From: Pararhizobium sp. IMCC21322
Lineage (GTDB): Bacteria; Pseudomonadota; Alphaproteobacteria; Rhizobiales; GCA-2746425
Reading direction: 5' to 3'
Length of the DNA: 64,000 bases
Assembly: GCF_030758295.1 (NCBI RefSeq)
Contig: NZ_CP132335.1
Location: forward strand, 3,262,412 to 3,326,411
Shown: positions 1 through 64,000 of the stretch, one piece after another
How the letters are laid out: every line of letters starts with the position of its first letter
Numbering within the stretch: the first letter of the stretch is position 1
The notes under the pieces: model-generated
Seen by the model: the letters and a program-made list of their open reading frames with translations, nothing else
Databases searched by the model: none
What the model was told of the DNA's origin: nothing
Position numbers and translations under genes: made by a program

Positions 1-77
1 GCCCACTCCAACCCACCCTTGCTGCCAAAGACGCGCAGCAGAATATGCGCGCTGCCATTCAGTTGTCGCCTGGGAAC
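1..77 (-). pseudogene. Possible fragment of a Gfo/Idh/MocA-type oxidoreductase
   Basis: Read on the minus strand, the last 77 bases encode a short open stretch ending in G-S-K-G-G-L-E-W at the window edge. This resembles the strand pattern found in the C-terminal domain of Gfo/Idh/MocA oxidoreductases. A stop codon (complement of 78-80) lies directly upstream in the same frame and no start codon is visible. If the homology is real, this is a decayed remnant rather than the beginning of a gene. The assignment rests on one short motif and is weak. The rest of 78-332 holds no gene, only the RpiR operators listed separately. Confidence 0.22.
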
Positions 78-110
78 TCAATCAAGTATTTACATCATCA
101 CTCGCATATC

Positions 111-125
111 CGTAATTTTTCTACA
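111..125 (-). promoter_or_regulatory. Distal RpiR-type operator upstream of the sulfatase operon
   Basis: On the minus strand this reads TGTAGAAAAATTACG. It matches the TGTA-N7-TACA pattern seen at 286-300 and 6756-6770 with one change in the last base. It lies about 175 bp upstream of the proximal site, so it could be an auxiliary site for looping by the RpiR-type regulator encoded at 5872-6729. This is inferred from motif recurrence only. Confidence 0.5.
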
Positions 126-285
126 AAAACATGACCATTCAGATGATTTTTCCCATGAATTCCACACAACTGGCTGGATTACGCGTCAAGTCCTTAAGGG
201 CATAAATCGCCAAAACATCCGAATTTGGTGCTTTCAAAGCCATTTGAAATTTTTCAGAAAAGCATCATTGCTCCAGTTGACAGAA

Positions 286-300
286 TGTAGAAAAAATACA
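286..300 (+). promoter_or_regulatory. Proximal RpiR-type operator of the sulfatase/TTT operon
   Basis: The sequence TGTAGAAAAAATACA is a TGTA-N7-TACA palindrome ending 33 bp before the sulfatase start codon. It is identical at 14 of 15 positions to the site in front of the rpiR-type gene (6756-6770, read on the minus strand). RpiR-family regulators such as HexR are known to bind TGTA-spacer-TACA palindromes. Its position close to the start suits repression that is relieved by a ligand bound to the SIS domain. Confidence 0.68.
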
Positions 301-332
301 TATTGTTCTCCATACACGCCTTGGGAGGCCTC

Positions 333-1853
333 ATGAAAACGCTGTTTATTCTATTTGATTCGCTCAACCGTCATGCATTGCAGACCTATGGTGGTGATGT
401 CATCACACCGAATATGGAGAGGTTTGCCCAACGCTCCGTGACGTTTGACAACCATTATGTGGGTTCAATGCCGTGTATGCCAGCTCGGCGCGACATGCAT
501 TCTGGACGGGTCAATTTCCTTCATCGGTCTTGGGGACCGCTGGAACCCTATGACCCTTCCTATTCGGAAATTCTCCGCGCCAATGGCACCTACACCCATA
601 TGTTGACCGACCATTATCACTATTTTGAAGATGGCGGGTCGACGTTTCATAACCGCTTCACAACTTGGGATTTTGTGCGCGGACAAGAATGGGATGCCTG
701 GAAAGCAGTGGTTGAGCCGCCGCTGGCCGAGTTCAAAAACAAGTATCACGATATGCAATATGAGGACGTCCGCCAGTTCTCTGGGCGTCTGCAAAACATG
801 CTCAACCGAACCGAGATATCTGAGGAAAAAGATTTCCCGATGGTGCAGTGCTTCGACCGGATGTTCGATTTTCTCGATACTAACCGCGATTCAGACAATT
901 GGTTTTTCCAACTTGAGTGTTTTGACCCACACGAGCCGTTTCAGGCACCACAAAGATTTCGGGATATGTACCCGACCGATTATGAAGGACCCATTCTCGA
1001 TTGGCCGCGCTACCGTGAAGTGCGTGAAACCGATGAAGAAGTGCGGGAAGTGCGTGCCAACTATGCCGCTCTGCTGACGATGGTGGATGAATATTTTGGT
1101 AAATTGATCGATTACATGGACGAGCATGACATGTGGAAAGACACATGTGTGATCCTGACTACAGACCACGGAGTGATGCTGGGTGAGCATGATTGGTGGG
1201 CCAAGAACCGCCAGCCATTCTATCAGGAGATCAGCCATATTCCGCTGGTCGTTTACCACCCTGACCACGCCGACATGGCCGGAGAGCGGCGTAGCGGTTT
1301 GACACAAACTCAAGACCTGATGCCAACCATTCTGGATGTGCATGGAGTGAATGAGGTGCCAGATACTGTTCTGGGCAAATCAATTCTGCAACTCATGGAT
1401 AAAGACGAAGCACACCATGACGCAGTGATCTACGGCCTGTTCGGCGCTGCGACCAATGTGACGGACGGACAGTATACCTATTTCCGATATCCAACGAATT
1501 TCTTTGATCAGGAACTTTATGAATACACGCTTCTGCCGCTGCATACGAAAAGCTTTTTCGCAGCCAACGAGTTTGAAGGCGTAGAGTTTACCTCGGAGTT
1601 TGAATTCACTGGCGACTACCCGGTCATGAAAATCCTCGCCCGAAAGGACGCAAAACGGCCTCCTGGGCAGGGCGGGCCGCCGTCAGATATGTTCAACCAG
1701 CTTTACGATGTTAAAGCCGATCCCGGTCAGGTGCAGCCTCTTGATGATCCCGATGTCGAGGCACGCATGATCGAATTGATGATTACCCAAATGCAACGCA
1801 ATGAAGCCCCGCCTGAGGCCTACACACGCCTTGGCCTTGAAGTGCCAGCATAA
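333..1853 (+). CDS. Cytoplasmic Cys-type sulfatase (506 aa)
   Basis: This is a type I sulfatase expected to hydrolyse a sulfate ester. The signature C-x-P-x-R is present as Cys48-Met-Pro-Ala-Arg52, so the cysteine must be converted to formylglycine by a maturase not seen in this window. An N-terminal metal-site Asp follows the first strand (L-F-D-S), and a T-D-H-G motif near residue 280 supplies the other metal ligands. There is no signal peptide, so it acts in the cytoplasm on an imported substrate. The start at 333 was chosen because GGGAGG lies 5-10 bases upstream. It heads an operon with the TTT transporter and a 2-hydroxyacid dehydrogenase and has an RpiR-type operator in front. The substrate is unknown; a sulfated organic acid or sugar acid would fit the neighbours. 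Confidence 0.9.
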   Translation: MKTLFILFDSLNRHALQTYGGDVITPNMERFAQRSVTFDNHYVGSMPCMPARRDMHSGRVNFLHRSWGPLEPYDPSYSEILRANGTYTHMLTDHYHYFEDGGSTFHNRFTTWDFVRGQEWDAWKAVVEPPLAEFKNKYHDMQYEDVRQFSGRLQNMLNRTEISEEKDFPMVQCFDRMFDFLDTNRDSDNWFFQLECFDPHEPFQAPQRFRDMYPTDYEGPILDWPRYREVRETDEEVREVRANYAALLTMVDEYFGKLIDYMDEHDMWKDTCVILTTDHGVMLGEHDWWAKNRQPFYQEISHIPLVVYHPDHADMAGERRSGLTQTQDLMPTILDVHGVNEVPDTVLGKSILQLMDKDEAHHDAVIYGLFGAATNVTDGQYTYFRYPTNFFDQELYEYTLLPLHTKSFFAANEFEGVEFTSEFEFTGDYPVMKILARKDAKRPPGQGGPPSDMFNQLYDVKADPGQVQPLDDPDVEARMIELMITQMQRNEAPPEAYTRLGLEVPA

Positions 1854-1880
1854 TTCGAAAACGTGAGGAGGAGACCCACA

Positions 1881-2828
1881 ATGAAACTGAAACTGATTGC
1901 AACAGTCACCCTACTAGCGCTGCCAACACTCGCATTGGCGGACGGACATACAAATTACCCTGAAAAACGCGTAAATGTCCTGATCCCATTTAACCCCGGC
2001 GGCGGCGTTGACGCGACCGGCCGTCTGATGGCAGCAGAATTCGAAAAGTTTTTTGACGCAAACTTTGTTGTCAAGAATGTAAGCGGAGCTGGCGGCACAA
2101 TTGGCGCAACACAATTGGCCCAGTCAGATGCAGATGGTTACACCATAGGTGTTCTGCCGATTGGCACTGCAACCACTCAACCGCACCGCAAAGAGCTGCC
2201 CTATAATGGCGAAAGCTGGGAGGAAGTGTGCCTGATGGTAAAAAGTCCGCTGGCCGTTCTGGTAAACAAAGAGGGCAAATATCAAAGCATAGAAGCACTG
2301 GTTGAAGCCGCCAAATCCGGCGAAACTGTTCTCGTCGGTGGCCCGCCCAAAGGTTCGGTGCCCCATATGGCACAGGCTGCTCTGGGCCAGGCCTTCGACA
2401 CCGAATTCACCTTTGTTCCATTCGAGGGCGGCGCCGGTGCCTCAAAGGCCGTCCTTGGCAAAGAGGTTGATTTCACGGTGGAACCGTTCGGCTCAGGCAA
2501 AAAGCTGGGTCTGAACCCTTTGGTGGTGCTGGCTCCAGAACGTGTGGGCGACCTGCCTGACGTACCATCGATCAAGGAAATCAATGGTTCTGATCTCGAT
2601 CTTGGCATCTGGTTTGGCCTGTTCGTTCCTGCCGGAACGCCCGACGGTATCGTCAGCAAGCTGGATGAAGCTTGCGCAGCCTCCGTGGCCTCAGACGATT
2701 TCAAGGCCGGAATTGCCAATGTTGGCTGGAACATCAACTATCTTGGCAGTTCTGATTTCACATCATTCTTTGCAAAGCAGTATGCGACCAATGGCGAACT
2801 GCTAAAGTCCCTTGGATTGGTGAAGTAG
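1881..2828 (+). CDS. tctC: TctC-family solute-binding protein of a TTT importer
   Basis: This is the periplasmic binding protein of a tripartite tricarboxylate transporter, about 315 aa, the usual family length. A typical signal peptide (basic start, hydrophobic core, A-L-A cleavage region near residue 20) precedes a mature domain that opens with Y-P-x-K-x-V and the ligand-loop pattern P-x-x-P-G-G-G-V-D. The start at 1881 follows a strong GAGGAGG box. The gene lies 27 bp after the sulfatase and is followed by a hairpin and the two membrane subunits. TTT binding proteins usually bind carboxylates, consistent with a small acidic, possibly sulfated, ligand. The ligand cannot be read from the sequence. 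Confidence 0.92.
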   Translation: MKLKLIATVTLLALPTLALADGHTNYPEKRVNVLIPFNPGGGVDATGRLMAAEFEKFFDANFVVKNVSGAGGTIGATQLAQSDADGYTIGVLPIGTATTQPHRKELPYNGESWEEVCLMVKSPLAVLVNKEGKYQSIEALVEAAKSGETVLVGGPPKGSVPHMAQAALGQAFDTEFTFVPFEGGAGASKAVLGKEVDFTVEPFGSGKKLGLNPLVVLAPERVGDLPDVPSIKEINGSDLDLGIWFGLFVPAGTPDGIVSKLDEACAASVASDDFKAGIANVGWNINYLGSSDFTSFFAKQYATNGELLKSLGLVK

Positions 2829-2839
2829 GCAACATCAAA

Positions 2840-2870
2840 TTGCCGCCGTGCCTGTCAGGTGCGACGGCAA
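2840..2870 (+). promoter_or_regulatory. Intercistronic hairpin after tctC
   Basis: The arms 2840-2852 and 2858-2870 can form a 13-bp stem with one mismatch and two G-U pairs around a 5-nt loop. No U-run follows, so it is unlikely to be a full terminator. It more probably stabilises the 3' end of the binding-protein message or attenuates transcription, giving more TctC than TctB/TctA. Similar elements follow two other binding-protein genes in this window. Confidence 0.6.
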
Positions 2871-2888
2871 TCTACGAAGGGCATCAAA

Positions 2889-3404
2889 ATGTATAGTGAT
2901 AGCCAAGGCGCGGAACGGATGAGCGATCGGATCTTTGGGTTCGCATTGCTCGGTCTTGGCGCCATTATTTTTTGGTCAACATTCAATCCCGATTGGTTTT
3001 CACTGTCTGACAAGGACGAGGCCCGCACGGTTCTGGTGCCCCGCGTTCTGTTGGTTCTGATCATTTTCATGGCAGCGCTGTTGCTGGTGCGCAGTTTTTT
3101 GACCGCTACCAAATCAGCAGGGTTTTCAGAGGCGGTCGCCTGGCAGGACCGCATGGGCTGGGTTCGCTTTGCGATGGCCACAGCTATTGTCCTAGGCGTT
3201 GCCTTCGCAATGCCCCGTCTCGGGTTCTACCTTGCGATGGTTCCTGGCATTGCAGCAATGGCCGCAGCAATGGGTCTGCGTCGATGGATCTTGTTGACAG
3301 GCGTTGCCCTGATCGCGCCTGTCATCGCCTGGTACATCATCGTTCAAATTGCCGAACTGAGCCTTCCCGAAGGCAAGGTATTTTCTGCTTTCGGGTTGGG
3401 TTAG
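2889..3404 (+). CDS. tctB: TctB-family small membrane subunit of the TTT importer
   Basis: This is a small integral membrane protein of about 171 aa with four hydrophobic segments, at roughly residues 15-33, 52-70, 98-120 and 128-155. That is the usual TctB size and topology. It sits between the TctC and TctA genes and ends 3 bp before TctA, the classical TTT order. The start at 2889 has GAAGGG upstream and gives the normal N-terminus; a GTG at 2859 would begin inside the intercistronic hairpin. TctB proteins are poorly conserved, so position and topology carry most of the assignment. Confidence 0.88.
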   Translation: MYSDSQGAERMSDRIFGFALLGLGAIIFWSTFNPDWFSLSDKDEARTVLVPRVLLVLIIFMAALLLVRSFLTATKSAGFSEAVAWQDRMGWVRFAMATAIVLGVAFAMPRLGFYLAMVPGIAAMAAAMGLRRWILLTGVALIAPVIAWYIIVQIAELSLPEGKVFSAFGLG

Positions 3405-3407
3405 GAT

Positions 3408-4892
3408 ATGCAGAATTTACTTGAATCCTTGTCATTGATCTTCACATTTCAGGGAATTCTCGCTCTGATCATCGGCGTCGTGATTGGCACCTTCGTGGGT
3501 GCAATGCCCGGTTTGGGTACTGTGGTCGCATTGGCCATGATGCTGCCACTGACCTTTGCGATTGACAGCGGACCGGCCATTATATTGCTCCTGTCTGTCT
3601 ATGTTTCTTCAGTCTATGGCGGCAGCGTCTCTGCCATTTTGATCAATGTACCCGGCACACCACAATCCGCAGCGACAGTCCTGGATGGATATCCTATGAC
3701 CAAGGCTGGTCGGGCGGATGAAGCTCTCGGGTGGGCCACAGGCGCATCGGTATTCGGTGGAATCTTCTCTGTTCTAATCCTTGTCACTGCAGCGCCGACA
3801 CTGAGCAAAGTCGCTATCAATTTTGGCTCTATCGAAATCCTCGCACTCATTATCTTTTCAATGACGACGATTGCATGGGTGAGCCACGGAAATACGATCA
3901 AGGGTCTGCTTGCTGCGTTGCTGGGACTGTTCCTGTCCACAGTTGGCCAAGACAATTTTACCGGACTGTCACGCTTCGATTATGGCAATTTTTCCTTGTC
4001 GGCAGGGTTCCACGTGATCCCCATTCTGGTGGGAATTTTCGCACTGTCAGAGGTATTCCATCAAGCTTTCGCGGGTCCGGGCGCACAGGGCAAAGTTGAA
4101 GGGCGTGTCGGCTTCAAGGTTGCGGGTCTCCGCGCCTGGATGAGTCGAAGCAAACAGTTGCTGCGTGCCTCCGCAATTGGATCCTTCATTGGTGTTTTGC
4201 CAGGTGTGGGTGCCGTGACAGCGGCTTTCGTCAGCTATGCCGATGGCAAACAGTCTTCTCCCAATTCAGAGAAATTCGGAACAGGTGAGCCGGACGGCAT
4301 CATTGCATCAGAAGCGTCCAATAACGCAGTCACAGGCGGCGCACTGGTCCCAACCCTTGCGCTTGGGATACCGGGAGATGGCGGCACGGCAGTATTGATC
4401 GGCGCGCTTATCATCCATGGCGTCACACCGGGCGTGCGGCTCTATGTCGACGAACCGGTGCTGGTGAATATGATGTTCCTGGCGCTGTTCTTCGCTAACA
4501 TACTTTTGTTTTTTGTCGGCGCTTTCAGCGCAGGTATTTTTACTCGTCTGTTGAAACTTCCTGCTTCCGTCCTGATGCCAATTGTCATGATGCTGTCGCT
4601 CATTGGAGCTTACACAGTCCGCAGTTCGATGCTGGACGTTTATGTAGCAATCATTGCCGGGTTTTTTGGACTGTTTTTGCGATATGGCGGATTTCAACTC
4701 GCCCCCATCGTGATTGGATACGTTCTGGGACAACCCTTTGAGGAAGGTTTGCGACGTGGGTTGCTGCTGACCGGGGACCAACCGTTGCGGTTTTTCGAAA
4801 GCCCGATTTTTTGCCTGTTTATTGGTCTCACCGTCTTGGTGTTGACGTCGCCGCTATGGATGAAGCTGCTCAGGCGCAATGCAAAAGCCTAG
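3408..4892 (+). CDS. tctA: TctA-family large permease subunit of the TTT importer
   Basis: This is the large 10-12-helix permease of the tripartite tricarboxylate transporter, 494 aa, typical of the family. The N-terminal half carries the hallmark G-x-x-x-G-A-M-P-G-L-G segment near residues 28-38 and an N-V-P-G-T-P-Q-S-A loop near residue 85. The second half repeats a related G-V-L-P-G-V-G loop and an L-G-I-P-G-D-G motif. These paired glycine/proline loops are typical of TctA and are thought to form the substrate path. It works with the TctC and TctB genes just upstream as a secondary, ion-coupled importer. Its stop is 8 bp before the dehydrogenase start. Confidence 0.95.
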   Translation: MQNLLESLSLIFTFQGILALIIGVVIGTFVGAMPGLGTVVALAMMLPLTFAIDSGPAIILLLSVYVSSVYGGSVSAILINVPGTPQSAATVLDGYPMTKAGRADEALGWATGASVFGGIFSVLILVTAAPTLSKVAINFGSIEILALIIFSMTTIAWVSHGNTIKGLLAALLGLFLSTVGQDNFTGLSRFDYGNFSLSAGFHVIPILVGIFALSEVFHQAFAGPGAQGKVEGRVGFKVAGLRAWMSRSKQLLRASAIGSFIGVLPGVGAVTAAFVSYADGKQSSPNSEKFGTGEPDGIIASEASNNAVTGGALVPTLALGIPGDGGTAVLIGALIIHGVTPGVRLYVDEPVLVNMMFLALFFANILLFFVGAFSAGIFTRLLKLPASVLMPIVMMLSLIGAYTVRSSMLDVYVAIIAGFFGLFLRYGGFQLAPIVIGYVLGQPFEEGLRRGLLLTGDQPLRFFESPIFCLFIGLTVLVLTSPLWMKLLRRNAKA

Positions 4893-4900
4893 GAATTCTC

Positions 4901-5857
4901 ATGTCAGACAACACCCCTCTTATCCTGGTTAACCCTCCCCCTTTGGGCACGCTCGACACCCCTGGGCTGAAAAAGCTCGAGGAGGCAGGGTATCGACTGT
5001 GGCGGAATGAAACTGGCGTCACACTGACAAGTCATGAGCTTTGCAAGCGATTGCCTGAAGCTGTTGCTGTGCTTGGTGGTTTGGAGACATATTCAGATGA
5101 TATTATGGCTCTTTCGCCAAATTTGAAGACCATTGCGCGCTTCGGTGTAGGCTTTGACAATGTTGATCTTGAAGCGGCGAAAACACGTGGCATCGAGGTA
5201 ACGATCTCGCCCGGTGCCAACACACAATCAGTCAGCGATGTGGTCATGGCATTGATGACATCACTGGCCTGTTCAATTCTACCAAACCACGCGGAGGTCA
5301 TGGCTGGTGGCTGGAAAAAAACCAAATTCCCGGGCCTTTATGGCAGCACATTGGGCATTATAGGGTTTGGACGGATTGGCCAGGCAGTGGCCAAAAGAGC
5401 CGAAGCATTCGGGATGAAAATCCTGAGTTATGACCCTTACAACACAAACGTGCCCTCTGCCACACCGATAGATCAGGTCATTGCGCAGGCCGATGTGCTT
5501 ACATTGCATGTGCCTGCGGTGGACAAACCCATATTGGATGCCGCCGCCATTGCAACGATCAAACGCGGCGCAATTGTGATTAATGCTGCGCGGGGCGGAT
5601 TGTTGGACGAAACCGCATTGGCGGAAGCTTTGCATGACGGACGGCTCGGTGGGGCTGGACTGGACGTGTTCGCTGAGGAGCCCCTGGGTGACAGCCCGCT
5701 GAGATCGGCACCCAATGTGATCCTGACCCCACATATCGCGGGAGTCAGTGCCAGCGCGACAGCAATAATGGCTGATATGTGTGCGGTGTCTCTGCTTGCC
5801 TGCCTGTCCGGCAATGAGGTGCCGCAAGAGCGCTTGATCGTGCCGCGCCCGACCTGA
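4901..5857 (+). CDS. D-isomer-specific 2-hydroxyacid dehydrogenase
   Basis: This is an NAD(P)-dependent dehydrogenase of the D-2-hydroxyacid/phosphoglycerate dehydrogenase family, 318 aa. The Rossmann motif G-x-G-x-x-G appears as G-F-G-R-I-G near residue 150. The catalytic Arg lies in N-A-A-R-G-G, the Glu in A-E-E-P and the His in T-P-H-I-A-G, in the normal order. The start at 4901 is 8 bp after the tctA stop; an earlier in-frame ATG lies inside tctA and is unlikely. As the last operon gene it probably oxidises or reduces a 2-hydroxy/2-oxo acid released after transport and desulfation. The exact substrate is not readable. Confidence 0.9.
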   Translation: MSDNTPLILVNPPPLGTLDTPGLKKLEEAGYRLWRNETGVTLTSHELCKRLPEAVAVLGGLETYSDDIMALSPNLKTIARFGVGFDNVDLEAAKTRGIEVTISPGANTQSVSDVVMALMTSLACSILPNHAEVMAGGWKKTKFPGLYGSTLGIIGFGRIGQAVAKRAEAFGMKILSYDPYNTNVPSATPIDQVIAQADVLTLHVPAVDKPILDAAAIATIKRGAIVINAARGGLLDETALAEALHDGRLGGAGLDVFAEEPLGDSPLRSAPNVILTPHIAGVSASATAIMADMCAVSLLACLSGNEVPQERLIVPRPT

Positions 5858-5871
5858 TCAGCCTTTCATCA

Positions 5872-6729
5872 TCAACTCGCATTGTCCCGAATGCGGGCAA
5901 GCGCCAATTTCCCCATTTGGTGACGCTCTGCAGTTCCTTCTGGGCGATGCGGTGCGGCGCACACCACAACGGCATCCAACGCCAGCATAAATGCCAGCGG
6001 CGTCGACAGTGGTGTGAAGGCTTCAAAATCTTCCCGGACAGAAACCCCGACAGTCACATCCGCTATTTTGGCCAGGGGTGAACCAGGGCGCGTGAAGGCA
6101 ATGACCGTTGCCCCTGCGGCTCGCGCCATCTTGACCGCACTCAGATGCATCGCCGCCGTACCACTGAAAGAAATGACAACCATCACATCGCCTGCCCCCA
6201 GAATGTTGGCCATCACTGTTTGAGTGAACGAGTCACTGATGATGCTGCAGGGCAAACCCAATCGATACAGTTTGTTGTGACCTTCAACCGCGACAGAATA
6301 CGCGGCACCGTTCGCGATAAATTCGACACGCCGTGCCTTGGCCATAACTTTACCGGCTCGTCCCACCTGATCAGGATCAAGCCCGTCACGCGCACCGGTG
6401 ATGGCCTGGATTGCCGACTGTGAGAGTTTGTGGATGATGTCAGATGGTGCGTCCGTTTGGTCAATGTCCTGATGTGCAGCGAGAGGCTCAAGGGCAATGC
6501 TTTGAGCAAAGGAAACCTTGAAGTCGGAATAGCCATCAAAGCCGAGCTTGCGGGAAAACCTGATAACGGTTGGCTGACTGACGCCCGCACTTTCTGACAG
6601 CTTGGCCAGCCCTACGCCCGCAAATGCATCAGGAGTAGCAAGCAACAATTCGGCCACACGTCTTTCGGAGGCACCAAAAGTTTCCAGACGAGCGCGGATC
6701 ATTTCCAGAACGCGGCGAACTTTAGTCAT
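5872..6729 (-). CDS. RpiR/MurR-family transcriptional regulator
   Basis: This 285-aa regulator has an N-terminal helix-turn-helix domain (about residues 1-75, with the family pattern of Ser-x-Pro-Thr-Val-x-R-F) and a C-terminal SIS sugar-phosphate-binding domain (about 125-255). RpiR proteins sense phosphorylated or acidic sugar metabolites. The gene is convergent with the preceding operon, with 14 bp between stops. A TGTA-N7-TACA site 27 bp upstream of its start is repeated in front of the sulfatase operon. Autoregulation and control of the sulfatase/TTT operon are therefore likely. Whether it represses or activates is not known. Confidence 0.92.
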   Translation of the reverse strand: MTKVRRVLEMIRARLETFGASERRVAELLLATPDAFAGVGLAKLSESAGVSQPTVIRFSRKLGFDGYSDFKVSFAQSIALEPLAAHQDIDQTDAPSDIIHKLSQSAIQAITGARDGLDPDQVGRAGKVMAKARRVEFIANGAAYSVAVEGHNKLYRLGLPCSIISDSFTQTVMANILGAGDVMVVISFSGTAAMHLSAVKMARAAGATVIAFTRPGSPLAKIADVTVGVSVREDFEAFTPLSTPLAFMLALDAVVVCAAPHRPEGTAERHQMGKLALARIRDNAS

Positions 6730-6755
6730 TTGAAATCATCCCATTACATAAACTT

Positions 6756-6770
6756 TGTATATTTTCTACA
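6756..6770 (-). promoter_or_regulatory. RpiR-type operator at the regulator's own promoter
   Basis: On the minus strand this reads TGTAGAAAATATACA, one base different from the operator at 286-300. It lies 27-41 bp upstream of the RpiR-family start codon. A further half-match (TGTAGAAAAACGACT, complement of 6792-6806) lies 36 bp away and may be a weak second site. The remainder of 6771-7010 shows no gene. Confidence 0.65.
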
Positions 6771-7010
6771 CCAAGAAGGGCAACTTCGGCCAGTCGTTTT
6801 TCTACAAACAAGCTCGTAAATGACCATTTTTTGCCGCACTACCATACGATGGGATGCGCCAAGGAAGAGACTTGACCACCACCGATCAGTCCCGGACTCG
6901 GAACAAAACCCCAGTCCGTTTGACAATATTTTCCAGTGCGTAAAGCAGCGCTTTATCGCAAGCAAATTGAGGCAGAAAGCTGCACGGAGCTTTCACCGGT
7001 TTTCTTTTGC

Positions 7011-8618
7011 TTACCTCAGCGCTGCAATCACCGCATCAACATTGGTGACAGTTGCCACATTCGTCATGGCGTATTCAATGGAGACCCGGTGCCAGTCTGC
7101 GTTCATGGTGGAACAGGCATCTTCCGGCAGAATAATTTTATAGCCCTTGTCAGCGCCGGTCCGAGCCGTGTGTTCGATGCTCATATTGGTCCAGGCACCG
7201 GTATTGATGATGACATTGCGGCCAGCACCCTTGATGTAATTTTCCAGACGTCCGCTTTCCCAGGCGCTCATAGTCATTTTTTCCACGACCAGATCACCAG
7301 GCTTCTGCTCCAGCCCCGGCGCGGGTTGAACGCCCCACGTACCGCGAACCATCGCATTCCCGTCAATCAGACCTTCCATCAAGGGTGAGTTGCGTGCCAT
7401 TGCCGGGTGGCCCGGCTCACACACAAGCCACACATGAATGACCAACACACCGGCTGCACGACAGGCCTCGGCCAGACGCGCGGAATTGGCCAACACATTT
7501 TGCTGCTTTGCGTGTTCAGGAGACCCGGTTTCCGCAAATGCGCCGCCATCCATCATAACGTCATTTTGCATGTCCTGGATAAGCAGAACCGCTTTGCTCG
7601 GATCTATTTTCAAACCGGCCCCGCCAGGCTGTGATTGTGGTTGCGTGCGGGCTTCTGGCTGCGCTGAAGTCACGTTTGTTGCTCCGCCGGTGTGAATATT
7701 GGGATTCATGAAAGGTTCATTGCGCGACCGCACTTTTGTCTTCACCGAGTAAAGCGACGTGCTGGAGGTCATGAACAGCGTGTCCCAATTGTCACCGCCC
7801 CAATGCAGATTGGCGACCATTTCAGGAACCGATACTTTACCGAGCAGCATGCCATGGAATGAGTAGACCCAGACACCGCCTGGCGCTGTCACCCAGACAT
7901 TGCCTTCGATATCAGACTTCATGCCATCCGGCAGACCCGGTTTGAGGGAATCTCGTATGCCTGACGCAAAAATCCGCCCATTGGTCAATCGTCCATCATC
8001 GCCAACATCAAACATGCGGATGTTGGCCTGATCGGTATCATTGACCCACATCCACCGTTCGCAGGGCGAAAAGCACAAACCATTTGGCTGGTTGAACATA
8101 TACCGATCGGACACCAGCACAGGCTCATCGCCCGGTTTATGCCCCGGCTCCAGCATGTAAACGCCCTGAAACCCTTGTTGGGTTGGCCGTGGCACGCCAT
8201 AATGTTCCATCCGCCCATAGGTCGGGTCTGTGAAATAGATCCGGCCATCCGAGCGTACGCAGATATCATTGGGAGAATTCAGCTCCCTGCCTTCAAAATG
8301 AGAACACAGAACCTCCCGCGTGCCATCCGGCAGAAAACGCGCAACAGAACTGGTGGCATGTTCGCAGGCCAACAAATTCAAATCCGCATCATAGGTCATG
8401 CCGTTGGCTTTGTTGGACGGGCGCATGACTTCTTCAATGCGTCCATCCGGTGTCCATTTGCGCCGGACATCGCCCGGCATATCAGAGAACAGCAGATGGT
8501 TCTGCACCGGATGCCAAATCGGCCCCTCTGTGAATACAAATCCCGTTCCCAACTGGGCAACAGGCGCATATTCATCAATGAGCTTGTGGAAATTCCGGTC
8601 AATCGCAGTGTGGCTCAT
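7011..8618 (-). CDS. SMP-30/gluconolactonase - isochorismatase-like fusion protein (535 aa)
   Basis: Two enzymes are fused. Residues about 15-300 form an SMP-30/gluconolactonase/LRE beta-propeller with candidate metal ligands Glu31 (T-E-G-P), Asn117 (N-S-P-N-D) and the Asp in N-D-T-D near 195. A Gln/Pro/Gly/Ala-rich linker (about 311-335) leads to an isochorismatase-fold domain (about 338-535). In that domain the triad Asp349 and Lys447 are kept, but the usual nucleophilic Cys is Ser480 (T-N-M-S-I-E). The start at 8618 was chosen for the TCCTCC complement (a GGAGGA box) 7 nt upstream. It is the last gene of the long minus-strand run, so lactone opening plus amide or vinyl-ether hydrolysis late in a pathway is plausible. 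The fusion should place both steps on one chain. Confidence 0.88.
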   Translation of the reverse strand: MSHTAIDRNFHKLIDEYAPVAQLGTGFVFTEGPIWHPVQNHLLFSDMPGDVRRKWTPDGRIEEVMRPSNKANGMTYDADLNLLACEHATSSVARFLPDGTREVLCSHFEGRELNSPNDICVRSDGRIYFTDPTYGRMEHYGVPRPTQQGFQGVYMLEPGHKPGDEPVLVSDRYMFNQPNGLCFSPCERWMWVNDTDQANIRMFDVGDDGRLTNGRIFASGIRDSLKPGLPDGMKSDIEGNVWVTAPGGVWVYSFHGMLLGKVSVPEMVANLHWGGDNWDTLFMTSSTSLYSVKTKVRSRNEPFMNPNIHTGGATNVTSAQPEARTQPQSQPGGAGLKIDPSKAVLLIQDMQNDVMMDGGAFAETGSPEHAKQQNVLANSARLAEACRAAGVLVIHVWLVCEPGHPAMARNSPLMEGLIDGNAMVRGTWGVQPAPGLEQKPGDLVVEKMTMSAWESGRLENYIKGAGRNVIINTGAWTNMSIEHTARTGADKGYKIILPEDACSTMNADWHRVSIEYAMTNVATVTNVDAVIAALR

Positions 8619-8638
8619 AATGCTGTCCTCCAAGCCCC

Positions 8639-9487
8639 TTACGCGGGGAACCAGTCCCGGTTTGGCACAGTTTCGACCAAGGGGCCGGGAACTGTCATGC
8701 CCAAACGGCCAACCACTTTCTGGCGATCAATTTTGGCTGGGCGATCATGCACAGGCAGCAGGAATTTGTAATTGTTCAAAAGGCGTTTGATAGCGCCCTT
8801 CTCTTCCCGCTTCGAGCCGGAATGATTGCCTGTTACCCGTGGCTCCATATCCATATTGGTGTGAACATGGTTGACGATCTGGTCGTTGAAATCATAAATC
8901 ACATCACCGCAGATACAGGCCAGACCTTCAGCCGTTTCAACAATCACATTCATGGAGCCTTCGGTATGTGCACCGGCAGCTTCGCACCAAACGCCGGGAA
9001 TGATTTCCTCAGCTTGAGTAATTTCGAGATCAAGGAACCGCATAGCTTCCGGCTCATAAATCCGCTCCACAAGGTGCAGAATATCCGGCTTTGGATATTG
9101 CGGAAACATGATGCCGGAAACAGAGAATTCCATTTCCTTGCGGTTGATCACCACCGTCGTGTTCATCGGGAACAGATCATCCTTGCCCGCATGGTCAATA
9201 TGCAGATGGGTGTGCAGCACGTAGCGCACATCGCCCATTTTGACACCGTGTTTGGCCAGTTGATTTTCAATCATATTGTCGTGGAACTGCAGCCCGCGCA
9301 TTCCCAGCGATTCCATGATGGCATTGTCCCGATACCCGGTATCGACAACAATTGGATATTCGCCGCCAAGGATCAGAAAGCCGTAAACCGGAACCCGCCG
9401 CACCCGGCCACATTCATGGCCAAGCACCAGGAATGAAGTCTCCAGTTCGATGTCTCCATAGTCGAGAACATGAATTGTCAGCGCCAT
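8639..9487 (-). CDS. MBL-fold lactonase-like hydrolase (N-acyl homoserine lactonase family type)
   Basis: This is a 282-aa metallo-beta-lactamase-fold hydrolase. The dinuclear zinc motif H-x-H-x-D-H is present as His94, His96, Asp98 and His99. A further metal His lies in the A-H-T-E-G-S segment (about 195) and the bridging Asp in C-G-D-V (about 215). The N-terminal pattern and length fit the AttM/AHL-lactonase branch, which opens lactone rings. A GGGAG box precedes the start and the next gene begins about 20 bp after its stop. Given a second lactonase domain in the next gene, a catabolic lactone is at least as likely a substrate as a quorum signal. Confidence 0.85.
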   Translation of the reverse strand: MALTIHVLDYGDIELETSFLVLGHECGRVRRVPVYGFLILGGEYPIVVDTGYRDNAIMESLGMRGLQFHDNMIENQLAKHGVKMGDVRYVLHTHLHIDHAGKDDLFPMNTTVVINRKEMEFSVSGIMFPQYPKPDILHLVERIYEPEAMRFLDLEITQAEEIIPGVWCEAAGAHTEGSMNVIVETAEGLACICGDVIYDFNDQIVNHVHTNMDMEPRVTGNHSGSKREEKGAIKRLLNNYKFLLPVHDRPAKIDRQKVVGRLGMTVPGPLVETVPNRDWFPA

Positions 9488-9545
9488 ATGTGTTTCTCCC
9501 TTTTAAGTCCGATGGGCCAACGGCCCGTGATTGCGAATTGATGCG

Positions 9546-10421
9546 TCAAAGTTGGTAGACCCGCGCTGCGGTGTCGTGAAAAATCGCCTTTTGCTGGGCT
9601 TTTGGCAGATCAGAGGTGGCTTTCTGAAAGGCTGCAACCAGCTCCGCATAGGAGGTCCACAATTTCTCAATCGGAAAGTTGGAGCCGAACATGCAGCGTT
9701 TGGCCCCGAAAATCGCCACGGTTTCGGAAACCATCTCGGCGATGAATTTGGGATCATTGCGATGAATAAAGGTTCCGAATGCTGAAAGCTTCGTCACCAC
9801 ATTCTTGCATTTGGACAGCCGCTTCATGCCCTTGCGCCATGCAGCCCAGCCATCTTCGCTAGCATCTTCCAGCATGCCAGCATGCTGCAGAATGAAGGTC
9901 ACATCCGGGCAGGCATGCGCCAGTTCGACGGCAGCTTCCATCTGACCGGAAAACAACTGCAAATCAAAAGTCCAGCCATAGTCACCCAGATGCGCAATAT
10001 TGCGTTGAAGCACAGAATTGGTCGGCAGATCCGGTGTCGCAGCAAAGCGATAAAGCGGGTTTTCATGCCAGTGCAGTTGCTGGCGTACGCCGCGCATCAA
10101 GGGATATTTCTTCAGCCGGTCCAATTGGGGCCGCACATCATCGACCATAAAATCCGCATAACCGACAATGCCATGAGGCCAGCCACTTACGTCGGACACG
10201 GATTGCACCCAGGCCACCTCATCTTCAAACCAGTTCGGTGCCCAATTGGCCTGAACATAGACAGATTTGGTAATGCCAAGCCCTTTGACGTCTTTCAGAT
10301 ATTCATCAATCAGATAGTCGCGCTTGATATCCGCGTAAGGCCCAAATATGCGTGGTTGCTCAGGTCCCAGCAACCAGGGCAAATCCTTCTGCAGCCAGAT
10401 ATGGTGATGTGCGTCAATCAT
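9546..10421 (-). CDS. Amidohydrolase-2 family (TIM-barrel) hydrolase
   Basis: This 291-aa protein starts with I-D-A-H-H-H-I-W, the metal-binding H-x-H of the amidohydrolase-related TIM-barrel family. That family includes L-fuconolactonase, 2-pyrone-4,6-dicarboxylate lactonase and ACMS decarboxylase. Further conserved points are a Q-x-x-W segment near residue 60, an Q-H-A-G-M motif near 180 and an F-G-S-N-F-P-I-E motif near 245. Its start overlaps the stop of the VWA gene by 4 bp, so the two are translationally coupled. Lactone or C-N/C-C bond hydrolysis of a ring product is likely. The substrate is not identifiable. Confidence 0.85.
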   Translation of the reverse strand: MIDAHHHIWLQKDLPWLLGPEQPRIFGPYADIKRDYLIDEYLKDVKGLGITKSVYVQANWAPNWFEDEVAWVQSVSDVSGWPHGIVGYADFMVDDVRPQLDRLKKYPLMRGVRQQLHWHENPLYRFAATPDLPTNSVLQRNIAHLGDYGWTFDLQLFSGQMEAAVELAHACPDVTFILQHAGMLEDASEDGWAAWRKGMKRLSKCKNVVTKLSAFGTFIHRNDPKFIAEMVSETVAIFGAKRCMFGSNFPIEKLWTSYAELVAAFQKATSDLPKAQQKAIFHDTAARVYQL

Positions 10422-11518
10422 GCAGCCCTCGCAAGGTTCAAAACGTGGTTACAAATGGCCTGCGTATCGCTGCCATCAGACAGACTGTCGAGGTATGGGC
10501 GAATAGCGGCCAGAGCTTCAGTCTGAGGCACATAGCCCGCATCTCCGGCCAACGGTGACAGCCAGTCCACACGCCAGGCCATGCGTGACAGACGCCAGAC
10601 CGCGTCAATCAACGCATTCGGCTCCCCGCGTTCCAACCCGTCAGACAGCACAATTACGGCAGACCCGCGCGCAAACCCGGCAAATCTGGGCACTGCCAAA
10701 TAGGCCTGAAGCGCATCGCCAATACGTGTGCCGCCGTCAAAATCTGCAACCAGTCGGCCAGTACGTTCCAAGGCTTCCTGACTATCTTTCGGCGCAAGCG
10801 CTGGCGTGATGCGGGTCAGGCGCGTGCCAAGTGTAAAGGCCTCAAACCGGTCTGCCACCTGTGCCAGTGTATGGGCAAAGCGCAAAGTTGCGTCTGTCTG
10901 CTCTTTCATCGAGCCGGAGACATCAATCAGCAGTAACAATCGCCGTTGCCGGGTCTTTCGGCGCAGTTGCGGCAGAGTAAACACTTCCCCATCGCGCTGC
11001 ACCGCTTCACGCAATGCCTTGCGCATATTCAGTCTGTCTCCGCGACGCGCGGCAGACCGCCTGTAAGACAAACGACGCGGCAAACTGCCGGGCGCACGGC
11101 GCGCAAAATCCCGCAAGGCAATTGCTTCGTCCCGCGCCCCGAAACTGCGCTGGCTCAAACTTTCAGCTACCGTCGCTTCAGCGCCGGAATCCTCTATGTC
11201 ATCGCCTTCAGGCACCTCGGATTCGCCGTCACTGGCCTCAAAGGCCTCAACCTCTTCTTCATCGTCACCGGCACTGGCGGGTGCGGCGATCGTCTGCCCC
11301 ATGAAAAAAGCCCGAAACAGTGCATCGAACTCCGTTTCCCGCTCTCGAGGAATTGCCAGCATCGACAATGCCGCCCGGTGGATATCATCCATATGCCGAG
11401 GACCCAGCAGCCCAATGGCTTCAATAAACCCGCTGGTTTGATCGGGAGCCACCGCAAAACCATGCGCTCGCAATACCCCAGCAAAATTGACAAAAGGTTC
11501 TATGGCGCGCGGAAGCAT
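10418..11518 (-). CDS. CoxE-like VWA-domain protein
   Basis: This 366-aa protein has a C-terminal von Willebrand A domain with the MIDAS motif D-x-S-x-S as Asp199-Val-Ser201-Gly-Ser203. The N-terminal half contains a strongly acidic stretch (about residues 84-115). This is the CoxE layout. In CO dehydrogenase operons CoxE works with the AAA+ protein CoxD in maturing the [Cu-S-Mo] active site. It follows the MoxR-type gene with a 1-bp TAATG overlap, so the pair is translationally coupled. Here it probably serves maturation or sulfuration of the adjacent molybdenum hydroxylase. It is unlikely to insert copper, because the large subunit lacks the CODH loop cysteine. Confidence 0.87.
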   Translation of the reverse strand: MLPRAIEPFVNFAGVLRAHGFAVAPDQTSGFIEAIGLLGPRHMDDIHRAALSMLAIPRERETEFDALFRAFFMGQTIAAPASAGDDEEEVEAFEASDGESEVPEGDDIEDSGAEATVAESLSQRSFGARDEAIALRDFARRAPGSLPRRLSYRRSAARRGDRLNMRKALREAVQRDGEVFTLPQLRRKTRQRRLLLLIDVSGSMKEQTDATLRFAHTLAQVADRFEAFTLGTRLTRITPALAPKDSQEALERTGRLVADFDGGTRIGDALQAYLAVPRFAGFARGSAVIVLSDGLERGEPNALIDAVWRLSRMAWRVDWLSPLAGDAGYVPQTEALAAIRPYLDSLSDGSDTQAICNHVLNLARAA

Positions 11519-12399
11519 TATGCCGCCTCCGATGGAAGCAGCGCCTCAAGTCGCGGCTGCATATAGGTCAGATCGTCATGATCTTTCAGCGCCACGCCAA
11601 TCGCCTTGCGAAACGCCTGCGGCCAAGGATTGCCTTGCGAATGCAACAATGTTGCAGCTTCCGCCCATTCAACGGTTTCAGCCACGCCCGGCGGCTTCGC
11701 CAATGGCTCTGCGCGCAATTGTGTGACAGCTGCCACGACTGCGTCAGCCGTGGCACGCACCACAGTGCTGGCGCGTGTCATAACGATTTCAGCTTCCAGC
11801 GCCGCATCTGGATAATCAATCCAATGATAGACGCAGCGCCTGCGCAGCGCTTCATGCAGATCGCGTGTGCGGTTAGATGTCAGCACGACTACCGGTGCCT
11901 GAGTGGCGCGAACCGTCCCGGTTTCCGGGATTGAAATCTGGAAGTCAGACAGGAACTCCAGCAAGAACGCTTCAAATTCATGATCGGACCGATCGATTTC
12001 ATCAATCAACAGGACCGTATTTTCCGGTGACCGCAGCGCTTCCAGCATGGGACGGGCCAACAGAAATTCATCACCATAGATATTCACATATTCATCGCCA
12101 GCCTGGCGAATGGCCAGCATCTGCCGCGTATAATTCCATTCATAAAGCGCTGCCGCCGCATCAATGCCTTCAAAACATTGCAGGCGAATAACAGTGCGTC
12201 CCAGCACTGCACCAATTGCTTTGGCAGCTTCGGTTTTACCCACACCGGGCGCACCTTCCAGCAAAAGCGGTTTTCCCAGCGCCAGTGCCAGATAGGCCGA
12301 CGTCGACAAGCCTTCATCCGCCAGATATTGCGCACCAACAAGCGCAGACCGCAGACCGTCCGGCGAATTTATCCCAGCAATTGAAGGACGGACTGCCAC
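11518..12399 (-). CDS. CoxD-like MoxR-family AAA+ ATPase
   Basis: This 293-aa MoxR-type AAA+ ATPase has a Walker A motif G-A-P-G-V-G-K-T at residues 49-56, a Walker B motif L-L-I-D-E-I-D near 130 and a sensor 1 Asn in T-S-N-R near 175. A GTG start is used (G-T-G-G-C-A at 12399), 3 bp after the stop of the upstream hydroxylase gene. MoxR ATPases act with VWA proteins as metal-cofactor chaperones; here the partner is the overlapping VWA gene. The place directly behind the molybdopterin subunits matches the order in cox operons and supports a role in hydroxylase maturation. Confidence 0.9.
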   Translation of the reverse strand: MAVRPSIAGINSPDGLRSALVGAQYLADEGLSTSAYLALALGKPLLLEGAPGVGKTEAAKAIGAVLGRTVIRLQCFEGIDAAAALYEWNYTRQMLAIRQAGDEYVNIYGDEFLLARPMLEALRSPENTVLLIDEIDRSDHEFEAFLLEFLSDFQISIPETGTVRATQAPVVVLTSNRTRDLHEALRRRCVYHWIDYPDAALEAEIVMTRASTVVRATADAVVAAVTQLRAEPLAKPPGVAETVEWAEAATLLHSQGNPWPQAFRKAIGVALKDHDDLTYMQPRLEALLPSEAA

Positions 12400-12402
12400 G
12401 GC

Positions 12403-13425
12403 TTAGAAAGTCCCCTTTGGTTGGGCTCCGCCATTGGCCTGAATGCCACGCAAAACTTTCTCCGGGGTAATCGGCAAGACATCGCAACGCACCCCAACAG
12501 CATTGTAAATCGCGTTTGCGACAGCGGGGAGCAGTGGATTGGCACACATTTCGCCCGGTCCCTTGCCGCCAAAGGGCGCATCCTCTGCCGGGCGTTCCAG
12601 CACAGCAATATTATGAGGCACCACGTCACCCGCGCCCGGCATCAGATAGGTATTGTAATCGTCAGGACCGTGAGAGCGGTCCGGATAATACGGCTCCGTG
12701 GTCTCATAAAGCGCATGGGAAATGCCCATCCATGCGCCTCCGATCAATTGCTGCTCCACCATTTTCGGGTTGAGCGCACGACCAACTTCATAAGCGGAAT
12801 TCACTTGGCTGACGGTGACCTCGCCGGTTTCGTCATCAACCTCAAGATCAACTACAACCGCAGCGTGGGCAAAACAGGACACAGGCGTCATCTCGCCCGT
12901 ATCAGCATCCACATCAGACGTTGGAATGAGGAAAATGCCGCGCCCCGAGAGCGTTTTTCCCTGTTTGAATTGTGCCGCAATGGCCGTATCAGCCACGGTT
13001 ATGGAACGGCCTGGCGCGCCTTTGACATGAATATTGCCTTCGCCATCCGTGTCCAGATCAGCAGGATTGACCTCCAACTCATCTGCGGCAGCTTCCATCA
13101 TTGCCGCACGCGCTTCAGCAGCGGCGCGAATAACCGCATTGCCCACACGGTGGGTTCCGCGTGAGGCAAATGAGCCCATATCATGAGGACCGGTATCACT
13201 ATCCGCTGTGTCCACATAAACATCAGCAACAGGAACACCCAGTGTTTCAGCCGCTATCTGCCGGGTGACGGACTTCATGCCCTGCCCCAGATCAATGGCG
13301 CTCAATGAGACCATGAATTTGCCATCGGGCGTGGAATGCACCAAAGCCTGACTGGGATCACCACCCAGATTCATACCGATGGGATAGTTGATACAGGCAA
13401 AGCCGCGCCCTTTGTGAAGTGCCAT
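12403..13425 (-). CDS. Molybdenum hydroxylase large subunit, C-terminal half (separate polypeptide, 340 aa)
   Basis: This is the second half (MoCoBD_2 region) of a xanthine-dehydrogenase-family molybdopterin subunit, encoded as its own gene. It carries D-L-G-Q-G-M-K-S-V near residues 45-53 and the catalytic Glu292 in G-G-K-G-P-G-E, both family hallmarks. The ATG at 13425 lies one base after the stop of the first-half gene, with an ideal AAGGAGG box 7-8 nt upstream inside the end of that gene. This makes it a true separate cistron rather than a reading error. The upstream same-frame extension to 13722 is low-complexity Leu/Arg/Gln sequence antisense to nothing recognisable and should not be counted. 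Split large subunits are known, for example in the Eubacterium barkeri nicotinate dehydrogenase. Confidence 0.85.
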   Translation of the reverse strand: MALHKGRGFACINYPIGMNLGGDPSQALVHSTPDGKFMVSLSAIDLGQGMKSVTRQIAAETLGVPVADVYVDTADSDTGPHDMGSFASRGTHRVGNAVIRAAAEARAAMMEAAADELEVNPADLDTDGEGNIHVKGAPGRSITVADTAIAAQFKQGKTLSGRGIFLIPTSDVDADTGEMTPVSCFAHAAVVVDLEVDDETGEVTVSQVNSAYEVGRALNPKMVEQQLIGGAWMGISHALYETTEPYYPDRSHGPDDYNTYLMPGAGDVVPHNIAVLERPAEDAPFGGKGPGEMCANPLLPAVANAIYNAVGVRCDVLPITPEKVLRGIQANGGAQPKGTF

Positions 13426-13426
13426 C

Positions 13427-15277
13427 TCAACGCCTCCTTGTGCCGGATATGAACCGCGATACGCCGGGGCGTTTGATGCCCTTTTGAAACGGTTCAGTCG
13501 GCTTGTAAGGTTCAGCCGCAGCCGGTTGCACTGCTGGCGCTGGTTGTTGTGGCTGAGCGACGGGTGCTGCAGGCGGCGGAGCCGCTGTTGCCGGAGTTGG
13601 TGCCGGAGTTGGTGGCGTTGGCGGTGTGTAACGTGGCGGAGCAGTAGGGGCCGCTTGCACAGAAGGAGCCGCAGGCGATTGCTCTGCACCGGTTTTCCGG
13701 TGGCCCGTCCTGGCCGGGTCAATAATCATATCATCGCGTTGCGGGGGAACAGCAATTATTGGTGCTACTGAAGTTCCTGCAGCAACTCGGCCTTTGGCCG
13801 TTGCACCTTCTCCCGGTGCCGTTGGAATCTTGTTTCGCCGACGCTCACCAATCTTGCCAACCTGATCCGTAACAGTCTCTGGAATAGCAGCCCGCTCGCC
13901 ACCACCGCCTTGCAGGCTGGTTTGTGCAGCAGCCTCAGCGCTGATTGCCCAATCGGCCTTGCTGGCAGCCACCTGGCAGCATTCAATAAGTGCGGTATTT
14001 TTGGCCAGCCGCCGATGTGCCTTCATATCGCCATCGCGATAGGCGTTGAGAATGCGCAGCTCAATCGGGTTCATCGAAACGGCTTCAGCAACCTTGTCCA
14101 TATGGCATTCGATAGAAAAATCGACACCCGTAATCCCAAAGCCACGCATGGCAGTCGCCGGGGTCCGGTTGGTGTAGACACAATAGACATTAGACGCGAC
14201 ATTCGGAATGGAATACGGCCCTGGCAGATGGCCTGTGCCCTTGATGATGGCGTAGGAACTCAGCCGTGTATAAGCGCCGCAATCAAAGAACCCGGTAAAC
14301 TGGCGCGCTACAATACGCCCGTCATTCATCACCCCGTCCTTGATGTACCAGCGCTCTGCGCCACGCGGCGCACCGACCTGCATTTCCTCCGCCCGGTCAA
14401 ATATGTATTTTACGGGCGCGCCGGTCAGCTTGGAACCAAGCACCGCCAATGGCTCGTGCAGACTGTCCACCTTGCCGCCAAAGCCGCCACCAACCGTACC
14501 GCCGATGAAGTGCAGCTGGGAGGATGGCATATCCAGCAATTTCGCGGTTGTGCCCAATGAGAAGAACAAAGCCTGTGTGGATGTGTAGCAGACAAACCGG
14601 TTATTCGTTTCGGGAGCCGCGATGGCTCCACAAGTCTCAGTGGGAGCCTGCTCAATCGGTGACATCTGATAGCGGCCTTCGACAATGTGGTCGGCTTCAG
14701 CAAAGCCCTTGTCCACATCACCAAACCGCAGTTTTTGATGATCATACAGCTCGTGATAATCAAACGTATTGTTGGGATAGGTCTCGCTGACCACCGGTGC
14801 ATTCGGCTCCAGCGCCTCTTCCACATCCAGCACATGCGGCAGCACTTCATAGTCGACACGCACAACAGCCACAGCATCACGTGCCTGCCGTTCCGTCTCG
14901 GCTATGATCGCGACAATCGGCTCGCCAATGTAAGCGACCTTCCTGCCCTGCAGAAGGGCTTCATCATCCTTGCCGAAATTGATCAGCGCCAAAAGTGTAT
15001 TGAGATTATTCGGCACATCTTCCGGCCGTATAACGCGCCTGACGCCCGGCATGCGATCTGCTGCCGATGTATCAATGGAGCGGATACGCGCATGATGGTG
15101 CGGCGAGCGCACGCAACGCATATGCAGCAGCCCGTCAAACAGATGATCATCAAAATAGGGCGAGCGACCGGTCACATGGCCCAGAATATCCTGGCGGATT
15201 GTCGGTTTGCCAATTTCCTTCAGCGTGTCGTCACGCTCTTCGGCAAACAGGTCTTTTCTGAATTCAATCGAGGACAT
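13427..15277 (-). CDS. Molybdenum hydroxylase large subunit, N-terminal half with Pro-rich tail (616 aa)
   Basis: Residues about 20-430 form the hammerhead and first molybdopterin-binding domains of the xanthine dehydrogenase family. G-G-G-F-G-G-K is at 263-269 and the active-site loop A-M-R-G-F-G at 376-381. The CO dehydrogenase loop with its copper-binding cysteine is absent, so this is not a form I CODH. After residue about 450 a 165-residue tail follows that is not part of the family; 534-600 is mostly Pro and Ala. The catalytic Glu and the second molybdopterin domain are encoded by the next gene, so both chains are needed for one active site. It starts with a 1-bp overlap (TGATG) with the [2Fe-2S] subunit gene. 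The substrate is unknown; a hydroxylated heterocycle or aldehyde is possible. Confidence 0.87.
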   Translation of the reverse strand: MSSIEFRKDLFAEERDDTLKEIGKPTIRQDILGHVTGRSPYFDDHLFDGLLHMRCVRSPHHHARIRSIDTSAADRMPGVRRVIRPEDVPNNLNTLLALINFGKDDEALLQGRKVAYIGEPIVAIIAETERQARDAVAVVRVDYEVLPHVLDVEEALEPNAPVVSETYPNNTFDYHELYDHQKLRFGDVDKGFAEADHIVEGRYQMSPIEQAPTETCGAIAAPETNNRFVCYTSTQALFFSLGTTAKLLDMPSSQLHFIGGTVGGGFGGKVDSLHEPLAVLGSKLTGAPVKYIFDRAEEMQVGAPRGAERWYIKDGVMNDGRIVARQFTGFFDCGAYTRLSSYAIIKGTGHLPGPYSIPNVASNVYCVYTNRTPATAMRGFGITGVDFSIECHMDKVAEAVSMNPIELRILNAYRDGDMKAHRRLAKNTALIECCQVAASKADWAISAEAAAQTSLQGGGGERAAIPETVTDQVGKIGERRRNKIPTAPGEGATAKGRVAAGTSVAPIIAVPPQRDDMIIDPARTGHRKTGAEQSPAAPSVQAAPTAPPRYTPPTPPTPAPTPATAAPPPAAPVAQPQQPAPAVQPAAAEPYKPTEPFQKGIKRPGVSRFISGTRRR

Positions 15278-15759
15278 CAGGCAACTCTCCCACGCATTTG
15301 TCCTGCGGTCGCCAGGATTGCATCAATGATCGGCTCATACCCGGTGCAGCGGCAGATATTGCCCGAAATTGCTTCCACCACCTCTTCACGGCTGGGATTT
15401 GGATTTTTAGTGAGCAGCGCCTTGGCCGCCATCAACATGCCAGGTGTGCAATAGCCACATTGTGCTCCAAAGTTTTCCATGAATACGCGTTGCAGCGGAT
15501 GCAATTCGGCTCCATTAGACAGGCCACCGGTTGTCTCGATGCTGCGCCCTTCCACAGTTTCAGCCAGCGTTAGACAGCTGAGATGGGGTTCTCCATCAAT
15601 AAGCACCGTGCAGGTGCCGCAGGTTCCCTGGCCACAACCATATTTGGGAGACAGATCACCAACACCACGGCGCAAAGTGTCCAGCAGATTGGCACCGCCA
15701 TCTACAAACAGTGCGGTCTCGGACCCGTTCAGGGTAAAGCGTACCGGTGTTTTAGCCAT
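15277..15759 (-). CDS. Molybdenum hydroxylase [2Fe-2S] small subunit
   Basis: This 160-aa iron-sulfur subunit carries two [2Fe-2S] clusters. The plant-ferredoxin-type ligands are C-G-Q-G-T-C-G-T-C near residues 42-50 plus a Cys about 12 further on. The second set is C-G-Y-C near 101-104 and C-R-C near 136-138, exactly as in CoxS and the xanthine dehydrogenase small chain. It passes electrons from the molybdenum site to FAD. It overlaps the FAD-subunit gene upstream and the large-subunit gene downstream by one base each, so the M-S-L order is translationally coupled as in cox operons. Confidence 0.95.
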   Translation of the reverse strand: MAKTPVRFTLNGSETALFVDGGANLLDTLRRGVGDLSPKYGCGQGTCGTCTVLIDGEPHLSCLTLAETVEGRSIETTGGLSNGAELHPLQRVFMENFGAQCGYCTPGMLMAAKALLTKNPNPSREEVVEAISGNICRCTGYEPIIDAILATAGQMRGRVA

Positions 15760-16559
15760 TATCGGTTCCCCTCACCTAACAGAACACGGCGCAGATGCAC
15801 CGGCGCGACTTCGTTGCGATACCAGGCCGAGGCCAGTGAATCATCCATTGGACTGAGACCCGTCGTTGTAGCCGAGAGTGCCCGCTCAATTCCCTGTGCA
15901 TCAAGGTTCACACCTTCCAGTGCTTGCTCGGCGGCCTTTGCTCGAAGCGGCGTTGGCCCCATCGCTCCAAAGGCAATCCGTGCCTGTGAAATACGCCCAC
16001 CCTGACGCGGCAACCAGACCGCGATGCTCATGACTGACACACCTTTCGGTTTGACGCGGCTTACCTTGCGAAAGCGAAATTCATCGCCCATTGGCCGGGG
16101 AACGGAAACAGAGGCAACCAACCCGCGCATGGAAGAACGCGCAGACAGAAAACTCTCGATCGGCTGCCCTGATCCATCAGACAGGCGCACATTGGCATCA
16201 AGCGCCAGCAAGGCCGTTGTAAAATCGCCATAGGGATGCGGCGCAAACAGATTACCGCCAATCGTCGCCATATTGCGCACGGCGGGCCCGCCAACCTGTC
16301 TGGCAACGTCGGCCAGAAAGGACGTCTCGGAAGCTGCCATGACATCAGCCATCGTCGCACAAGCGCCAATGACAATTCTGCCGCTTTCGCTGCGAATTTC
16401 CCGTAAGCTGCGATCTCTCACCCGGACAATCCGCTGAAAACTCTGATCGCCATAATTGACGCCGCGCATGATCAGCGTTCCGCCGCCAAGAAAGCGACTT
16501 TCCGGTGTCATGGCACTGGCCGCCTGCGCCAAAGTGTCAAAGGTCTCAACTGTCAGCAT
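15759..16559 (-). CDS. Molybdenum hydroxylase FAD-binding medium subunit
   Basis: This 266-aa protein is the FAD-binding subunit (CoxM type) of the molybdenum hydroxylase. Family FAD contacts are visible as L-G-G-G-T-L near residues 24-29 and A-T-I-G-G-N-L near 98-104. The C-terminal CO-dehydrogenase-flavoprotein domain occupies about 165-265. It accepts electrons from the [2Fe-2S] subunit and delivers them to quinone, NAD or another acceptor. The gene starts 3 bp after the upstream SRPBCC gene, which suggests the two products function together. Confidence 0.94.
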   Translation of the reverse strand: MLTVETFDTLAQAASAMTPESRFLGGGTLIMRGVNYGDQSFQRIVRVRDRSLREIRSESGRIVIGACATMADVMAASETSFLADVARQVGGPAVRNMATIGGNLFAPHPYGDFTTALLALDANVRLSDGSGQPIESFLSARSSMRGLVASVSVPRPMGDEFRFRKVSRVKPKGVSVMSIAVWLPRQGGRISQARIAFGAMGPTPLRAKAAEQALEGVNLDAQGIERALSATTTGLSPMDDSLASAWYRNEVAPVHLRRVLLGEGNR

Positions 16560-16562
16560 AGT

Positions 16563-17006
16563 CTAGTCCCCAAGTCCCAAATGCGTGCGAATGGCGTTAA
16601 ACCCGGTGGTGTAAATGCCGTCTCCGACAAGGGTCGCCATCTTGTCTTCCTCACCGCTTTTGGTGTCGAATTTGCTTTCCCATTCCCAAAATGTCTGGTC
16701 ACCATCGGTCACCGGAAACAGGCGCACATGCGCCACGTAATTAAACAGCGGAATGGGCGTATCGAGCAGGCAGTAGCTGAACGTCTGTTCGATGTCAGAC
16801 AGCGACAGCAATTGCTCACGCAGTTCCGAACCGTCCTCCAGCCGGAAACGCCGCACACAGCCAACCTGATCGCTGGCAATATTCCGCTCCACCTTGCTGG
16901 TGGCAACCGCCGGGTGCCAGCGATCATGACCATTAAAATCGCGCAGCACATCCCACACCGCTTCAACCGGTGCTGAAAGAACTGTACTGCGGATAACTTT
17001 GACCAT
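16563..17006 (-). CDS. SRPBCC-family protein, CoxG-like position
   Basis: This 147-aa START/SRPBCC-fold protein begins with V-K-V-I-R-S-T-V-L-S-A-P-V-E-A-V-W, the standard first strand and helix of the family, followed by D-F-N-G-H-D-R-W-H-P. It has no signal peptide. SRPBCC proteins bind hydrophobic ligands. The family member CoxG is known to link CO dehydrogenase to the cytoplasmic membrane. Its location 3 bp upstream of the FAD subunit supports a similar membrane-docking or electron-acceptor role. It is a paralogue of the product of 17545-17982, sharing the N-terminal strand and the G-C-(V/I)-R motif. Confidence 0.85.
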   Translation of the reverse strand: MVKVIRSTVLSAPVEAVWDVLRDFNGHDRWHPAVATSKVERNIASDQVGCVRRFRLEDGSELREQLLSLSDIEQTFSYCLLDTPIPLFNYVAHVRLFPVTDGDQTFWEWESKFDTKSGEEDKMATLVGDGIYTTGFNAIRTHLGLGD

Positions 17007-17027
17007 GATCGCCTAACCCGTCCCGAC

Positions 17028-17498
17028 CTATTTGAATTTCATGTCGGCAGGATCGAAAGTGGTGACCTGCGCATACATTAACCCATCATGGGTGACGTAG
17101 GCATCAGCGCCCTTATAGGGCTCTGCCAGCCAGTCCGCTTCCACGCGCCAGGAAACATTCACGGTGTTTTCAACCGTCTTGACCTTTTCCGCGATGAAGG
17201 TTGCACCCTTGAAGCCACCGTCTTCACGCGATGTGCAGAATCCAGCAAACACATCACCAATGGCGCGGCGACCTTCCACCCAGACACCATTTGGCAGAAT
17301 AAACAGCACCTCTTCAGGATATTGCGCCATCAGCCGATCCCAATCGCATTTATTGAGCGCGTCAATATGCTCGAATGTCACCGTCTCAGCATTGGGCTGC
17401 ATGGCAAGCGGCGGCAATGGTCTGGGTTCCTGCGCAATTGCGAATGACGAAGCACCTGCAAAGACAGCAGTTGTTAGAAGCAGTTTCAAAAGTTTCAT
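17028..17498 (-). CDS. Secreted NTF2-like (SnoaL-type) protein
   Basis: This 156-aa protein has a clear signal peptide (basic M-K-L-L-K, hydrophobic core, cleavage after A-I-A near residue 22). A single NTF2-like/SnoaL cone domain follows, with the helix D-A-L-N-K-C-D-W-D and G-R-R-A-I-G-D-V. NTF2-like folds act as small-molecule binding or isomerase/cyclase domains. A periplasmic member between two cytoplasmic SRPBCC genes is unusual and suggests ligand handling outside the membrane near the hydroxylase. A good GGGAGG box precedes the start. No specific function can be assigned. Confidence 0.78.
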   Translation of the reverse strand: MKLLKLLLTTAVFAGASSFAIAQEPRPLPPLAMQPNAETVTFEHIDALNKCDWDRLMAQYPEEVLFILPNGVWVEGRRAIGDVFAGFCTSREDGGFKGATFIAEKVKTVENTVNVSWRVEADWLAEPYKGADAYVTHDGLMYAQVTTFDPADMKFK

Positions 17499-17544
17499 GA
17501 CGTTTCCTCCCGTCGTTTAAAAACCGACCCGTTTCATCAGGTTT

Positions 17545-17982
17545 CTAATTACCGAAATGTCGTTTCAGCGCGTCAAAACCGCCCTGAAAGACGTTGGTAC
17601 CTACACCCGTTACCAAATCTGTTTCATTCGCCGGATCGCAGGCGAACTCCGCCGACCATTCACCAAAACAGCGCTCACCATCTGTGATAGGCGTCAGGCG
17701 CAATGTTGAAATGTAATCCGTAAGTGGCATCGGACTGTCGAGGATCGTGTAGGTGTAGAACATGTCGTAATCAGACAGACCCAGAAGCTGCTCGCGCAAC
17801 GCATCGCCATTCTGGAGATGGAAACTGCGAATACAGCCCACCTTGTCCGACGGCAGCGCATCTTCAATACGGCTGTCACGGATACGTGGATGCCACTTCG
17901 GCAACCCGTTGAAATCCCGGATGTATTCCCAGACTTTTGCCGCTGGCGCATTGATGACGGAAGAGATGTAAACCCGAGCCAT
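17545..17982 (-). CDS. SRPBCC-family protein, coupled to the SPFH gene
   Basis: This 145-aa SRPBCC-fold protein is paralogous to the product of 16563-17006. Shared features are the strand I-N-A-P-A-A-K-V-W-E-Y-I-R-D-F-N-G, a W-H-P motif and G-C-I-R-S-F. It lacks a signal peptide. Its ATG overlaps the stop of the giant SPFH gene by one base (TAATG), so the two are made together by translational coupling. A hydrophobic-ligand or lipid-binding role at the inner membrane, perhaps as a partner of the SPFH scaffold and the hydroxylase, is inferred from this coupling. Confidence 0.84.
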   Translation of the reverse strand: MARVYISSVINAPAAKVWEYIRDFNGLPKWHPRIRDSRIEDALPSDKVGCIRSFHLQNGDALREQLLGLSDYDMFYTYTILDSPMPLTDYISTLRLTPITDGERCFGEWSAEFACDPANETDLVTGVGTNVFQGGFDALKRHFGN

Positions 17983-20900
17983 TATTTCTTGTCCCCGGAT
18001 TTAGGCTCTTTGCCGTCATTGCCATCATCCTTGCCTTTTTGAGTGCGGTTGAGTTCGGCCTGCATCCGCGTCATGTCCGATGCTTCGCGGATCAGACCGC
18101 CCTGTTTGGAAATGTTCGCACCATCAATGCCGATATCCGACAACAGACTATCGATCATGGGCGCTTGAACCCGGTAGCGAAGGGCTGAATTGATCACCTC
18201 GTCGGTTGGGCTGCCGCCGCCACTGTTTCCACCACCAGACTCGCCGTCGACATTGCCCCAACCCATACCGTTGGTGCCGGAACCACCCAACTGCATGATT
18301 TTGATCTCGTTGATCTTCTCAAGCGGTTTGACAGACGCTGCCACGATACCTTCGACATGCTCCAGCATCTTGCGTTTGAAGAGCGAATGACGGGCGGCAT
18401 CGGTGAGCACATTTTCTGCTTCATTGATAAGTTTCTGTGCTTCCGCCTCAACGGCTGCACGAATGCGCTCAGCTTCAGCAGCAATGCGTTTTTCTTCAGC
18501 CTGTTTTTCAGCCAGGACCACATCAACGGTTTTGCGTCTGGAAGCCTCCTCGGTCTCCTTGACTGTTTTGACCTTCTCGGCAGCCTGTGTTGCATGCGCT
18601 TTGGCTGCATCAGCTTCAGCTGCAGCTGCACTTTCGTCCAACGACTTTTTGTAAAGGTCAATCGCCTTGTCCATGAGTGCCTGCTCAACGGCATTCTCAC
18701 GATTGATTTCAAGACGCCTGCGTTCGGTTTGATGACCAATCCGGGCATCATCCAGCCCACGTTCAGAGGCAATGCGCGCACGCTCGACTTCTTCCTGTGA
18801 GGCAATTTCGGCTTCCCGCAAGACCTGAACCCGAGCGATTTCGATCTGTTCCAGAACCTTTTTGCGTTCAAGCTTTTTGGTGTCCAGTTCCTGTTGCGCC
18901 AGGATTTTCTCGGCATCCACCGTTTTTTCCTTGGCAACACGCGCCGCCTCAATCGACTCATCTGCTGCTATCTGAGCGGCATCAAGAGCCAGGTTCCGGG
19001 CGATTTCCAGATTGCGGATATCTTCATCACGAGAAATTTTCTCTGATGTAGTTTCGCGTTCTTTTTCAATGCGAAGCTGATCGACCAGACGCCGGGAAGA
19101 TATTTCTGCACTTTCGATAGCTTCGTTTTTCTCGATTTCACGAGACCGGATTTCAGCTTCCTTCTCAATCTCCGCAGCACGCGTATTGCGCTCTTCGGAA
19201 ATACGGCGGCTGCTAATATCCTGCTGGGCCGCAATGCTGGCAGCATCAACGGTGCGGTTCCGGGCAATCTCGCGTTCACGCAGATCCTGCTCATAGGCTA
19301 TGCGTTCTGCCGCAACCTTCTTCTCTTTGGCAATCCGGGCCGCTTCCAAAGCCTCAGCCTTGGCAAGTTCAGCCGATTCCAGAGCGCGCGCTCTGGCAAC
19401 TTCACGTTCCTTGGTTTTCTCATCGCTTTCAATGCGTTGCAGCGAAAGTTTCGCTTCCTGCGCAATGCGGGCGGCCTCAACAGCTTCACGCGCAGCGACT
19501 TCCGCCTCATCCAGGGCTTGATTGCGCTCAATTTCCAGCTCACGGGTTGCTTTTTCAAAGGCGATGCGCTCGGCAGCAGTCGCCTTTTCCTGCGCTATGC
19601 GGCGCGCCTCTGTTGCTTCTTTGGCAGAGATTTCAGCAGCCTCAAGCGCTTTCTTGCGTCCCACTTCCCGTTCATCAGTTTCTTCACGGGCAGCAGTACG
19701 GTCGAACGAAAGCTGCTTCTCTTGCGCAATACGCGCTTTTTCAACGGCCTCTCGCGCCGCAATTTCTGCTTCATCCACTGCGCGATTGCGTTCAATCTCC
19801 AGTGCCCGGATGCGCTCTTCCTGCGCAATACGTGTTGTATCAGTGCTTTCACGAGAGGCAATTGTTGCCTCTTCAATGATGCGCTGACGTTCGATATCGA
19901 GCGAACGCGTTGCCTGTTCAGAGGCAATCCGATCAGCAGACAAAACCTTTTCGCGGGCAATCCGAGCCGCTTCGATGGCTTGTTGCGAAGCGATCTCCGC
20001 TTCTTCAAGCACCTTCTGGCGTTCGATCTCCAATTCCCGCGTTGCACGGTCAGACTTGATGCGCTCTGCATTCACGGTCGTTTCTTGCGCGATACGCAGC
20101 TTCTCGGATGCTTCACGAGACGCAATTTCCGCCTCTTGAACGGCAAGATTACGAGCAATCTCTTTCTCTTTTGTGCCTTGTTCCAAAGCAATGCGAGCTT
20201 CGGTAACACTGCGCTCCTGAGAAATACGTGCCTTTTCGATCATCTCGCGTGCCAGAATTTCTGCTTCGTCGACAGAACGTTGGCGTTCGATTTCCATGGA
20301 CTGCGTGTCTTTGTCCTTGGCAATGCGCGCCTCGGTGACAGACCGTTCCTGAGAAATACGCGCTTTCTCGATGGCTTCCTTGGCCACAATATCTGCGGAA
20401 TCCGTTTGTTGCTGGTTTTTGATCCGCTCTTCGCTCAGCACACGTTCCTGAGAAATCCGCGCCTTTTCAATGGCCTCATGGGATACAATTTCCGCTTCAT
20501 CCACCGATTTCTTATGGGCAATTTCCTTCTGCCTAATCTTCTGTTCGGAATCGATGCGGGATTCAGCAATTTGCTGCTCGTTCTGAATGCGGGATGTTTC
20601 AATGGCTTCGCGGGACAGAAGCGATGCCTGTTCTGCCTCCTTCTCACGCTCGGCCCGTTCACGCACCAGATCGGTTCGTTGCTGCGCCCTGCGGAATTCG
20701 ACTTCGCGTTCCTGATCCAGCCGTGCTTCTTCGCTTTCCTTTTCAATCTGCAAAGCCTGCTTTTCAGCTTCCAGATTGCGGCTGCGGATCTTGATCATCG
20801 CATCCTGCTCAATATCATTGCGCAGCTTGCGTCGTTCCTCGATGGATTTGATTACGGTGGTCAGACCCTCGGCATCAAAGCGATTGGACGGATTGAAATA

Positions 20901-21473
20901 CTCGATATCAGACTGATCGATGTCAGTAATGGCCAGACTTTCCAGCTCCAGTCCGTTCTTTTCCAGACCGGCCTGAGCCGCTTCCAGCACGCGCGCAACA
21001 TAGGTATTACGGTTTTCCAGCAATTCTTCACTGGTCATTTCCGCAGCTGTTGTCCGCAATGCGGAGACAAATTTACCAGCCAGAAGTGAATGCAGCCGTT
21101 CCGGTTCCAGAGTGCGACGGCCAAGGGTGGCGGCGGCCACACTCACCGATTTTTTGTCCTGCTGAACACGGACATAAAACTCGGCTTCAACATCCACGCG
21201 AATGCGGTCTTTGGTGATCAGCGCCTGCTCGCGGGCACGCGTCACTTCCAGTTGCAGCGTGTTCATATTGACCGGCGTAATGTCATGAACAATCGGCCAG
21301 ACGAAAGCGCCGCCGTCGATCACGACGCGTTCACCCAGAAAACCCGTTCTGACAAACGCGATTTCCTTGGTGGAACGGCGATAAAGCCAATTCATCACCC
21401 AATACAGAATGAAAATGACGATGACTGCTAAAATCAGCCAAAGGATCAATTGTCCAATCAGTTGCCCGGTCAT
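17982..21473 (-). CDS. Giant flotillin-like SPFH protein with 58 hendecad repeats (1163 aa)
   Basis: This is a membrane scaffold of the flotillin/SPFH superfamily, more than twice the usual length. Residues 5-27 form one N-terminal membrane helix. The SPFH/band 7 domain covers about 35-215 and includes V-D-V-E-A-E-F-Y-V-R-V. A charged coiled coil (about 215-294) leads into a rod (295-932) made of 58 consecutive 11-residue repeats with no insertion or deletion. The C-terminal part (933-1163) has more coiled coil, then a conserved-looking helix (A-R-H-S-L-F-K-R-K-M near 1025-1034), a Gly/Ser-rich linker (about 1061-1086) and a Lys/Asp-rich tail. A GAGGGAG box supports the start. It is coupled to an SRPBCC gene and sits between the transporter and hydroxylase genes, so a membrane platform for the pathway is a fair hypothesis. 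Confidence 0.9.
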   Translation of the reverse strand: MTGQLIGQLILWLILAVIVIFILYWVMNWLYRRSTKEIAFVRTGFLGERVVIDGGAFVWPIVHDITPVNMNTLQLEVTRAREQALITKDRIRVDVEAEFYVRVQQDKKSVSVAAATLGRRTLEPERLHSLLAGKFVSALRTTAAEMTSEELLENRNTYVARVLEAAQAGLEKNGLELESLAITDIDQSDIEYFNPSNRFDAEGLTTVIKSIEERRKLRNDIEQDAMIKIRSRNLEAEKQALQIEKESEEARLDQEREVEFRRAQQRTDLVRERAEREKEAEQASLLSREAIETSRIQNEQQIAESRIDSEQKIRQKEIAHKKSVDEAEIVSHEAIEKARISQERVLSEERIKNQQQTDSADIVAKEAIEKARISQERSVTEARIAKDKDTQSMEIERQRSVDEAEILAREMIEKARISQERSVTEARIALEQGTKEKEIARNLAVQEAEIASREASEKLRIAQETTVNAERIKSDRATRELEIERQKVLEEAEIASQQAIEAARIAREKVLSADRIASEQATRSLDIERQRIIEEATIASRESTDTTRIAQEERIRALEIERNRAVDEAEIAAREAVEKARIAQEKQLSFDRTAAREETDEREVGRKKALEAAEISAKEATEARRIAQEKATAAERIAFEKATRELEIERNQALDEAEVAAREAVEAARIAQEAKLSLQRIESDEKTKEREVARARALESAELAKAEALEAARIAKEKKVAAERIAYEQDLREREIARNRTVDAASIAAQQDISSRRISEERNTRAAEIEKEAEIRSREIEKNEAIESAEISSRRLVDQLRIEKERETTSEKISRDEDIRNLEIARNLALDAAQIAADESIEAARVAKEKTVDAEKILAQQELDTKKLERKKVLEQIEIARVQVLREAEIASQEEVERARIASERGLDDARIGHQTERRRLEINRENAVEQALMDKAIDLYKKSLDESAAAAEADAAKAHATQAAEKVKTVKETEEASRRKTVDVVLAEKQAEEKRIAAEAERIRAAVEAEAQKLINEAENVLTDAARHSLFKRKMLEHVEGIVAASVKPLEKINEIKIMQLGGSGTNGMGWGNVDGESGGGNSGGGSPTDEVINSALRYRVQAPMIDSLLSDIGIDGANISKQGGLIREASDMTRMQAELNRTQKGKDDGNDGKEPKSGDKK
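18678..20591 (-). repeat. Coding repeat: 58 tandem hendecads (33 bp each)
   Basis: Residues 295-932 of the SPFH protein divide cleanly into 58 units of 11 residues. The pattern has Arg/Glu/Asp at position 1, Ile (rarely Val, Leu or Thr) at position 2, acidic/basic residues in between and usually Ala or Leu at position 11. Typical units are RIAQEKATAAE, EIERNQALDEA and EIAAREAVEKA. Many units group into 44-residue blocks of four (RI, RI, EI, EI types); some blocks have three units. The first 294 and last 231 residues add exactly to the total length, so there is no frame slip. Such 11-residue phasing gives a nearly straight coiled coil of about 95 nm if 0.15 nm rise per residue holds. Confidence 0.93.
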
Positions 21474-21494
21474 GGCATGCTCCCTCGTTACCGC

Positions 21495-22322
21495 TTAACT
21501 GCGGCCGATCTGTTTAAATTTTCTGGTCTGTTCTGTCAGTGCAATTTCAGTTGGCAGACGTTCCATTGAGGACGCGCCGTAAAATCCGTGACAATTCGAT
21601 GTATGCTTCAACACGAAGGCAGCGTCTTCCGGCATGGCCACCGGCCCACCGTGAACCAACACAAGCACATCAGGATTCTCTGCCAGCGCTGCGGCCGCCC
21701 ATTCATCGACAATCGCCGGGCATTGCTCCAGCGTCAGCGACGTCTCAGCGCCAATGGCACCACCTGTTGTCAGTCCAAGATGGCAGACAATGATATCCGC
21801 TCCCGCCTTGGCCATGGCCGTCGCATCCTCCGCAGAAAACACATAAGGCGTGGTCAGAAGGCCCTTTTTATGGGCCAGCGCAATCATATCGACTTCCAGA
21901 CTGTAGGACATTCCGGTTTCTTCCAGATTGGCCCGAAAATTTCCGTCAATCAGACCGACAGTTGGAAAGTTCTGCACACCGGAAAAGCCGGTTGCTTTTA
22001 CCTCATCAAGGAATTTATCCATGATCCGAAACGGATCGGAGGCGCAAACGCCAGCCAGCACCGGTGTGTGTTTTACCACCGGCAACACTTCACCTGCCAT
22101 GTCCATGACAACAGCATTAGCATCGCCATAAGGCATCAGGCCAGCAAGGCTACCTCGGCCCGCCATGCGGTAACGCCCTGAATTATAGATCACAATCAGA
22201 TCAATACCGCCCGCCTCTTCGCATTTCGCTGACAGGCCCGTACCGGCACCACCACCAATGATCGGCTCACCCTTGGCCACCATTTCCCGGTATCGCTTCA
22301 TCAACTCATTGCGATCAATCAT
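21495..22322 (-). CDS. Phosphoenolpyruvate hydrolase-like TIM-barrel protein (Tm-1 C-terminal domain type)
   Basis: This 275-aa TIM-barrel protein belongs to the PEP-hydrolase-like family. It has the [16 protein letters not shown] segment at about 18-33, I-Y-N-S-G-R-Y-R near 46-53 and Q-N-F-P-T-V-G near 118-124. In the plant antiviral protein Tm-1 the same two domains (UPF0261 and this barrel) lie on one chain; in bacteria they are commonly neighbouring genes. The partner UPF0261 domain is fused to the ABC ATPase encoded just upstream (stop at 22326, 3 bp before this start). The biochemical reaction of the pair is not established. An AGGAG box precedes the start. Confidence 0.87.
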
Positions 22323-22325
22323 GCA

Positions 22326-24497
22326 TTATTCTCCTGAGACTTTTTTGGTTCGCACCGAATGAAAGGTGCGGAAAGTTTGAACAACCAGATCAGCAAAGGC
22401 CTGGTCGTTGATATTGTGTGGAACCCGAATCAATTGACGGTTTGTGGTCTGGCGCACGGTTTCTTCCAAAGCACCAAACAGGGCGGCGTCAGCCTCGGGA
22501 TCGTGAAACGCCATTCCAGGCGCATCAAGCATAGACACCCCGCCCTCTGGCAGGAAAAAGCGCACTGGCCCGGTCATCAAATTCAACTTCTCACCAATCC
22601 AGTGCCCCATTTGCCGGTTTTCATCCGGCGTGGTGCGCATCAGGGTGATCTGAGGATTGTGTTCGTAAAGGTTTCGGCCGCGATACTTCTCTGGCACTGT
22701 TTCCGGAGCAGCAAAATTCACCATATCCAGCGCGCCGCAGGACCCGATATAGGGCAGACCGGCACGGATTGAGGCACCGAAGCGATCTTCTGTGGCAGGA
22801 AATACACCACCGGCAATCATGTCGCAGATTTCAGTGGTGGTCAGGTCGAGAACAGCCGACAACATGCCGCTGTCCAGAAGCTTTTCCATGGACCGTCCGC
22901 CAACGCCGGTGGCATGAAACACCAGACAGTCATAATCATCTTCAAGCTGGGCGGTGACTTGCTGGATACAGGGTGTTGTGACCCCGAACATGGTGAGGCC
23001 TATGGCCGGTTTCTCCGAGGCTGCCACGGGAGCCTTTGCGCGACTTTTGACCATGCCGGCCAATGCCTGGGCACCGTTGGACAAAACTTCCCGAGTTATG
23101 GAGTTCAAGCCCTGAACATCTGCCACTGAATGCAGCATCATGATGTCTGCAGGGCCAACATACTGGCCCACATTGCCACTGGCGACAGTGGAAACAATGA
23201 GTTTCGGCACGCCAATCGGCAAAGCCCGCATAGCTGGCGCAACCAAGGCAGTGCCGCCTGAGCCTCCGGCAGAAATGATACCGGCAACATTGCTCTGATG
23301 GGCAATCCAGCGCTCGAATGCCAAGGTCATGCCAGCAACGGCCGTTCCCCGGTCACTGGTGAAGACGCCGGACACGCCCCTTGGATGGAACGCAGCAACC
23401 GCATGAGGCGGCACCTCTGCGCCAGACGGCTTGCCGCTGGTGGACAAATCCACCAATTGAACCCGCAATCCGTTTGCTTTCAGCAAATCGCGCATGAAGC
23501 GCAGTTCATCGCCCTTGGTATCCAGAGTGCCCGCCACCAATACATTTGTGGCAGCGCCTCGGGACAGCGCGCGCATGGGTTCGCTGGAACTGCTACCGCT
23601 CGCACGTTCCTGCGTCTGCGTTCTGGCACTACCTTCGATAACCCGGACTGGTACCGGTTGCGACCAGCGCGTAGGTACTTTCGGATTGGACATATAAATC
23701 CGAACCGGCCCCTGCTCGTGATCCTGATCCTTGCTCTCAGGCCTTTCTGCCAAATTGGCATCCGGCGTTTCGTCATGCGCATGCCTGCCAACGCCCAACA
23801 AGGCCTGTTGAAGGTCTCGATCACCAGCCAGCAACCCGGCATCCATGACCCGGTTGATCTTGCCATTGACCATGATGGCAACCTGTTCGGAAACCGCGCA
23901 GGCCACACCGATGTTCTGTTCGATCACGAGAACATCGACATCATCTTCACTGGCAAGCCGCACCAACATGTCAGCAACCTGATTGACGATGACCGGGGCC
24001 AACCCTTCGGTCGGCTCATCCATAACCAGCAATTTGGGGTTCAGCAGAAGCGCTCTGCCAATAGCCAGCATCTGCTGTTCGCCACCAGATAATTGCGCGC
24101 CACCATTGGTTTTGCGTTCCGCCAGTCTTGGGAAGGTTGAATAGATACGCTCAGGCGTCCAGGCACCGCCCTTACGCGCAACAAGCAAAAGATGCTCATC
24201 CACTGTAAGCGACCGCCACAGCCGACGTCCCTGGGGCACATAGCCAATGCCAAGCCGGGCAATCTGGGCAGGCGTCAATCCTGCAAGCGATTGCCCATTG
24301 AAACTGATGGAGCCAGCCGCCATTGGCTCCAGACCCATAATGGTCTTGCAAAGGGTTGTTTTCCCCATGCCATTTCGCCCAACCACGGACAATACGCCAC
24401 GGCTTAATGTCAAATCCACGCCTTGCAAGGCATGGGATTGACCATAATAGACATTGAGGTCTCGAACCTCGAGAACAGGGCCTGATCGATCAGCCAT
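22326..24497 (-). CDS. LivF-type ABC ATPase fused to a Tm-1-like (UPF0261) domain (723 aa)
   Basis: Two units are joined. Residues about 5-235 are a LivF-type branched-chain ABC ATPase, with Walker A G-R-N-G-M-G-K-T, signature L-S-G-G-E-Q-Q and Walker [11 protein letters not shown]. After a low-complexity, charged and Ser-rich linker (about 240-310) comes a Tm-1-like ATP-binding UPF0261 domain (about 315-720) starting [13 protein letters not shown]. The start at 24497 (M-A-D-R-S) was chosen because it follows a G-rich ribosome site and overlaps the livG stop; an upstream in-frame ATG would add 27 basic residues overlapping livG. The fusion ties the importer's motor to a nucleotide-binding domain of unknown reaction whose barrel partner is the next gene. 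Confidence 0.9.
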
Positions 24498-25281
24498 CAT
24501 CACCCCCCAGATAAAGCGCCTGAACTTCTGGATCCTCTTCAATTTCAGCAGGTTTGCCTTCTTTGAAGATGCGGCCATTGTGCATCATGGTTACGGATTC
24601 TGCGACCCGCAGAGCCACATCCATATCATGCTCAATAATGATGTAGCCCATATGCGATGGCAGCCCGGTGAGGATTTCCACCAATTCTCCGCGCTCAGTC
24701 GGCGACAGGCCCGCAGCTGGTTCATCAAACAGAATGAAGCGCGGTGCACCGGACAAGGCCATAGCAATTTCAAGCTGACGTTGCTGACCATAGGACAGGA
24801 CGGAAACCGGCGTGTCTTTCGCATCTTCCAGATGCACCACCCGCACCAGGTCCTCGGCACTTGCCATCAACGCATCATTGCGACGTGGGCGAATAAACGA
24901 AAAGCGACCGCGCGATACGCCGCAGCAGGCCAGATACACATTATCCAGAACCGTCAAACCGGTGAATAGCAATGAGATTTGATACGTCCGACGCAACCCG
25001 CGCCGAATACGCTCATGAGCAGGAAACTCGGAAATATCTTCACCGAAAAACCGAATTGATCCGCCGGTCGGCAGGAAGTCACCCGTTATGCAATTGAAAA
25101 GCGTGGTCTTGCCAGCACCATTTGATCCCAGCACGGCACGACGCTCCCCCGGGCGCACTGTGATGCTTATGTCAGAAAGAGCCGCAAGAGCACCAAACAG
25201 TTTTGAAACACCGCGCAATTCCAATGCATTGGCCGTGCCGGTGGCGTTCAGCCGTTCTGCAACTGTCACGGGAGCATTCAT
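24490..25281 (-). CDS. livG: LivG-type ABC transporter ATPase
   Basis: This 263-aa ATPase is of the LivG branch of branched-chain amino acid and related importers. Walker A is G-S-N-G-A-G-K-T (about 53-60), the signature is a variant L-S-Y-G-Q-Q-R (about 163-169) and Walker B ends F-D-E-P-A-A-G-L. The extra segment between Walker A and the signature that binds the permease is of normal LivG length. The gene overlaps livM by 4 bp upstream and the LivF fusion gene downstream, so all three are coupled. It energises uptake with the LivHM permeases. Confidence 0.94.
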
Positions 25282-26342
25282 AGTTTGCTCTTTCCGGCAT
25301 CACGCAAGGGATCTTTGTTGCTTCTCTGGCGCCATTTGTTCCAAAGGCCCAAAATTCCATCTGGTGACCAGAACACGATCACAAGGAAGCTGATGCCGAT
25401 GAGCAATTGAAAACGCTCACCTCCCAGACCCAGCGCCGTTAGCACATCGATCGAGAATGTTTTAAGAAGCACGTAGATGAATGCCCCGATAAAGGGGCCA
25501 ATCGGGTGCCGCATACCGCCAATCACCGCAATGATCAGAATATCAATAACGGGTCCGACACCGGCAGTTCCGGGTGAAACCTGCGCAGACTGCCATGTCA
25601 GCAAGATGCCACCAATGGCTGCAATCAACGCAGCAAAAGCATAGGCGGCGACCCGATGGGCGTTCACATTGAATCCCAGCGCGGCCATCCGACGCGGATT
25701 ATCGCGCACGCCCTGAAGCGCCAGACCAAAAGGCGCACGGGAGAGATAGAGGACAATCAGATAGGCAACGACTGCCCAGAACAGAGTCAGGTAGTAGAAG
25801 GCCTTGCTGCCGCGCCAGTCCACTCCAAACAGATAGGGCGGCAACACACCATTGAAACCGGAAAAGCCGTTAAAAACCACATAGTTCTGGCGTGTGAAGT
25901 AGAAAAAGGCTGACGCAATGGCCAGCGTAATCATGATCGTATAAATGCCTTCGGTGCGCACAGACAGCCAGCCCACTACCGCACCGAACAGCATGGCAAC
26001 AATAAGCGCGATTGGAATGGACACATACCAGGGCCAACCCTGACTGATGCCGGTAATGGCGCTGTCGCCGAAAATCGCTATCATGTACCCCGCCAGTGCG
26101 GCAATGGTCATCTGCACAAGGCTGACCATCCCACCATAGCCCGCCAGAAACATCAGGCTGAGAGCAATCATGCCGAGAATAAAGGACCAGCCAAATATCT
26201 GATACAGCGTAAAATCACTGGCAAAGATCGGCATGATCAACAGCAGGATCGCAACGATCCAATATTGAACAGGCACCTGCTCGGCCCAGCCGACTTTGCG
26301 GCCTTCCGTATCCGCCGCTCCGCTTTCATCGATCACAGCCAT
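25278..26342 (-). CDS. livM: LivM-type ABC transporter permease
   Basis: This 354-aa membrane protein has about ten hydrophobic segments and the LivM cytoplasmic coupling motif (G-V-R-D-N-P-R-R-M-A-A-L-G-F near residues 212-225). The family helices Y-G-G-M-V-S-L-V-Q and G-P-F-I-G-A-F-I-Y are present. It is the second permease of the Liv-type ABC importer, encoded between livH (stop 3 bp upstream) and livG (4-bp overlap). Liv-type systems take up branched amino acids, urea, amides and many aromatic or small carboxylic compounds, so the family alone does not fix the ligand. Confidence 0.94.
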   Translation of the reverse strand: MAVIDESGAADTEGRKVGWAEQVPVQYWIVAILLLIMPIFASDFTLYQIFGWSFILGMIALSLMFLAGYGGMVSLVQMTIAALAGYMIAIFGDSAITGISQGWPWYVSIPIALIVAMLFGAVVGWLSVRTEGIYTIMITLAIASAFFYFTRQNYVVFNGFSGFNGVLPPYLFGVDWRGSKAFYYLTLFWAVVAYLIVLYLSRAPFGLALQGVRDNPRRMAALGFNVNAHRVAAYAFAALIAAIGGILLTWQSAQVSPGTAGVGPVIDILIIAVIGGMRHPIGPFIGAFIYVLLKTFSIDVLTALGLGGERFQLLIGISFLVIVFWSPDGILGLWNKWRQRSNKDPLRDAGKSKL

Positions 26343-26345
26343 ATT

Positions 26346-27356
26346 CTAGGCTCTCCCCAACAGGCCCTGAGGCCGGAATGCAAGAACCACGACCATGATC
26401 AGGAACGTCAGCACCACCGCGTAGGTGGGAAAATAGACCGAGCCAAGCTGTTCAGCCAGACCAATAACAAGCGCGCCAATGGCTGCGCCGGGGATAGATC
26501 CCATGCCACCGACGATCACGACAACCAATGATGCCAATAAGAACCGGATATCTTCGCCGGGCGCGACAGATTGGAAGGTTCCACCAACCACCCCTGCAAC
26601 ACCTGCCAGACCTGCGCCAAAGGCAAACACGCCAATAAACACAATCTGAATGCGGGCACCTGTTGCGGACAGCATGTCACGATCATCGACACCAGCACGA
26701 ATGAGCATCCCGATGCGGGTACGGTTCAGCAGCATCCACATGCCCAGCCCGATCACAACTGACGCGACAAAAATCACGATCCGCACAATCGGATATTTCA
26801 GATAGACCAATTCACCAGAGCTTTTCGCGCCCGTGACAAAGAAGGTCGTCAACGGACCGCTCAGCCATTGCGGTGGGGAAATATTGAAGAAATCACCGCC
26901 AAATGACCACAACATCAGATCAGCCATAACAATGGAAATACCAATGGTTACAAGCGTCTGGCGCAAATCTTCACCTTCCATCTTCTGGAAAACGAATATC
27001 TGCATAAGGATGCCAAGCAGCCCCACGACAACAAAGGCCGCTGGAAACGCCAGCAGCCAGTATCCGGTCATATCGGCCACAAAGAAGCCGATATAGCCGC
27101 CCAGAAGATACAGCGAACCATGCGCCAGATTGACGTTGCGCATCAGCCCGAAAATAAGCGTGAAACCACTGGCGACCAGAAAGTAGAGGCCGCCCAGAGT
27201 AATGCCGTTAAACAGCGCATTGAGGAAGATTTTCTTGCGGCCAATGGCGTCCACCAGCCAGTCCGGCCAAATCGCAAAAATCATCCACAGCAGGACAGCA
27301 GCTGCAATCACGATGATGCCGCTCCAAACTGGATGTCGATTGGCAAATTGTCTCAT
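26346..27356 (-). CDS. livH: LivH-type ABC transporter permease
   Basis: This 336-aa membrane protein of the LivH family has an N-terminal helix followed by N-G-I-T-L-G-G-L-Y-F-L-V-A, the standard LivH opening. The coupling segment is G-M-L-I-R-A-G-V-D-D-R-D-M (about 220). The start at 27356 was chosen since GGTGGG lies about 6 nt upstream; a TTG six codons earlier is the alternative. It is the first gene of the long run reading to 7011, so the promoter for the hydroxylase operon should lie in 27357-27777 or further upstream. Confidence 0.92.
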   Translation of the reverse strand: MRQFANRHPVWSGIIVIAAAVLLWMIFAIWPDWLVDAIGRKKIFLNALFNGITLGGLYFLVASGFTLIFGLMRNVNLAHGSLYLLGGYIGFFVADMTGYWLLAFPAAFVVVGLLGILMQIFVFQKMEGEDLRQTLVTIGISIVMADLMLWSFGGDFFNISPPQWLSGPLTTFFVTGAKSSGELVYLKYPIVRIVIFVASVVIGLGMWMLLNRTRIGMLIRAGVDDRDMLSATGARIQIVFIGVFAFGAGLAGVAGVVGGTFQSVAPGEDIRFLLASLVVVIVGGMGSIPGAAIGALVIGLAEQLGSVYFPTYAVVLTFLIMVVVLAFRPQGLLGRA

Positions 27357-27777
27357 CGCATGCCCACCAGACAAGCCTGATGGTCAGGACAATTCAATCC
27401 GTCTGTCCAGATACCAGTCATGTATGGCGGCTCCTCCAAGCTCGTCCTACCCATCCAGACCATCGACGATTTGCGATACCGGACCTGCCGCCCGTTGAAG
27501 GGCCGCTCTATGAGAAACGCTAAAGGGCTTTACCCGATTTAGGCATACCCGAAAGTCTTCCCGGGTGGCATATCATAGGGAAAACGACCGATGCGGCAAC
27601 GCCGGAGTCTGAACTTCGGTCCGGACTCAATTAGCAGGCTGGATTTGTGCGTGGGTTTTTGGTCAGGATAAGGAGCGAAGGTGCTGGAAACCGTTTGGTT
27701 TTCAAGCCTTTGCGTTGACATCCTGCCCAGACCTCACGCATCCCATAGGGATGCTGCCTCCCAATTGAGTTCAGACC
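27357..27777. other. Intergenic region between the AraC gene and livH; no gene seen
   Basis: This is about 420 bases with no convincing coding potential on either strand. A perfect dyad GCATCCC-ATA-GGGATGC lies at 27738-27754, shortly after the AraC-type stop codon, and may be an operator or weak hairpin. A short minus-strand open frame (27539-27721) ends in a Pro/Gly/Phe-rich stretch but has no recognisable domain; it could be debris of a lost gene. The promoter of the long livH-to-lactonase run is expected in this interval. Confidence 0.5.
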
Positions 27778-28605
27778 CTAAATGATATGCGCAACCCTGC
27801 GATAATCGCTGGGTGGAATCCCGACATTGGACGTGAAGAACCGAGTGAAGCTGGCTTGCGAAGAAAAGCCCAGATCATAGCCGATATCTGTCACCGATTT
27901 GCTGGTGGTCATCAAATCTTCAATTGCCTGCTCAGAGCGCAGCGTATTGAGATATATGTTCGGCGTTATGCCCATCTGCTTCTTGAACAGCTTGAAAAAA
28001 TGTGGCCGAGACAGTCCCGCCTGCCTTGCAAGCCATTCAATTTCAACATCATCGGTGAACATTTCCTGCATCAGCCGAAGAGAACGGCGAACCCGATAGT
28101 CTGTGAACTTGGTCCGCATGCCCTGCAGTGGAGTGCGGTCATTGACCCCATGCCAGGATTGATCGAAACACTGGCGCGTTGCCTCATAAAGAAACCCGTC
28201 GAACAAATCTGAATTCTCTTCTTCAAGCAACAGTGCGGTCAGACGATTGACCCATTTCTTGACAGTCGGCGTCAGTTCAATACAGGGGCTGCCAAAGCTC
28301 AACGCAAACTCCGCTGAATGGCTTGTCTCCAGGAACCACATTGGCTTGATGTAAAGCACAAGACACAGGCACGCATCGCCGTTTTCCGTCAGTTCAAAGC
28401 TGTGAGGTTCCCAGGGGCCGACGGCCACCGCATAGGATTCATCAGCCGGAAAAGCCGCGTCTCCGACACTCACAGATGCCTTGGACCCGCTGAGATAAAA
28501 GATCAAATGCCCCTCACGATGGGCATGTGTAATGATCGGCTTATCCAACTGATAAAGCGCGGCGCGACCAAACGCTCCGTGGTGAACGGATATAGCTTCG
28601 CTCAT
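27778..28605 (-). CDS. AraC-family transcriptional regulator
   Basis: This 275-aa regulator has an N-terminal cupin-like sensor (about 1-140, with H-A-H-R-E-G-H-L-I-F-Y and a G-P-W-E-P-H-S segment). A C-terminal AraC double helix-turn-helix covers about 165-272, including L-A-R-Q-A-G-L-S-R-P-H-F-F-K-L-F-K and I-G-Y-D-L-G-F-S-S-Q-A-S-F-T-R-F-F. The start at 28605 has GGGAGGA 6-12 nt upstream; longer in-frame starts lack such a box. It lies between the aldehyde dehydrogenase and livH genes and is the obvious candidate activator of the adjacent transport/hydroxylase operon. Confidence 0.92.
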   Translation of the reverse strand: MSEAISVHHGAFGRAALYQLDKPIITHAHREGHLIFYLSGSKASVSVGDAAFPADESYAVAVGPWEPHSFELTENGDACLCLVLYIKPMWFLETSHSAEFALSFGSPCIELTPTVKKWVNRLTALLLEEENSDLFDGFLYEATRQCFDQSWHGVNDRTPLQGMRTKFTDYRVRRSLRLMQEMFTDDVEIEWLARQAGLSRPHFFKLFKKQMGITPNIYLNTLRSEQAIEDLMTTSKSVTDIGYDLGFSSQASFTRFFTSNVGIPPSDYRRVAHII

Positions 28606-28801
28606 GTATTCCTCCCTGGGGTCAACATCCGGCCTCTGCGTGCCTTTGGATGCAAAAGTATGAGCAGACTGCAAATCAACACAATCACTACCGGAATTTG
28701 GCAATACTCATGGGTTAAGCAAGAGACTATGAGTTATGCCAAGAGATCGCAAGTCGATCCGCAGATCAACCGGCATATTTGGCCCGGTGTCGGCTGAGAA
28801 A

Positions 28802-30232
28802 TCAGGGGGCGGTATAAGCTGTTTTTACGATTGTGAAGAATTCTCGAGCATAGCTGCCCTGCTCTCTGGCACCATAGCTTGAAGCTTTTCGCCCGCCGAA
28901 AGGCACGTGGTAGTCGACCCCCGCCGTCGGCAGATTGACCATAACCATCCCCGCCTCCGCATGACGCTTGAAGTGGCTGGCATATTTCAGGCTCGTGGTG
29001 CAAATTCCGGACGACAGACCGAATTCCGTGTCATTGGCAACATGAAGAGCCTCGTCATAATCCTTCACACGAATGACAGAAGCCACAGGACCAAAGACCT
29101 CTTCGCGGTTGATCCGCATCGTGTTCTGCGTATCCGTGATCAAAGCCGGTTGAAAGTAGAAGCCTTGTTTCTCCCGTCGCAGCTCCTCTCCACCAACGCG
29201 CACATTCCCGCCTTGCGCACGCGCAATGGCAACGTAATCAAGGTCTTGCTGCAATTGGGTCTCGTCGACCACTGGTCCTATTTGTGTGGTTGACTTCAAA
29301 GCATCATCAACAACCAGCATCCGCACTCTGTCAATCACCGCTTCCACAAAGCGGTTGTGAATTCCTTCGGTTACAATGATTCTGGACGAAGCTGTGCAGC
29401 GTTGTCCTGTTGAGAAAAAGGCGCCATTGACCGTACACTCAACAGCTGTTTCCAGATCGGCGTCATCCAGAATGACAAAGGGATTTTTGCCACCCATTTC
29501 AAGCTGGACTTTCTTCATTTGCTTCATGCAGGCATCACCAACCCGCGCACCGGTTGCAACCGATCCGGTAAACGAAATTGCATCAACCCTGGGATTCTCC
29601 AGCATTTCCTGTCCGACAACCGACCCCGGTCCCATGACCAGATTTACAACGCCGGCAGGCGCGCCCGAACGATGCAGAATATCAGCAAGAACCCAAGCAC
29701 ATCCCGGAACCAGTTCGGCAGGCTTCATGACCACAGTATTGCCGTAGCAAATGGCAGGAGCCATTTTCCACGCAGGAATGGCAATTGGAAAGTTCCACGG
29801 TGCAATAATCCCAACTACGCCAACCGGTTCGCGGGTTACATCCACTTCGACACCCGGCCTTACGGACGCAAGCTTGTCACCGGTCAACCGCAACGCTTCA
29901 CCGGCAAAGAAATCAAAAATCTGTGCTGCACGTGTGGTCTCCGCAACACCTTCGGCAAGGGTTTTACCCTCTTCCCGGCTTAGCAACCGGCCAATTTCAT
30001 CCTTGCGCTGCAGAATTTCATTGGCCGTCCGCAACAACACATCATGTCTTTGCTGCGGCGTGCTGTGGCCCCATTTTTCGCCCGCCTGCGCAGCCGCTTG
30101 GATGGCAGCCTGAGTTTCGGCAATTCCGGCCTGCGCATAAACGTCAATCACGTCACTGATATCAGAGGGATTGATATTATCCCGTCCGTGAGACGTGGTT
30201 ATCCATTCGCCATTGATCAGCAAAGGTTTCAT
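28802..30232 (-). CDS. NAD(P)-dependent aldehyde dehydrogenase
   Basis: This 476-aa enzyme is of the ALDH superfamily at normal length. Catalytic residues are in place: Asn147 (A-P-W-N-F-P), general base Glu245 (L-E-M-G-G-K-N) and nucleophile Cys279 (G-Q-R-C-T). The sequence around these sites resembles the branch that includes 2-oxoglutaric semialdehyde dehydrogenases, but that does not fix the substrate. It lies 11 bp after the degenerate iron-ADH homologue and upstream of the AraC gene, and would oxidise an aldehyde to a carboxylate in the same pathway as the hydroxylase operon. Confidence 0.92.
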   Translation of the reverse strand: MKPLLINGEWITTSHGRDNINPSDISDVIDVYAQAGIAETQAAIQAAAQAGEKWGHSTPQQRHDVLLRTANEILQRKDEIGRLLSREEGKTLAEGVAETTRAAQIFDFFAGEALRLTGDKLASVRPGVEVDVTREPVGVVGIIAPWNFPIAIPAWKMAPAICYGNTVVMKPAELVPGCAWVLADILHRSGAPAGVVNLVMGPGSVVGQEMLENPRVDAISFTGSVATGARVGDACMKQMKKVQLEMGGKNPFVILDDADLETAVECTVNGAFFSTGQRCTASSRIIVTEGIHNRFVEAVIDRVRMLVVDDALKSTTQIGPVVDETQLQQDLDYVAIARAQGGNVRVGGEELRREKQGFYFQPALITDTQNTMRINREEVFGPVASVIRVKDYDEALHVANDTEFGLSSGICTTSLKYASHFKRHAEAGMVMVNLPTAGVDYHVPFGGRKASSYGAREQGSYAREFFTIVKTAYTAP

Positions 30233-30243
30233 AAGTCAGGATC

Positions 30244-31374
30244 CTAACGGACTGATTCCATGATTGAAAAAAGATCATTACTTTGCACAAGTCTTGGGTT
30301 TGTAACGCTGGCCAGATCATGTGCAGCCAAGGGAGCTGCAGCCGTGATCTGATCAATATCCAACCCCATTTCAGACAGGCTTTGCGGCAAAGGAAGATCA
30401 CCTAAAAAAGCTTGAAGTCCATCTGCCAGCGTCTCTTTGGGCTTGATGGCAAACATCTTGCGCAAGGGTTGATACTTTTCCTTCGCTGCCTCTGCATTGA
30501 AGCGAAGAACTGCCGGCAAGATCAGGCGGCTGAGTGCGCCAGGATCAAGGGCTCGTCTGGAAACCGTCTCAAGCGCAGTATTGATCGCATTGGTAGCGCC
30601 AAGCCCTTTTTGCAGAGCAAGCGACCCATTCAGACTTGCCGCCATCAACTCCCGTCGGGATTCCAGATTGTCGCTTTTCAGAACCTTGTGCAAATGATGC
30701 ACGGCGCGCGACAGTCCATCAAGCGCAATGCCATCTGCAGGCGGGTTGTAGCCGCGCGACAGATAGGCCTCAACGCATCTGGCAATGGCGTCGGCGCCAG
30801 CACTGGCCGTCATTTTATCGGTCGCCCCCAAGGTCAGGGTGGGGTCACAAATTGTCATTGTCGGGATCAGCTTGCGACACATCAGCAATTGGCGCTCACC
30901 TGCATTCATAAGGACAGAGGTATGCGCGCTGACAGCTGCACCAAAGCCGGAAATGCTGGGGACGGCGAACAAATCGGGCAGATTTGTTCCAATTCTGCGG
31001 GATCCACCCTCAGCATGTGAAAAAACAGAGAGCGGCTGATCATGCACCATGGCAATACGCGCTGCCTTGGCCAGATCAATGACATTGCTGTGGCCAAGGG
31101 CAATCACAACATCACAATTGTTTGCCTGGTAGGTTTTGGCAAGGCGCTGAACCGCGTCTTCTGTTGGAAATGAGGGCACATCGGAGAACATTTCAACCGA
31201 GGTGCGAACGGGCAGACCGGCAAAAAAACGCTCGGCAAGTTGCTCGTCAAGCTCATCGGAATTCACAACCAGCAATGGTCGCTTTTTATCATTTGCCTTG
31301 ATTTCTGACCACAAGGCTTCTTCCAGAACGCCATCGGCGAAATGGATGCGTGTGACATAGGTGATAAGTGTCAT
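30244..31374 (-). CDS. Iron-alcohol-dehydrogenase-fold protein lacking the metal histidines
   Basis: This 376-aa protein follows the iron-containing alcohol dehydrogenase / maleylacetate reductase fold. The nucleotide loop is degenerate (A-L-G-H-S-N-V-I-D in place of G-G-G-S-x-x-D, about 92-100). Of the usual metal ligands Asp195 remains (G-A-D-A-I-A-R), but the three His positions read Arg199, Asn262 and Pro278 or Asp277. The proton-relay His position is Thr266. It is therefore either a metal-independent reductase related to maleylacetate reductase or a non-catalytic homologue. It forms a transcription unit with the aldehyde dehydrogenase. No strong ribosome site is visible before the start. 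Confidence 0.82.
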   Translation of the reverse strand: MTLITYVTRIHFADGVLEEALWSEIKANDKKRPLLVVNSDELDEQLAERFFAGLPVRTSVEMFSDVPSFPTEDAVQRLAKTYQANNCDVVIALGHSNVIDLAKAARIAMVHDQPLSVFSHAEGGSRRIGTNLPDLFAVPSISGFGAAVSAHTSVLMNAGERQLLMCRKLIPTMTICDPTLTLGATDKMTASAGADAIARCVEAYLSRGYNPPADGIALDGLSRAVHHLHKVLKSDNLESRRELMAASLNGSLALQKGLGATNAINTALETVSRRALDPGALSRLILPAVLRFNAEAAKEKYQPLRKMFAIKPKETLADGLQAFLGDLPLPQSLSEMGLDIDQITAAAPLAAHDLASVTNPRLVQSNDLFSIMESVR

Positions 31375-31427
31375 ATCACTACCCTGGGAATATGGGCATC
31401 ACTAGCGAGCGCCATATGCGGGTGAGG

Positions 31428-31463
31428 AAAAAGAGGCCCGGGAGAAACGAACCCTCCCGGGCC
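31428..31463 (-). terminator. Rho-independent terminator of the livK-type gene
   Basis: In minus-strand sense, arms GGCCCGGGAG and CTCCCGGGCC (31454-31463 and 31435-31444) form a perfect 10-bp GC-rich stem around a 9-nt loop. TCTTTTTCC follows immediately. It lies 20 bp after the stop of the binding-protein gene, separating its abundant message from the ADH/ALDH genes downstream. Confidence 0.88.
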
Positions 31464-31482
31464 GGGAAAGAAACCCTACTGA

Positions 31483-32745
31483 TTAATAGGATGCCTTACA
31501 TGCCGGAACTTCCCGTGAAGGAAGGCCGATAGCCGCAAACTTATCCTTATCGATACCCAGCGTCTGGTTCACATTCTCTTTCATTGCAACCAGTTGGGTT
31601 GCAAGTGTGCCGTCATCCAGCTGAATCACCTCTGATACGAAGTTGGTTCCAACAGCCTGACGGTTTTCGTCCAACGTGATTTTGCCGTTCGGAGCATCCA
31701 GTTCAATTGTCGACAGGCACTGACGGAAAGCCGCATGACCGTCTGACAAATCCCCGTTCACATCATCAAGGCAGGTCAGGACAGCTGTTGTAGCGTTGTA
31801 GTAACCGGTTCCCAAAAGTGATGGGCTCGGGAAGCGATCTTCAGGCGCGAATGCATCCTGATAGGCCTTCACATAGGTTTGCCATTTTGGATCATCCCAT
31901 GTATCGGCCTGGGGTCCGGAAGATGGAGTGCCAATCAAGGCATCCTTGGCGGAGCCTTTGGAGTTGAGAACTGTTCCGTCAACCATGATGCTGCCACCAA
32001 TCAGATTGGCATCACCACCAGCCTGCTGGTATTGGTTGAGGAAGTTGACTGCATCCCCGCCACCCAGGCCGAGATAGATTGCGTCCACATCATCAGGCAG
32101 TGCCGCGATGATCGAGCCGAAATCCTTGGTTCCCAAAGGCACCCAGAACCGCTCGGTGATTTCGCCACCGGCAGCACAATACTCAAGCGCGAAGCCAAAG
32201 ACCTGTGTGTAGATAAAGGAATAATCTTCGCCAACTGTGGCAACAGTTTTATAGCCCTTTTCATTGAACACATAATCGCCAAGACCGGCAGACCATTGAG
32301 CTCCATCCGTGTTGAAGCGGAAGAAGTTCTCGGCAGGTGTCACATAGGTGGTTTCCTGAGCGCCAGAAATACCATTGATAAAAGTCGCCTGAGGCTGCGT
32401 TTTGGCATAGTCGCGAATGGCAATGCCTTCCGATCCGGAAAGAGGTCCAATCACCACCTCAACACCATCCTGCTCAACCAGCTTGCGTGCGCCGCGTACG
32501 GCACTTTCCGGAGATGCATCAGTGGACTGGATGACCAGCTCGATTTCTTTGCCACCGGCCATGCTTTTGAACTGGCCCATAGCGGTTTTCAAACCACGAA
32601 TGCCGTCCTCCCCAAGAACGGTATATGTGCCTTCCAGCGTAGCCAGCACACCAACTTTCATTTTTTCGGAATGCGAGGCAGCATTTGCCACGCCTGCAGC
32701 AACAATAGCTGCCATGGAAATGGTAGATAGCAGTTTCAGTTTCAT
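31483..32745 (-). CDS. Liv-type ABC transporter substrate-binding protein
   Basis: This 420-aa periplasmic binding protein of type I fold has a signal peptide (M-K-L-K-L-L start, cleavage after A-N-A near 23). Mature features typical of LivK/UrtA/amide-type receptors are L-E-G-T-Y-T-V-L-G-E-D-G-I-R-G and G-P-L-S-G-S-E-G. Several Cys residues (in E-Y-C-A-A-G-G, L-T-C-L and F-R-Q-C) could form disulfides. It has its own terminator and a possible operator upstream. It is separated from livHMG by the ADH, ALDH and AraC genes but has no other permease partner in the window, so it most likely serves that transporter. Confidence 0.93.
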   Translation of the reverse strand: MKLKLLSTISMAAIVAAGVANAASHSEKMKVGVLATLEGTYTVLGEDGIRGLKTAMGQFKSMAGGKEIELVIQSTDASPESAVRGARKLVEQDGVEVVIGPLSGSEGIAIRDYAKTQPQATFINGISGAQETTYVTPAENFFRFNTDGAQWSAGLGDYVFNEKGYKTVATVGEDYSFIYTQVFGFALEYCAAGGEITERFWVPLGTKDFGSIIAALPDDVDAIYLGLGGGDAVNFLNQYQQAGGDANLIGGSIMVDGTVLNSKGSAKDALIGTPSSGPQADTWDDPKWQTYVKAYQDAFAPEDRFPSPSLLGTGYYNATTAVLTCLDDVNGDLSDGHAAFRQCLSTIELDAPNGKITLDENRQAVGTNFVSEVIQLDDGTLATQLVAMKENVNQTLGIDKDKFAAIGLPSREVPACKASY

Positions 32746-32776
32746 GAGTTCCTCCCAAGAACCTCGTTACACATTT

Positions 32777-32798
32777 GATTGCGGAATTGACCGCAATC
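32777..32798 (-). promoter_or_regulatory. Perfect dyad upstream of the livK-type gene
   Basis: GATTGCGG-AATTGA-CCGCAATC is a perfect inverted repeat with 8-bp arms, 32 bp upstream of the binding-protein start. It could be the operator of the pathway regulator or a 5' leader hairpin. The surrounding gap 32746-32958 shows no gene. Confidence 0.5.
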
Positions 32799-32958
32799 TC
32801 CCGATGGAGGTTGGAGCAGTAACTCCGTTTCTCTGATCCCGGAGCGTCTATCCCGCGTAACACACAGTCTGATTTTACAACAGGAACATGCCTTTAAACC
32901 GGCCATACCCCGAAAATATCATCAAAAAAGCTCAGACTGTCAGTAACGGCACTGCTGA

Positions 32959-35409
32959 CTAGATTTTGACACGCTCCATTTTTGGATCGTAAAGGGCGCT
33001 GGTGTGAAGCTGCGCTTTCACCCGAACCGTTGCCACTTCCAGCTCATAGTCGCCTGATTCAAGATACGCCTTATCAACGCCTTCGGGATTACGCACATAG
33101 CCATAGCCTATCGACTTGCCGACTGTGTAGCCGAAACCACCACTGGTCAGCCAGCCAACCCGCTCTCCATTTCGGTAAATTGTCTCCCGGCCAACCAGAA
33201 TAATCTCCGGATCATCCACGGTGAATCCAGCCAGCATTTTGCGCACGCCATTACTCTTTTGCTGCTGCATTGCTTCACGGCCTTTGAAGTCAATGTTCTT
33301 TCTTAATTTCACGGCCCAACCAAGCCCTGCCTCGATGGGTGTGTGATCAGGGCCAATATCCGATCCCCAGGCACGATAGCCTTTCTCAAGACGCAGGCTT
33401 TCAATGGCCCGGTATCCGGCAAGCGCCAGCCCGTATTTTTCACCGATGGTTGTCAGAACAGCATAAACCTTGGTGGCGTATTCCGTTGGCAGATGCAGCT
33501 CCCACCCAAGCTCGCCCACATAAGTCACCCGCAATGCGCGCACCGGACAGCCGCCAATGCCGATAATACGAGACGTACCGAAGGCAAATGTCTCGTTGGA
33601 CACATCGTCACGGGTTGCCTCTTCAAGAATTTTCCTCGCATTTGGCCCCATCAGGGACAAGACAGAATAGGCAGATGTCACATCCACCAATTGTGCGTTT
33701 AGCCCGTCAGGAATATTGCGTGAAATCCAATCAAAATCATGGGTCGCAAACCCGGTGCCCGTTACGATGTAATACTCATCTTCGGCAACACGGACCACAG
33801 TCAGATCGCATTCAATGCCGCCCTTGTCGTTGAGCATTTGCGTATAAATCAATGATCCAACGGGCTTCGCCACATCATTGGCCGCAATCCAGCTCAGTGC
33901 CGCCTCAGCATCCGGTCCCTTCAGCACGAATTTGGCAAAGGAGGTCTGGTCAAACAGAGTTGCAGCCTCACGCGCCGCTTTATGTTCCCGTCCCACCGCG
34001 TCAAACCAGTTCTGGCGACCAAAGCTGTAGACGTCTTTAGCAGTCTCACCTCCTTCCAGATCAGCAAACCAGTTTGGCCGTTCCCAGCCCAGCTTTTCGC
34101 CAAAGCAGGCCCCGGAGGATTTCAGCAATTCATAAAGCGGTGATTTGCGACAAGGCCGCCCGCTGTCATGTTCTTCATTGGGCCAGGCCATAGTGTAATG
34201 TTTGCCATAGGCTTCCATTGTCCGCGTGCGCACCCAGTCTGTATCGAAATGCGGGCGTCCAAAGCGGCGTATATCCACCGGCCACAGATCATAAGGCGGT
34301 TCGCCCTTGTCGACCCACTCGGCCAGCGCCATGCCAGCACCGCCGCCAGCGGCGATGCCATAGGCATTGAACCCCGCGCCCACATAGAAATTATCAAGCT
34401 CCGGTGCCTCGCCCAAAATGAAATTGCCATCCGGCGTAAAGCTCTCAGGTCCGTTCACCAGATCCTTGACACCGACATGTTCGAATGCCGGAACACGGCC
34501 CAGAGACAGTTCCATCAATTGTTCAAAATGATCAAAGTTGGAATCCAGCAGCGTGTAATGAAACCCGGATGGAATGCCGTCATTTGCCCAGGGTATCGGG
34601 TTGGGCTCGTAACCACCCATTACCAAACCACCAACTTCTTCCTTGTAGTAAGTCAACCGGTCCGGATCACGTAGAGTTGGCAGATTGGACGTCACGCCTT
34701 CAATCGACTCTGTGACCATATATTGATGTTCAACTGAGACCAGCGGCACATTAACACCGACACTGGCTGCCAATGTCCGGCTCCACTGCCCTGCGCAACA
34801 AATCACAACTTCGCATTCAATGCGGCCCTGATCGGTAATGACGGCTTTGATTTTGCCCTTTTCAACCTCAATAGAAGTCACTTTCGTGTCTTCGATGATC
34901 CGCGCACCGGCCATGCGCGCGCCCTTCGCCAATGATTGCGTGATATCAGACGGATTGGCCTGACCATCAGTTGGCAAAAACGCCGCGCCAACCACATCAT
35001 CAATGGTCATCAACGGCCACAGCTCCAAAGCTTCTTTTGGGGTCAGCAATTGCATATCAAGACCGAATGAATGAGCTGTCGTCGCCTGACGTTTGACCTC
35101 GGTCCAACGCTCCTCATTACAGGCAAGGCGCAAACCGCCATTCATCTTCCAGCCGGTTGCCTGTCCGGTTTCCGCTTCCAGCCGATCATAAAGATCGACC
35201 GAATAACCCAGCAATTGCGTGATGTTTGCGCTGGAGCGAAGTTGCCCCACCAGACCAGCGGCATGAAATGTGGTGCCAGAGGTCAGCTTCTTGCGTTCAA
35301 GCAAAACAGTATCCGTCCAGCCAAGCTTGGCCAGATGGTAGGCCGTGGAACAGCCAACAATACCACCGCCAATAATCACGGCTTTGGCTGTTTTTGGAAA
35401 ATCACTCAT
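32959..35409 (-). CDS. DMGDH/sarcosine-dehydrogenase-type FAD-GcvT oxidoreductase (paralogue 1)
   Basis: This 816-aa flavoprotein has an N-terminal DAO-type FAD domain (G-G-G-I-V-G at 14-19, about 1-390). A folate-binding aminomethyltransferase (GcvT) domain and its C-terminal barrel cover about 430-816. His49 in F-H-A-A-G-L is the position that covalently binds FAD in dimethylglycine and sarcosine dehydrogenases. Family members oxidatively N-demethylate methylated glycines and hand the one-carbon unit to tetrahydrofolate. It follows the choline-kinase-like and ProXVW-type genes in one minus-strand operon. A paralogue with the same partner type is at 43311-45740. The exact methylated amine is not determined. 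Confidence 0.9.
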   Translation of the reverse strand: MSDFPKTAKAVIIGGGIVGCSTAYHLAKLGWTDTVLLERKKLTSGTTFHAAGLVGQLRSSANITQLLGYSVDLYDRLEAETGQATGWKMNGGLRLACNEERWTEVKRQATTAHSFGLDMQLLTPKEALELWPLMTIDDVVGAAFLPTDGQANPSDITQSLAKGARMAGARIIEDTKVTSIEVEKGKIKAVITDQGRIECEVVICCAGQWSRTLAASVGVNVPLVSVEHQYMVTESIEGVTSNLPTLRDPDRLTYYKEEVGGLVMGGYEPNPIPWANDGIPSGFHYTLLDSNFDHFEQLMELSLGRVPAFEHVGVKDLVNGPESFTPDGNFILGEAPELDNFYVGAGFNAYGIAAGGGAGMALAEWVDKGEPPYDLWPVDIRRFGRPHFDTDWVRTRTMEAYGKHYTMAWPNEEHDSGRPCRKSPLYELLKSSGACFGEKLGWERPNWFADLEGGETAKDVYSFGRQNWFDAVGREHKAAREAATLFDQTSFAKFVLKGPDAEAALSWIAANDVAKPVGSLIYTQMLNDKGGIECDLTVVRVAEDEYYIVTGTGFATHDFDWISRNIPDGLNAQLVDVTSAYSVLSLMGPNARKILEEATRDDVSNETFAFGTSRIIGIGGCPVRALRVTYVGELGWELHLPTEYATKVYAVLTTIGEKYGLALAGYRAIESLRLEKGYRAWGSDIGPDHTPIEAGLGWAVKLRKNIDFKGREAMQQQKSNGVRKMLAGFTVDDPEIILVGRETIYRNGERVGWLTSGGFGYTVGKSIGYGYVRNPEGVDKAYLESGDYELEVATVRVKAQLHTSALYDPKMERVKI

Positions 35410-35421
35410 TCTGCCTGGTCC

Positions 35422-36300
35422 TCAAGACTGTCGAAATAATTCATAAGAAGCGCGAAACCCTGCCAGGTTTTCTGCGGTGTAGGCGGCGTAATCAAAGGCG
35501 AGATCTGAATGGATTTCAGACACCATGCTCCACATGGTTTCGCGCAGCAGCGAGGCGCATTTCATGGCGCTGTACCGATGCAGCAACTCCGCTGTGACGG
35601 GTTGTTCAAAATAGGTTTCCAGAAGCCAGCTTTCCTGCGCTTCTGAAAGCTGATTGTTGGAAGCAAGGCCGCCCAGATCAAACAAGGGCGAGTTGAAACC
35701 CGCATAGTCCCAATCGATCAGCCAGAGGCGGGTGCCATCATCGAGAAAATTGGCTGGCAACAGATCATTATGGCCAAAGACCAGATCAATTGGTGAGGAC
35801 GCCTGCTCAAGCCTGTCAGCACATGTCAGAAGCTCGGAGAGCAGGCTGATATGGCTGGAACCGCCGTCTCGCAGGGTTGCCGCGTAATCACGAACAACAT
35901 GAAACACCCAGAATGTCAGAACCGGGCCACGCAAATGCCGTGGTATGTCGCGATGGCAGGCTTTGACCAGCGGAAGGATGCGTTCCAGTGTCGCCTGATC
36001 CTGCACATGTTCAGCAGCAAGGGTGCGACTGTCCACATAGTCGAGGATCAGAACACCGGGTTCAAAGTGCCGCACCGCCGGTGAGATTCCAGCAGCATGG
36101 GCAGCTCTGCTGGCTGCCAATTCATTGAAGCGCATCACTTGATGCACAGGAATGTCACTGCCAAGCCGTGCGACATATTTCCCGTTATTATCCTGCACCA
36201 GATAATTGACGTTGGTTATGCCGCCGCTCAAATCCGTGGCTTCAATAGGTCCGGACCAGAAATCCAGCTTGCGCAGCAGTTCCAGATGGATTGCGTTCAT
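35422..36300 (-). CDS. Choline/ethanolamine-kinase-like phosphotransferase (paralogue 1)
   Basis: This 292-aa APH/choline kinase-fold protein has the catalytic loop as F-G-H-N-D-L-L-P-A-N (His177, Asn178, catalytic Asp179) and the metal motif I-D-W-D-Y-A near 195-200. That is the Brenner and DFG-equivalent pair seen in choline, ethanolamine and thiamine kinases. The start at 36300 places it after the permease stop; a longer start would overlap the permease gene. It lies between the betaine-type importer and the DMGDH-like gene, so an imported amino-alcohol is the expected substrate. This is inferred from context. Confidence 0.85.
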   Translation of the reverse strand: MNAIHLELLRKLDFWSGPIEATDLSGGITNVNYLVQDNNGKYVARLGSDIPVHQVMRFNELAASRAAHAAGISPAVRHFEPGVLILDYVDSRTLAAEHVQDQATLERILPLVKACHRDIPRHLRGPVLTFWVFHVVRDYAATLRDGGSSHISLLSELLTCADRLEQASSPIDLVFGHNDLLPANFLDDGTRLWLIDWDYAGFNSPLFDLGGLASNNQLSEAQESWLLETYFEQPVTAELLHRYSAMKCASLLRETMWSMVSEIHSDLAFDYAAYTAENLAGFRASYELFRQS

Positions 36301-36319
36301 CGCCCTCGCCTCCAAGCCA

Positions 36320-38326
36320 TCATGCCAACCCGTAACGCTTGCGCATGGATTGTGCGCTGGCGGCAATCATTCGGTCGGCAATAATTGCAATGGCGGCAAT
36401 GGCCAGTCCGGCAACTATACCGCGTCCGATATCTGCCTTGGTCAGCGCAATATAAACTTCCTGGCCCAGATCGCGTGTGCCCACCAAAGCGGTAATCACC
36501 AACATCGACAACGCCAGCATGATGGTCTGATTGATACCCAGCATGATCTCCGGCAGAGCCAGCGGCGCACGGATGCGCCACAGCAATTGCCGTTTTGTGC
36601 AGCCAGACACAATTCCGGCTTCAATGAGTTGGGGATCGACCGTCTTGATACCGTGCGCCGCATAGCGGATGGCAGGTGCGAGCGCGTAGAGCACTACAGC
36701 AATCATCGCCGAGAAATCTCCGACACGGAACAGCATCACAACCGGGATCAGATAAACGAAGCTCGGTAAGGTCTGCAAAGTATCGATTATGACGCCGACA
36801 ATCCGGTCTGCCCGTTCGTTCAAGGCCGAAAACAGGCCGATCGGAATGCCGATAATCGTGGCAATAATAACTGACACACCGCACAGATAGATTGTCACCA
36901 TGGCCTTGGCCCAAAGTCCGTTTGCGATCACAAAAAACGCCAGCGCCGCACACAGCAGTGACAAACGCCAACCGCCAAAATACCAACCGGCAGCCGCAAT
37001 CAAAAACCAGCCCCAGGCCCATGGAATACCGCCCAAAAACCGCTTTACCGGCAGCATGAAGGTTGACAGCATGAAAGACTTCACCGCTTCCAGATCATCA
37101 AAATAATTAATGTTGATGGACTTGACCAATTCGTCCCAGAACGTCCCCGTTGTAACCTGCAGGGCTTCCGGATAGCTTTGGATGAAAGCAAAGAAATATC
37201 CGGCAGCCAGACAGGCAATACTGAGCACGACCACAAACAGGGTTCTGGGATAGCGTTTAAGAAAACTCTCGGATCGGTGCCGTTCTTCTCCAGACTGACG
37301 GGGTTGCGCAAATGCCTGGCTAAGACGGTCCAGTGCAACGGCCAACACAACAATGGCAATGCCTGCCTCAAGACCGGCTCCAATATCCAGACGGCGCAGC
37401 GATGCCAGCACATCAAATCCAAGACCACCTGCCCCGATCATGGATGCGATAATCACCATATTCAGCGACAGCATGATGACCTGATTGACACCGACCATGA
37501 GGTCCGGCTTTGCCGTTGGCACAAGCACTTTCCACATCAATTGCCGTTGGGTACAGCCCGACATCACACCGAAATCACCAATTTCGTCCGGCACTGCACG
37601 CAAGGCCAGAGTGGTGATGCGCACCATCGGCGGCATGGCATAAATGATGGTTGCCACAAGAGCCGAGACCGGCCCGAACCCGAAGAGAAACAGAATAGGC
37701 ACCAGATAGGCAAACACAGGAATGGTCTGCATCAGATCAAGGATCGGCTTCAGTGCTTGATCAAACCAGTGCCAGCGATAAGCGGCAATGCCAAGCAAAA
37801 GACCGCCCGCCACACCAAAAGGCACAGCAATGATAATGGAGGCCAGCGTGACCATGGCGCTGTCCCATTGGCCAAATACTGCCAGATAGAGAAAGGCCAA
37901 ACCCATCAGAAGGGCCAATTTCCGGTCTTTGGCAAAATGCCCGGCTGCGATGACAATTGCGGTGACCGCAATCCAGCTTAAGGGCGGGAGAATTTGAACC
38001 GCACCAGAACCCTGCCCCTCCATAAATCCGGAAGACAGAACTGACAGAACCAGATTATAGGGCTGCTCAATCAGCCAGGCTAAACCGCGCGTTGCCTCGC
38101 GAAATGTGAACAGGCCAAAATCGGCTTCCTCTACCAGCCACTTCATAGCGGCTGAAATGTCGTTCTTGAGCGACAGACGCCAGCCAGCCGGGAACCGCGT
38201 GATCCATTTGGCTTCAAGCGCTTTGGACATGTCACGGCTGTAAGTCGACAACAACCACGTGATCAGCAGCAGGGCAAACCAGACAACAGATGTGCGGGAG
38301 AAGAGCCGACCGGCTTTTTGGGTCAT
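36320..38326 (-). CDS. Double ProW-type ABC permease (two fused permease domains, 668 aa)
   Basis: This is one polypeptide with two complete ProW/OpuAB-type permease domains. The first spans about 120-345 and the second about 440-655. Each contains the coupling segment (G-V-M-S-G-C-T-Q-R-Q-L-M-W-K-V and G-I-V-S-G-C-T-K-R-Q-L-L-W-R-I) and a matching end motif (R-R-L-D-I-G-A-G-L and T-K-A-D-I-G-R-G-I). An ordinary ProW carries one domain and works as a dimer, so this fusion makes both halves on one chain and lets them diverge. It overlaps the ATPase gene by 4 bp. Substrates of this class are glycine betaine, choline, proline betaine or carnitine. Confidence 0.92.
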   Translation of the reverse strand: MTQKAGRLFSRTSVVWFALLLITWLLSTYSRDMSKALEAKWITRFPAGWRLSLKNDISAAMKWLVEEADFGLFTFREATRGLAWLIEQPYNLVLSVLSSGFMEGQGSGAVQILPPLSWIAVTAIVIAAGHFAKDRKLALLMGLAFLYLAVFGQWDSAMVTLASIIIAVPFGVAGGLLLGIAAYRWHWFDQALKPILDLMQTIPVFAYLVPILFLFGFGPVSALVATIIYAMPPMVRITTLALRAVPDEIGDFGVMSGCTQRQLMWKVLVPTAKPDLMVGVNQVIMLSLNMVIIASMIGAGGLGFDVLASLRRLDIGAGLEAGIAIVVLAVALDRLSQAFAQPRQSGEERHRSESFLKRYPRTLFVVVLSIACLAAGYFFAFIQSYPEALQVTTGTFWDELVKSININYFDDLEAVKSFMLSTFMLPVKRFLGGIPWAWGWFLIAAAGWYFGGWRLSLLCAALAFFVIANGLWAKAMVTIYLCGVSVIIATIIGIPIGLFSALNERADRIVGVIIDTLQTLPSFVYLIPVVMLFRVGDFSAMIAVVLYALAPAIRYAAHGIKTVDPQLIEAGIVSGCTKRQLLWRIRAPLALPEIMLGINQTIMLALSMLVITALVGTRDLGQEVYIALTKADIGRGIVAGLAIAAIAIIADRMIAASAQSMRKRYGLA

Positions 38327-39348
38327 GAAATGACCTTTCGACCCACAAGCACGTCGATGATGGTTGATGGTCGGATAGACCCGACAGGCTTGCCATCCGC
38401 GTCAACAACGCTCATGGGCTTGCCAGCGGATTCCACCTTGTCTGCAATCTCTTCGATACGTGCAGAGACCGAAACAGTGTCGTTGCCCTCAATGATCTCC
38501 TTCGACATCACCGATCCGACTGTCAGGACCTTGGCTCTTGGAATATGCTTGGTAAATTCACCGACATAATCGGTCGCCGGGTTCATCACCAGTTCTTCTG
38601 GCGTAGCAATTTGAATGATTTCGCCATCTTTCATGATGGCGATGCGATCAGCCAGTCGAATGGCTTCATCAAAATCATGCGTAATGAAAACAATGGTTTT
38701 ATGGAGCATCGATTGCAGGCGCAAAAATTCGTCCTGCATTTCACGCCGGATCAACGGATCAAGCGCGGAAAAAGGCTCATCCAGAAACCATAATTCAGGC
38801 TCAACAGCCAGCGAGCGGGCAATGCCCACACGTTGTTGCTGTCCACCGGACAATTCGCGCGGATAATTCAACTCCCGGCCTGAAAGGCCAACCAGATCAA
38901 TCACCTGTCGGGCCTTGGCCTCACAGCTGGCCTTATCAAGACCCTGAACATCCAGAGGAAAGGCGACATTATCGAGAACGGTCAGATGGGGCAGAAGCGC
39001 GAAGTGCTGAAACACCATGCCAAGCTTATGGCGGCGGATTTCAATCAGTTCGCGTTCGGACATTTTGCGCAGATCAACGCCTTCAAACAGCAATTCACCC
39101 GCTGTCGGCTCAACCAGACGCGACAGGCAGCGCACCAATGTTGATTTGCCGGATCCGGACAGCCCCATAATGACGAAGATTTCGCCTTCCAGGACCTCGA
39201 TATTCGCGTCCCGAACAGCACCAATCAGATTGGCATTCTGCAACTCCTGAAGAGATGGACCATCACCCGATTTTGCAAGAAATTCCTTGGCACCATGTCC
39301 AAACAGCTTCCAGACATGTCGGCACGACAATTTCACCGACTTTTCCAT
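38323..39348 (-). CDS. ProV-type glycine betaine/choline ABC ATPase with CBS tail
   Basis: This 341-aa ATPase is of the ProV/OpuAA branch. Walker A is G-L-S-G-S-G-K-S-T, the signature E-L-S-G-G-Q-Q-Q-R and Walker B L-W-F-L-D-E-P. The C-terminal about 60 residues resemble a CBS-type sensor region, which in OpuA responds to ionic strength. The start at 39348 has GGGAG upstream and matches the normal N-terminus. It powers the double permease next door together with the binding protein encoded at 39470-40411. Confidence 0.93.
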   Translation of the reverse strand: MEKSVKLSCRHVWKLFGHGAKEFLAKSGDGPSLQELQNANLIGAVRDANIEVLEGEIFVIMGLSGSGKSTLVRCLSRLVEPTAGELLFEGVDLRKMSERELIEIRRHKLGMVFQHFALLPHLTVLDNVAFPLDVQGLDKASCEAKARQVIDLVGLSGRELNYPRELSGGQQQRVGIARSLAVEPELWFLDEPFSALDPLIRREMQDEFLRLQSMLHKTIVFITHDFDEAIRLADRIAIMKDGEIIQIATPEELVMNPATDYVGEFTKHIPRAKVLTVGSVMSKEIIEGNDTVSVSARIEEIADKVESAGKPMSVVDADGKPVGSIRPSTIIDVLVGRKVIS

Positions 39349-39408
39349 ATAAACTCCCGGCGGCTCAGCGATGTTAATTTTGAAGTCAGGACTTTGCCAC
39401 GGCAGATC

Positions 39409-39435
39409 GGTGCCGGGCAAATCAGGCCCGGCACC
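39409..39435 (-). promoter_or_regulatory. Intercistronic hairpin after the proX-type gene
   Basis: GGTGCCGGGC and GCCCGGCACC (39409-39418 and 39426-39435) form a perfect 10-bp stem with a 7-nt loop. No U-run follows on the minus strand, so it probably protects or attenuates the message between the binding protein and ATPase genes rather than ending transcription. Confidence 0.65.
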
Positions 39436-39469
39436 CTATATTTAACTGGCAGTCAGTCGAGTTGGATTC

Positions 39470-40411
39470 TTATTTGATCCACTCTTGCCAGCGGGACTCA
39501 TTCGTCGTCATCCAGTTGGCAACGACATCGTCCAGCTTTTCGCTTTCAAGATCGACCTTGGCAACCATGTCGCCCATTTCCTGATTGTCGATATTGAATG
39601 ACTTGATGATGGCATGCGCACCAGGCCATTTGTCTTCAACACCACTCCAGGCAACTTTCCAGATCGGACCACGCGGTTTACCGCAATCATAGGCCATATC
39701 AGGATTGGAGCCCCAGGCCGGGTCGCTGTAACATTCTGATGTGTAAGCCGGGAATTCTACAAACTCGCCATCGAACTTGGTTGGTGCCCAATGCGGTGCA
39801 TAGACCCAAAGAACAATCGGTGCTTTACGCTGATAAGCTGATTCCAACTCGGCGAACAAAGCAGCATCGGTTCCGGCATGAACAACTTCAAAGTCCATTT
39901 CAAGCGCTTCAACACGCTCATCATCAAAGCCACCCCAGGTTACGGGTCCACCAAGATAGCGGCCCATCGGAGCTGTTTCCGCAGTCGAAAAGGCTTCTGC
40001 ACAGGCGTTCAGAGCTTCCCAATCCGGAAGACCGGGGCATGTTTCTTTCATGTAACTTGGATACCACCACTCTTCGATGGCCTGCATGCCGGTTTCGCCC
40101 AAATTCTGAACGTTTCCGGTGCCAGTTGCCTCGTCCATAGCCTCGCGGCCCGTGGTTTCCCAGATTTCCATGGCAACGTGCAAATCGCCGGTTTTCAATC
40201 CGGCAAACTGAGCAATGTAATCAGCCTGGACATAATCGATATTGTATCCGGCTTTCTTCAGAACTTCGCCCATGAGGTTGGTTGTCAGGAGCTGACCTGT
40301 CCAGTCATGCAGGGTCAGTTTGATTGGATCAGTCGATTCCACTTCTGCAAGAGCGGGCATCGCTGCAAGGGAAAGCGCCCCCGCAAGGCCGCATATCAAT
40401 GAGGTTTTCAT
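39470..40411 (-). CDS. ProX-type glycine betaine/choline substrate-binding protein
   Basis: This 313-aa periplasmic protein has a signal peptide (M-K-T-S-L, cleavage after A-L-A near 22) and an OpuAC/ProX domain. Aromatic residues likely to form the cation-binding cage are frequent (W-E-T-T-G-R-E, E-E-W-W-Y-P-S-Y, Y-A-P-H-W-A-P). The start at 40411 has GGAGAA 4-9 nt upstream. It is the first gene of the operon 40411 to 32959 and is divergent from a DeoR-type regulator at 40623. Aromatic cages of this kind bind quaternary ammonium groups, which agrees with the DMGDH-like enzyme at the operon end. Confidence 0.92.
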   Translation of the reverse strand: MKTSLICGLAGALSLAAMPALAEVESTDPIKLTLHDWTGQLLTTNLMGEVLKKAGYNIDYVQADYIAQFAGLKTGDLHVAMEIWETTGREAMDEATGTGNVQNLGETGMQAIEEWWYPSYMKETCPGLPDWEALNACAEAFSTAETAPMGRYLGGPVTWGGFDDERVEALEMDFEVVHAGTDAALFAELESAYQRKAPIVLWVYAPHWAPTKFDGEFVEFPAYTSECYSDPAWGSNPDMAYDCGKPRGPIWKVAWSGVEDKWPGAHAIIKSFNIDNQEMGDMVAKVDLESEKLDDVVANWMTTNESRWQEWIK

Positions 40412-40515
40412 TCTATTCTCCAAGCCGATAGGTTCAATTTCAGAACTGCTGGTAAATTCACCATTGAAAGCTTTGGCCAATTTGAAGGCCCCGTCAATGT
40501 TAAAGCCACAAAATT

Positions 40516-40549
40516 TGTTGGTTTTTGCTGTTTTATGTTGTTTTTGATG
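40516..40549 (+). promoter_or_regulatory. Direct repeats in the proX-deoR divergent promoter
   Basis: TGTTGGTTTTTGCTG (40516) and TGTTGTTTTTGATG (40536) repeat with a 20-bp period, about two helical turns, in the divergent gap. The motif resembles the ATCAAC-TTTTTT-GTTGAT palindrome in front of the second DeoR gene (45797-45814). Both may be DeoR-type binding sites. Only the recurrence near two DeoR genes supports this. Confidence 0.4.
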
Positions 40550-40622
40550 TGGGATTAATGCTTATCAACAGTCGGGAATGATCTCAGGTTGCGCAACAAA
40601 TCTGAGTTGTCAGGAGATAATG

Positions 40623-41447
40623 ATGGCCAAGGCAAATGCCACGGAACCGCTCATCAAGCATACTAATCACCGGGAACGGGAGATCCTGGAGACCCTGCAA
40701 CAGCATGGCGGGTCAGGCCGAATTCACTGGTTGGCAGAAACACTGAATGTGTCGGAAGAAACCATTCGCCGGAATGTGAAAACACTGGCTAATGCTGGTG
40801 CCGTCCGCAAAGTCCATGGCGGTGTGCACATAACCGGTGGCCATGTGGAAGAGCCCTTCAACACACGTTTTTCTGAAAACTCCTTTCAGAAACAGGCAAT
40901 CGCCGCGCATCTTGCGAAAATCATCTGTTCCGGCGACACACTGTTTCTCGATATCGGATCGACTACCGCCCACATAGCGGCCGCATTGCAAAACCATCGT
41001 GATCTCTTTGTCGTCACCAACTCCCTGTCAGTGGCTCAATCGCTCGCCTCCAGAAACAACAACCGCGTGTTTTTGGCCGGTGGTGAATTACGTGCCCATG
41101 ATGGTGGCGCGTTTGGTCGCGAAGCACTGGAATATGTCAGACAGTTCAACGTGCAATATGCGGTTCTGTCGGTTGCCGCCATCAACGCATCTGCTGGCTT
41201 TATGCTGCATGACGTTGAAGAGGCTGAATTTTCCCGCGAGATTTCATCGCGCGCGCGAATTCGTATTGTGGCGGCGGACAGTTCCAAATTCAATCAAACC
41301 GGACCCATCATTCTGTCTGACCCGTCCGACTTCGATATGCTGATCAGCGATCAAATGCCGCCTGCTGATATCTGCGATATGTTGCATAAAAGTGAGGTAG
41401 AGCTGGTTCTGACGGACGACAATAGCCGCAATCGAGAAAGCGCATAG
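40623..41447 (+). CDS. DeoR-family transcriptional regulator (paralogue 1)
   Basis: This 274-aa regulator has an N-terminal DeoR helix-turn-helix (about 15-70, with R-E-R-E-I-L-E-T-L and V-S-E-E-T-I-R-R-N-V-K-T-L). A C-terminal sugar-phosphate/effector domain covers about 85-250, including D-I-G-S-T-T and V-V-T-N-S-L. Two adjacent ATGs follow the AGGAG box; the one at 40623 has better spacing. It is divergent from the ProX operon and followed at 3 bp by the phosphatase gene. A paralogue at 45854-46627 has the same arrangement next to the second DMGDH/kinase module. The ligand is probably a phosphorylated compound made by the adjacent kinase-like enzymes. Confidence 0.92.
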   Translation: MAKANATEPLIKHTNHREREILETLQQHGGSGRIHWLAETLNVSEETIRRNVKTLANAGAVRKVHGGVHITGGHVEEPFNTRFSENSFQKQAIAAHLAKIICSGDTLFLDIGSTTAHIAAALQNHRDLFVVTNSLSVAQSLASRNNNRVFLAGGELRAHDGGAFGREALEYVRQFNVQYAVLSVAAINASAGFMLHDVEEAEFSREISSRARIRIVAADSSKFNQTGPIILSDPSDFDMLISDQMPPADICDMLHKSEVELVLTDDNSRNRESA

Positions 41448-41450
41448 TTT

Positions 41451-42218
41451 ATGAATGAAATGATGATGGCGGCGCTCAGCATTACTGCCGATGCCTGCAA
41501 GACACCCCAAAAATACTTTCGTTCCACGCTCTCGATAGACCAGAAGAGCGATGAAAGCCCGGTCACAATTGCTGACAGGGAAACAGAGGATTTTCTGCGC
41601 CGCGAATTGCTGAAACGCTTCCCGGATCACAGCATATTCGGGGAAGAATTTGGCCGCAAAGCAGGAAACAGCGACTATGAGTGGGTCATCGACCCGATAG
41701 ATGGGACACGCTCTTTTATCAGCGGAAATCCCTTATACGGCATGCTTCTGGGATTGCTGAAAAATGAAGAACCTCAATTCGGCATTGTCAGAATGCCGGA
41801 ACTGGATGAGGTTTATTCAGGAGACGGCAAATCCGCTTTCAAGGACGCAAATGAACCTCTAGCCACGTCCGAGACCAAAGATCTTTCAATGGCTGCCCTT
41901 TACATCAACGAGGGTGAAAAAATCGCGGCAACCCACCCGACCCTGTTTCAGCGCCTTTGCACTACCGGCCAGCTAAGGCGCTTTGCCTATGATTGCTATC
42001 CCCACATGTTACTGGCGTCCGGCCATATTGATGCGGTGATCGACTTTGATCTTCAGCCCTATGATTATCTGCCACTGGTCTGTGTCGTCAAAGGCGCAGG
42101 CGGCATAATGACCGACTGGGACGGCAATGACCTGACACTGCAATCAGATGGACGGGTGATAAGCGCTGCGAACCAGGATATTCACGCAAGTCTTCTGGAG
42201 CTGATCAAAAAACCTTAG
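41451..42218 (+). CDS. Inositol-monophosphatase-family phosphatase
   Basis: This 255-aa Mg2+-dependent phosphatase is of the IMPase/histidinol-phosphatase family. Metal ligands are visible as Glu65-Glu66 (F-G-E-E-F-G) and Asp81/Asp84 in D-P-I-D-G-T. A later Asp lies in the Q-P-Y-D-Y-L-P-L segment, which replaces the usual W-D motif. It begins 3 bp after the DeoR stop, so the two are one operon. It may reverse the phosphorylation carried out by the choline-kinase-like genes nearby, but histidinol phosphate or another monoester cannot be excluded. Confidence 0.88.
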   Translation: MNEMMMAALSITADACKTPQKYFRSTLSIDQKSDESPVTIADRETEDFLRRELLKRFPDHSIFGEEFGRKAGNSDYEWVIDPIDGTRSFISGNPLYGMLLGLLKNEEPQFGIVRMPELDEVYSGDGKSAFKDANEPLATSETKDLSMAALYINEGEKIAATHPTLFQRLCTTGQLRRFAYDCYPHMLLASGHIDAVIDFDLQPYDYLPLVCVVKGAGGIMTDWDGNDLTLQSDGRVISAANQDIHASLLELIKKP

Positions 42219-42365
42219 CCAACACGGGTTTGGTCCTCACCACCCATCGGTCCTCGAAATTTATCCGAGAAAGACGGCGTGAGGTGCTGATTTCAATCAG
42301 TTCTGTCGACACGCTTCCATCGTCGCCCTCGGATTTATTCCGCGGGCCCACAAAGGGCCAATACG

Positions 42366-43295
42366 CTACCCAGCCCTGATTGCATTCAAATGTGCCTCAA
42401 ATTCAGCGCTTCGCATCAGCGTTTTGCAGCGCTCAAAGCGGTTGACTGAATAAGCCCAGAAATCATCAGCCGGGTTTTTGTCTGCATGCTGGATGAGGCC
42501 CCACAAGGTCCACAACAGATCACACATGGCTTTGTAGACCACCATGCGTCCGAACTCTGCATCGCTGGCCTGCCCATCAAAATAGGCATCCATCATGGCT
42601 CTGTCCTGTTCTGCAGTAAATCCAGCTTCAACTGACAGATCGCCCAGATCCCACATCGGATCATTCATGCCGGAATACTCCCAGTCGACGATCCACATAA
42701 GTGTCCCGTCATCGAGGAAATTTTCACACAGAGGATCACAGTGACAGGGCGCCAAAGCGGATTCATTTTCTGAAAGAACCGTTTTAACAGGTTCGGCTGC
42801 CTCGACAATTTCAGAATATCCCTCTGGCAATTCAGCGTCTTTACCGGACAGCACCTTCAGATAATCCTCAATCATGGAAAACAACTCAAATCGAAACTGG
42901 AACTCTTCTCCGGACTGATGCAGCTTCCGAAATGCCAAAGCAGCACGTTCAGGCGCACCAGGCCGCTCCTTAAACGTTTCCGGCGTCATCGTGACGATGT
43001 TTTCAATACAGCGGCTGACCATGATGCCACTATTCGCATCGCCCCATATCACCTCTGCCGACACACCGGCTAGCGCAGCAGCATGAGCGTTGTTCAACTC
43101 AACGGCACGGTCAATATATTCCTCGGTTCCCTTTCCAGGAATTCGAACAATCAGAGTTTCATTGGCCAGGTCCACCCGGTGCACCACATTGGTCAGTCCA
43201 CCCAGTCGAACCAATTGGCTGTCTACCAGCGTAACGTTGGAAAGGCGTGGCACATTGCGCAGCGCCTGCTGCACGCTTTCGGTAAATTCACTCAT
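42366..43295 (-). CDS. Choline/ethanolamine-kinase-like phosphotransferase (paralogue 2)
   Basis: This 309-aa APH-fold kinase-like protein has the catalytic loop as C-H-C-D-P-L-C-E-N-F and the metal motif as V-D-W-E-Y-S-G. It is a distant paralogue of 35422-36300. Compared with that copy, the loop Asn next to the His is Cys. It begins 15 bp after the second DMGDH-like gene, with a GGGAGGGAG box, and so repeats the kinase-DMGDH pairing. Family members phosphorylate choline, ethanolamine or related alcohols. Confidence 0.84.
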   Translation of the reverse strand: MSEFTESVQQALRNVPRLSNVTLVDSQLVRLGGLTNVVHRVDLANETLIVRIPGKGTEEYIDRAVELNNAHAAALAGVSAEVIWGDANSGIMVSRCIENIVTMTPETFKERPGAPERAALAFRKLHQSGEEFQFRFELFSMIEDYLKVLSGKDAELPEGYSEIVEAAEPVKTVLSENESALAPCHCDPLCENFLDDGTLMWIVDWEYSGMNDPMWDLGDLSVEAGFTAEQDRAMMDAYFDGQASDAEFGRMVVYKAMCDLLWTLWGLIQHADKNPADDFWAYSVNRFERCKTLMRSAEFEAHLNAIRAG

Positions 43296-43310
43296 AGGGC
43301 TCCCTCCCGC

Positions 43311-45740
43311 TCAGGCCTTTAGACGTTCATTGTCAGGGTCGTAAAGCGGCGCTTTCACTTTTCTGATCATATGCAACTCACCCATCGCCTCAAGCATGAA
43401 ATCCACCCGCTCGAGCAATTTGGTTGGCAAGTAACCCAGAATGATCGTCTGCTCTAGTGTCGTGCCGTAGCCAACGCTGGAGGCCAAAGACACAACCTCT
43501 CCGTCAGCCAAAATGGTTTCGCCGCCGAACAGAGGCAGTTCCGCGTCTGATACAAAGCAGCAGAGTTGCTGCTCCGTGCCTCCCGTTTTCTGTTGTTCAA
43601 GAACAGAACGCCCCAGAAACGCACCCTTTGATTTCAAATGCACACGCCCGGCCAGTCCGGCTTCGACAGGCGTGTAGTCGGGCGTAATATCTGCGCTCCA
43701 ATACAAATAGGCTTTCTCCATACGCAGCGTGTCGATGGCCCGGTAGCCGATATCGCGAATACCAAATGGGTCTCCTGCCTGCCACAACTGATCATAGACA
43801 TGCTGGGCAAATTCTGTCGGCACATGCAGTTCCCACCCCAACTCCCCGACATAGCCAATACGGATGGCGCGAACCGGCGCTGCACCAATGGTGATGGTCC
43901 GCATTTTGGCAAATGGAAACGCTTTGTTGGAAACGTCATCCTCACTGACGGCCTGCAGAACGTCTCTGGACTTTGGCCCGCACAAATTGATAACGGCCCA
44001 GCCAGACGTGACTTCCACCAACACCACAGAGCCATCAGCCGGCAGGTTACGCCTGATCCAGTCACTGTCGTGAACACCAAAACCGGCACCAGTGACGATG
44101 TAAAAATGATCTCTTCCCAACCGGGTAATCGTCACATCAGCTTCAATGCCACCGCGCTCATTGCAAAGCTGGGTGTAAATGACAGAGCCAAGCGGCTTAT
44201 CCATATTAGACACAGCCATGTATTGCAGTGCGTCCAGAGCGCCCTGCCCGACCAGCTCAAATTTGGAAAAACTGCTTTGATCAACCAGCGCCACATTGTT
44301 GCGCACAGCCTTATGCTCTTCAGCCACATAGCGCTTCCAGCCCGGTTTCAGGAAATCCAGTTGATCCACCGGCTCCACACCTTCGGGCGCAAACCACAAA
44401 GGCCTTTCCCAACCATTCTTGGAACCATAGACAGCACCTTTGGCCTTAAGCCGTTCATAAAGCGGGCTTTTACGCAAATCACGCGCAACGCTGCTTTCCT
44501 GACCGGGATAGCGCATTTTGTAATGATGCGCATAATGTTCCACCGCGCGTGGATACATGTAGGATCGCGCGCCTTGATGCGGCCCAAAACGCCGCGCATC
44601 CAGTGGCCAGAGGTCAAGGCTTGGCCGTCCCTCAACCAGCCATTCAGCAATCATCTCCCCGGCACCCCCGCCTGCAGCAATGCCATAGAGGAAACCGGTT
44701 GCCAGCATCAGATTCTTGAAATCAGGCACGGGACCCAACACAAAGTCACCATCAGCCGAATAGGGAATGGGGCCGTTGATAACCTGACGAATACCCACTT
44801 CGTTTACAATCGGCGTTACTTCCGCTGCATGAACTGCCAGGGGTTCAAAACGATCCAGATTTTCTGGCAGAAGCTGACGGACAAACTCACCCGGTATCCC
44901 TTTGTCACCAAAGGGAATTGTATCATCTTCATAGCCGCCAATGACCAACCGTCCGCCTGCGTCTGGCTTGTAATAGACCAGCCTGTCCGGGTCGCGCAGT
45001 GTTGGTAGCCCTTCCGGAAATCCTGGAATTGGCTCTGTCACGATATATTGGTGTTCCACCGCACAGGCAGGAATGGAAAGACCCAGCTTCTGCCCCAGCT
45101 CGCGGCTCCACATGCCGCTGGCCAGGGTCACTGTTTCAGCTTCAAAGATGCCGTCGGTTGTTATCACTTCGATTATGCGTCCATCCTGAACCGTAAAGTC
45201 CAGAACTTTGACTCCCTGCCGCAATTGCGCGCCATGCATGCGCGCACCGGCAGCTATGGACTGACAAAGGCTCGCCGGATCCACATGGCCGTCTGAGGGA
45301 ATAAAGGCTGCACCATGCAAACCATCCATGTTGATGTATGGGAACAATTCCTTCGCCTCGCCCGGCGAAATAATCTGCATTTCCAGATTAAAGCTCTTCG
45401 CCATTGTGGCAAGACGCTTGGCTTCCAGCATGCGATCCTGCGAGGCTGCCAGCCGAAGGCTTCCGACTTTCTTCCAGTCACAAGCGAGACCGGTTTCCGC
45501 TTCCAGCCGGTCGTAAAGTGCCACTGAACGCTGCAGCATCCGCGTGGTGTTGCGGCTGGAACGCAATTGCCCAACCAGCCCGGCGGCATGCCATGTTGCT
45601 CCTTCGGTGAGAGCTGCTTTTTCCAACAGCACAACATTTTTCTCGCCGAATTTTGCCAGATGATAGGCGATGGAACATCCGATGATGCCGCCTCCGATGA
45701 TCAGGTGTTTTGCGGAGTGGCGGGAGGTTGGATCAGACAT
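43311..45740 (-). CDS. DMGDH/sarcosine-dehydrogenase-type FAD-GcvT oxidoreductase (paralogue 2)
   Basis: This 809-aa protein has the same two-part layout as paralogue 1: an FAD domain (G-G-G-I-I-G at 16-21), His51 in W-H-A-A-G-L for covalent FAD, and a C-terminal GcvT-type folate-binding part (about 425-805). The overall collinearity shows an old duplication, but the sequences have diverged widely, which suggests different substrates. It is divergent from a DeoR regulator 113 bp away and is followed by the second kinase-like gene. Oxidative N-demethylation with tetrahydrofolate as acceptor is the family reaction. Confidence 0.9.
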   Translation of the reverse strand: MSDPTSRHSAKHLIIGGGIIGCSIAYHLAKFGEKNVVLLEKAALTEGATWHAAGLVGQLRSSRNTTRMLQRSVALYDRLEAETGLACDWKKVGSLRLAASQDRMLEAKRLATMAKSFNLEMQIISPGEAKELFPYINMDGLHGAAFIPSDGHVDPASLCQSIAAGARMHGAQLRQGVKVLDFTVQDGRIIEVITTDGIFEAETVTLASGMWSRELGQKLGLSIPACAVEHQYIVTEPIPGFPEGLPTLRDPDRLVYYKPDAGGRLVIGGYEDDTIPFGDKGIPGEFVRQLLPENLDRFEPLAVHAAEVTPIVNEVGIRQVINGPIPYSADGDFVLGPVPDFKNLMLATGFLYGIAAGGGAGEMIAEWLVEGRPSLDLWPLDARRFGPHQGARSYMYPRAVEHYAHHYKMRYPGQESSVARDLRKSPLYERLKAKGAVYGSKNGWERPLWFAPEGVEPVDQLDFLKPGWKRYVAEEHKAVRNNVALVDQSSFSKFELVGQGALDALQYMAVSNMDKPLGSVIYTQLCNERGGIEADVTITRLGRDHFYIVTGAGFGVHDSDWIRRNLPADGSVVLVEVTSGWAVINLCGPKSRDVLQAVSEDDVSNKAFPFAKMRTITIGAAPVRAIRIGYVGELGWELHVPTEFAQHVYDQLWQAGDPFGIRDIGYRAIDTLRMEKAYLYWSADITPDYTPVEAGLAGRVHLKSKGAFLGRSVLEQQKTGGTEQQLCCFVSDAELPLFGGETILADGEVVSLASSVGYGTTLEQTIILGYLPTKLLERVDFMLEAMGELHMIRKVKAPLYDPDNERLKA

Positions 45741-45796
45741 TGCGAGCGCGCCCTTGTTGATGATTCCTCAAAATTATGAAATCCAAAACAATAATT

Positions 45797-45814
45797 ATCA
45801 ACTTTTTTGTTGAT
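45797..45814. promoter_or_regulatory. Palindrome in the DMGDH2-DeoR2 divergent promoter
   Basis: ATCAAC-TTTTTT-GTTGAT is a perfect inverted repeat between the divergent DMGDH-like and DeoR-type genes, 40 bp before the DeoR start. It is a good operator candidate for that regulator, controlling both directions. A related TTGTT/GATG pattern is present in the other DeoR promoter region. Confidence 0.55.
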
Positions 45815-45853
45815 TTGTATTGATATACCATAGCCAGCGAAAGGTATGTCAGC

Positions 45854-46627
45854 ATGTCAAAATACGAGCAGGATGTTCGAAATGCCTTGAGCCTGCGCGG
45901 CTCAGTCGGTGTAAGCGAACTGGCCAAACTGCTGAACGTGTCTGACCAGACCATTCGCCGCGTCGTGAAACCCATGGTGGATCGTGGTGAAGTTAAGAAA
46001 ATTCACGGAGCCATAGTCAGCACACAAAGCCTTGCAGACCCGCCCTTTTTGGCGCGCATGAATCGCAACAAACAGGCCAAGATCGCAATTGCCAACAAAG
46101 TCGCGCAGATGATCAAGCCAGGCGATTCCGTTGCAATCGACACCGGCTCGACCTCAGCCTTTGTGGCTCAGGCCCTGCGTCAACACCATGATCTGACAGT
46201 GGTCACCAACTCGACATTCATCGCCAGCACATTGGCCATGGTGCCCGGCAACCGCATTTACATGGCGGGCTCAGAATTGCGCAATCATGATGGCGCGGCA
46301 TTTGATCGGATGGCCTACGAAACCATTGCCTCCCACCACACAAATTGGGCACTCCTGTCAGCTTCATCCGTGCATCCAAAGCGGGGCTTTCTGGTTCAGG
46401 AACAATGTGAAGCTGATATGTGCGCGGCATTGATGAGCATTGCCGACAGGCACGTCTGGGCCGTAGATGCTTCAAAATTCACAGACAAACATATGCAGAT
46501 CAGCCTGCCAAAACCGATCCCGGACAGCATTCTGACAACAGACCGGCAACCCGACCCGGAATATGCGGAGCTTCTGGCCGGAATGTCGGCAGAACTGCCA
46601 ACGGGTCTGGCCAACAAAGCGTCCTAA
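45854..46627 (+). CDS. DeoR-family transcriptional regulator (paralogue 2)
   Basis: This 257-aa DeoR-type regulator has a helix-turn-helix at about 8-58 (V-S-D-Q-T-I-R-R-V-V-K-P-M) and an effector domain containing D-T-G-S-T-S and V-V-T-N-S-T. It is a clear paralogue of 40623-41447. The gene is divergent from the second DMGDH/kinase operon with a palindrome between them. Its ligand is unknown; phosphorylated metabolites are usual for the family. The start codon follows a weak AAGG box. Confidence 0.91.
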   Translation: MSKYEQDVRNALSLRGSVGVSELAKLLNVSDQTIRRVVKPMVDRGEVKKIHGAIVSTQSLADPPFLARMNRNKQAKIAIANKVAQMIKPGDSVAIDTGSTSAFVAQALRQHHDLTVVTNSTFIASTLAMVPGNRIYMAGSELRNHDGAAFDRMAYETIASHHTNWALLSASSVHPKRGFLVQEQCEADMCAALMSIADRHVWAVDASKFTDKHMQISLPKPIPDSILTTDRQPDPEYAELLAGMSAELPTGLANKAS

Positions 46628-46720
46628 CCCATACCCACAGCATATTTTGCAGTCATTTCTGCCAAAATCGCGATGCTTTTTTCAGCGTCATGTTCAAAAT
46701 CTGTTCAATTTGTCAAAATA

Positions 46721-46786
46721 ACTCTATAGGACTTGACGGGATATTTGCTGGATTATATCGTTTGTGATGAAAGTCCTATATAGGAC
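46721..46786 (+). promoter_or_regulatory. Double operator upstream of the GntR/TRAP operon
   Basis: A perfect 14-bp palindrome GTCCTATATAGGAC (46773-46786) lies 23 bp before the GntR-type start. A related element ACTCTATAGGACT is at 46721-46733, about 51 bp away centre to centre, close to five helical turns. The shared TATAGGAC half and the phasing suggest two GntR dimers binding cooperatively for autoregulation. Confidence 0.68.
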
Positions 46787-46809
46787 ATGGAACCGATGGT
46801 GTGATCCCG

Positions 46810-47589
46810 ATGCAGCCAGCAAATGCCAATCAGCCAAAATCTGCGAAAGCCAAACACAAGCAGATTTCTGAAGACATTCTGAAAGCGATAGAGGACGGCA
46901 GATGGGTCCCCGGCGACCAATTGCCATCCGAAGATCAGCTGGCAACTGAGATGAGCGCAAGTCTGGGCACGATCCAGCGGGCATTGCGCAGTCTTGTCCA
47001 AATGGGCGTGGTCGAACGCAGCCATGGACGCGGTACATTCGTTTCCGGTGCGCAGGCGCAGGAAGGCCAGCTCATGCATTTCCGTTTTATGGCGGAAGGC
47101 GGCAAACAACTGCTCCCGGTCTACTTCAAAATCCTCAGTGTGAAATTGACGAGCGAAAGCGGCCCGTGGAGCACATTTTTCGGCTCCCAGGTAGAACAAT
47201 ATGTCCACATTCACCGCATTGTTTCGATCAATGATGAGTTTGAGGTGTTCAGCGAGATTTACCTGCCAGCCGACCGTTTTTCAGAGCTGGCGCAAATGAG
47301 CGAAGCCACGCTGAACGGCGTGTCATTCCGCGACATGCTGGCAGAGCGTTTCAACGCACCCACATTGAACACGAGGCAAATGATGGCTTGCCTGCCATTC
47401 CCACCGCGTGTGGCGCGCCAGTTGAATGTGCCCGCCGGGCAATACGGAATTGTCTGGTCCATCGGCGGAATGACTTACCGCGATACACCAATCACCTGGC
47501 AACGCATTTTCGTTCCACCCAGCGACCGCATGATTGAAATCGTACCGTTTTCGCAGAACGGCAAACCGGATTTCCGAACAGTCAAATGA
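46810..47589 (+). CDS. GntR-family (HutC/UTRA-type) transcriptional regulator
   Basis: This 259-aa regulator has an N-terminal winged helix (about 12-80: L-P-S-E-D-Q-L-A-T-E and G-T-I-Q-R-A-L-R-S-L-V). A C-terminal UTRA ligand-binding domain covers about 95-250. The start is uncertain: ATG at 46810 is preferred over the GTG at 46801, and neither has a strong ribosome site. It is the first gene before the TRAP transporter and DUF3604 genes and has a palindromic operator in front. It probably represses the transporter until the imported compound or a product binds. Confidence 0.9.
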   Translation: MQPANANQPKSAKAKHKQISEDILKAIEDGRWVPGDQLPSEDQLATEMSASLGTIQRALRSLVQMGVVERSHGRGTFVSGAQAQEGQLMHFRFMAEGGKQLLPVYFKILSVKLTSESGPWSTFFGSQVEQYVHIHRIVSINDEFEVFSEIYLPADRFSELAQMSEATLNGVSFRDMLAERFNAPTLNTRQMMACLPFPPRVARQLNVPAGQYGIVWSIGGMTYRDTPITWQRIFVPPSDRMIEIVPFSQNGKPDFRTVK

Positions 47590-47692
47590 AACTGCGTTCA
47601 ACGAAGCGCAACAGGGAGAATGAGCTCAAAGGCTCATCATCAAGTACTCCACCGCACGTCATGTGGAGACAAACAAAACAGGAGAGCAAGCA

Positions 47693-48745
47693 ATGCAAGT
47701 GACTCTATCCAAACAGACCAGCCTACTCGGCGGCCTTCTGCGGCATGCACGCACCGCCACAGCCGTGCTCGCAATCGGCGGAATGGCACTGACAGGAACG
47801 CTAACAAGTGCCCTCGCTCAGGATATGCCGGACATGCAACTGAAATTCGGGCATCCCTACAATGAAAGCCATCCGCTTGCCAAAGGCGCGCAAATGTTTG
47901 CCGATACAGTGGCGGAAAAGAGTGGCGGAAAAGTCAAAATCGAGGTTTTTCCAAACTCAACCATTGGTTCATCACGTGATCTTGTCGAGAGCATACAAAT
48001 CGGTGTCGTCGACTTTGCGCTTGTGCCAACCACCAATGTCGCGTCGTTCTACCCACCACTGGATATTTTCTATCTGCCGTTTCTGTTCCGCGACAGCGCC
48101 CATGCCTATGCGGTTTCTGACGGACCAGTTGGCCAAGGTCTTTACGCAGACATGTTAGCAAAAACCGGCATTCGCACCATCGGCATGTATGAAAGTGGTT
48201 TCCGCACAATCACAACAGCCAAAACCAAGGTGGAAACACCTGATGACATGAAGGGCATCAAGTTTCGTGTGGTGAACAACCCCTTGAATGTCGCGACATT
48301 CACGGCACTTGGAGCCAACCCGACACCAATGGCCTTGTCGGAAGTTTTCACCGGCCTGCAACAGGGTACTGTTGATGGACAGGATAATCCTGTTGGCAAT
48401 GTGAAAGCGTTTGGCTTTGACAAGGTTCAGGATTTCATCACCCTGTCCAACCATCAATGGGCGGGCATCATGTTCCTGGCCGATGATAAAATGTGGCAGC
48501 AGCTGCCGGCTGAAGTCCAGACCCTGTTCCAGGAAACAGCAACAATGACACAGGATTGGGAGCGTACTGAACTCAACTCTGTAGAGGCTCAGTATCTGGA
48601 AGAAATGGCGGCCAACGGCATGACTGTCACCCGCTTGACACCAGAGCAGACGCAAGCGTTTCAGGCTGCCATGGAGCCGGTCTGGGATGAGTATCGCGAA
48701 AAAATCGGTGAAGAGCTGATCAATTCCGCCGTCGACGCCAAGTAA
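47693..48745 (+). CDS. dctP: TRAP transporter solute-binding protein (DctP family)
   Basis: This 350-aa periplasmic protein has an unusually long signal peptide of about 42 residues (cleavage at S-A-L-A/Q). The mature DctP domain includes F-G-H-P-Y-N-E-S-H-P, G-S-S-R-D-L-V-E-S-I-Q-I-G and K-F-R-V-V-N-N-P-L; the Arg of the last motif is the carboxylate anchor in DctP proteins. Thus a carboxylate ligand is expected. The start at 47693 has CAGGAG upstream. It is followed by DctQ and DctM genes in the standard order. Confidence 0.94.
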   Translation: MQVTLSKQTSLLGGLLRHARTATAVLAIGGMALTGTLTSALAQDMPDMQLKFGHPYNESHPLAKGAQMFADTVAEKSGGKVKIEVFPNSTIGSSRDLVESIQIGVVDFALVPTTNVASFYPPLDIFYLPFLFRDSAHAYAVSDGPVGQGLYADMLAKTGIRTIGMYESGFRTITTAKTKVETPDDMKGIKFRVVNNPLNVATFTALGANPTPMALSEVFTGLQQGTVDGQDNPVGNVKAFGFDKVQDFITLSNHQWAGIMFLADDKMWQQLPAEVQTLFQETATMTQDWERTELNSVEAQYLEEMAANGMTVTRLTPEQTQAFQAAMEPVWDEYREKIGEELINSAVDAK

Positions 48746-48774
48746 TACACAGATACGCCGTCAGGAGACAGACA

Positions 48775-49275
48775 ATGGACAATGTCAAGAAAGTTTTGGA
48801 CTTGTCAGAAAGCATCCTGACGGCGCTTTGTGCCGCCGCATTTGCGGTCATGCTGGCGCTGGGCGTTGCAACAGTTGTCTTCCGGTTTATCATTCAAAGC
48901 TCGCTGGCATTTCCTGATGAGTTGATCCGCTATCTGTTTGTGTGGATGATTTTCCTCGGCTCTGCAGTGGCCTATCGCCGCAAGATGCATGCTGCAATCG
49001 GCATCCTGGTGGCGAGCCTTCCAGTTCAGCCGAAACGCATTGCACTGCTGTTTTCAACGCTCGCCTGCGTGATCTTCTTCGTCACAATCTTGTGGAGCGG
49101 CTATCATCTGACAGCCCGATCCGCCCCTCAAATCTCACCCGCACTGGAAGTATCCATGGCCTGGGTCTACGCGGCCATTCCGGTCGGGATGGGATTTCTG
49201 CTGATCTATGCGCTGGAACTTTTCATCGACCAATTCAGAGCTGCCGACGACCAGCTTGTAGCGGATGATCGCTGA
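48775..49275 (+). CDS. dctQ: TRAP transporter small membrane subunit (DctQ family)
   Basis: This 166-aa protein has four membrane segments, the normal DctQ size and topology. The family motif region F-P-D-E-L-I-R-Y-L-F-V-W-M-I-F-L-G is clearly readable. It lies 29 bp after dctP with GTCAGGAG before the start and pairs with the large subunit DctM at 49297. It is required to couple the binding protein to ion-driven transport. Confidence 0.94.
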   Translation: MDNVKKVLDLSESILTALCAAAFAVMLALGVATVVFRFIIQSSLAFPDELIRYLFVWMIFLGSAVAYRRKMHAAIGILVASLPVQPKRIALLFSTLACVIFFVTILWSGYHLTARSAPQISPALEVSMAWVYAAIPVGMGFLLIYALELFIDQFRAADDQLVADDR

Positions 49276-49296
49276 GCCCATCTGGAGACGAAAATA

Positions 49297-50568
49297 ATGA
49301 CCACCTTTGCCATTTTCGGGTCTCTGGTAGCCTTGATGTTGCTGCGGGTTCCCATCGCGGTTTCTCTCGGACTGGCCAGTGTTATCGGTCTTGTGATCAG
49401 CGATATCAGCCTGGAAATCGTCGTCCAGAGAATGTTTTCAACCAATAATTCATTTCCGCTGCTGGCCATTCCGTTTTTCATTCTGGCGGGTGAAATTATG
49501 TCGACAGGCGGCATGTCACGCCGGCTCGTCGGGTTTGCAAATTCACTTGTTGGCCATCTCACGGGTGGTCTGGGTGCCGTCGCGGTTCTTGGCTCAAGCT
49601 TCTTTGCAGCGCTTTCCGGCTCCAACGCCGCAACCGTTGCCGCCATTGGCGGCGTTTTGAACAAGCCCATGGCCGAAAAAGGCTATCGACCGCAATACAC
49701 GGCGGCCACCATAGCTGCAGCCGGTGTGACCGGTATGATCATCCCTCCGTCAATTCTGCTGATCCTCTATGGGTTCGTAACCGGTGTTTCAATTGCTGAT
49801 CTGTTTCTCGCCGGACTTTTCCCGGGCATTCTCATCTGCATTTCCTTGCTGATCATGAATCGGTATTTGAGTGGCCGCGAAGGCATTGAAAAAACAGAAT
49901 TTCAGGGTCGCAGCGAAATCTGGCGCAGTTTCAAACAGGCCTTCTGGCCGCTTTTGATGCCAGTCATCATCCTGTCCGGTATTTATGGCGGCATCTTCAC
50001 GCCAACCGAGGCGGCCATCGTTGCCGCTCTTTACGGCCTGATTGTCGGCTTTGCCTATCGGGAACTCACCTTTCAGGGTCTTGTCAAAGCGTTCACCCGC
50101 GCTGTTATGTCCTCTGCCGTTGTGATGTTCATCATGAATGCCGCAGGCGTCTTTGCCTGGCTCATTACAATCAATCAGATCCCTCAGAACGTATCCGCAT
50201 TCCTGGCCGATATCGCGGGCAATCAGATCCTCTATCTTTTGTTCGTGAACATCTTTTTGTTGATTGTCGGCTGCATGATGAACGCCGCTGCGGCAATCGT
50301 CATTTTCACAGCAATTCTCTATCCTGCCGCTATGAGCTTTGGCATCGATCCGGTCCTGTTCGGCATCATCGTTTCGGTGAACCTCAGCATTGGGACTGTT
50401 ACGCCTCCACTTGGCGTTGATCTCTTCATTGCCTCGGCCATCACGGATGTTTCCATAGAGCAGATCGTCGTCGCGATCTGGCCCTACATTCTGGTCCTGA
50501 TCGTGGATTTGCTGCTAATCACTTATTTCCCGCCAATCTCGCTCTTTCTCGTCGGACTATTCGGATAG
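49297..50568 (+). CDS. dctM: TRAP transporter large permease (DctM family)
   Basis: This 423-aa permease has about 12 hydrophobic segments and DctM hallmarks: P-F-F-I-L-A-G-E-I-M, A-L-S-G-S-N-A-A-T-V-A-A-I-G and I-I-P-P-S-I-L-L-I-L-Y-G. The later G-T-V-T-P-P-L-G-V-D motif is also present. These loops hold the sodium sites in characterised TRAP systems. A TGGAG box precedes the start. With DctP and DctQ it forms a complete sodium-driven importer. Confidence 0.96.
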   Translation: MTTFAIFGSLVALMLLRVPIAVSLGLASVIGLVISDISLEIVVQRMFSTNNSFPLLAIPFFILAGEIMSTGGMSRRLVGFANSLVGHLTGGLGAVAVLGSSFFAALSGSNAATVAAIGGVLNKPMAEKGYRPQYTAATIAAAGVTGMIIPPSILLILYGFVTGVSIADLFLAGLFPGILICISLLIMNRYLSGREGIEKTEFQGRSEIWRSFKQAFWPLLMPVIILSGIYGGIFTPTEAAIVAALYGLIVGFAYRELTFQGLVKAFTRAVMSSAVVMFIMNAAGVFAWLITINQIPQNVSAFLADIAGNQILYLLFVNIFLLIVGCMMNAAAAIVIFTAILYPAAMSFGIDPVLFGIIVSVNLSIGTVTPPLGVDLFIASAITDVSIEQIVVAIWPYILVLIVDLLLITYFPPISLFLVGLFG

Positions 50569-50634
50569 AACCAGTACCCGCAGTGGCCCGTCCCGCTCCA
50601 TGCCAAGAGACCCCAATGAAATGGACCAATTGTT

Positions 50635-52965
50635 ATGACCGATCAGTTGCCAGCCAAGAGCAATGACGACAGAAACTGGGAAGCAATGGACAGCGGTGTT
50701 ATTCGCCACGCCATCAATCCTGCCCAACTGGGATCGGCAGAGATTTCGCCGTCTGGAAATTTCGAAGCGGGCAGCTATGCATGTTTCACACTGACCTACA
50801 CCGCCGGAACGTTTGGCATTGATGATTCCGGTAGTCTGCGCATCTGCTTCCGCTTTGCATCAGATCAGGGCAATCCGCAATTTGACCATCCGGAAGCGGC
50901 AAATTACTGCACCGTGACCGCCTCAAACGGCGCACTGCTTCAGTTGCGCTGGGACCCGAAAGGCAATGTGCGTCCATGGGACCGGACCTTGTGGATAAAA
51001 GTCGTGAAGGGATTTCTTCAGGAAGGCGACCAGATCGTCATCAGATTTGGCGTCACGGACTTTGGCGGCCCAGGAATGCGCCTGCAGACATTTTGCGAAG
51101 ATACGTTCGAATTTCGTGTGTTGGCCGACCCTGTCGCAACGTTCAACTTCCAGCCCCTGCCCGTCCAGCCAACCATAGCCATTGTGCCGGGCAAGCCGGA
51201 ACGTTTCGTCGCTGTCCTGCCAACGCTCTGCCGACCCGGCGAACCATTTTCACTTAAAATCAAAGGCGAGGATAAATGGGGTAATCCATCCAATCAGTGC
51301 GATGGCACTGTGACACTGGAGCGTGAAACCGATGCGCAGATCAAAGGCCTTCCCGAAACCGCCCGTTTCACAAAAGGCGATTACGCGCTCATCATTCCCC
51401 AACTGAGCCTGTCAGAGGCCGGTCACACGTCGATACTTGTCAAAGACGCAGAAGGCACCGCAATTGCGCGGACGAACCCGCTGATCGTGGAACAGCGCGA
51501 TCTGGTGCATTTCTGGGGCGATATGCATGGACAATCGGAAGAGACGATTGGCACGGGAAGCGCACGAGACTATTTCGCATTTGCCAGAGACCGCGCTTTT
51601 GTGGATACCTGCGGTCATCAGGGCAATGACTTCCAGATCAGTGACGGGTTCTGGAGCGAGTTGAACCGGATTACTGCAGAGTTCGATGCTCCCGGTTCAT
51701 TTGTTGCATTGCCGGGCTACGAATGGTCTGGCAATACATCTTTGGGCGGTGATAGAAACGTCTATTTCCCCAATGAAAACCGCACCATTCGCCGCTCTTC
51801 CCATGCATTGATCGAAGATCAGACAACTGCTGACACGGATTGCACAACTGCCAAAGACCTGTTCGAGGCCTTTGCAGACAATCAGGAATTTGATGTCGTA
51901 TGCTACGCCCATTGCGGCGGACGCTATGCGGATATCGGGTATGCCCATGATGGCCGTTTCGAACGGTCAGTGGAGGTTCATTCATCTTGGGGCAGCTTTG
52001 AATGGCTGCTTCAGGATGCCTTCAAACTGGGATACCGGGTTGGTGTCGTCACCAATTCAGATGGCCATAAAGGTCGCCCCGGCGCCAGTTATCCGGGCGC
52101 TGGAAAATTCGGCGCAATTGGCGGGCTGACATGTTTCATCACGCCTGAACTCTCCCGCGAGGCCCTGCTGGATTGCATGCGCATGCGCCGCCATTACGGC
52201 ACCACCGGCGGCGATTCAGGCCGCATGATCATTGACGTAACAGCAACTTTCGACGCACCTGGAATCCTTTATCACGACGACCCGGCCCTCTTTGAAACCA
52301 AAGGTGTTTCGACCAATTCCGCTATGATGGGTGACATCGTCCATCTGCCCCGGGGCAATATCAACCTTGCCGTATCAGTTGCAGCCCGTTCGCCAATCAC
52401 CCGCATCGATATCTTCAATGGTCTGAACCTTGTGGAAAGCTTCAGACCTTATTCCGAAGCTGATCTGGGAACGCGTCTGAGGCTGCACTGGGAGGGCGCT
52501 GAATATCGCGGGCGGTTCCGGGAAGTCATCTGGGATGGAACTGCAAAAGTAGCAGGCAACACGATCAAGAGCAGCCAGCCTGTCAACTTCCTCAACCGGG
52601 ACAAGATATTGGAGCAGCAGGGTGATACGGACCTCAGTTGGCGCGCGCTGACGACCGGAAATTTTGGTGGCGTCGATATCGTGATGTCGGACCGGGACGC
52701 CGGATCCCTTTCCATCAAGACGCCATTGGTGGAGCGGGAAATCGCAATTGCTGATATCGGGTATGAAGATACAATTTTCGACGCATCAGGCGAATTACCG
52801 CGTTTCATGAAAGTCTATCGACTGCCTGATACAAACCCGCATGTGTCTTGTTCATTCGACCGCACGCTTGCGCTCAAATCGAACGGTGATAATCCATTTT
52901 ACATCAGGGTTGAGCTGGAAGACGGAACCCGGGCGTGGACAAGCCCGATTTATGTATTTCGCTAA
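50635..52965 (+). CDS. DUF3604-family protein (PHP-like), 776 aa
   Basis: This is a large cytoplasmic protein (no signal peptide). Residues about 1-285 look like beta-rich accessory domains. From about 290 the DUF3604 domain begins with H-F-W-G-D-M-H-G-Q (Asp296, His298) and continues with C-G-H-Q-G-N-D, A-H-C-G-G-R-Y and N-S-D-G-H-K-G. These His/Asp clusters resemble the metal sites of PHP-fold phosphoesterases and amidohydrolases. The biochemical role of DUF3604 is not established. It is the last gene of the GntR/TRAP operon, 66 bp after dctM, so it may hydrolyse the imported carboxylate or a derivative. Confidence 0.82.
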   Translation: MTDQLPAKSNDDRNWEAMDSGVIRHAINPAQLGSAEISPSGNFEAGSYACFTLTYTAGTFGIDDSGSLRICFRFASDQGNPQFDHPEAANYCTVTASNGALLQLRWDPKGNVRPWDRTLWIKVVKGFLQEGDQIVIRFGVTDFGGPGMRLQTFCEDTFEFRVLADPVATFNFQPLPVQPTIAIVPGKPERFVAVLPTLCRPGEPFSLKIKGEDKWGNPSNQCDGTVTLERETDAQIKGLPETARFTKGDYALIIPQLSLSEAGHTSILVKDAEGTAIARTNPLIVEQRDLVHFWGDMHGQSEETIGTGSARDYFAFARDRAFVDTCGHQGNDFQISDGFWSELNRITAEFDAPGSFVALPGYEWSGNTSLGGDRNVYFPNENRTIRRSSHALIEDQTTADTDCTTAKDLFEAFADNQEFDVVCYAHCGGRYADIGYAHDGRFERSVEVHSSWGSFEWLLQDAFKLGYRVGVVTNSDGHKGRPGASYPGAGKFGAIGGLTCFITPELSREALLDCMRMRRHYGTTGGDSGRMIIDVTATFDAPGILYHDDPALFETKGVSTNSAMMGDIVHLPRGNINLAVSVAARSPITRIDIFNGLNLVESFRPYSEADLGTRLRLHWEGAEYRGRFREVIWDGTAKVAGNTIKSSQPVNFLNRDKILEQQGDTDLSWRALTTGNFGGVDIVMSDRDAGSLSIKTPLVEREIAIADIGYEDTIFDASGELPRFMKVYRLPDTNPHVSCSFDRTLALKSNGDNPFYIRVELEDGTRAWTSPIYVFR

Positions 52966-52979
52966 ATCCGCAACCCAAC

Positions 52980-53023
52980 GTATCAATTGTATCAATTTGC
53001 CCGCCCTCCGATACAATTGAAAC
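52980..53023 (+). promoter_or_regulatory. Paired CAATTG motifs upstream of the small secreted protein
   Basis: GTATCAATTGTATCAATTT (52980-52998) and GATACAATTGAAAC (53010-53023, an inverted copy) stand 30 bp apart, 86-129 bp before the next start codon. The same pair occurs at 57936-57990 with 41-bp spacing, one helical turn more. The two pairs flank the two-component system at 53660-57798, so they are probable binding sites for its response regulator. Confidence 0.62.
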
Positions 53024-53108
53024 GTAGCAAAACGCACTCCTGATATGTCTCCCCGCCATGTTGTCGCTATTGGCAATCCTGCCACCCCAGACATGAACGG
53101 AGATAGAC

Positions 53109-53516
53109 ATGAAAAAGATAGTCTTTGCAGCTCTTGCTGTTCTGGCAGCGGCGGCGATTTCATCAACTCTTCCAGCTGTATCCGCGGGCATGAACCGAAC
53201 TGTGGAATGTGATGATGGAACCATATTCAAATTCGGCGATGACGCGATAAGCGGTGAGGTAGCCTGTGCCTATAATGGCGGCGTAAAGCCAGAATCACCA
53301 GTCAAAGCCCGGGAGGCAAAAATGGAAAACACCCCTCCTGCCCCCATCAAACCCGCGCGTGCCTCGGTGCAAAACACGACACGTGAGGGCGTACCCGATG
53401 AAACATTTGACAGTAAGAACAAAGCTGTTGCCTGGACGGCAGGTTGCTATGCAGAATTTGGGCCCGGCGCAAGCGACCCCGACGCAGCGTTGCTGGAAAA
53501 GTGCCTGGGCAATTAA
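53109..53516 (+). CDS. Small secreted hypothetical protein
   Basis: This 135-aa protein has a clear signal peptide (M-K-K-I-V-F, Ala-rich core, cleavage after V-S-A near 26). The mature part holds four Cys residues (in V-E-C-D-D-G, V-A-C-A-Y, A-G-C-Y-A and E-K-C-L-G), likely two disulfides. A Pro/Lys-rich middle separates them. A GGAG box precedes the start, a paired operator lies upstream and a strong terminator follows. No known family was recognised. Its promoter motif matches the one beside the sensor kinase gene, so it may belong to that regulon. Confidence 0.7.
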   Translation: MKKIVFAALAVLAAAAISSTLPAVSAGMNRTVECDDGTIFKFGDDAISGEVACAYNGGVKPESPVKAREAKMENTPPAPIKPARASVQNTTREGVPDETFDSKNKAVAWTAGCYAEFGPGASDPDAALLEKCLGN

Positions 53517-53561
53517 CCACCCGCTACTTTCCCGGTAGCAAATTATCTGAATGGGCCAGAC

Positions 53562-53601
53562 AACCCTGTGATTGATCCGTCAATCGCGGGGTTCCCTTTT
53601 T
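53562..53601 (+). terminator. Rho-independent terminator after the secreted protein gene
   Basis: Positions 53562-53575 and 53580-53593 pair over 14 bp (two G-U pairs) around the loop TCCG. CCCTTTTT follows directly. This is a textbook plus-strand terminator for the gene at 53109-53516. Confidence 0.9.
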
Positions 53602-53608
53602 GAGCCGG

Positions 53609-53665
53609 GCTTTTGTTACTCAATTCCGGCTTTTGTCACTCAATCCCGGCTTTTGTCACTCAATC
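53609..53665. repeat. Three 20-bp tandem repeats at the response-regulator stop
   Basis: GCTTTTGTTACTCAATTCCG, GCTTTTGTCACTCAATCCCG and a third copy beginning at 53649 repeat with exact 20-bp spacing. The third copy contains the stop codon of the response regulator (complement of 53660-53662), so the array looks like a local triplication of the gene's 3' end. No function is evident. Confidence 0.75.
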
Positions 53666-54370
53666 AAAGACATATCCGATGCCCCGCACTGTGCGGATGG
53701 TTTCAGGCTTCTCGGGATTGGATTCAATCTTTCGCCGCAGCCTGGAAATGCGCAGATCAATAGATCGGTCAAAGGGTTCCCACCCCCGATCATGCGCTTG
53801 TTCCAGAAGCTGATCGCGATTGAGGACACGGCCCCGATTTTCAGCGAACACACGCAACAGACTGAATTCCATAGCCGTCAGCGCAATTTCACTGTCGTCT
53901 GCTGCAAAAAGTTTTGCTGCATCCAGATCAAGACGGCAGGTTCCAAAAGGAATTGTGCCTTTCATCCTTGCCCTGGCACTCTGTTCAACTGAATTGGTGT
54001 TCTGACGCCGCAGTGACGCTTTTATGCGAGCTTCCAGCTCGCGCAAGTCAACCGGCTTTCCGACATAATCATCAGCGCCCATTTCCAGCCCGACAACCCG
54101 GTCGATAACCTCGCTGGCAGCTGTCAGCATGATAACCGGAACATTGGAATCAATCCTCAATTCCCGAAGAACGGTCAGCCCATCGGCGCCCGGCATATTG
54201 ACATCCAGAATAATCAAATCCGGCGCGCTTGATTGCAAAACTGTCTTCAGTTCGGCACCGTTTCCAGCTTCAGTAACAGCGTAACCTCGTTCGCCGAGAT
54301 ACTCCGCAACCATCTCTCGAAGATGGATTTCATCGTCACAGACGAGAATTTGTTTGCCAGCATCATTCAT
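53660..54370 (-). CDS. OmpR-family response regulator
   Basis: This 236-aa regulator has a receiver domain (1-120; phosphorylation site Asp56 in L-I-I-L-D-V-N, Lys105 in G-K-P). The C-terminal winged helix (about 140-235) has R-V-L-N-R-D-Q-L-L-E and a final R-T-V-R-G-I-G-Y. Its start overlaps the kinase stop (TGATG), so kinase and regulator are translationally coupled. It probably binds the paired CAATTG sites on both sides of the operon. The gene ends within a 20-bp tandem repeat. Confidence 0.94.
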   Translation of the reverse strand: MNDAGKQILVCDDEIHLREMVAEYLGERGYAVTEAGNGAELKTVLQSSAPDLIILDVNMPGADGLTVLRELRIDSNVPVIMLTAASEVIDRVVGLEMGADDYVGKPVDLRELEARIKASLRRQNTNSVEQSARARMKGTIPFGTCRLDLDAAKLFAADDSEIALTAMEFSLLRVFAENRGRVLNRDQLLEQAHDRGWEPFDRSIDLRISRLRRKIESNPEKPETIRTVRGIGYVFD

Positions 54371-57300
54371 CAGCTTACCGAACCCTTCCCGGCGATTATT
54401 TCGTTGATTTTCCGGATCAATTCTCCTGCGACAATCGGTTTTTCAAGATACGGCTGATTGCTCTCCTCAAAGAACGCCGTGCTTTTGCTGCTCATGGAGT
54501 CTCCAGTAATGAAAAGAACGCATTTGGCCAGATGTGGCATCTGATCCGTCAACAGCCCATAAAAGCCCGCACCATCAATGCCGGGCATCTTGAAATCGCT
54601 TATGATCAGGTCGAACGGCTCGCTTTGAAGTCGCTTCAGTGCATCTTCAGCGCTAATGGTTTGCGTCGTTTCATATCCAACTTCCGCCAATATATCGTGG
54701 ATAAGCTCACCAATATCCGGCTCATCGTCAACAACAAGAACACGCAGATTTTTCGACTGGTTCAAAATGGCGGGCGCTTCGATGACGACCTCCGCGTCTG
54801 ACTTGAAGACGTCAAGACGCACGAAGAAAACAGTGCCGCGGCCCGGCACAGATTTCAGGTCCAGAACACCGCCATGTGTCGCGATGATCCGATGGCAAAA
54901 TGCCAGGCCAACACCTGTTCCGTCTCCCACGTCTTTTGTTGTGAAAAAGGGTTCGAATATACGCGCCCGTATGTCTTTGGGTATCCCCGCGCCATTGTCG
55001 CGAATTTCGACAACCACCTGTTCTTTATCAGGGTCCTGGTAAGAGCGTATGGTCAGGTTTCCACCCTCGCCTAGTGCCGCAACAGCGTGTTCAGCATTCA
55101 CAATCAGATTTGTGAAGACCTGAACAAGTTGATCTGGATCGCCTGAAACCGCTGGAAGATGCGGGTCAAGATCGATGGAAATTTTGACACCATTGGCACG
55201 CAGCCCATAGCCCGCCACTTCCAAAGCAATCGTCGCGAGTTCATTGAGCGGACAGGTCTCGATTTTTGCAGGGCGCTGCCGCGCCATTGCCAGAAATGTT
55301 TTCACAATTCTGGCGCTTCTTTCAGCAGCCTGGGCAATCCGGTCAACGCGCTTTTCCAGAACCGGATCCTTGACCTTTCCCTGAAGCATTTGGGCATAAC
55401 CCACCACGATTGACAGGGGATTGTTCAATTCATGGGCGACACCCGCCAGCAGTTCACCGAGGGCGGACAGTTTTTCATTTTGATGACTGATTTCCCGTTG
55501 GCGTTCCAGTTCTTCTTCAGCACGGTGTTGTTCTGTGACATCCGTGCAAGAGACCAGAAATCCGCCAAGGCCCGTCTTGTGCGATGACGTCAGCAGAAAA
55601 CGACCATCGGCCAGTGCAAGCGGAACACGCTTTGAATAATTGCGCAGCGCATGGATCATCTGCGTTTCAAATTCCTGGGCATTCATGTCATCGGGCAGCA
55701 TGTAAAACCCGGCATTCATGAGACGCAGCATCAGATCATGTGCGCTTTCGCCCATATCCGGCAGGCGATTATCAGAAAAGAAAATCTCGTACCAGCGCTT
55801 GTTGGCCATCACGAATTTCAAATCGTGATCGAACAGCACAAGCGCCTCATCAAGCGATTGAATTGCATCGGTAACAGCATCCAGCGTCTTTGCTTCGGCT
55901 TCCTTGAGGCCAGTGATATCAGTCACCACAACCACACGGCCCTTATCCTGGGTATCAGCACGCTCAACCAGATAATGATGCCCATCCAGCATACTGACTT
56001 CCATGGGCCGCAACGACATGCGCTGCACTTCCAGAGCCTCCGCAAAGGCCGCCACAGCCCTGCCATTTGTCGGCTTGCCATTTACCGTCGCCATTTTGGG
56101 CGCAAGAATGTTCACCCGTTCTTCAGGTGACAGTTCCAAAAGCTCTACCGCAGAGCGCTGAAACGGCCCCGCAAATGCATCATTACAATGAGAAAAACGG
56201 CCATCTTCCCGCTCAATGGCAACACCAACCGGCAGACGTGCAACCGCATCTGCAAACAGGCGCTCGGTGCGGCGTTGTTCCGTGACATCATTCAAGGTCA
56301 ACAACCGGCCACCGAACGAGGTTTCGTAAATGCTACCAACGATTTCGCTGTTGTGATTGTTGGGAACCAAAAAGCCTTTGGCTGAATCCCGGATTTGCGC
56401 ATCCAGAAAATCAAGTAAATCTGTTTTTGACAGTCCGGGCATCGTTGGAAAAAGCCCGGTATCAACAGCTGCGCTGTGGATGTCCCGCATTTTTTGACCT
56501 GCCAGCAAAACGTTGTTGTTGGGGTCACCAATTTCCCGAAACTTCTGATTGGCAAAGACAAGCCGCTCGCTATCGTCAACAAGGGCCACGCCGAAATCAA
56601 CCGCTTCAATAGCGTCACTCAGCATTTCACGCGCCCACGCCTCGGCAGTACGCTGATGTGTAATATCCAGAACCGTGGCAACAATTCCGCCATCAGCCAG
56701 CTTGCCCAGCGTAATTTCCCTTTGCGTCCCGTCAGCAACCTTGATCTCGACCTTCAGCGTCCTTTGTTCATCAAGCGTGGCGAGAAGGCCTTCCATACCG
56801 CCCTCGGGAGCACGGACCATGGATATGTATCCTCCGGCGAGTGCCGGCTCGATAATATCCGACATATGTGTGCCAGGTTTCAAATTCCTGCGATGGGGAC
56901 CAAGCATGTCCGCATAGCGGCTATTCGACAGCACGAAACGATGTTCTTCATCATACAGAACGAACCCCTCTTCCAGCGCCTCAACCGCATCACGCAATCG
57001 GGCATTGGCCTTGTCCCGTTCGCCGCGCAATGTGAAAGCGTCAGTCAGATCGGTTGTCGAGGACACGATGACATCTTCATCCTGATAGCGGATCAAACGC
57101 GCGGAAACCTGAGACGGAAACATCTCGCCCTTCGCGTTGCGCCCCTCAACGAACATGTCGTCAACCCGCCCGTCCCGCTCCAATGAAGCGAGATAAGTTG
57201 TTCTATCAACCGGGTTGGTCCAATGGCTTTTGGCGCTAATCTGCTCGCCAAACAGATCTTTCGACGCGACAGAACGGTAAAGCACCTCTCCTGTTGCTGC

Positions 57301-57798
57301 CCGGGACATGAGAAAATTTGCCGGGCAGGCTTCAATAACGGTACGCAACAATTCGCCTGATCGACGTTCCGCCTCCTCCACTTTGCGACGCTCGGTTATG
57401 TCCATAACGGTGACCAGAAATCCGCCCTGATGGGTTTTTCTGGAAGAGGCAGATATCACCCGACCGTCGGCGCGCTGGAATTCAACGCCACTCTTCAGCA
57501 TGCGGACGGCATCAAGCGTTGAGCCAACAACATCGTTCAATTCGGTCCCATCAGGAAACACAAATGCCCCGGAAGCGAATTGCCGACGGGCAATGGCATC
57601 GGACCCCTCGCCCTTTTTTGGAACCGCGACATCAGGCGCACAAGCAAGATAAAGATATTTTTGATTGCACAGGACGAATTGCAGCCGGGCATCAAACAGA
57701 GCAACTCCTTCTTCAAGTGCCCCAATCACCTCCTGCAGGAAGTCGAGGGAGTCCTGTGTGGTTTGTGCGCTCTGGTCCATATGATCCGCATGCGACAT
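54370..57798 (-). CDS. Six-PAS hybrid sensor histidine kinase (1142 aa)
   Basis: This is a soluble hybrid kinase with no membrane segment. Six PAS-type domains are suggested by repeats of the (E/D)-x-G-V-x-L-x-D core at about 20-135, 145-255, 265-380, 390-505, 510-630 and 640-755. HisKA (phospho-acceptor His789 in A-G-V-A-H-E-L-N-N-P) is followed by HATPase with Asn901 and G-x-G motifs up to about 995. A C-terminal receiver (about 1018-1138; Asp1068, Lys1120) follows. It therefore has both an internal receiver and a separate coupled OmpR partner. PAS stacks of this type sense cytoplasmic small molecules, redox state or light. The start codon lacks a clear ribosome site. Confidence 0.93.
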   Translation of the reverse strand: MSHADHMDQSAQTTQDSLDFLQEVIGALEEGVALFDARLQFVLCNQKYLYLACAPDVAVPKKGEGSDAIARRQFASGAFVFPDGTELNDVVGSTLDAVRMLKSGVEFQRADGRVISASSRKTHQGGFLVTVMDITERRKVEEAERRSGELLRTVIEACPANFLMSRAATGEVLYRSVASKDLFGEQISAKSHWTNPVDRTTYLASLERDGRVDDMFVEGRNAKGEMFPSQVSARLIRYQDEDVIVSSTTDLTDAFTLRGERDKANARLRDAVEALEEGFVLYDEEHRFVLSNSRYADMLGPHRRNLKPGTHMSDIIEPALAGGYISMVRAPEGGMEGLLATLDEQRTLKVEIKVADGTQREITLGKLADGGIVATVLDITHQRTAEAWAREMLSDAIEAVDFGVALVDDSERLVFANQKFREIGDPNNNVLLAGQKMRDIHSAAVDTGLFPTMPGLSKTDLLDFLDAQIRDSAKGFLVPNNHNSEIVGSIYETSFGGRLLTLNDVTEQRRTERLFADAVARLPVGVAIEREDGRFSHCNDAFAGPFQRSAVELLELSPEERVNILAPKMATVNGKPTNGRAVAAFAEALEVQRMSLRPMEVSMLDGHHYLVERADTQDKGRVVVVTDITGLKEAEAKTLDAVTDAIQSLDEALVLFDHDLKFVMANKRWYEIFFSDNRLPDMGESAHDLMLRLMNAGFYMLPDDMNAQEFETQMIHALRNYSKRVPLALADGRFLLTSSHKTGLGGFLVSCTDVTEQHRAEEELERQREISHQNEKLSALGELLAGVAHELNNPLSIVVGYAQMLQGKVKDPVLEKRVDRIAQAAERSARIVKTFLAMARQRPAKIETCPLNELATIALEVAGYGLRANGVKISIDLDPHLPAVSGDPDQLVQVFTNLIVNAEHAVAALGEGGNLTIRSYQDPDKEQVVVEIRDNGAGIPKDIRARIFEPFFTTKDVGDGTGVGLAFCHRIIATHGGVLDLKSVPGRGTVFFVRLDVFKSDAEVVIEAPAILNQSKNLRVLVVDDEPDIGELIHDILAEVGYETTQTISAEDALKRLQSEPFDLIISDFKMPGIDGAGFYGLLTDQMPHLAKCVLFITGDSMSSKSTAFFEESNQPYLEKPIVAGELIRKINEIIAGKGSVS

Positions 57799-57935
57799 GC
57801 GTTTTGCCCGATTTCAACAATAACACTTCAGAATTGCTAACACCTCATAGCGATGTTTGACCATGTTCTTTGATCATGATCGGCAGCCCCGCATACAGTA
57901 AGCCCTGTTCCTGTATCCGCAGCATGGCTTCCTTT

Positions 57936-57990
57936 GTATCAATTGTAACAATGTAGCCCTGTATCCCGGGTGGGCTGATACAATTGAAAC
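57936..57990 (+). promoter_or_regulatory. Paired CAATTG motifs upstream of the kinase operon
   Basis: GTATCAATTGTAACAATG begins at 57936 and GATACAATTGAAAC lies at 57977-57990, about 140-190 bp upstream of the kinase start (minus strand) and 73-127 bp before the membrane-protein gene at 58063. The pair copies the arrangement at 52980-53023. It probably provides autoregulation of the two-component system and control of the divergent gene. Confidence 0.6.
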
Positions 57991-58062
57991 CATACATCCG
58001 CTTGCCTGACCAATTACCGAAACGCTGTACTGTCAAATTGCCCCCGTTTTCAACGGTAAAAA

Positions 58063-58449
58063 ATGGGCGACAAGATGCACCGACACCTCCAGACCAGTTT
58101 CTCCAATCTGGGTCAGGAAGCCATCAGCCTGATCGTATTTCTGACGGTTTGTGCGGTGGCGCTGGCTTTTTCCGCTTTCAACAGCTGGACAATGACACCC
58201 TTGCGGCTTTTGACAATCATCAGCTCACTGGGGTTGGCGCTGACAATGGGTATGACACTGCTTCAGCAAAATGCATTTCTGAACGAACCCAAAATGCTCG
58301 TGTTCATTGCATTGGCGGTTGGTTTTGCTGTTGTCGCAACTTTTACAGGATCAGCATTGATCATATGGCTTTTGTTTGCATTCCAGTGCTTCATGGCATG
58401 GCTGTTACTGTGGTTCAGCATCGCATTCGAAAATACCGTGCTGTTCTAA
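58063..58449 (+). CDS. Small multi-pass membrane protein of unknown function
   Basis: This 128-aa protein has four predicted membrane helices (about 20-38, 45-62, 75-95 and 98-120) and a short basic N-terminus. No family was recognised. Two possible starts exist, at 58063 and 58075, neither with a strong ribosome site. It is divergent from the kinase gene with the paired CAATTG operator in between and is followed 1 bp later by another small gene, suggesting a small operon controlled by the two-component system. Confidence 0.65.
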   Translation: MGDKMHRHLQTSFSNLGQEAISLIVFLTVCAVALAFSAFNSWTMTPLRLLTIISSLGLALTMGMTLLQQNAFLNEPKMLVFIALAVGFAVVATFTGSALIIWLLFAFQCFMAWLLLWFSIAFENTVLF

Positions 58450-58450
58450 G

Positions 58451-58801
58451 ATGCTGTGCGAAGCATCAAAGTTCAGATTTGTCGAAAGAGCCATTTACGA
58501 ACAAGGGTTTTCAAACGTTTTCACAACAAAAATCGCGCCGGCTCTGCAAGAGCTGGAACGCGAACGGCAAGCCATCAATAACCGGACCGGAAAATGGATC
58601 GAAATCATCCTTGCAGTGACGGTCACCCTTTCAGTTGCCGCCACAATCTATGTCCATGTCGCCTTGGCACTCTTTCCACTGTTCTGGGGCTGCGGCGTCC
58701 AGAATCAATTGAATAAAATCGAGTATCTTCAATTTGCTTATCTCGGCATTAGTTTGTTCAGGAAATACGAGAACGCCTATTTTCAGTATCACTCTGCATG
58801 A
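58451..58801 (+). CDS. Short protein resembling the N-terminus of DUF3137 proteins
   Basis: This 116-aa protein starts one base after the preceding stop. Its first 45 residues (F-V-E-R-A-I-Y-E-Q-G-F then K-I-A-P-A-L-Q-E-L-E-R-E-R) resemble the opening of DUF3137 membrane proteins, which are usually about 300 aa. One or two hydrophobic helices follow (about 55-85). The rest of a DUF3137 domain is missing, so it may be a truncated member or a different small membrane protein. Its stop overlaps the start of the 58-aa frame at 58798. The family link is tentative. Confidence 0.5.
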   Translation: MLCEASKFRFVERAIYEQGFSNVFTTKIAPALQELERERQAINNRTGKWIEIILAVTVTLSVAATIYVHVALALFPLFWGCGVQNQLNKIEYLQFAYLGISLFRKYENAYFQYHSA

Positions 58802-58974
58802 TTGATGATGAATTTTGGGATGGGCACAGAGACAAAATTTTGTGGTTCTTTCATCGCCCAGGGACGCAGCGTTGGTGGGAAGAACACAGGCCTGGTTTCA
58901 GCAAATCGTTCCGCGAATACCTCGAAAGCACCTCACAAGGTGATATGATCGAACAAAAGGGCCGATACATCTGA
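58798..58974 (+). CDS. 58-aa ORF with a W-W-x-x-H-R-P-x-F-S motif
   Basis: This is a short frame starting with an ATGA overlap with the upstream stop. It contains R-W-W-E-E-H-R-P-G-F-S followed by S-F-R-E-Y-L. A similar W-W ... F-S-x-x-F-R motif ends some bacterial membrane proteins of unknown function, so this may be a stand-alone small protein or the detached tail of a larger one. The overlap and amino acid composition favour translation. Function is not known. The stretch 58975-59114 after it shows nothing recognisable. Confidence 0.45.
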   Translation: MIDDEFWDGHRDKILWFFHRPGTQRWWEEHRPGFSKSFREYLESTSQGDMIEQKGRYI

Positions 58975-59114
58975 AGGCTGCGACTCCAAGAAGAATATTG
59001 ATGTTGAACAAGTGCGTCACTTAGCGCTCTGTGCCGCCAATCATTGGTGCTGGAATTAATGTGTCATGCACCCATTTTTTAACTGAACCGCCATGTTGCG
59101 AAGGCTAAAGCGGT

Positions 59115-59140
59115 GTTGCAAAAACGATGGTTTTTGCAAC
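59115..59140. repeat. 26-bp inverted repeat, copy 1 (before the VIT gene)
   Basis: GTTGCAAAAAC-GATG-GTTTTTGCAAC is a perfect inverted repeat with 11-bp arms and a 4-nt loop, 66 bp before the transporter start. A near-identical element follows the gene at 59938-59963. Similar elements on both sides of a gene suggest a mobile or recombinational repeat, or shared regulatory hairpins. Confidence 0.7.
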
Positions 59141-59206
59141 GTCATGCTGTATTCAGTGATTGAACTTTTGCTTTAATAGAAAAATAAATCGAAATAACAC
59201 AGCCTT

Positions 59207-59920
59207 ATGAATATTCATTTCCAATCTGCCCATCCTGAAGACCCTCATTATATTTCCAGAAGCGTTTGGTTGCGAGCGGCTGTTTTAGGTGCAAATGACG
59301 GCATTGTGTCCATATCTTCGCTTATAGTTGGCGTTGCGGCAGCAGAGAGCAGTTCGGGTTCAATACTGATTGCAGGGCTTGCTGGGCTTGTTGCAGGTGC
59401 GATGTCGATGGCGGCTGGTGAGTATGTCTCGGTATCATCGCAATCTGATATTGAAACCGCTGATATAGAGCGCGAAAAAGAGTTTCTCGAGACGAATAGC
59501 AAAGCCGAATTTGCCGAACTTATTGAGATTTATGAATTGCGAGGATTAACACGGACAACTGCTGAATTGGTCGCACACGAACTTACTGGTGATGACCCGT
59601 TACGAGCGCATGTTCGGGATGAGCTAGGTCTGTCGGAAATCCACGCCGCCAATCCCATTCAAGCCGCTTTTGCATCAGCTTTGACATTCAGCCTAGCTGG
59701 TTCAATTCCATTGTTGGCGGCATATCTTGCTGCCGCAGATACCATTATTGTTTCCGTTCTGATTGCGACTTTGATTGCGCTCGCTGTTTTGGGTGCGACG
59801 GGAGCCAAGTTAGGAGGCGCACCCATAATTCCTGCTTCAATTCGTGTTCTTGTTTGGGGAAGCGCTGCAATGGCTGTGACCGCAGGTGTCGGTTGGCTAT
59901 TTGGAGTTGCAGTCGCATAA
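59207..59920 (+). CDS. VIT1/CCC1-family membrane transporter
   Basis: This 237-aa VIT/CCC1-family protein is expected to move iron or manganese across the membrane. The family signature L-G-A-N-D-G-I-V-S-I-S-S-L-I-V-G-V appears at about 24-40. The A-G-A-M-S-M-A-A-G-E-Y-V-S-V-S-S-Q segment (about 64-80) is followed by a cytoplasmic acidic helix with many Glu and Asp residues that binds metal in VIT1. Three C-terminal helices complete the five-helix topology. It is convergent with ynfA, lies in a stretch more AT-rich than its neighbours and is bracketed by inverted repeats, all consistent with acquisition as a unit. Confidence 0.92.
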   Translation: MNIHFQSAHPEDPHYISRSVWLRAAVLGANDGIVSISSLIVGVAAAESSSGSILIAGLAGLVAGAMSMAAGEYVSVSSQSDIETADIEREKEFLETNSKAEFAELIEIYELRGLTRTTAELVAHELTGDDPLRAHVRDELGLSEIHAANPIQAAFASALTFSLAGSIPLLAAYLAAADTIIVSVLIATLIALAVLGATGAKLGGAPIIPASIRVLVWGSAAMAVTAGVGWLFGVAVA

Positions 59921-59937
59921 TTGGATGTATGGAATTT

Positions 59938-59963
59938 GTTGCAAAAAGAATGCTTTTTGCAAC
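59938..59963. repeat. 26-bp inverted repeat, copy 2 (between VIT and ynfA)
   Basis: GTTGCAAAAAG-AATG-CTTTTTGCAAC is a perfect inverted repeat differing from copy 1 at only three positions, the two compensating stem bases and one loop base. The matched change in both arms means the pairing itself has been conserved. It lies between two convergent stop codons and could also act as a weak two-way terminator. Confidence 0.72.
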
Positions 59964-59972
59964 GCGCTGTTA

Positions 59973-60314
59973 TTAAGCAGTTCCGCGTGGCGCGAACAAA
60001 ATAATGACGGCAGCTGACAAAGCCAGAACGACTCCAATAATATCCCATTTGTCAGGTGTTTGTCCTTCAACCCACCAAAGCCAGAACAACGACGCAGAAA
60101 TATAGACTCCACCATAGGCCGCATACGCGCGCCCTGCATGGCTGCTGGGAGCAAGCGTCAAGAGCCACGCAAAAGCAATTAAAGCTCCGATGCCAGGAAC
60201 AATCCACCAAATGGATTTTCCCATTTTCAGCCATGCCCAAAAAGCAAAGCAACCAGCTATTTCGGCGAAAGCTGCCGCTGCATAAATAGCTGATATGGAT
60301 AAAAATTGGTTCAT
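59973..60314 (-). CDS. ynfA: YnfA-family (UPF0060) small membrane protein
   Basis: This 113-aa protein has four membrane helices and family motifs [10 protein letters not shown] (about 17-26), [10 protein letters not shown] (about 64-73) and L-W-W-V-E-G near 80-85. It is full length. YnfA proteins are small multidrug-resistance-like carriers, and some export dyes or other cations. A palindrome covers the region just upstream of its start. It is convergent with the VIT gene. Confidence 0.93.
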
Positions 60315-60317
60315 AAA

Positions 60318-60336
60318 TGAAAATTACCGTAATTTT
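60318..60336. promoter_or_regulatory. Perfect palindrome at the ynfA ribosome-binding region
   Basis: GAAAATTAC-C-GTAATTTTC is a perfect dyad with 9-bp arms starting 4 bp upstream of the ynfA start codon, leaving no ordinary Shine-Dalgarno sequence free. It could be a repressor operator or, as RNA, a hairpin that hides the start. No regulator gene for it is visible in the window. Confidence 0.55.
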
Positions 60337-60370
60337 CGAATGGAAATACTGTATGAGTTTATCTGGATTA

Positions 60371-60396
60371 ATCGCAAAAACCATCCATTTTGTAAC
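60371..60396. repeat. Degenerate third copy of the 26-bp inverted repeat
   Basis: ATCGCAAAAACCATCCATTTTGTAAC matches copy 1 (59115-59140) at 19 of 26 positions, keeping the GCAAAAAC and TTTTGNAAC arms. It lies upstream of ynfA, so the three copies bracket the VIT-ynfA pair. The homology is suggestive rather than certain. The surrounding gap 60337-60659 shows no gene. Confidence 0.38.
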
Positions 60397-60659
60397 GGCC
60401 CGATATCTGACCAGCGCTAGATACCGCCACTCGATGCTGCAGCAATTGATAGGTCCTAAACTCACGTCTTGATGCTCGATGGCCGAGTTGCGGACAAAGT
60501 TGCCTTTAGTTAAAGCAAAGCCATTTTCACGCGTCCTTTGGCAGAATTAATCCCACGCACCCTTTTTGCACCGGCTGGCGACCAATCTCCGATAGGTCGA
60601 AATGCTTCACAAAAGGCCATCAAACTTCTATGAAGAGCCTTCTTCCACCGGGTAGGAAA

Positions 60660-61505
60660 ATGAACATGGGCATGAATGCAATTGGCGCTGGCAAGACAGC
60701 GGTCATTACCGGAGGAGCGGCTGGTATCGGTCTTGCTGCGGCGCAGCTTTTCGCCAGGAACGGAATGAATGTTGTTCTGGTTGATGTGCGCGAGCAGCTC
60801 TTTCAAGCCGCTGAGGCTTTGCTTCGTGCCGATGGTGCTCCAAACGTGATGACACGGCAAATTGACGTCTCGGATCTGGCGGCGGTCAAGACGCTTGAAG
60901 CTGAAGTCGTTGATCTTTTCGGCGGCGTGGATGTGTTGATGTGTAATGCTGGAACCCAACCGGGCAGTGATATCTTTGATAATTCGAAGACTTGGGAGCA
61001 GGTTCTATCAGTCAATCTTGGCGGCGTTGTAAATTTTTGCCAAACCATTGTGCCGGGCATGATGTCACGTGGGCAAGACGGCTTGGTTATCAACACAGGG
61101 TCGAAGCAAGGCATAACAACGCCCCCCGGCGACCCGGCTTACAATGTCTCAAAAGCAGGCGTGAAAGTCTTCACCGAAGCGCTGCAACATCACCTGAGAG
61201 AGAGCAGGTCCAAGGTGACAGCACATCTGTTGGTTCCGGGCTTTGTTTTCACTGATTTGACACGCCATGGCCGAACCGAGAAGCCAGAAAGTGCCTGGAC
61301 ACCGGAACAAACCGCCGATTTCATGATGGAAAGTCTGCGGAATGACGATTTCTATATCATCTGCCCCGACAATGACGTCAGCCGGGCTGCAGACGAAAAG
61401 CGGATGGCCTGGGCCATGGGTGACATCATCGAAAACCGGCCGCCGCTCTCTCGGTGGCACAAGGATTGGGCCGGTTCTTTTGACGAATTCTCCAAAAGAA
61501 ACTAA
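60660..61505 (+). CDS. Short-chain dehydrogenase/reductase (classical)
   Basis: This SDR of about 281 aa has the cofactor motif T-G-G-A-A-G-I-G near the N-terminus, N-A-G at the structural site and the catalytic Tyr and Lys in Y-N-V-S-K. All catalytic elements are present. The exact start is unsure among ATGs at 60660, 60666 and 60672; 60660 is taken because AGGAAA precedes it. The long C-terminal part (about 30 residues beyond the core) is unusual but not diagnostic. The substrate is unknown. It is convergent with the AMDase-like gene. Confidence 0.87.
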   Translation: MNMGMNAIGAGKTAVITGGAAGIGLAAAQLFARNGMNVVLVDVREQLFQAAEALLRADGAPNVMTRQIDVSDLAAVKTLEAEVVDLFGGVDVLMCNAGTQPGSDIFDNSKTWEQVLSVNLGGVVNFCQTIVPGMMSRGQDGLVINTGSKQGITTPPGDPAYNVSKAGVKVFTEALQHHLRESRSKVTAHLLVPGFVFTDLTRHGRTEKPESAWTPEQTADFMMESLRNDDFYIICPDNDVSRAADEKRMAWAMGDIIENRPPLSRWHKDWAGSFDEFSKRN

Positions 61506-61610
61506 CTCGACTTCTCGTTATTGCGTGATGTCAAATGTCAGAAGTCCATGCCGGTGCTGAGTGTAGCACTGGCAGATTGACGGGCTACGCACACGGCCTG
61601 AGAGCGAGCG

Positions 61611-62279
61611 CTAAACCCGTCCTGCTGCATCCAGAGTCAATTGAACAGAGTCGAGTATCTTTCCAGCAATCTGGGGGAACCTGACCAATTGCGCCGCCTC
61701 GAAACCACGAAAATTCGTGCAAAAACAAAGGACCCCGTCGCAGCCTTTCTGGAAACTCATGTCTATACGGTCTGCGATCTGATCCAGAGGGAGTTCCGCC
61801 ATCTGTCGACTGCTATCAAGCCCGAAACAGCTCCCGTAACCGACTGAAAAACCTTCACTTTCAAAATTTTGAACAATCGCATCGTGAACCTTTGGTGTGA
61901 AAGGTGTGACCAACCCCAGCGAGCCAAAATTGAGGGTTTTCAGTTCCGCCAGGGTAAGCAAAGTTGTGCTGGTCACCGCCACGCCCGTCCGTTGCTCAGC
62001 CTCTGCACACCAGAGCCGTTCCCGCTCAATACCAAGCCAAGCACCGGCGGTTCCTGCAAATATGATCTGACTGACTTGTGCTTCGAGCAATTGATCGATC
62101 GCCTGATCAACCATTTCCGCATCAAACTGTTTTTTGGAACGGTTACCTAGATCGACCGTGGTGACCGGCAGTCTGGCAATATGAATGCCAATATCCTTTC
62201 GGAAGGAACCAGCCCTGCCGTGCAGCATATCCTCGATGACCAAATTGGACGAGGGAATGATTAATCCGACACGCTTCAC
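61611..62279 (-). CDS. Arylmalonate decarboxylase / maleate isomerase family protein
   Basis: This 222-aa protein of the Asp/Glu racemase superfamily opens with G-L-I-I-P-S-S-N-L-V-I-E, the AMDase/maleate isomerase N-terminus. The first catalytic site, Cys in racemases and maleate isomerases, reads G-T-A (Gly76-Thr77-Ala78). The second keeps a Cys in C-F-C-T-N (Cys187). One missing and one kept Cys is the pattern of arylmalonate decarboxylases, which use a single Cys. A decarboxylase or a metal-free isomerase of a substituted malonate or maleate is therefore possible. It is 52 bp after a second SDR gene on the same strand. Confidence 0.82.
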   Translation of the reverse strand: MKRVGLIIPSSNLVIEDMLHGRAGSFRKDIGIHIARLPVTTVDLGNRSKKQFDAEMVDQAIDQLLEAQVSQIIFAGTAGAWLGIERERLWCAEAEQRTGVAVTSTTLLTLAELKTLNFGSLGLVTPFTPKVHDAIVQNFESEGFSVGYGSCFGLDSSRQMAELPLDQIADRIDMSFQKGCDGVLCFCTNFRGFEAAQLVRFPQIAGKILDSVQLTLDAAGRV

Positions 62280-62331
62280 GCAATATCCTTTTCAACCGGG
62301 CATTCCGGGATTCAAACCACACAATCCATTG

Positions 62332-63114
62332 TCAGATTATGGAACTGCGCGACGCGATGCCGCCATCAATGGTGATAATTGTGCCGGATGTGTAACCGGC
62401 CCTGTCTGAAGCCAAAAACAGCATCTGATCGGTGATTTCAGCGACATGCGCTGGACGTCCTAACGGGTATTTGTCCTGAAGTTCCTTGTAGCGCCCCTCA
62501 TCGCCGAGCCATTCCTTGGCGCGATGTTTGAGCAATTTGTAAATGCGGTCGGTGTCGACGGGGCCAGGATTGATCCCCACAACCCGGATATTGTCATCCA
62601 GACTTGGTCCGCCCAAAGCCCGCGTAAAGGCCATGAGACAGGCATTGCCCGATGTGCCGGCAATATAGTTCGCGTCATACCGCTCACCGGCATTGCCGAT
62701 ATTGTTGAGAATGACGCCGCCGCCCCTGGCTTTCATTTTGGTATAATACAAGCGGCACATATCGATATAGCCAAGAACCTTCAGCTCCCAGCCCTTGCGC
62801 CATGTTTCGCCATCAATGCTGAACAGATCCCCGCCCGGAATAACACCGGCATTGTTCACAAGAATATCAACATCGCCGACATCGGCAGCCAGCCGCTCTG
62901 CGGCTTCCGGTTCTGTCAGATCGGTCGCATGAGCAATTGCAGAAACCCCAAACTCCTCGCGAAGCCGCTTGGCCAGGGCTTCCAGCACATCGCCGCGACG
63001 CGCTGCCAGATGAAGGTTCACGCCCTCTTGCGCAAACCCAACGGCCAGGCCTTCGCCAATTCCCTGCGAGGCCCCTGTAATCAATGCGGTTCGTCCGGTT
63101 AAGTTCAGATCCAT
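62332..63114 (-). CDS. Short-chain dehydrogenase-like protein lacking the catalytic Lys
   Basis: This 260-aa protein has an intact SDR cofactor site (T-G-A-S-Q-G-I-G at 13-20, N-N-A-G at 87-90). The active-site segment reads Y-I-A-G-T: Tyr150 is kept, but the Lys four residues on is Thr154, and the usual Ser 12-13 residues before the Tyr is Asn. A subgroup of SDRs with Y-x-x-G-(S/T) exists, so this is probably a divergent but expressed enzyme. It is divergent from the second TTT binding-protein gene and upstream of the AMDase-like gene. Confidence 0.85.
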   Translation of the reverse strand: MDLNLTGRTALITGASQGIGEGLAVGFAQEGVNLHLAARRGDVLEALAKRLREEFGVSAIAHATDLTEPEAAERLAADVGDVDILVNNAGVIPGGDLFSIDGETWRKGWELKVLGYIDMCRLYYTKMKARGGGVILNNIGNAGERYDANYIAGTSGNACLMAFTRALGGPSLDDNIRVVGINPGPVDTDRIYKLLKHRAKEWLGDEGRYKELQDKYPLGRPAHVAEITDQMLFLASDRAGYTSGTIITIDGGIASRSSII

Positions 63115-63230
63115 AAGATGCCCTTCTCCACAGTCTTCGTTCTGTTTGGGGTCGTCATTCTGTTTGGTTGCCTAATCCGTGAACATTTTACACATATTAA
63201 GTGCAAAACTTACGAATATCGATCAAATTC

Positions 63231-63248
63231 AATACCTAAATTGGTATT
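63231..63248. promoter_or_regulatory. Inverted repeat in the SDR-tctC divergent promoter
   Basis: AATACC-TAAATT-GGTATT is a perfect 6-bp-arm dyad, with a further GGTATT eight bases on (63251-63256). It lies between the divergent SDR-like gene and the TTT binding-protein gene in an AT-rich 253-bp gap. It is a fair operator candidate; the regulator is not in the window. Confidence 0.5.
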
Positions 63249-63367
63249 TTGGTATTTATCACTTGTCAATTTTAAAATTTAGGTGAACCATAACGGCGCA
63301 CATAACGCTTTCAAAATATCAAAAATAAATTCAGGTATTGAGAACTCCTTGGAGAAAGAGGTTGAAT

Positions 63368-64000
63368 ATGGTCTGGCACATTGGAAGAAAATCAATTCAA
63401 ACACTTTTTGCAGCGTCCTTTGCATTGGCGCTGACACCGGCTATCGCGGAAGACTTTCCCGCTGAGCCGATTACAATCATCGTAAACTGGCCCGCAGGCG
63501 GCGGTCAGGACACATCAGCAAGACTGATTGCCGAATGGGCTTCGAAGAAAGCCGACGTTCCCATTGTTGTTTCAAACGTAACGGGCGCAGGTGGTGCAAA
63601 TGGCATTCGTCACGCAGCCGAAGCAGACCCCACCGGCTATACAATCGGTATTATGGGATCCAGTTTTGTCGCCCGGGGATATCTGAACGCCAATGCAACC
63701 CCTATTGGTGACGTGTCCCCGCTGGTCTTTTTCGGCCCTGACCCCGGAGCGCTTGAAGTGCGTGCCGATGCAGGGATCAGCAGCGTAGAGGAATACATCG
63801 CCAAGCTGAAAGCTGAACCCGGCAGCATCATAAACGGCAATGATGCACCTGGTGGCTCATCGCATATTGTCGCTTCGGTTTTTGAAAGCACCTTTGGCGT
63901 CGAAATGACAAAAGTTCCGTATCAGGGCTATGCGCCAACCGTCGCGGCCATCATCTCCGGCGAAGTACAGTCGGCAACATTGCCGGTTCATCAATTGGTG
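63368..64000 (+). CDS. tctC: TctC-family solute-binding protein (partial, cut by window end)
   Basis: The first 211 codons of a second TTT periplasmic binding protein are present. The signal peptide (M-V-W-H-I-G-R-K-S, hydrophobic core, cleavage after A-I-A near 26) is followed by the TctC ligand-loop pattern N-W-P-A-G-G-G-Q-D-T. Later come N-V-T-G-A-G-G-A-N-G and a P-G-G-S-S-H-I region. The start has GAAAGAGG about 6 nt upstream. The frame is open to position 64000, so tctB/tctA homologues should follow outside the window. It is only distantly related to the TctC at 1881-2828, so a different carboxylate ligand is likely. Confidence 0.93.
   Translation, partial: MVWHIGRKSIQTLFAASFALALTPAIAEDFPAEPITIIVNWPAGGGQDTSARLIAEWASKKADVPIVVSNVTGAGGANGIRHAAEADPTGYTIGIMGSSFVARGYLNANATPIGDVSPLVFFGPDPGALEVRADAGISSVEEYIAKLKAEPGSIINGNDAPGGSSHIVASVFESTFGVEMTKVPYQGYAPTVAAIISGEVQSATLPVHQLV

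Follow-up and report, generated by a model that had tools for sequence, protein, structure and literature searches.

Introduction

Flotillins are widespread. The name "giant SPFH2 proteins" (SPFH2b) was introduced in 2009 for proteins of approximately 800-1000 amino acids with an expanded coiled coil, and the length of related proteins varies greatly, mainly through this coiled coil. SPFH2 genes are usually paired with NfeD-type genes, while 17 genomes carry SPFH2 without NfeD, and the FtsH protease is an interaction partner of HflK/C and YbbK (PMC2636767). In human flotillin (PDB 9bq2), 44 helices lacking heptads pack next to each other into a right-handed barrel. Its wall is 186 residues long in a cage 22 nm high, the SPFH walls described being 44-189 residues, and membrane contact is made by the SPFH1 domains, the C terminus and lipidation (PMC11260169). 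In another system a flotillin gene of 1,977 bp is co-transcribed with a membrane rhodopsin gene (PMC10308929).

CoxG, an SRPBCC protein, was proposed to recruit CO dehydrogenase to the membrane, and membrane anchoring of a glycerol-3-phosphate dehydrogenase by CoxG homologues has been demonstrated (PMC4240915, PMC11962113). According to work in Sulfolobus, CoxG is dispensable for electron transfer to quinones.

A search of openly licensed papers gave no account of a hendecad code, a quantised length or an operon in which a Liv-type transporter is combined with two SRPBCC proteins and a split molybdenum hydroxylase, and the 2009 paper was the one match there on giant flotillins. A paper on Pseudomonas SPFH proteins (PMC13086221) has no mention of coiled coils, giant forms, repeats, molybdenum or a barrel.

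Results

A Giant Flotillin-Type Protein with an N-Terminal Hydrophobic Segment

The window (the whole stretch of DNA analyzed, 64,000 nucleotides) encodes a protein with the following features:

17982..21473, minus strand: open reading frame of a giant flotillin-type SPFH protein, 1163 aa
21381..21461, minus strand: N-terminal hydrophobic segment, residues 5-31, followed by RRSTK (19-residue hydropathy maximum 3.05, from residue 5)
20892..21350, minus strand: SPFH/Band_7 domain, residues 42-194 (Pfam PF01145, E 2.3e-17)
18678..20591, minus strand: rod of 58 gapless hendecads, residues 295-932 (exact map of the residues, split into 11-mers)
18402..18920, minus strand: end of the rod and following wall, residues 852-1024, predicted as one unbroken helix (AlphaFold2, block pLDDT 76-97)
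18126..18512, minus strand: Flot domain, residues 988-1116 (Pfam PF15975, E 3.5e-35, 121 bits against a cut-off of 27)

The reading frame and the two domain matches bear out the initial annotation, made from the sequence alone, of an SPFH protein of 1163 aa. Residues 40-193 also match human Flotillin-1 of 9bq2 (E 7.5e-8), while the score to the narrower NCBIfam FloT equivalog was 33.9 bits of the 700 required.

The N-terminal segment is the single strong hydrophobic segment of the first 290 residues in the 19-residue scan, and nothing comparable was seen by eye at the C-terminus. Positive residues flanking a membrane segment mark its cytoplasmic side (the positive-inside rule), and the RRSTK that follows therefore places the rod in the cytoplasm. 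A span to another membrane, which had been suggested initially, is not supported. To our knowledge human flotillin, unlike the protein described here, does not contact the membrane through an N-terminal hydrophobic segment.

The Rod Is a Strict Hendecad Repeat

The 58 uninterrupted hendecads with Ile at position 2 nearly throughout, as first reported for this protein, were confirmed: there are no gaps, and 51 of the 58 units have Ile at position 2, where 57 have I, V or L. The self-identity of the rod is 0.24 at lag 11 and 0.38 at lag 44, compared to a maximum of 0.157 in 500 shuffles (nine lags compared). At lag 7 it is 0.14, which is within the shuffle range, and the rod thus has no heptad. 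Using a profile made from the rod's own units, the hendecad phase was found unbroken from residue 251 (62 units). With 0.15 nm per residue the 638 residues have a contour of 95.7 nm, in agreement with the 95 nm estimated at first.

A partial 44-residue super-period had also been claimed. It is real but imperfect: additional peaks at lags 77, 121, and 165 reveal a slippage of one unit. It is visible as an R-R-E-E alternation at hendecad position 1, where the lag-2 charge autocorrelation is -0.79, a value reached in none of 20,000 shuffles. The same autocorrelation is below -0.3 in 74 of 75 proteins, the window protein included.

Rod Length Is Locked in Phase among Homologues

Homologues were chosen by similarity to the window, so that the counts given below do not represent independent events. 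Their rods were read in the frame of the SPFH match, and the open reading frames of L095, L101, and L122 (many antisense or in a wrong frame) were left out; open-frame lengths overstate protein length (at one locus 1414 for the open frame against 1125 in the SPFH-match frame). The 74 complete relatives are 879-1259 aa long.

Between fixed points flanking the rod, the 75 complete proteins have 27 distinct distances from 391 to 765 residues, and every one of these equals 3 or 6 modulo 11 (chance at most 6e-19, assuming independent values). In all 36 proteins of class 6 a 3-residue step is found 8-10 units before the end of the rod, whereas any gaps in the 39 proteins of class 3 are multiples of 11. 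A further 19 of 19 operon-linked loci agree with this lock, a twentieth, L097, being excluded for a weak anchor. Differences in rod length are hence made up of complete hendecads and a single fixed 3-residue step. Duplication of 44 residues was rejected as the unit of length change, as the distances fill two classes modulo 11 against seven modulo 44.

The variation in repeat number that the initial annotation proposed to look for is thus present. A disordered linker, the outcome it named as contrary to a rod, is not what the homologues have, since their lengths differ by whole hendecads and the fixed step; the 74 homologous rods hold only two prolines in 33,693 residues. The strict register, the near-absence of proline and the AlphaFold2 helix all agree with reading the gapless rod as helical.

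Selection on the Rod and Identity of Its Units

Common consensus units could recombine, and a wide spread of lengths such as that above is what would be expected if the rod was a passive spacer drifting by repeat slippage, with no functional length. Four observations weigh against this reading. The rod dN/dS is approximately 0.02-0.03 relative to the two nearest relatives (it was saturated for four others tried), which places the rod under purifying selection; counting the other way, rod dN is about threefold or more above that of the SPFH domain. In seven relatives of equal length the in-register identity to the window rod is 64-97%, but shifting by 1-10 units lowers it to 40% or less, which shows that each hendecad unit has a conserved identity of its own. 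No recent DNA duplication among the units was found, the best identity of any two being 79%. Finally, the same inter-anchor distance, 663 residues, recurs in MAGs of the Rhizobiaceae group, a Ruegeria and a Granulosicoccaceae MAG. We therefore regard a passive spacer as improbable.

Hydrophobic Pattern and Structure Models

The first-harmonic hydrophobic moment of the rod is 0.11, compared to 3.23 for an ideal a/d/e/h hendecad core. Two hydrophobic stripes run along it, Ile at position 2 and Val, Leu, Ile, or Thr at position 8, and its hydrophobic residues are spread over two or three sides. The rod consequently has neither the heptad (lag 7) nor the one-faced core (moment 0.11) of a classical two-stranded coiled coil. 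Because there is no single hydrophobic face, a helix placed between two neighbors in a wall, the arrangement of the flotillin barrel, fits better than a two-stranded coil.

The full-length AlphaFold2 monomer was poor (pLDDT 55, with the SPFH domain badly folded on 13 sequences) and had a long helix over residues 202-1021 with several short breaks. In the model of the C-terminal part, which was confident in its long helix, a second helix was predicted with low confidence at residues 1029-1062 in the Flot region. Foldseek gave no significant solved relative for the full-length model, the best match being the Band 7 domain of mouse Flotillin 2 (E 0.78), and nothing significant for the C-terminal model (one match, E 7.7). 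As the models were limited to monomers, an oligomeric barrel is proposed from homology and from the stripe pattern, its diameter and straightness being putative.

With the whole protein as query, phmmer matched only three chains of a Rab family protein (best E 9e-7), which we take to be Roco. This was rejected as a periodicity artefact: the match is confined to the rod and runs along a leucine-rich-repeat region with a 22-residue period, equal to two hendecads, and the rod is rich in Ala, Glu, and Arg without the leucine pattern.

The helices may instead form no closed barrel. They could associate as dimer to tetramer bundles or loose sheets and serve as spectrin-like tethers between scaffold and enzyme or between scaffolds, with the 44-residue R-R-E-E period setting a 22-residue stagger. 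The strong charge super-period, anti-correlated at 22 residues, would suit such an arrangement, and a 44-copy ring of ~130 kDa subunits (5-6 MDa) would be costly for one catabolic operon. However, a two-stranded coil requires a single hydrophobic face, which this rod does not have, and the solved flotillin has a side-by-side helical wall (PMC11260169). Bundles or sheets thus seem unlikely to us.

The Flotillin Gene Belongs to a Molybdenum Hydroxylase Operon

The genes around the flotillin gene are all on the same strand:

10418..11518, minus strand: CoxE-like VWA protein (PF05762, E 2e-42)
11518..12399, minus strand: MoxR/MadB-like AAA ATPase (MadB model 259 bits, below the cut-off of 475)
12403..13722, minus strand: open reading frame with the C-terminal half (MoCoBD_2) of the molybdenum subunit (PF20256, E 9.9e-59, from residue 102)
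13427..15277, minus strand: N-terminal half (MoCoBD_1) of the molybdenum subunit, with Pro-rich tail (PF02738, PF01315)
15277..15759, minus strand: [2Fe-2S] subunit, CoxS-like (PF01799, PF00111)
15759..16559, minus strand: FAD subunit of the molybdenum hydroxylase, CoxM-like (PF00941, PF03450)
16563..17006, minus strand: SRPBCC protein 2, 147 aa (Pfam)
17028..17498, minus strand: SnoaL-like protein, hydrophobic at its N-terminus (accessory gene, present in 4 of 80 homologous loci)
17545..17982, minus strand: SRPBCC protein 1, 145 aa, without membrane tail (PF10604, E 3.7e-26; hydropathy maximum 0.52)
17980..17984, minus strand: TAATG, where the flotillin stop and the SRPBCC 1 start have one base in common
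21495..22322, minus strand: PEP-hydrolase-like protein (PF09370, E 3.1e-131)
22326..24578, minus strand: LivF-like ABC ATPase fused to UPF0261 (PF00005, PF06792, PF23189; match to the LivF-type model below cut-off)
24490..27374, minus strand: branched-chain-type ABC transporter genes, LivG-, LivM-, and LivH-like (sequence and synteny, not Pfam)
27778..28704, minus strand: AraC-type regulator (PF12833)

The transporter genes at 24490-27374 were named from the syntenic permeases of NZ_CP151764.1, annotated as branched-chain amino acid ABC transporter. The operon is conserved: among 80 homologous loci the PEP-hydrolase gene was found in 78 (not in L054 and L065), LivG in 78, SRPBCC 1 in 74, and CoxLMS in 71. 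At all nine loci without CoxLMS the available sequence stops within the flotillin gene or at most 650 bases past it. At L023, L063, and L078 both SRPBCC queries match one gene, which was counted as SRPBCC 1 only. The gap between the flotillin and SRPBCC 1 genes was estimated as -1 to +22 nt in all 74 loci scored. The start was placed at the ATG or GTG closest to the position that the tblastn match predicts, and individual gaps may therefore be inaccurate.

The two SRPBCC proteins match PF10604 and PF03364, and neither has a hydrophobic segment. Neither matched a CoxG model (E up to 0.01), and "CoxG-like" is consequently used here as a functional analogy. The linked AAA ATPase and CoxE-type VWA genes are present as well. 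The two halves of the molybdenum subunit do not result from a frameshift, as they are separate reading frames in 57 of 59 homologous loci (one frame in the other two) and are annotated as two CDS in NZ_CP151764.1; the true start of the MoCoBD_2 half probably lies inside its reading frame. The N- and C-terminal halves scored 175.7 and 102.2 bits against the cut-off of 991 of the curated CO dehydrogenase model TIGR02416, and neither reached any NCBIfam cut-off; these models expect one undivided protein.

An NfeD or YqiJ partner was not found among the 17 neighboring reading frames of the window, a scan that covered the genes outside 24490-27374. The only NfeD match of the genome (G000:C1:4618103) adjoins another SPFH gene.

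Rod Length and Gene Context

The number of hendecads differs with gene context: 4-6 beside YqiJ, 7-22 in operons without hydroxylase, and 35-67 with hydroxylase. The exception is L121 with 40 hendecads and neither CoxLMS nor PEP-hydrolase adjoining, which weakens a strict link between rod and hydroxylase. The rods form a phylogenetic ladder with a rhodopsin-linked flotillin clade among the short-rod relatives, and the association of rod length with enzyme type is confounded with phylogeny. The walls of ordinary flotillins contain a few hendecads resembling those of the giant rod, a likeness that is partly circular as they were detected with a profile from the window rod. Among unlinked loci, L096, L104, L105, L106, L107, and L110 reach scores of 28-48, whereas their shuffles reach 15.3 at most. 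L100, L102, and L109 are modestly above their own shuffles (21.0, 13.3, and 18.9), and L103 and L108 do not exceed theirs. All four short-rod operons scanned carry a fusion of an SRPBCC 2-type domain to a zinc-type dehydrogenase.

The flotillin could alternatively be a membrane or quality-control helper (microdomain, chaperone or protease partner) that assists when the transporter or the molybdenum enzyme is assembled or turned over, with the SRPBCC proteins acting on substrate and not as adaptors. Precedent exists in the FtsH interactions of HflK/C and YbbK (PMC2636767), and the transporter genes show linkage as tight as that of the hydroxylase, with LivG in 78 of 80 loci. This would nevertheless leave the long phase-locked wall unexplained, as well as the near-zero SRPBCC gap and the SRPBCC-dehydrogenase fusion, and we find it distinctly unlikely.

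Discussion

The reading that we prefer, although tentatively, is that of a flotillin barrel lengthened to approximately 100 nm that would dock an enzyme at the membrane. The wall helix of a flotillin would have been lengthened in whole 11-residue units. With the N-terminal segment and SPFH domain at the cytoplasmic membrane, a near-continuous helix may run from about residue 202 to about residue 1024 (contour ~120 nm, of which 96 nm strict hendecads) and end in the Flot domain as a cap. By homology with the human cage, many copies would line up next to each other to form a wall one layer thick, in which the Ile-2 and position-8 stripes face two neighboring helices. We propose that insertions and deletions are tolerated only in steps of 11 because these lateral contacts must stay in phase. 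Such a wall could be a membrane-anchored dock, where SRPBCC 1 and SRPBCC 2 would act as adaptors that keep the split molybdenum hydroxylase membrane-bound, in the way proposed for CoxG and CO dehydrogenase, and where electrons from the hydroxylase might reach the respiratory chain.

A bolder version, which we consider doubtful, is a ruler-like organelle: a multi-megadalton tube of parallel helices, ~100 nm long, projecting from the inner membrane into the cytoplasm, its length set genetically in hendecad steps (~1.65 nm). Surface SRPBCC adaptors would dock the molybdenum hydroxylase near the quinone pool, and the recruitment of larger enzymes would have gone along with a lengthening of the rod over the family tree.

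The scaffold idea is directly testable, since gene order, adjoining frames and the fusion in relatives tie the flotillin to a defined enzyme system. The relatives provide a natural series in which one wall helix changes by whole units, from about 7 to 67 hendecads, a ready experiment on how helical walls hold register. A barrel, if it exists, would be several times taller than the 22-nm flotillin cage (PMC11260169) and large enough for detection in cells by cryo-tomography.

Compared to known systems, the closest by description are the giant SPFH2 proteins. The likeness is a flotillin-type SPFH protein with a long coiled coil, here of 1163 aa (879-1259 aa in the relatives), and the present family is likely to be the SPFH2b family, the two being compared by description only. 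The NfeD-type partner usual for SPFH2 does not neighbor the window flotillin, and hendecads, phase-locked length, the SRPBCC/molybdenum hydroxylase operon and the fusion are not described in the available part of PMC2636767. The initial annotation considered that the architecture would be unusual and far larger than known SPFH cages; the rod does exceed the walls of 44-189 residues, but giant SPFH2 proteins had been named earlier.

YqiK-type bacterial flotillins have the same domains and, in seven YqiJ-linked loci, 4-6 hendecads of the same pattern, but they are ~564-611 aa long and have an upstream YqiJ (7 of 10 unlinked loci scanned) in place of SRPBCC. The flotillin-associated rhodopsin cluster has a flotillin of ordinary length and a rhodopsin partner, against the giant rod and SRPBCC found here. 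In the CO dehydrogenase case of CoxG, as in this operon, an SRPBCC gene stands alongside genes for a xanthine-oxidase-type enzyme, an AAA ATPase (CoxD) and a VWA protein (CoxE); the CoxG family as described has a membrane tail, whereas the SRPBCC proteins here lack tail and membrane segment and adjoin a giant flotillin. The human Flotillin-1/2 cage resembles the present protein in SPFH domain, long wall helix, cap region and a wall without heptads, with 186 wall residues compared to the approximately 820 residues predicted to be helical here.

The giant flotillin and its rod

The initial annotation had described 58 uninterrupted 11-residue repeats in a giant SPFH protein. Re-splitting of the window protein reproduced the 58 hendecads, their coordinates and the isoleucine pattern at position 2 exactly, which confirms a 58-hendecad rod in an SPFH protein of 1163 residues.

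Features of the giant flotillin
Window 17982-21473, minus strand: open reading frame, 1163 residues
N-terminal: hydrophobic segment (hydropathy)
Residues 42-194: Band_7/SPFH domain
Residues 295-932: rod (hendecad split)
Residues 988-1116: Flot domain

The repeat period of the rod is 11 and not 7, and among the periods tried the power of the hydrophobic pattern peaked at 11/3 = 3.667 residues. A helix period of 3.667, being above 3.6, gives a slight right-handed twist. Position 1 of the hendecads alternates R-R-E-E over 44 residues, and a 22-residue offset between neighbouring rods could be a consequence. AlphaFold2 predicted residues 852-1024 as a single helix (64 sequences; block pLDDT 76-97), and a low-confidence full-length model (13 sequences) had a helix at 202-1021 with several short breaks. 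The window rod is very probably a continuous helical rod. On the plus strand (window 19437-21089) an open frame of 550 aa lies antisense to the rod and is probably a by-product of the repeat. Four Band_7 matches were found in the same genome; the window flotillin was the sole Flot-domain match, and the sole NfeD match adjoins a different Band_7 gene.

Rod lengths are phase-locked

One genome per species was scanned and the best 80 of 100 relatives were kept, mostly Alphaproteobacteria together with four Granulosicoccaceae or Granulosicoccus MAGs. The gene was complete in 74, giving 75 proteins with that of the window. Two fixed motifs, one ahead of the rod and one at its end, served as marks; the distance between them ranged from 391 to 765 residues in 27 distinct values, and modulo 11 all 75 equalled either 3 (39 proteins) or 6 (36 proteins). 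The chance of such a two-class pattern is at most 6e-19 if the 27 values are independent, which related proteins are not fully. All 39 class 3 proteins had gaps only in multiples of 11, and the offset of class 6 was a single conserved 3-residue register step located 8-10 hendecads before the rod end (36 of 36). A second set of loci agreed, with 19 of 19 operon-linked proteins in one or other of these classes; L097 would have been the twentieth but was excluded for the low score of its end motif. Among the 33,693 residues of the 74 homologous rods there were 2 Pro and 218 Gly.

Individual units were conserved in place. Seven relatives with exactly the rod length of the window protein were 64-97% identical to its rod in register, and at most 40% when shifted by 1-10 whole units. 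Rod dN/dS was 0.02-0.03 against the two nearest relatives (four other relative pairs were saturated in the rod) and about 0.01 for the SPFH domain. Since, in addition, no two window hendecads exceeded 79% DNA identity, the rod is old and maintained and did not expand recently.

Across 2,699 pooled units the hydrophobic residues formed two stripes, at positions 2 and 8, 131 degrees apart; on the far side, at positions 3, 7 and 11, Ala was preferred. The one-face moment was 0.11, where an ideal two-stranded core of hendecads would give 3.23. Such a pattern would suit a helix flanked by a neighbour on each side, and we think it somewhat probable that the rods stand as a side-by-side wall.

The surrounding operon

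The operon runs from an AraC regulator through a Liv-type transporter, an ABC ATPase-UPF0261 fusion and a PEP-hydrolase-like protein to the flotillin, continues with SRPBCC 1, SnoaL, SRPBCC 2 and the CoxM-like and CoxS-like subunits, and ends with a molybdenum subunit split in two genes, a MoxR-type ATPase and a CoxE-type VWA protein.

Operon features in the window
Window 12403-15277: split molybdenum subunit, MoCoBD_1 (Pro-rich tail) and MoCoBD_2 genes
Window 22326-24578: LivF-like ABC ATPase fused to UPF0261, adjoining the PEP-hydrolase-like gene

The plant Tm-1 protein has two halves, which UPF0261 and the PEP-hydrolase-like protein resemble. Among the best 80 of 100 relatives the PEP-hydrolase was present in 78 loci, SRPBCC 1 in 74, the split molybdenum hydroxylase genes CoxLMS in 71 and SnoaL in only 4. 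The PEP-hydrolase gene is truly absent from this place in L054 and L065; in all nine loci lacking CoxLMS the sequence stretch stops inside the flotillin gene or at most 650 bases past it. The halves of the molybdenum subunit were separate reading frames in 57 of the 59 homologous loci carrying both.

The flotillin and SRPBCC 1 genes are closely joined. SRPBCC 1 was estimated to start -1 to +22 nt from the flotillin stop in each of 74 loci, and -1 to +1 nt from it in 54 of these; in the window the two codons overlap as TAATG. On the Yoonia plasmid NZ_CP151764.1 a flotillin gene of 3,390 bp shares one base with the SRPBCC gene, and the order is the same among the genes listed in its incomplete gene table.

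Rod length, gene context and ancestry

Seventeen flotillins unlinked to the operon had 2-6 hendecads each, save L110 with 9 in scattered pieces. Upstream of the 10 that were scanned lay YqiJ (7, with 4-6 hendecads) or a bacteriorhodopsin-like gene (3). An intermediate group, defined by transporter genes and the SRPBCC pair with no CoxLMS on the same strand, had 7 (L097), 16-18 (L122, L123) or 19-22 hendecads (L095, L098, L099, L101). CoxLMS-linked proteins of the second set had 38-57; in the first set, the profile count gave 35-67 for the 75 proteins with complete genes. L121 has 40 hendecads and is placed in the full group, but its stretch contains no CoxLMS and no PEP-hydrolase, which speaks against a strict rule tying rod length to gene context. 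In L121 8251-14453 the giant flotillin, on a long tree branch, has SRPBCC and aldehyde dehydrogenase genes among its neighbours.

An SPFH-domain tree of 101 rows was built by a quick method and rooted on distant flotillins, with two rows of the outgroup falling on the wrong side. A branch with support 81 set the full-operon group (77 rows) apart, and below it the short-rod groups and a rhodopsin-linked clade diverged. This clade, which is placed among short-rod relatives of the giant flotillins, comprises the flotillins beside bacteriorhodopsin-like genes:

L103 6546-8135
L110 5947-7512
L126 8135-9701

A few hendecads of the same kind were present in ordinary bacterial flotillins, a partly circular result since the profile was made from the window. 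We infer that the giant rod is a lengthened ancestral flotillin wall.

On a distant branch, L108 (8285-11098) and L109 (6447-9263) encode flotillin-like proteins of about 945 aa adjoining an ABC gene. Their period is 29 residues (lags 29 and 58), and they would be an independent long wall built on a different period. Plasmids carry flotillin relatives as well: 299 of 302 records had one below 60% identity; the 302 included 228 Escherichia and 26 Shigella, and 259 were typed conjugative.

Proposed function and comparison with known systems

The window protein is a flotillin whose giant wall is phase-locked, and it is linked to an enzyme operon. Giant flotillins have been described since 2009 (PMC2636767); the open-licence literature searched yielded nothing on the hendecad code, the phase-locked lengths, the operon or the SRPBCC fusion.

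In the intermediate group, the second SRPBCC protein of four loci was scanned (L097, L098, L099, L123), and each carries a fused zinc-type dehydrogenase; annotation of the Variovorax plasmid CP063167.1 lists a comparable layout, a 490-aa SRPBCC gene adjoining a 562-aa flotillin. Together with the adjoining reading frames, the fusion points to a partner chain that would run from flotillin through SRPBCC 1 and SRPBCC 2 to the dehydrogenase.

The SRPBCC protein CoxG has been proposed to carry CO dehydrogenase to the membrane; coxG mutants retain the enzyme, but their generation time is 149 h instead of 21 h (PMC4240915). Glycerol-3-phosphate dehydrogenase is membrane-anchored by CoxG homologues, which its quinone reactivity does not need (PMC11962113). 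The window SRPBCC proteins have no membrane segment by hydropathy, so the membrane portion may come from the flotillin. The chances that the flotillin wall is an enzyme dock are about even; the mechanism as a whole, with a wall and SRPBCC adaptors docking the enzyme, is tentative and leans slightly towards doubtful.

The wall of human flotillin is a right-handed barrel of 44 helices side by side, 186 residues long and without heptads (PMC11260169). It is an array with a neighbour on each side of every helix, as the window pattern would suit. The rod period of 3.667 likewise gives a slight right-handed twist.
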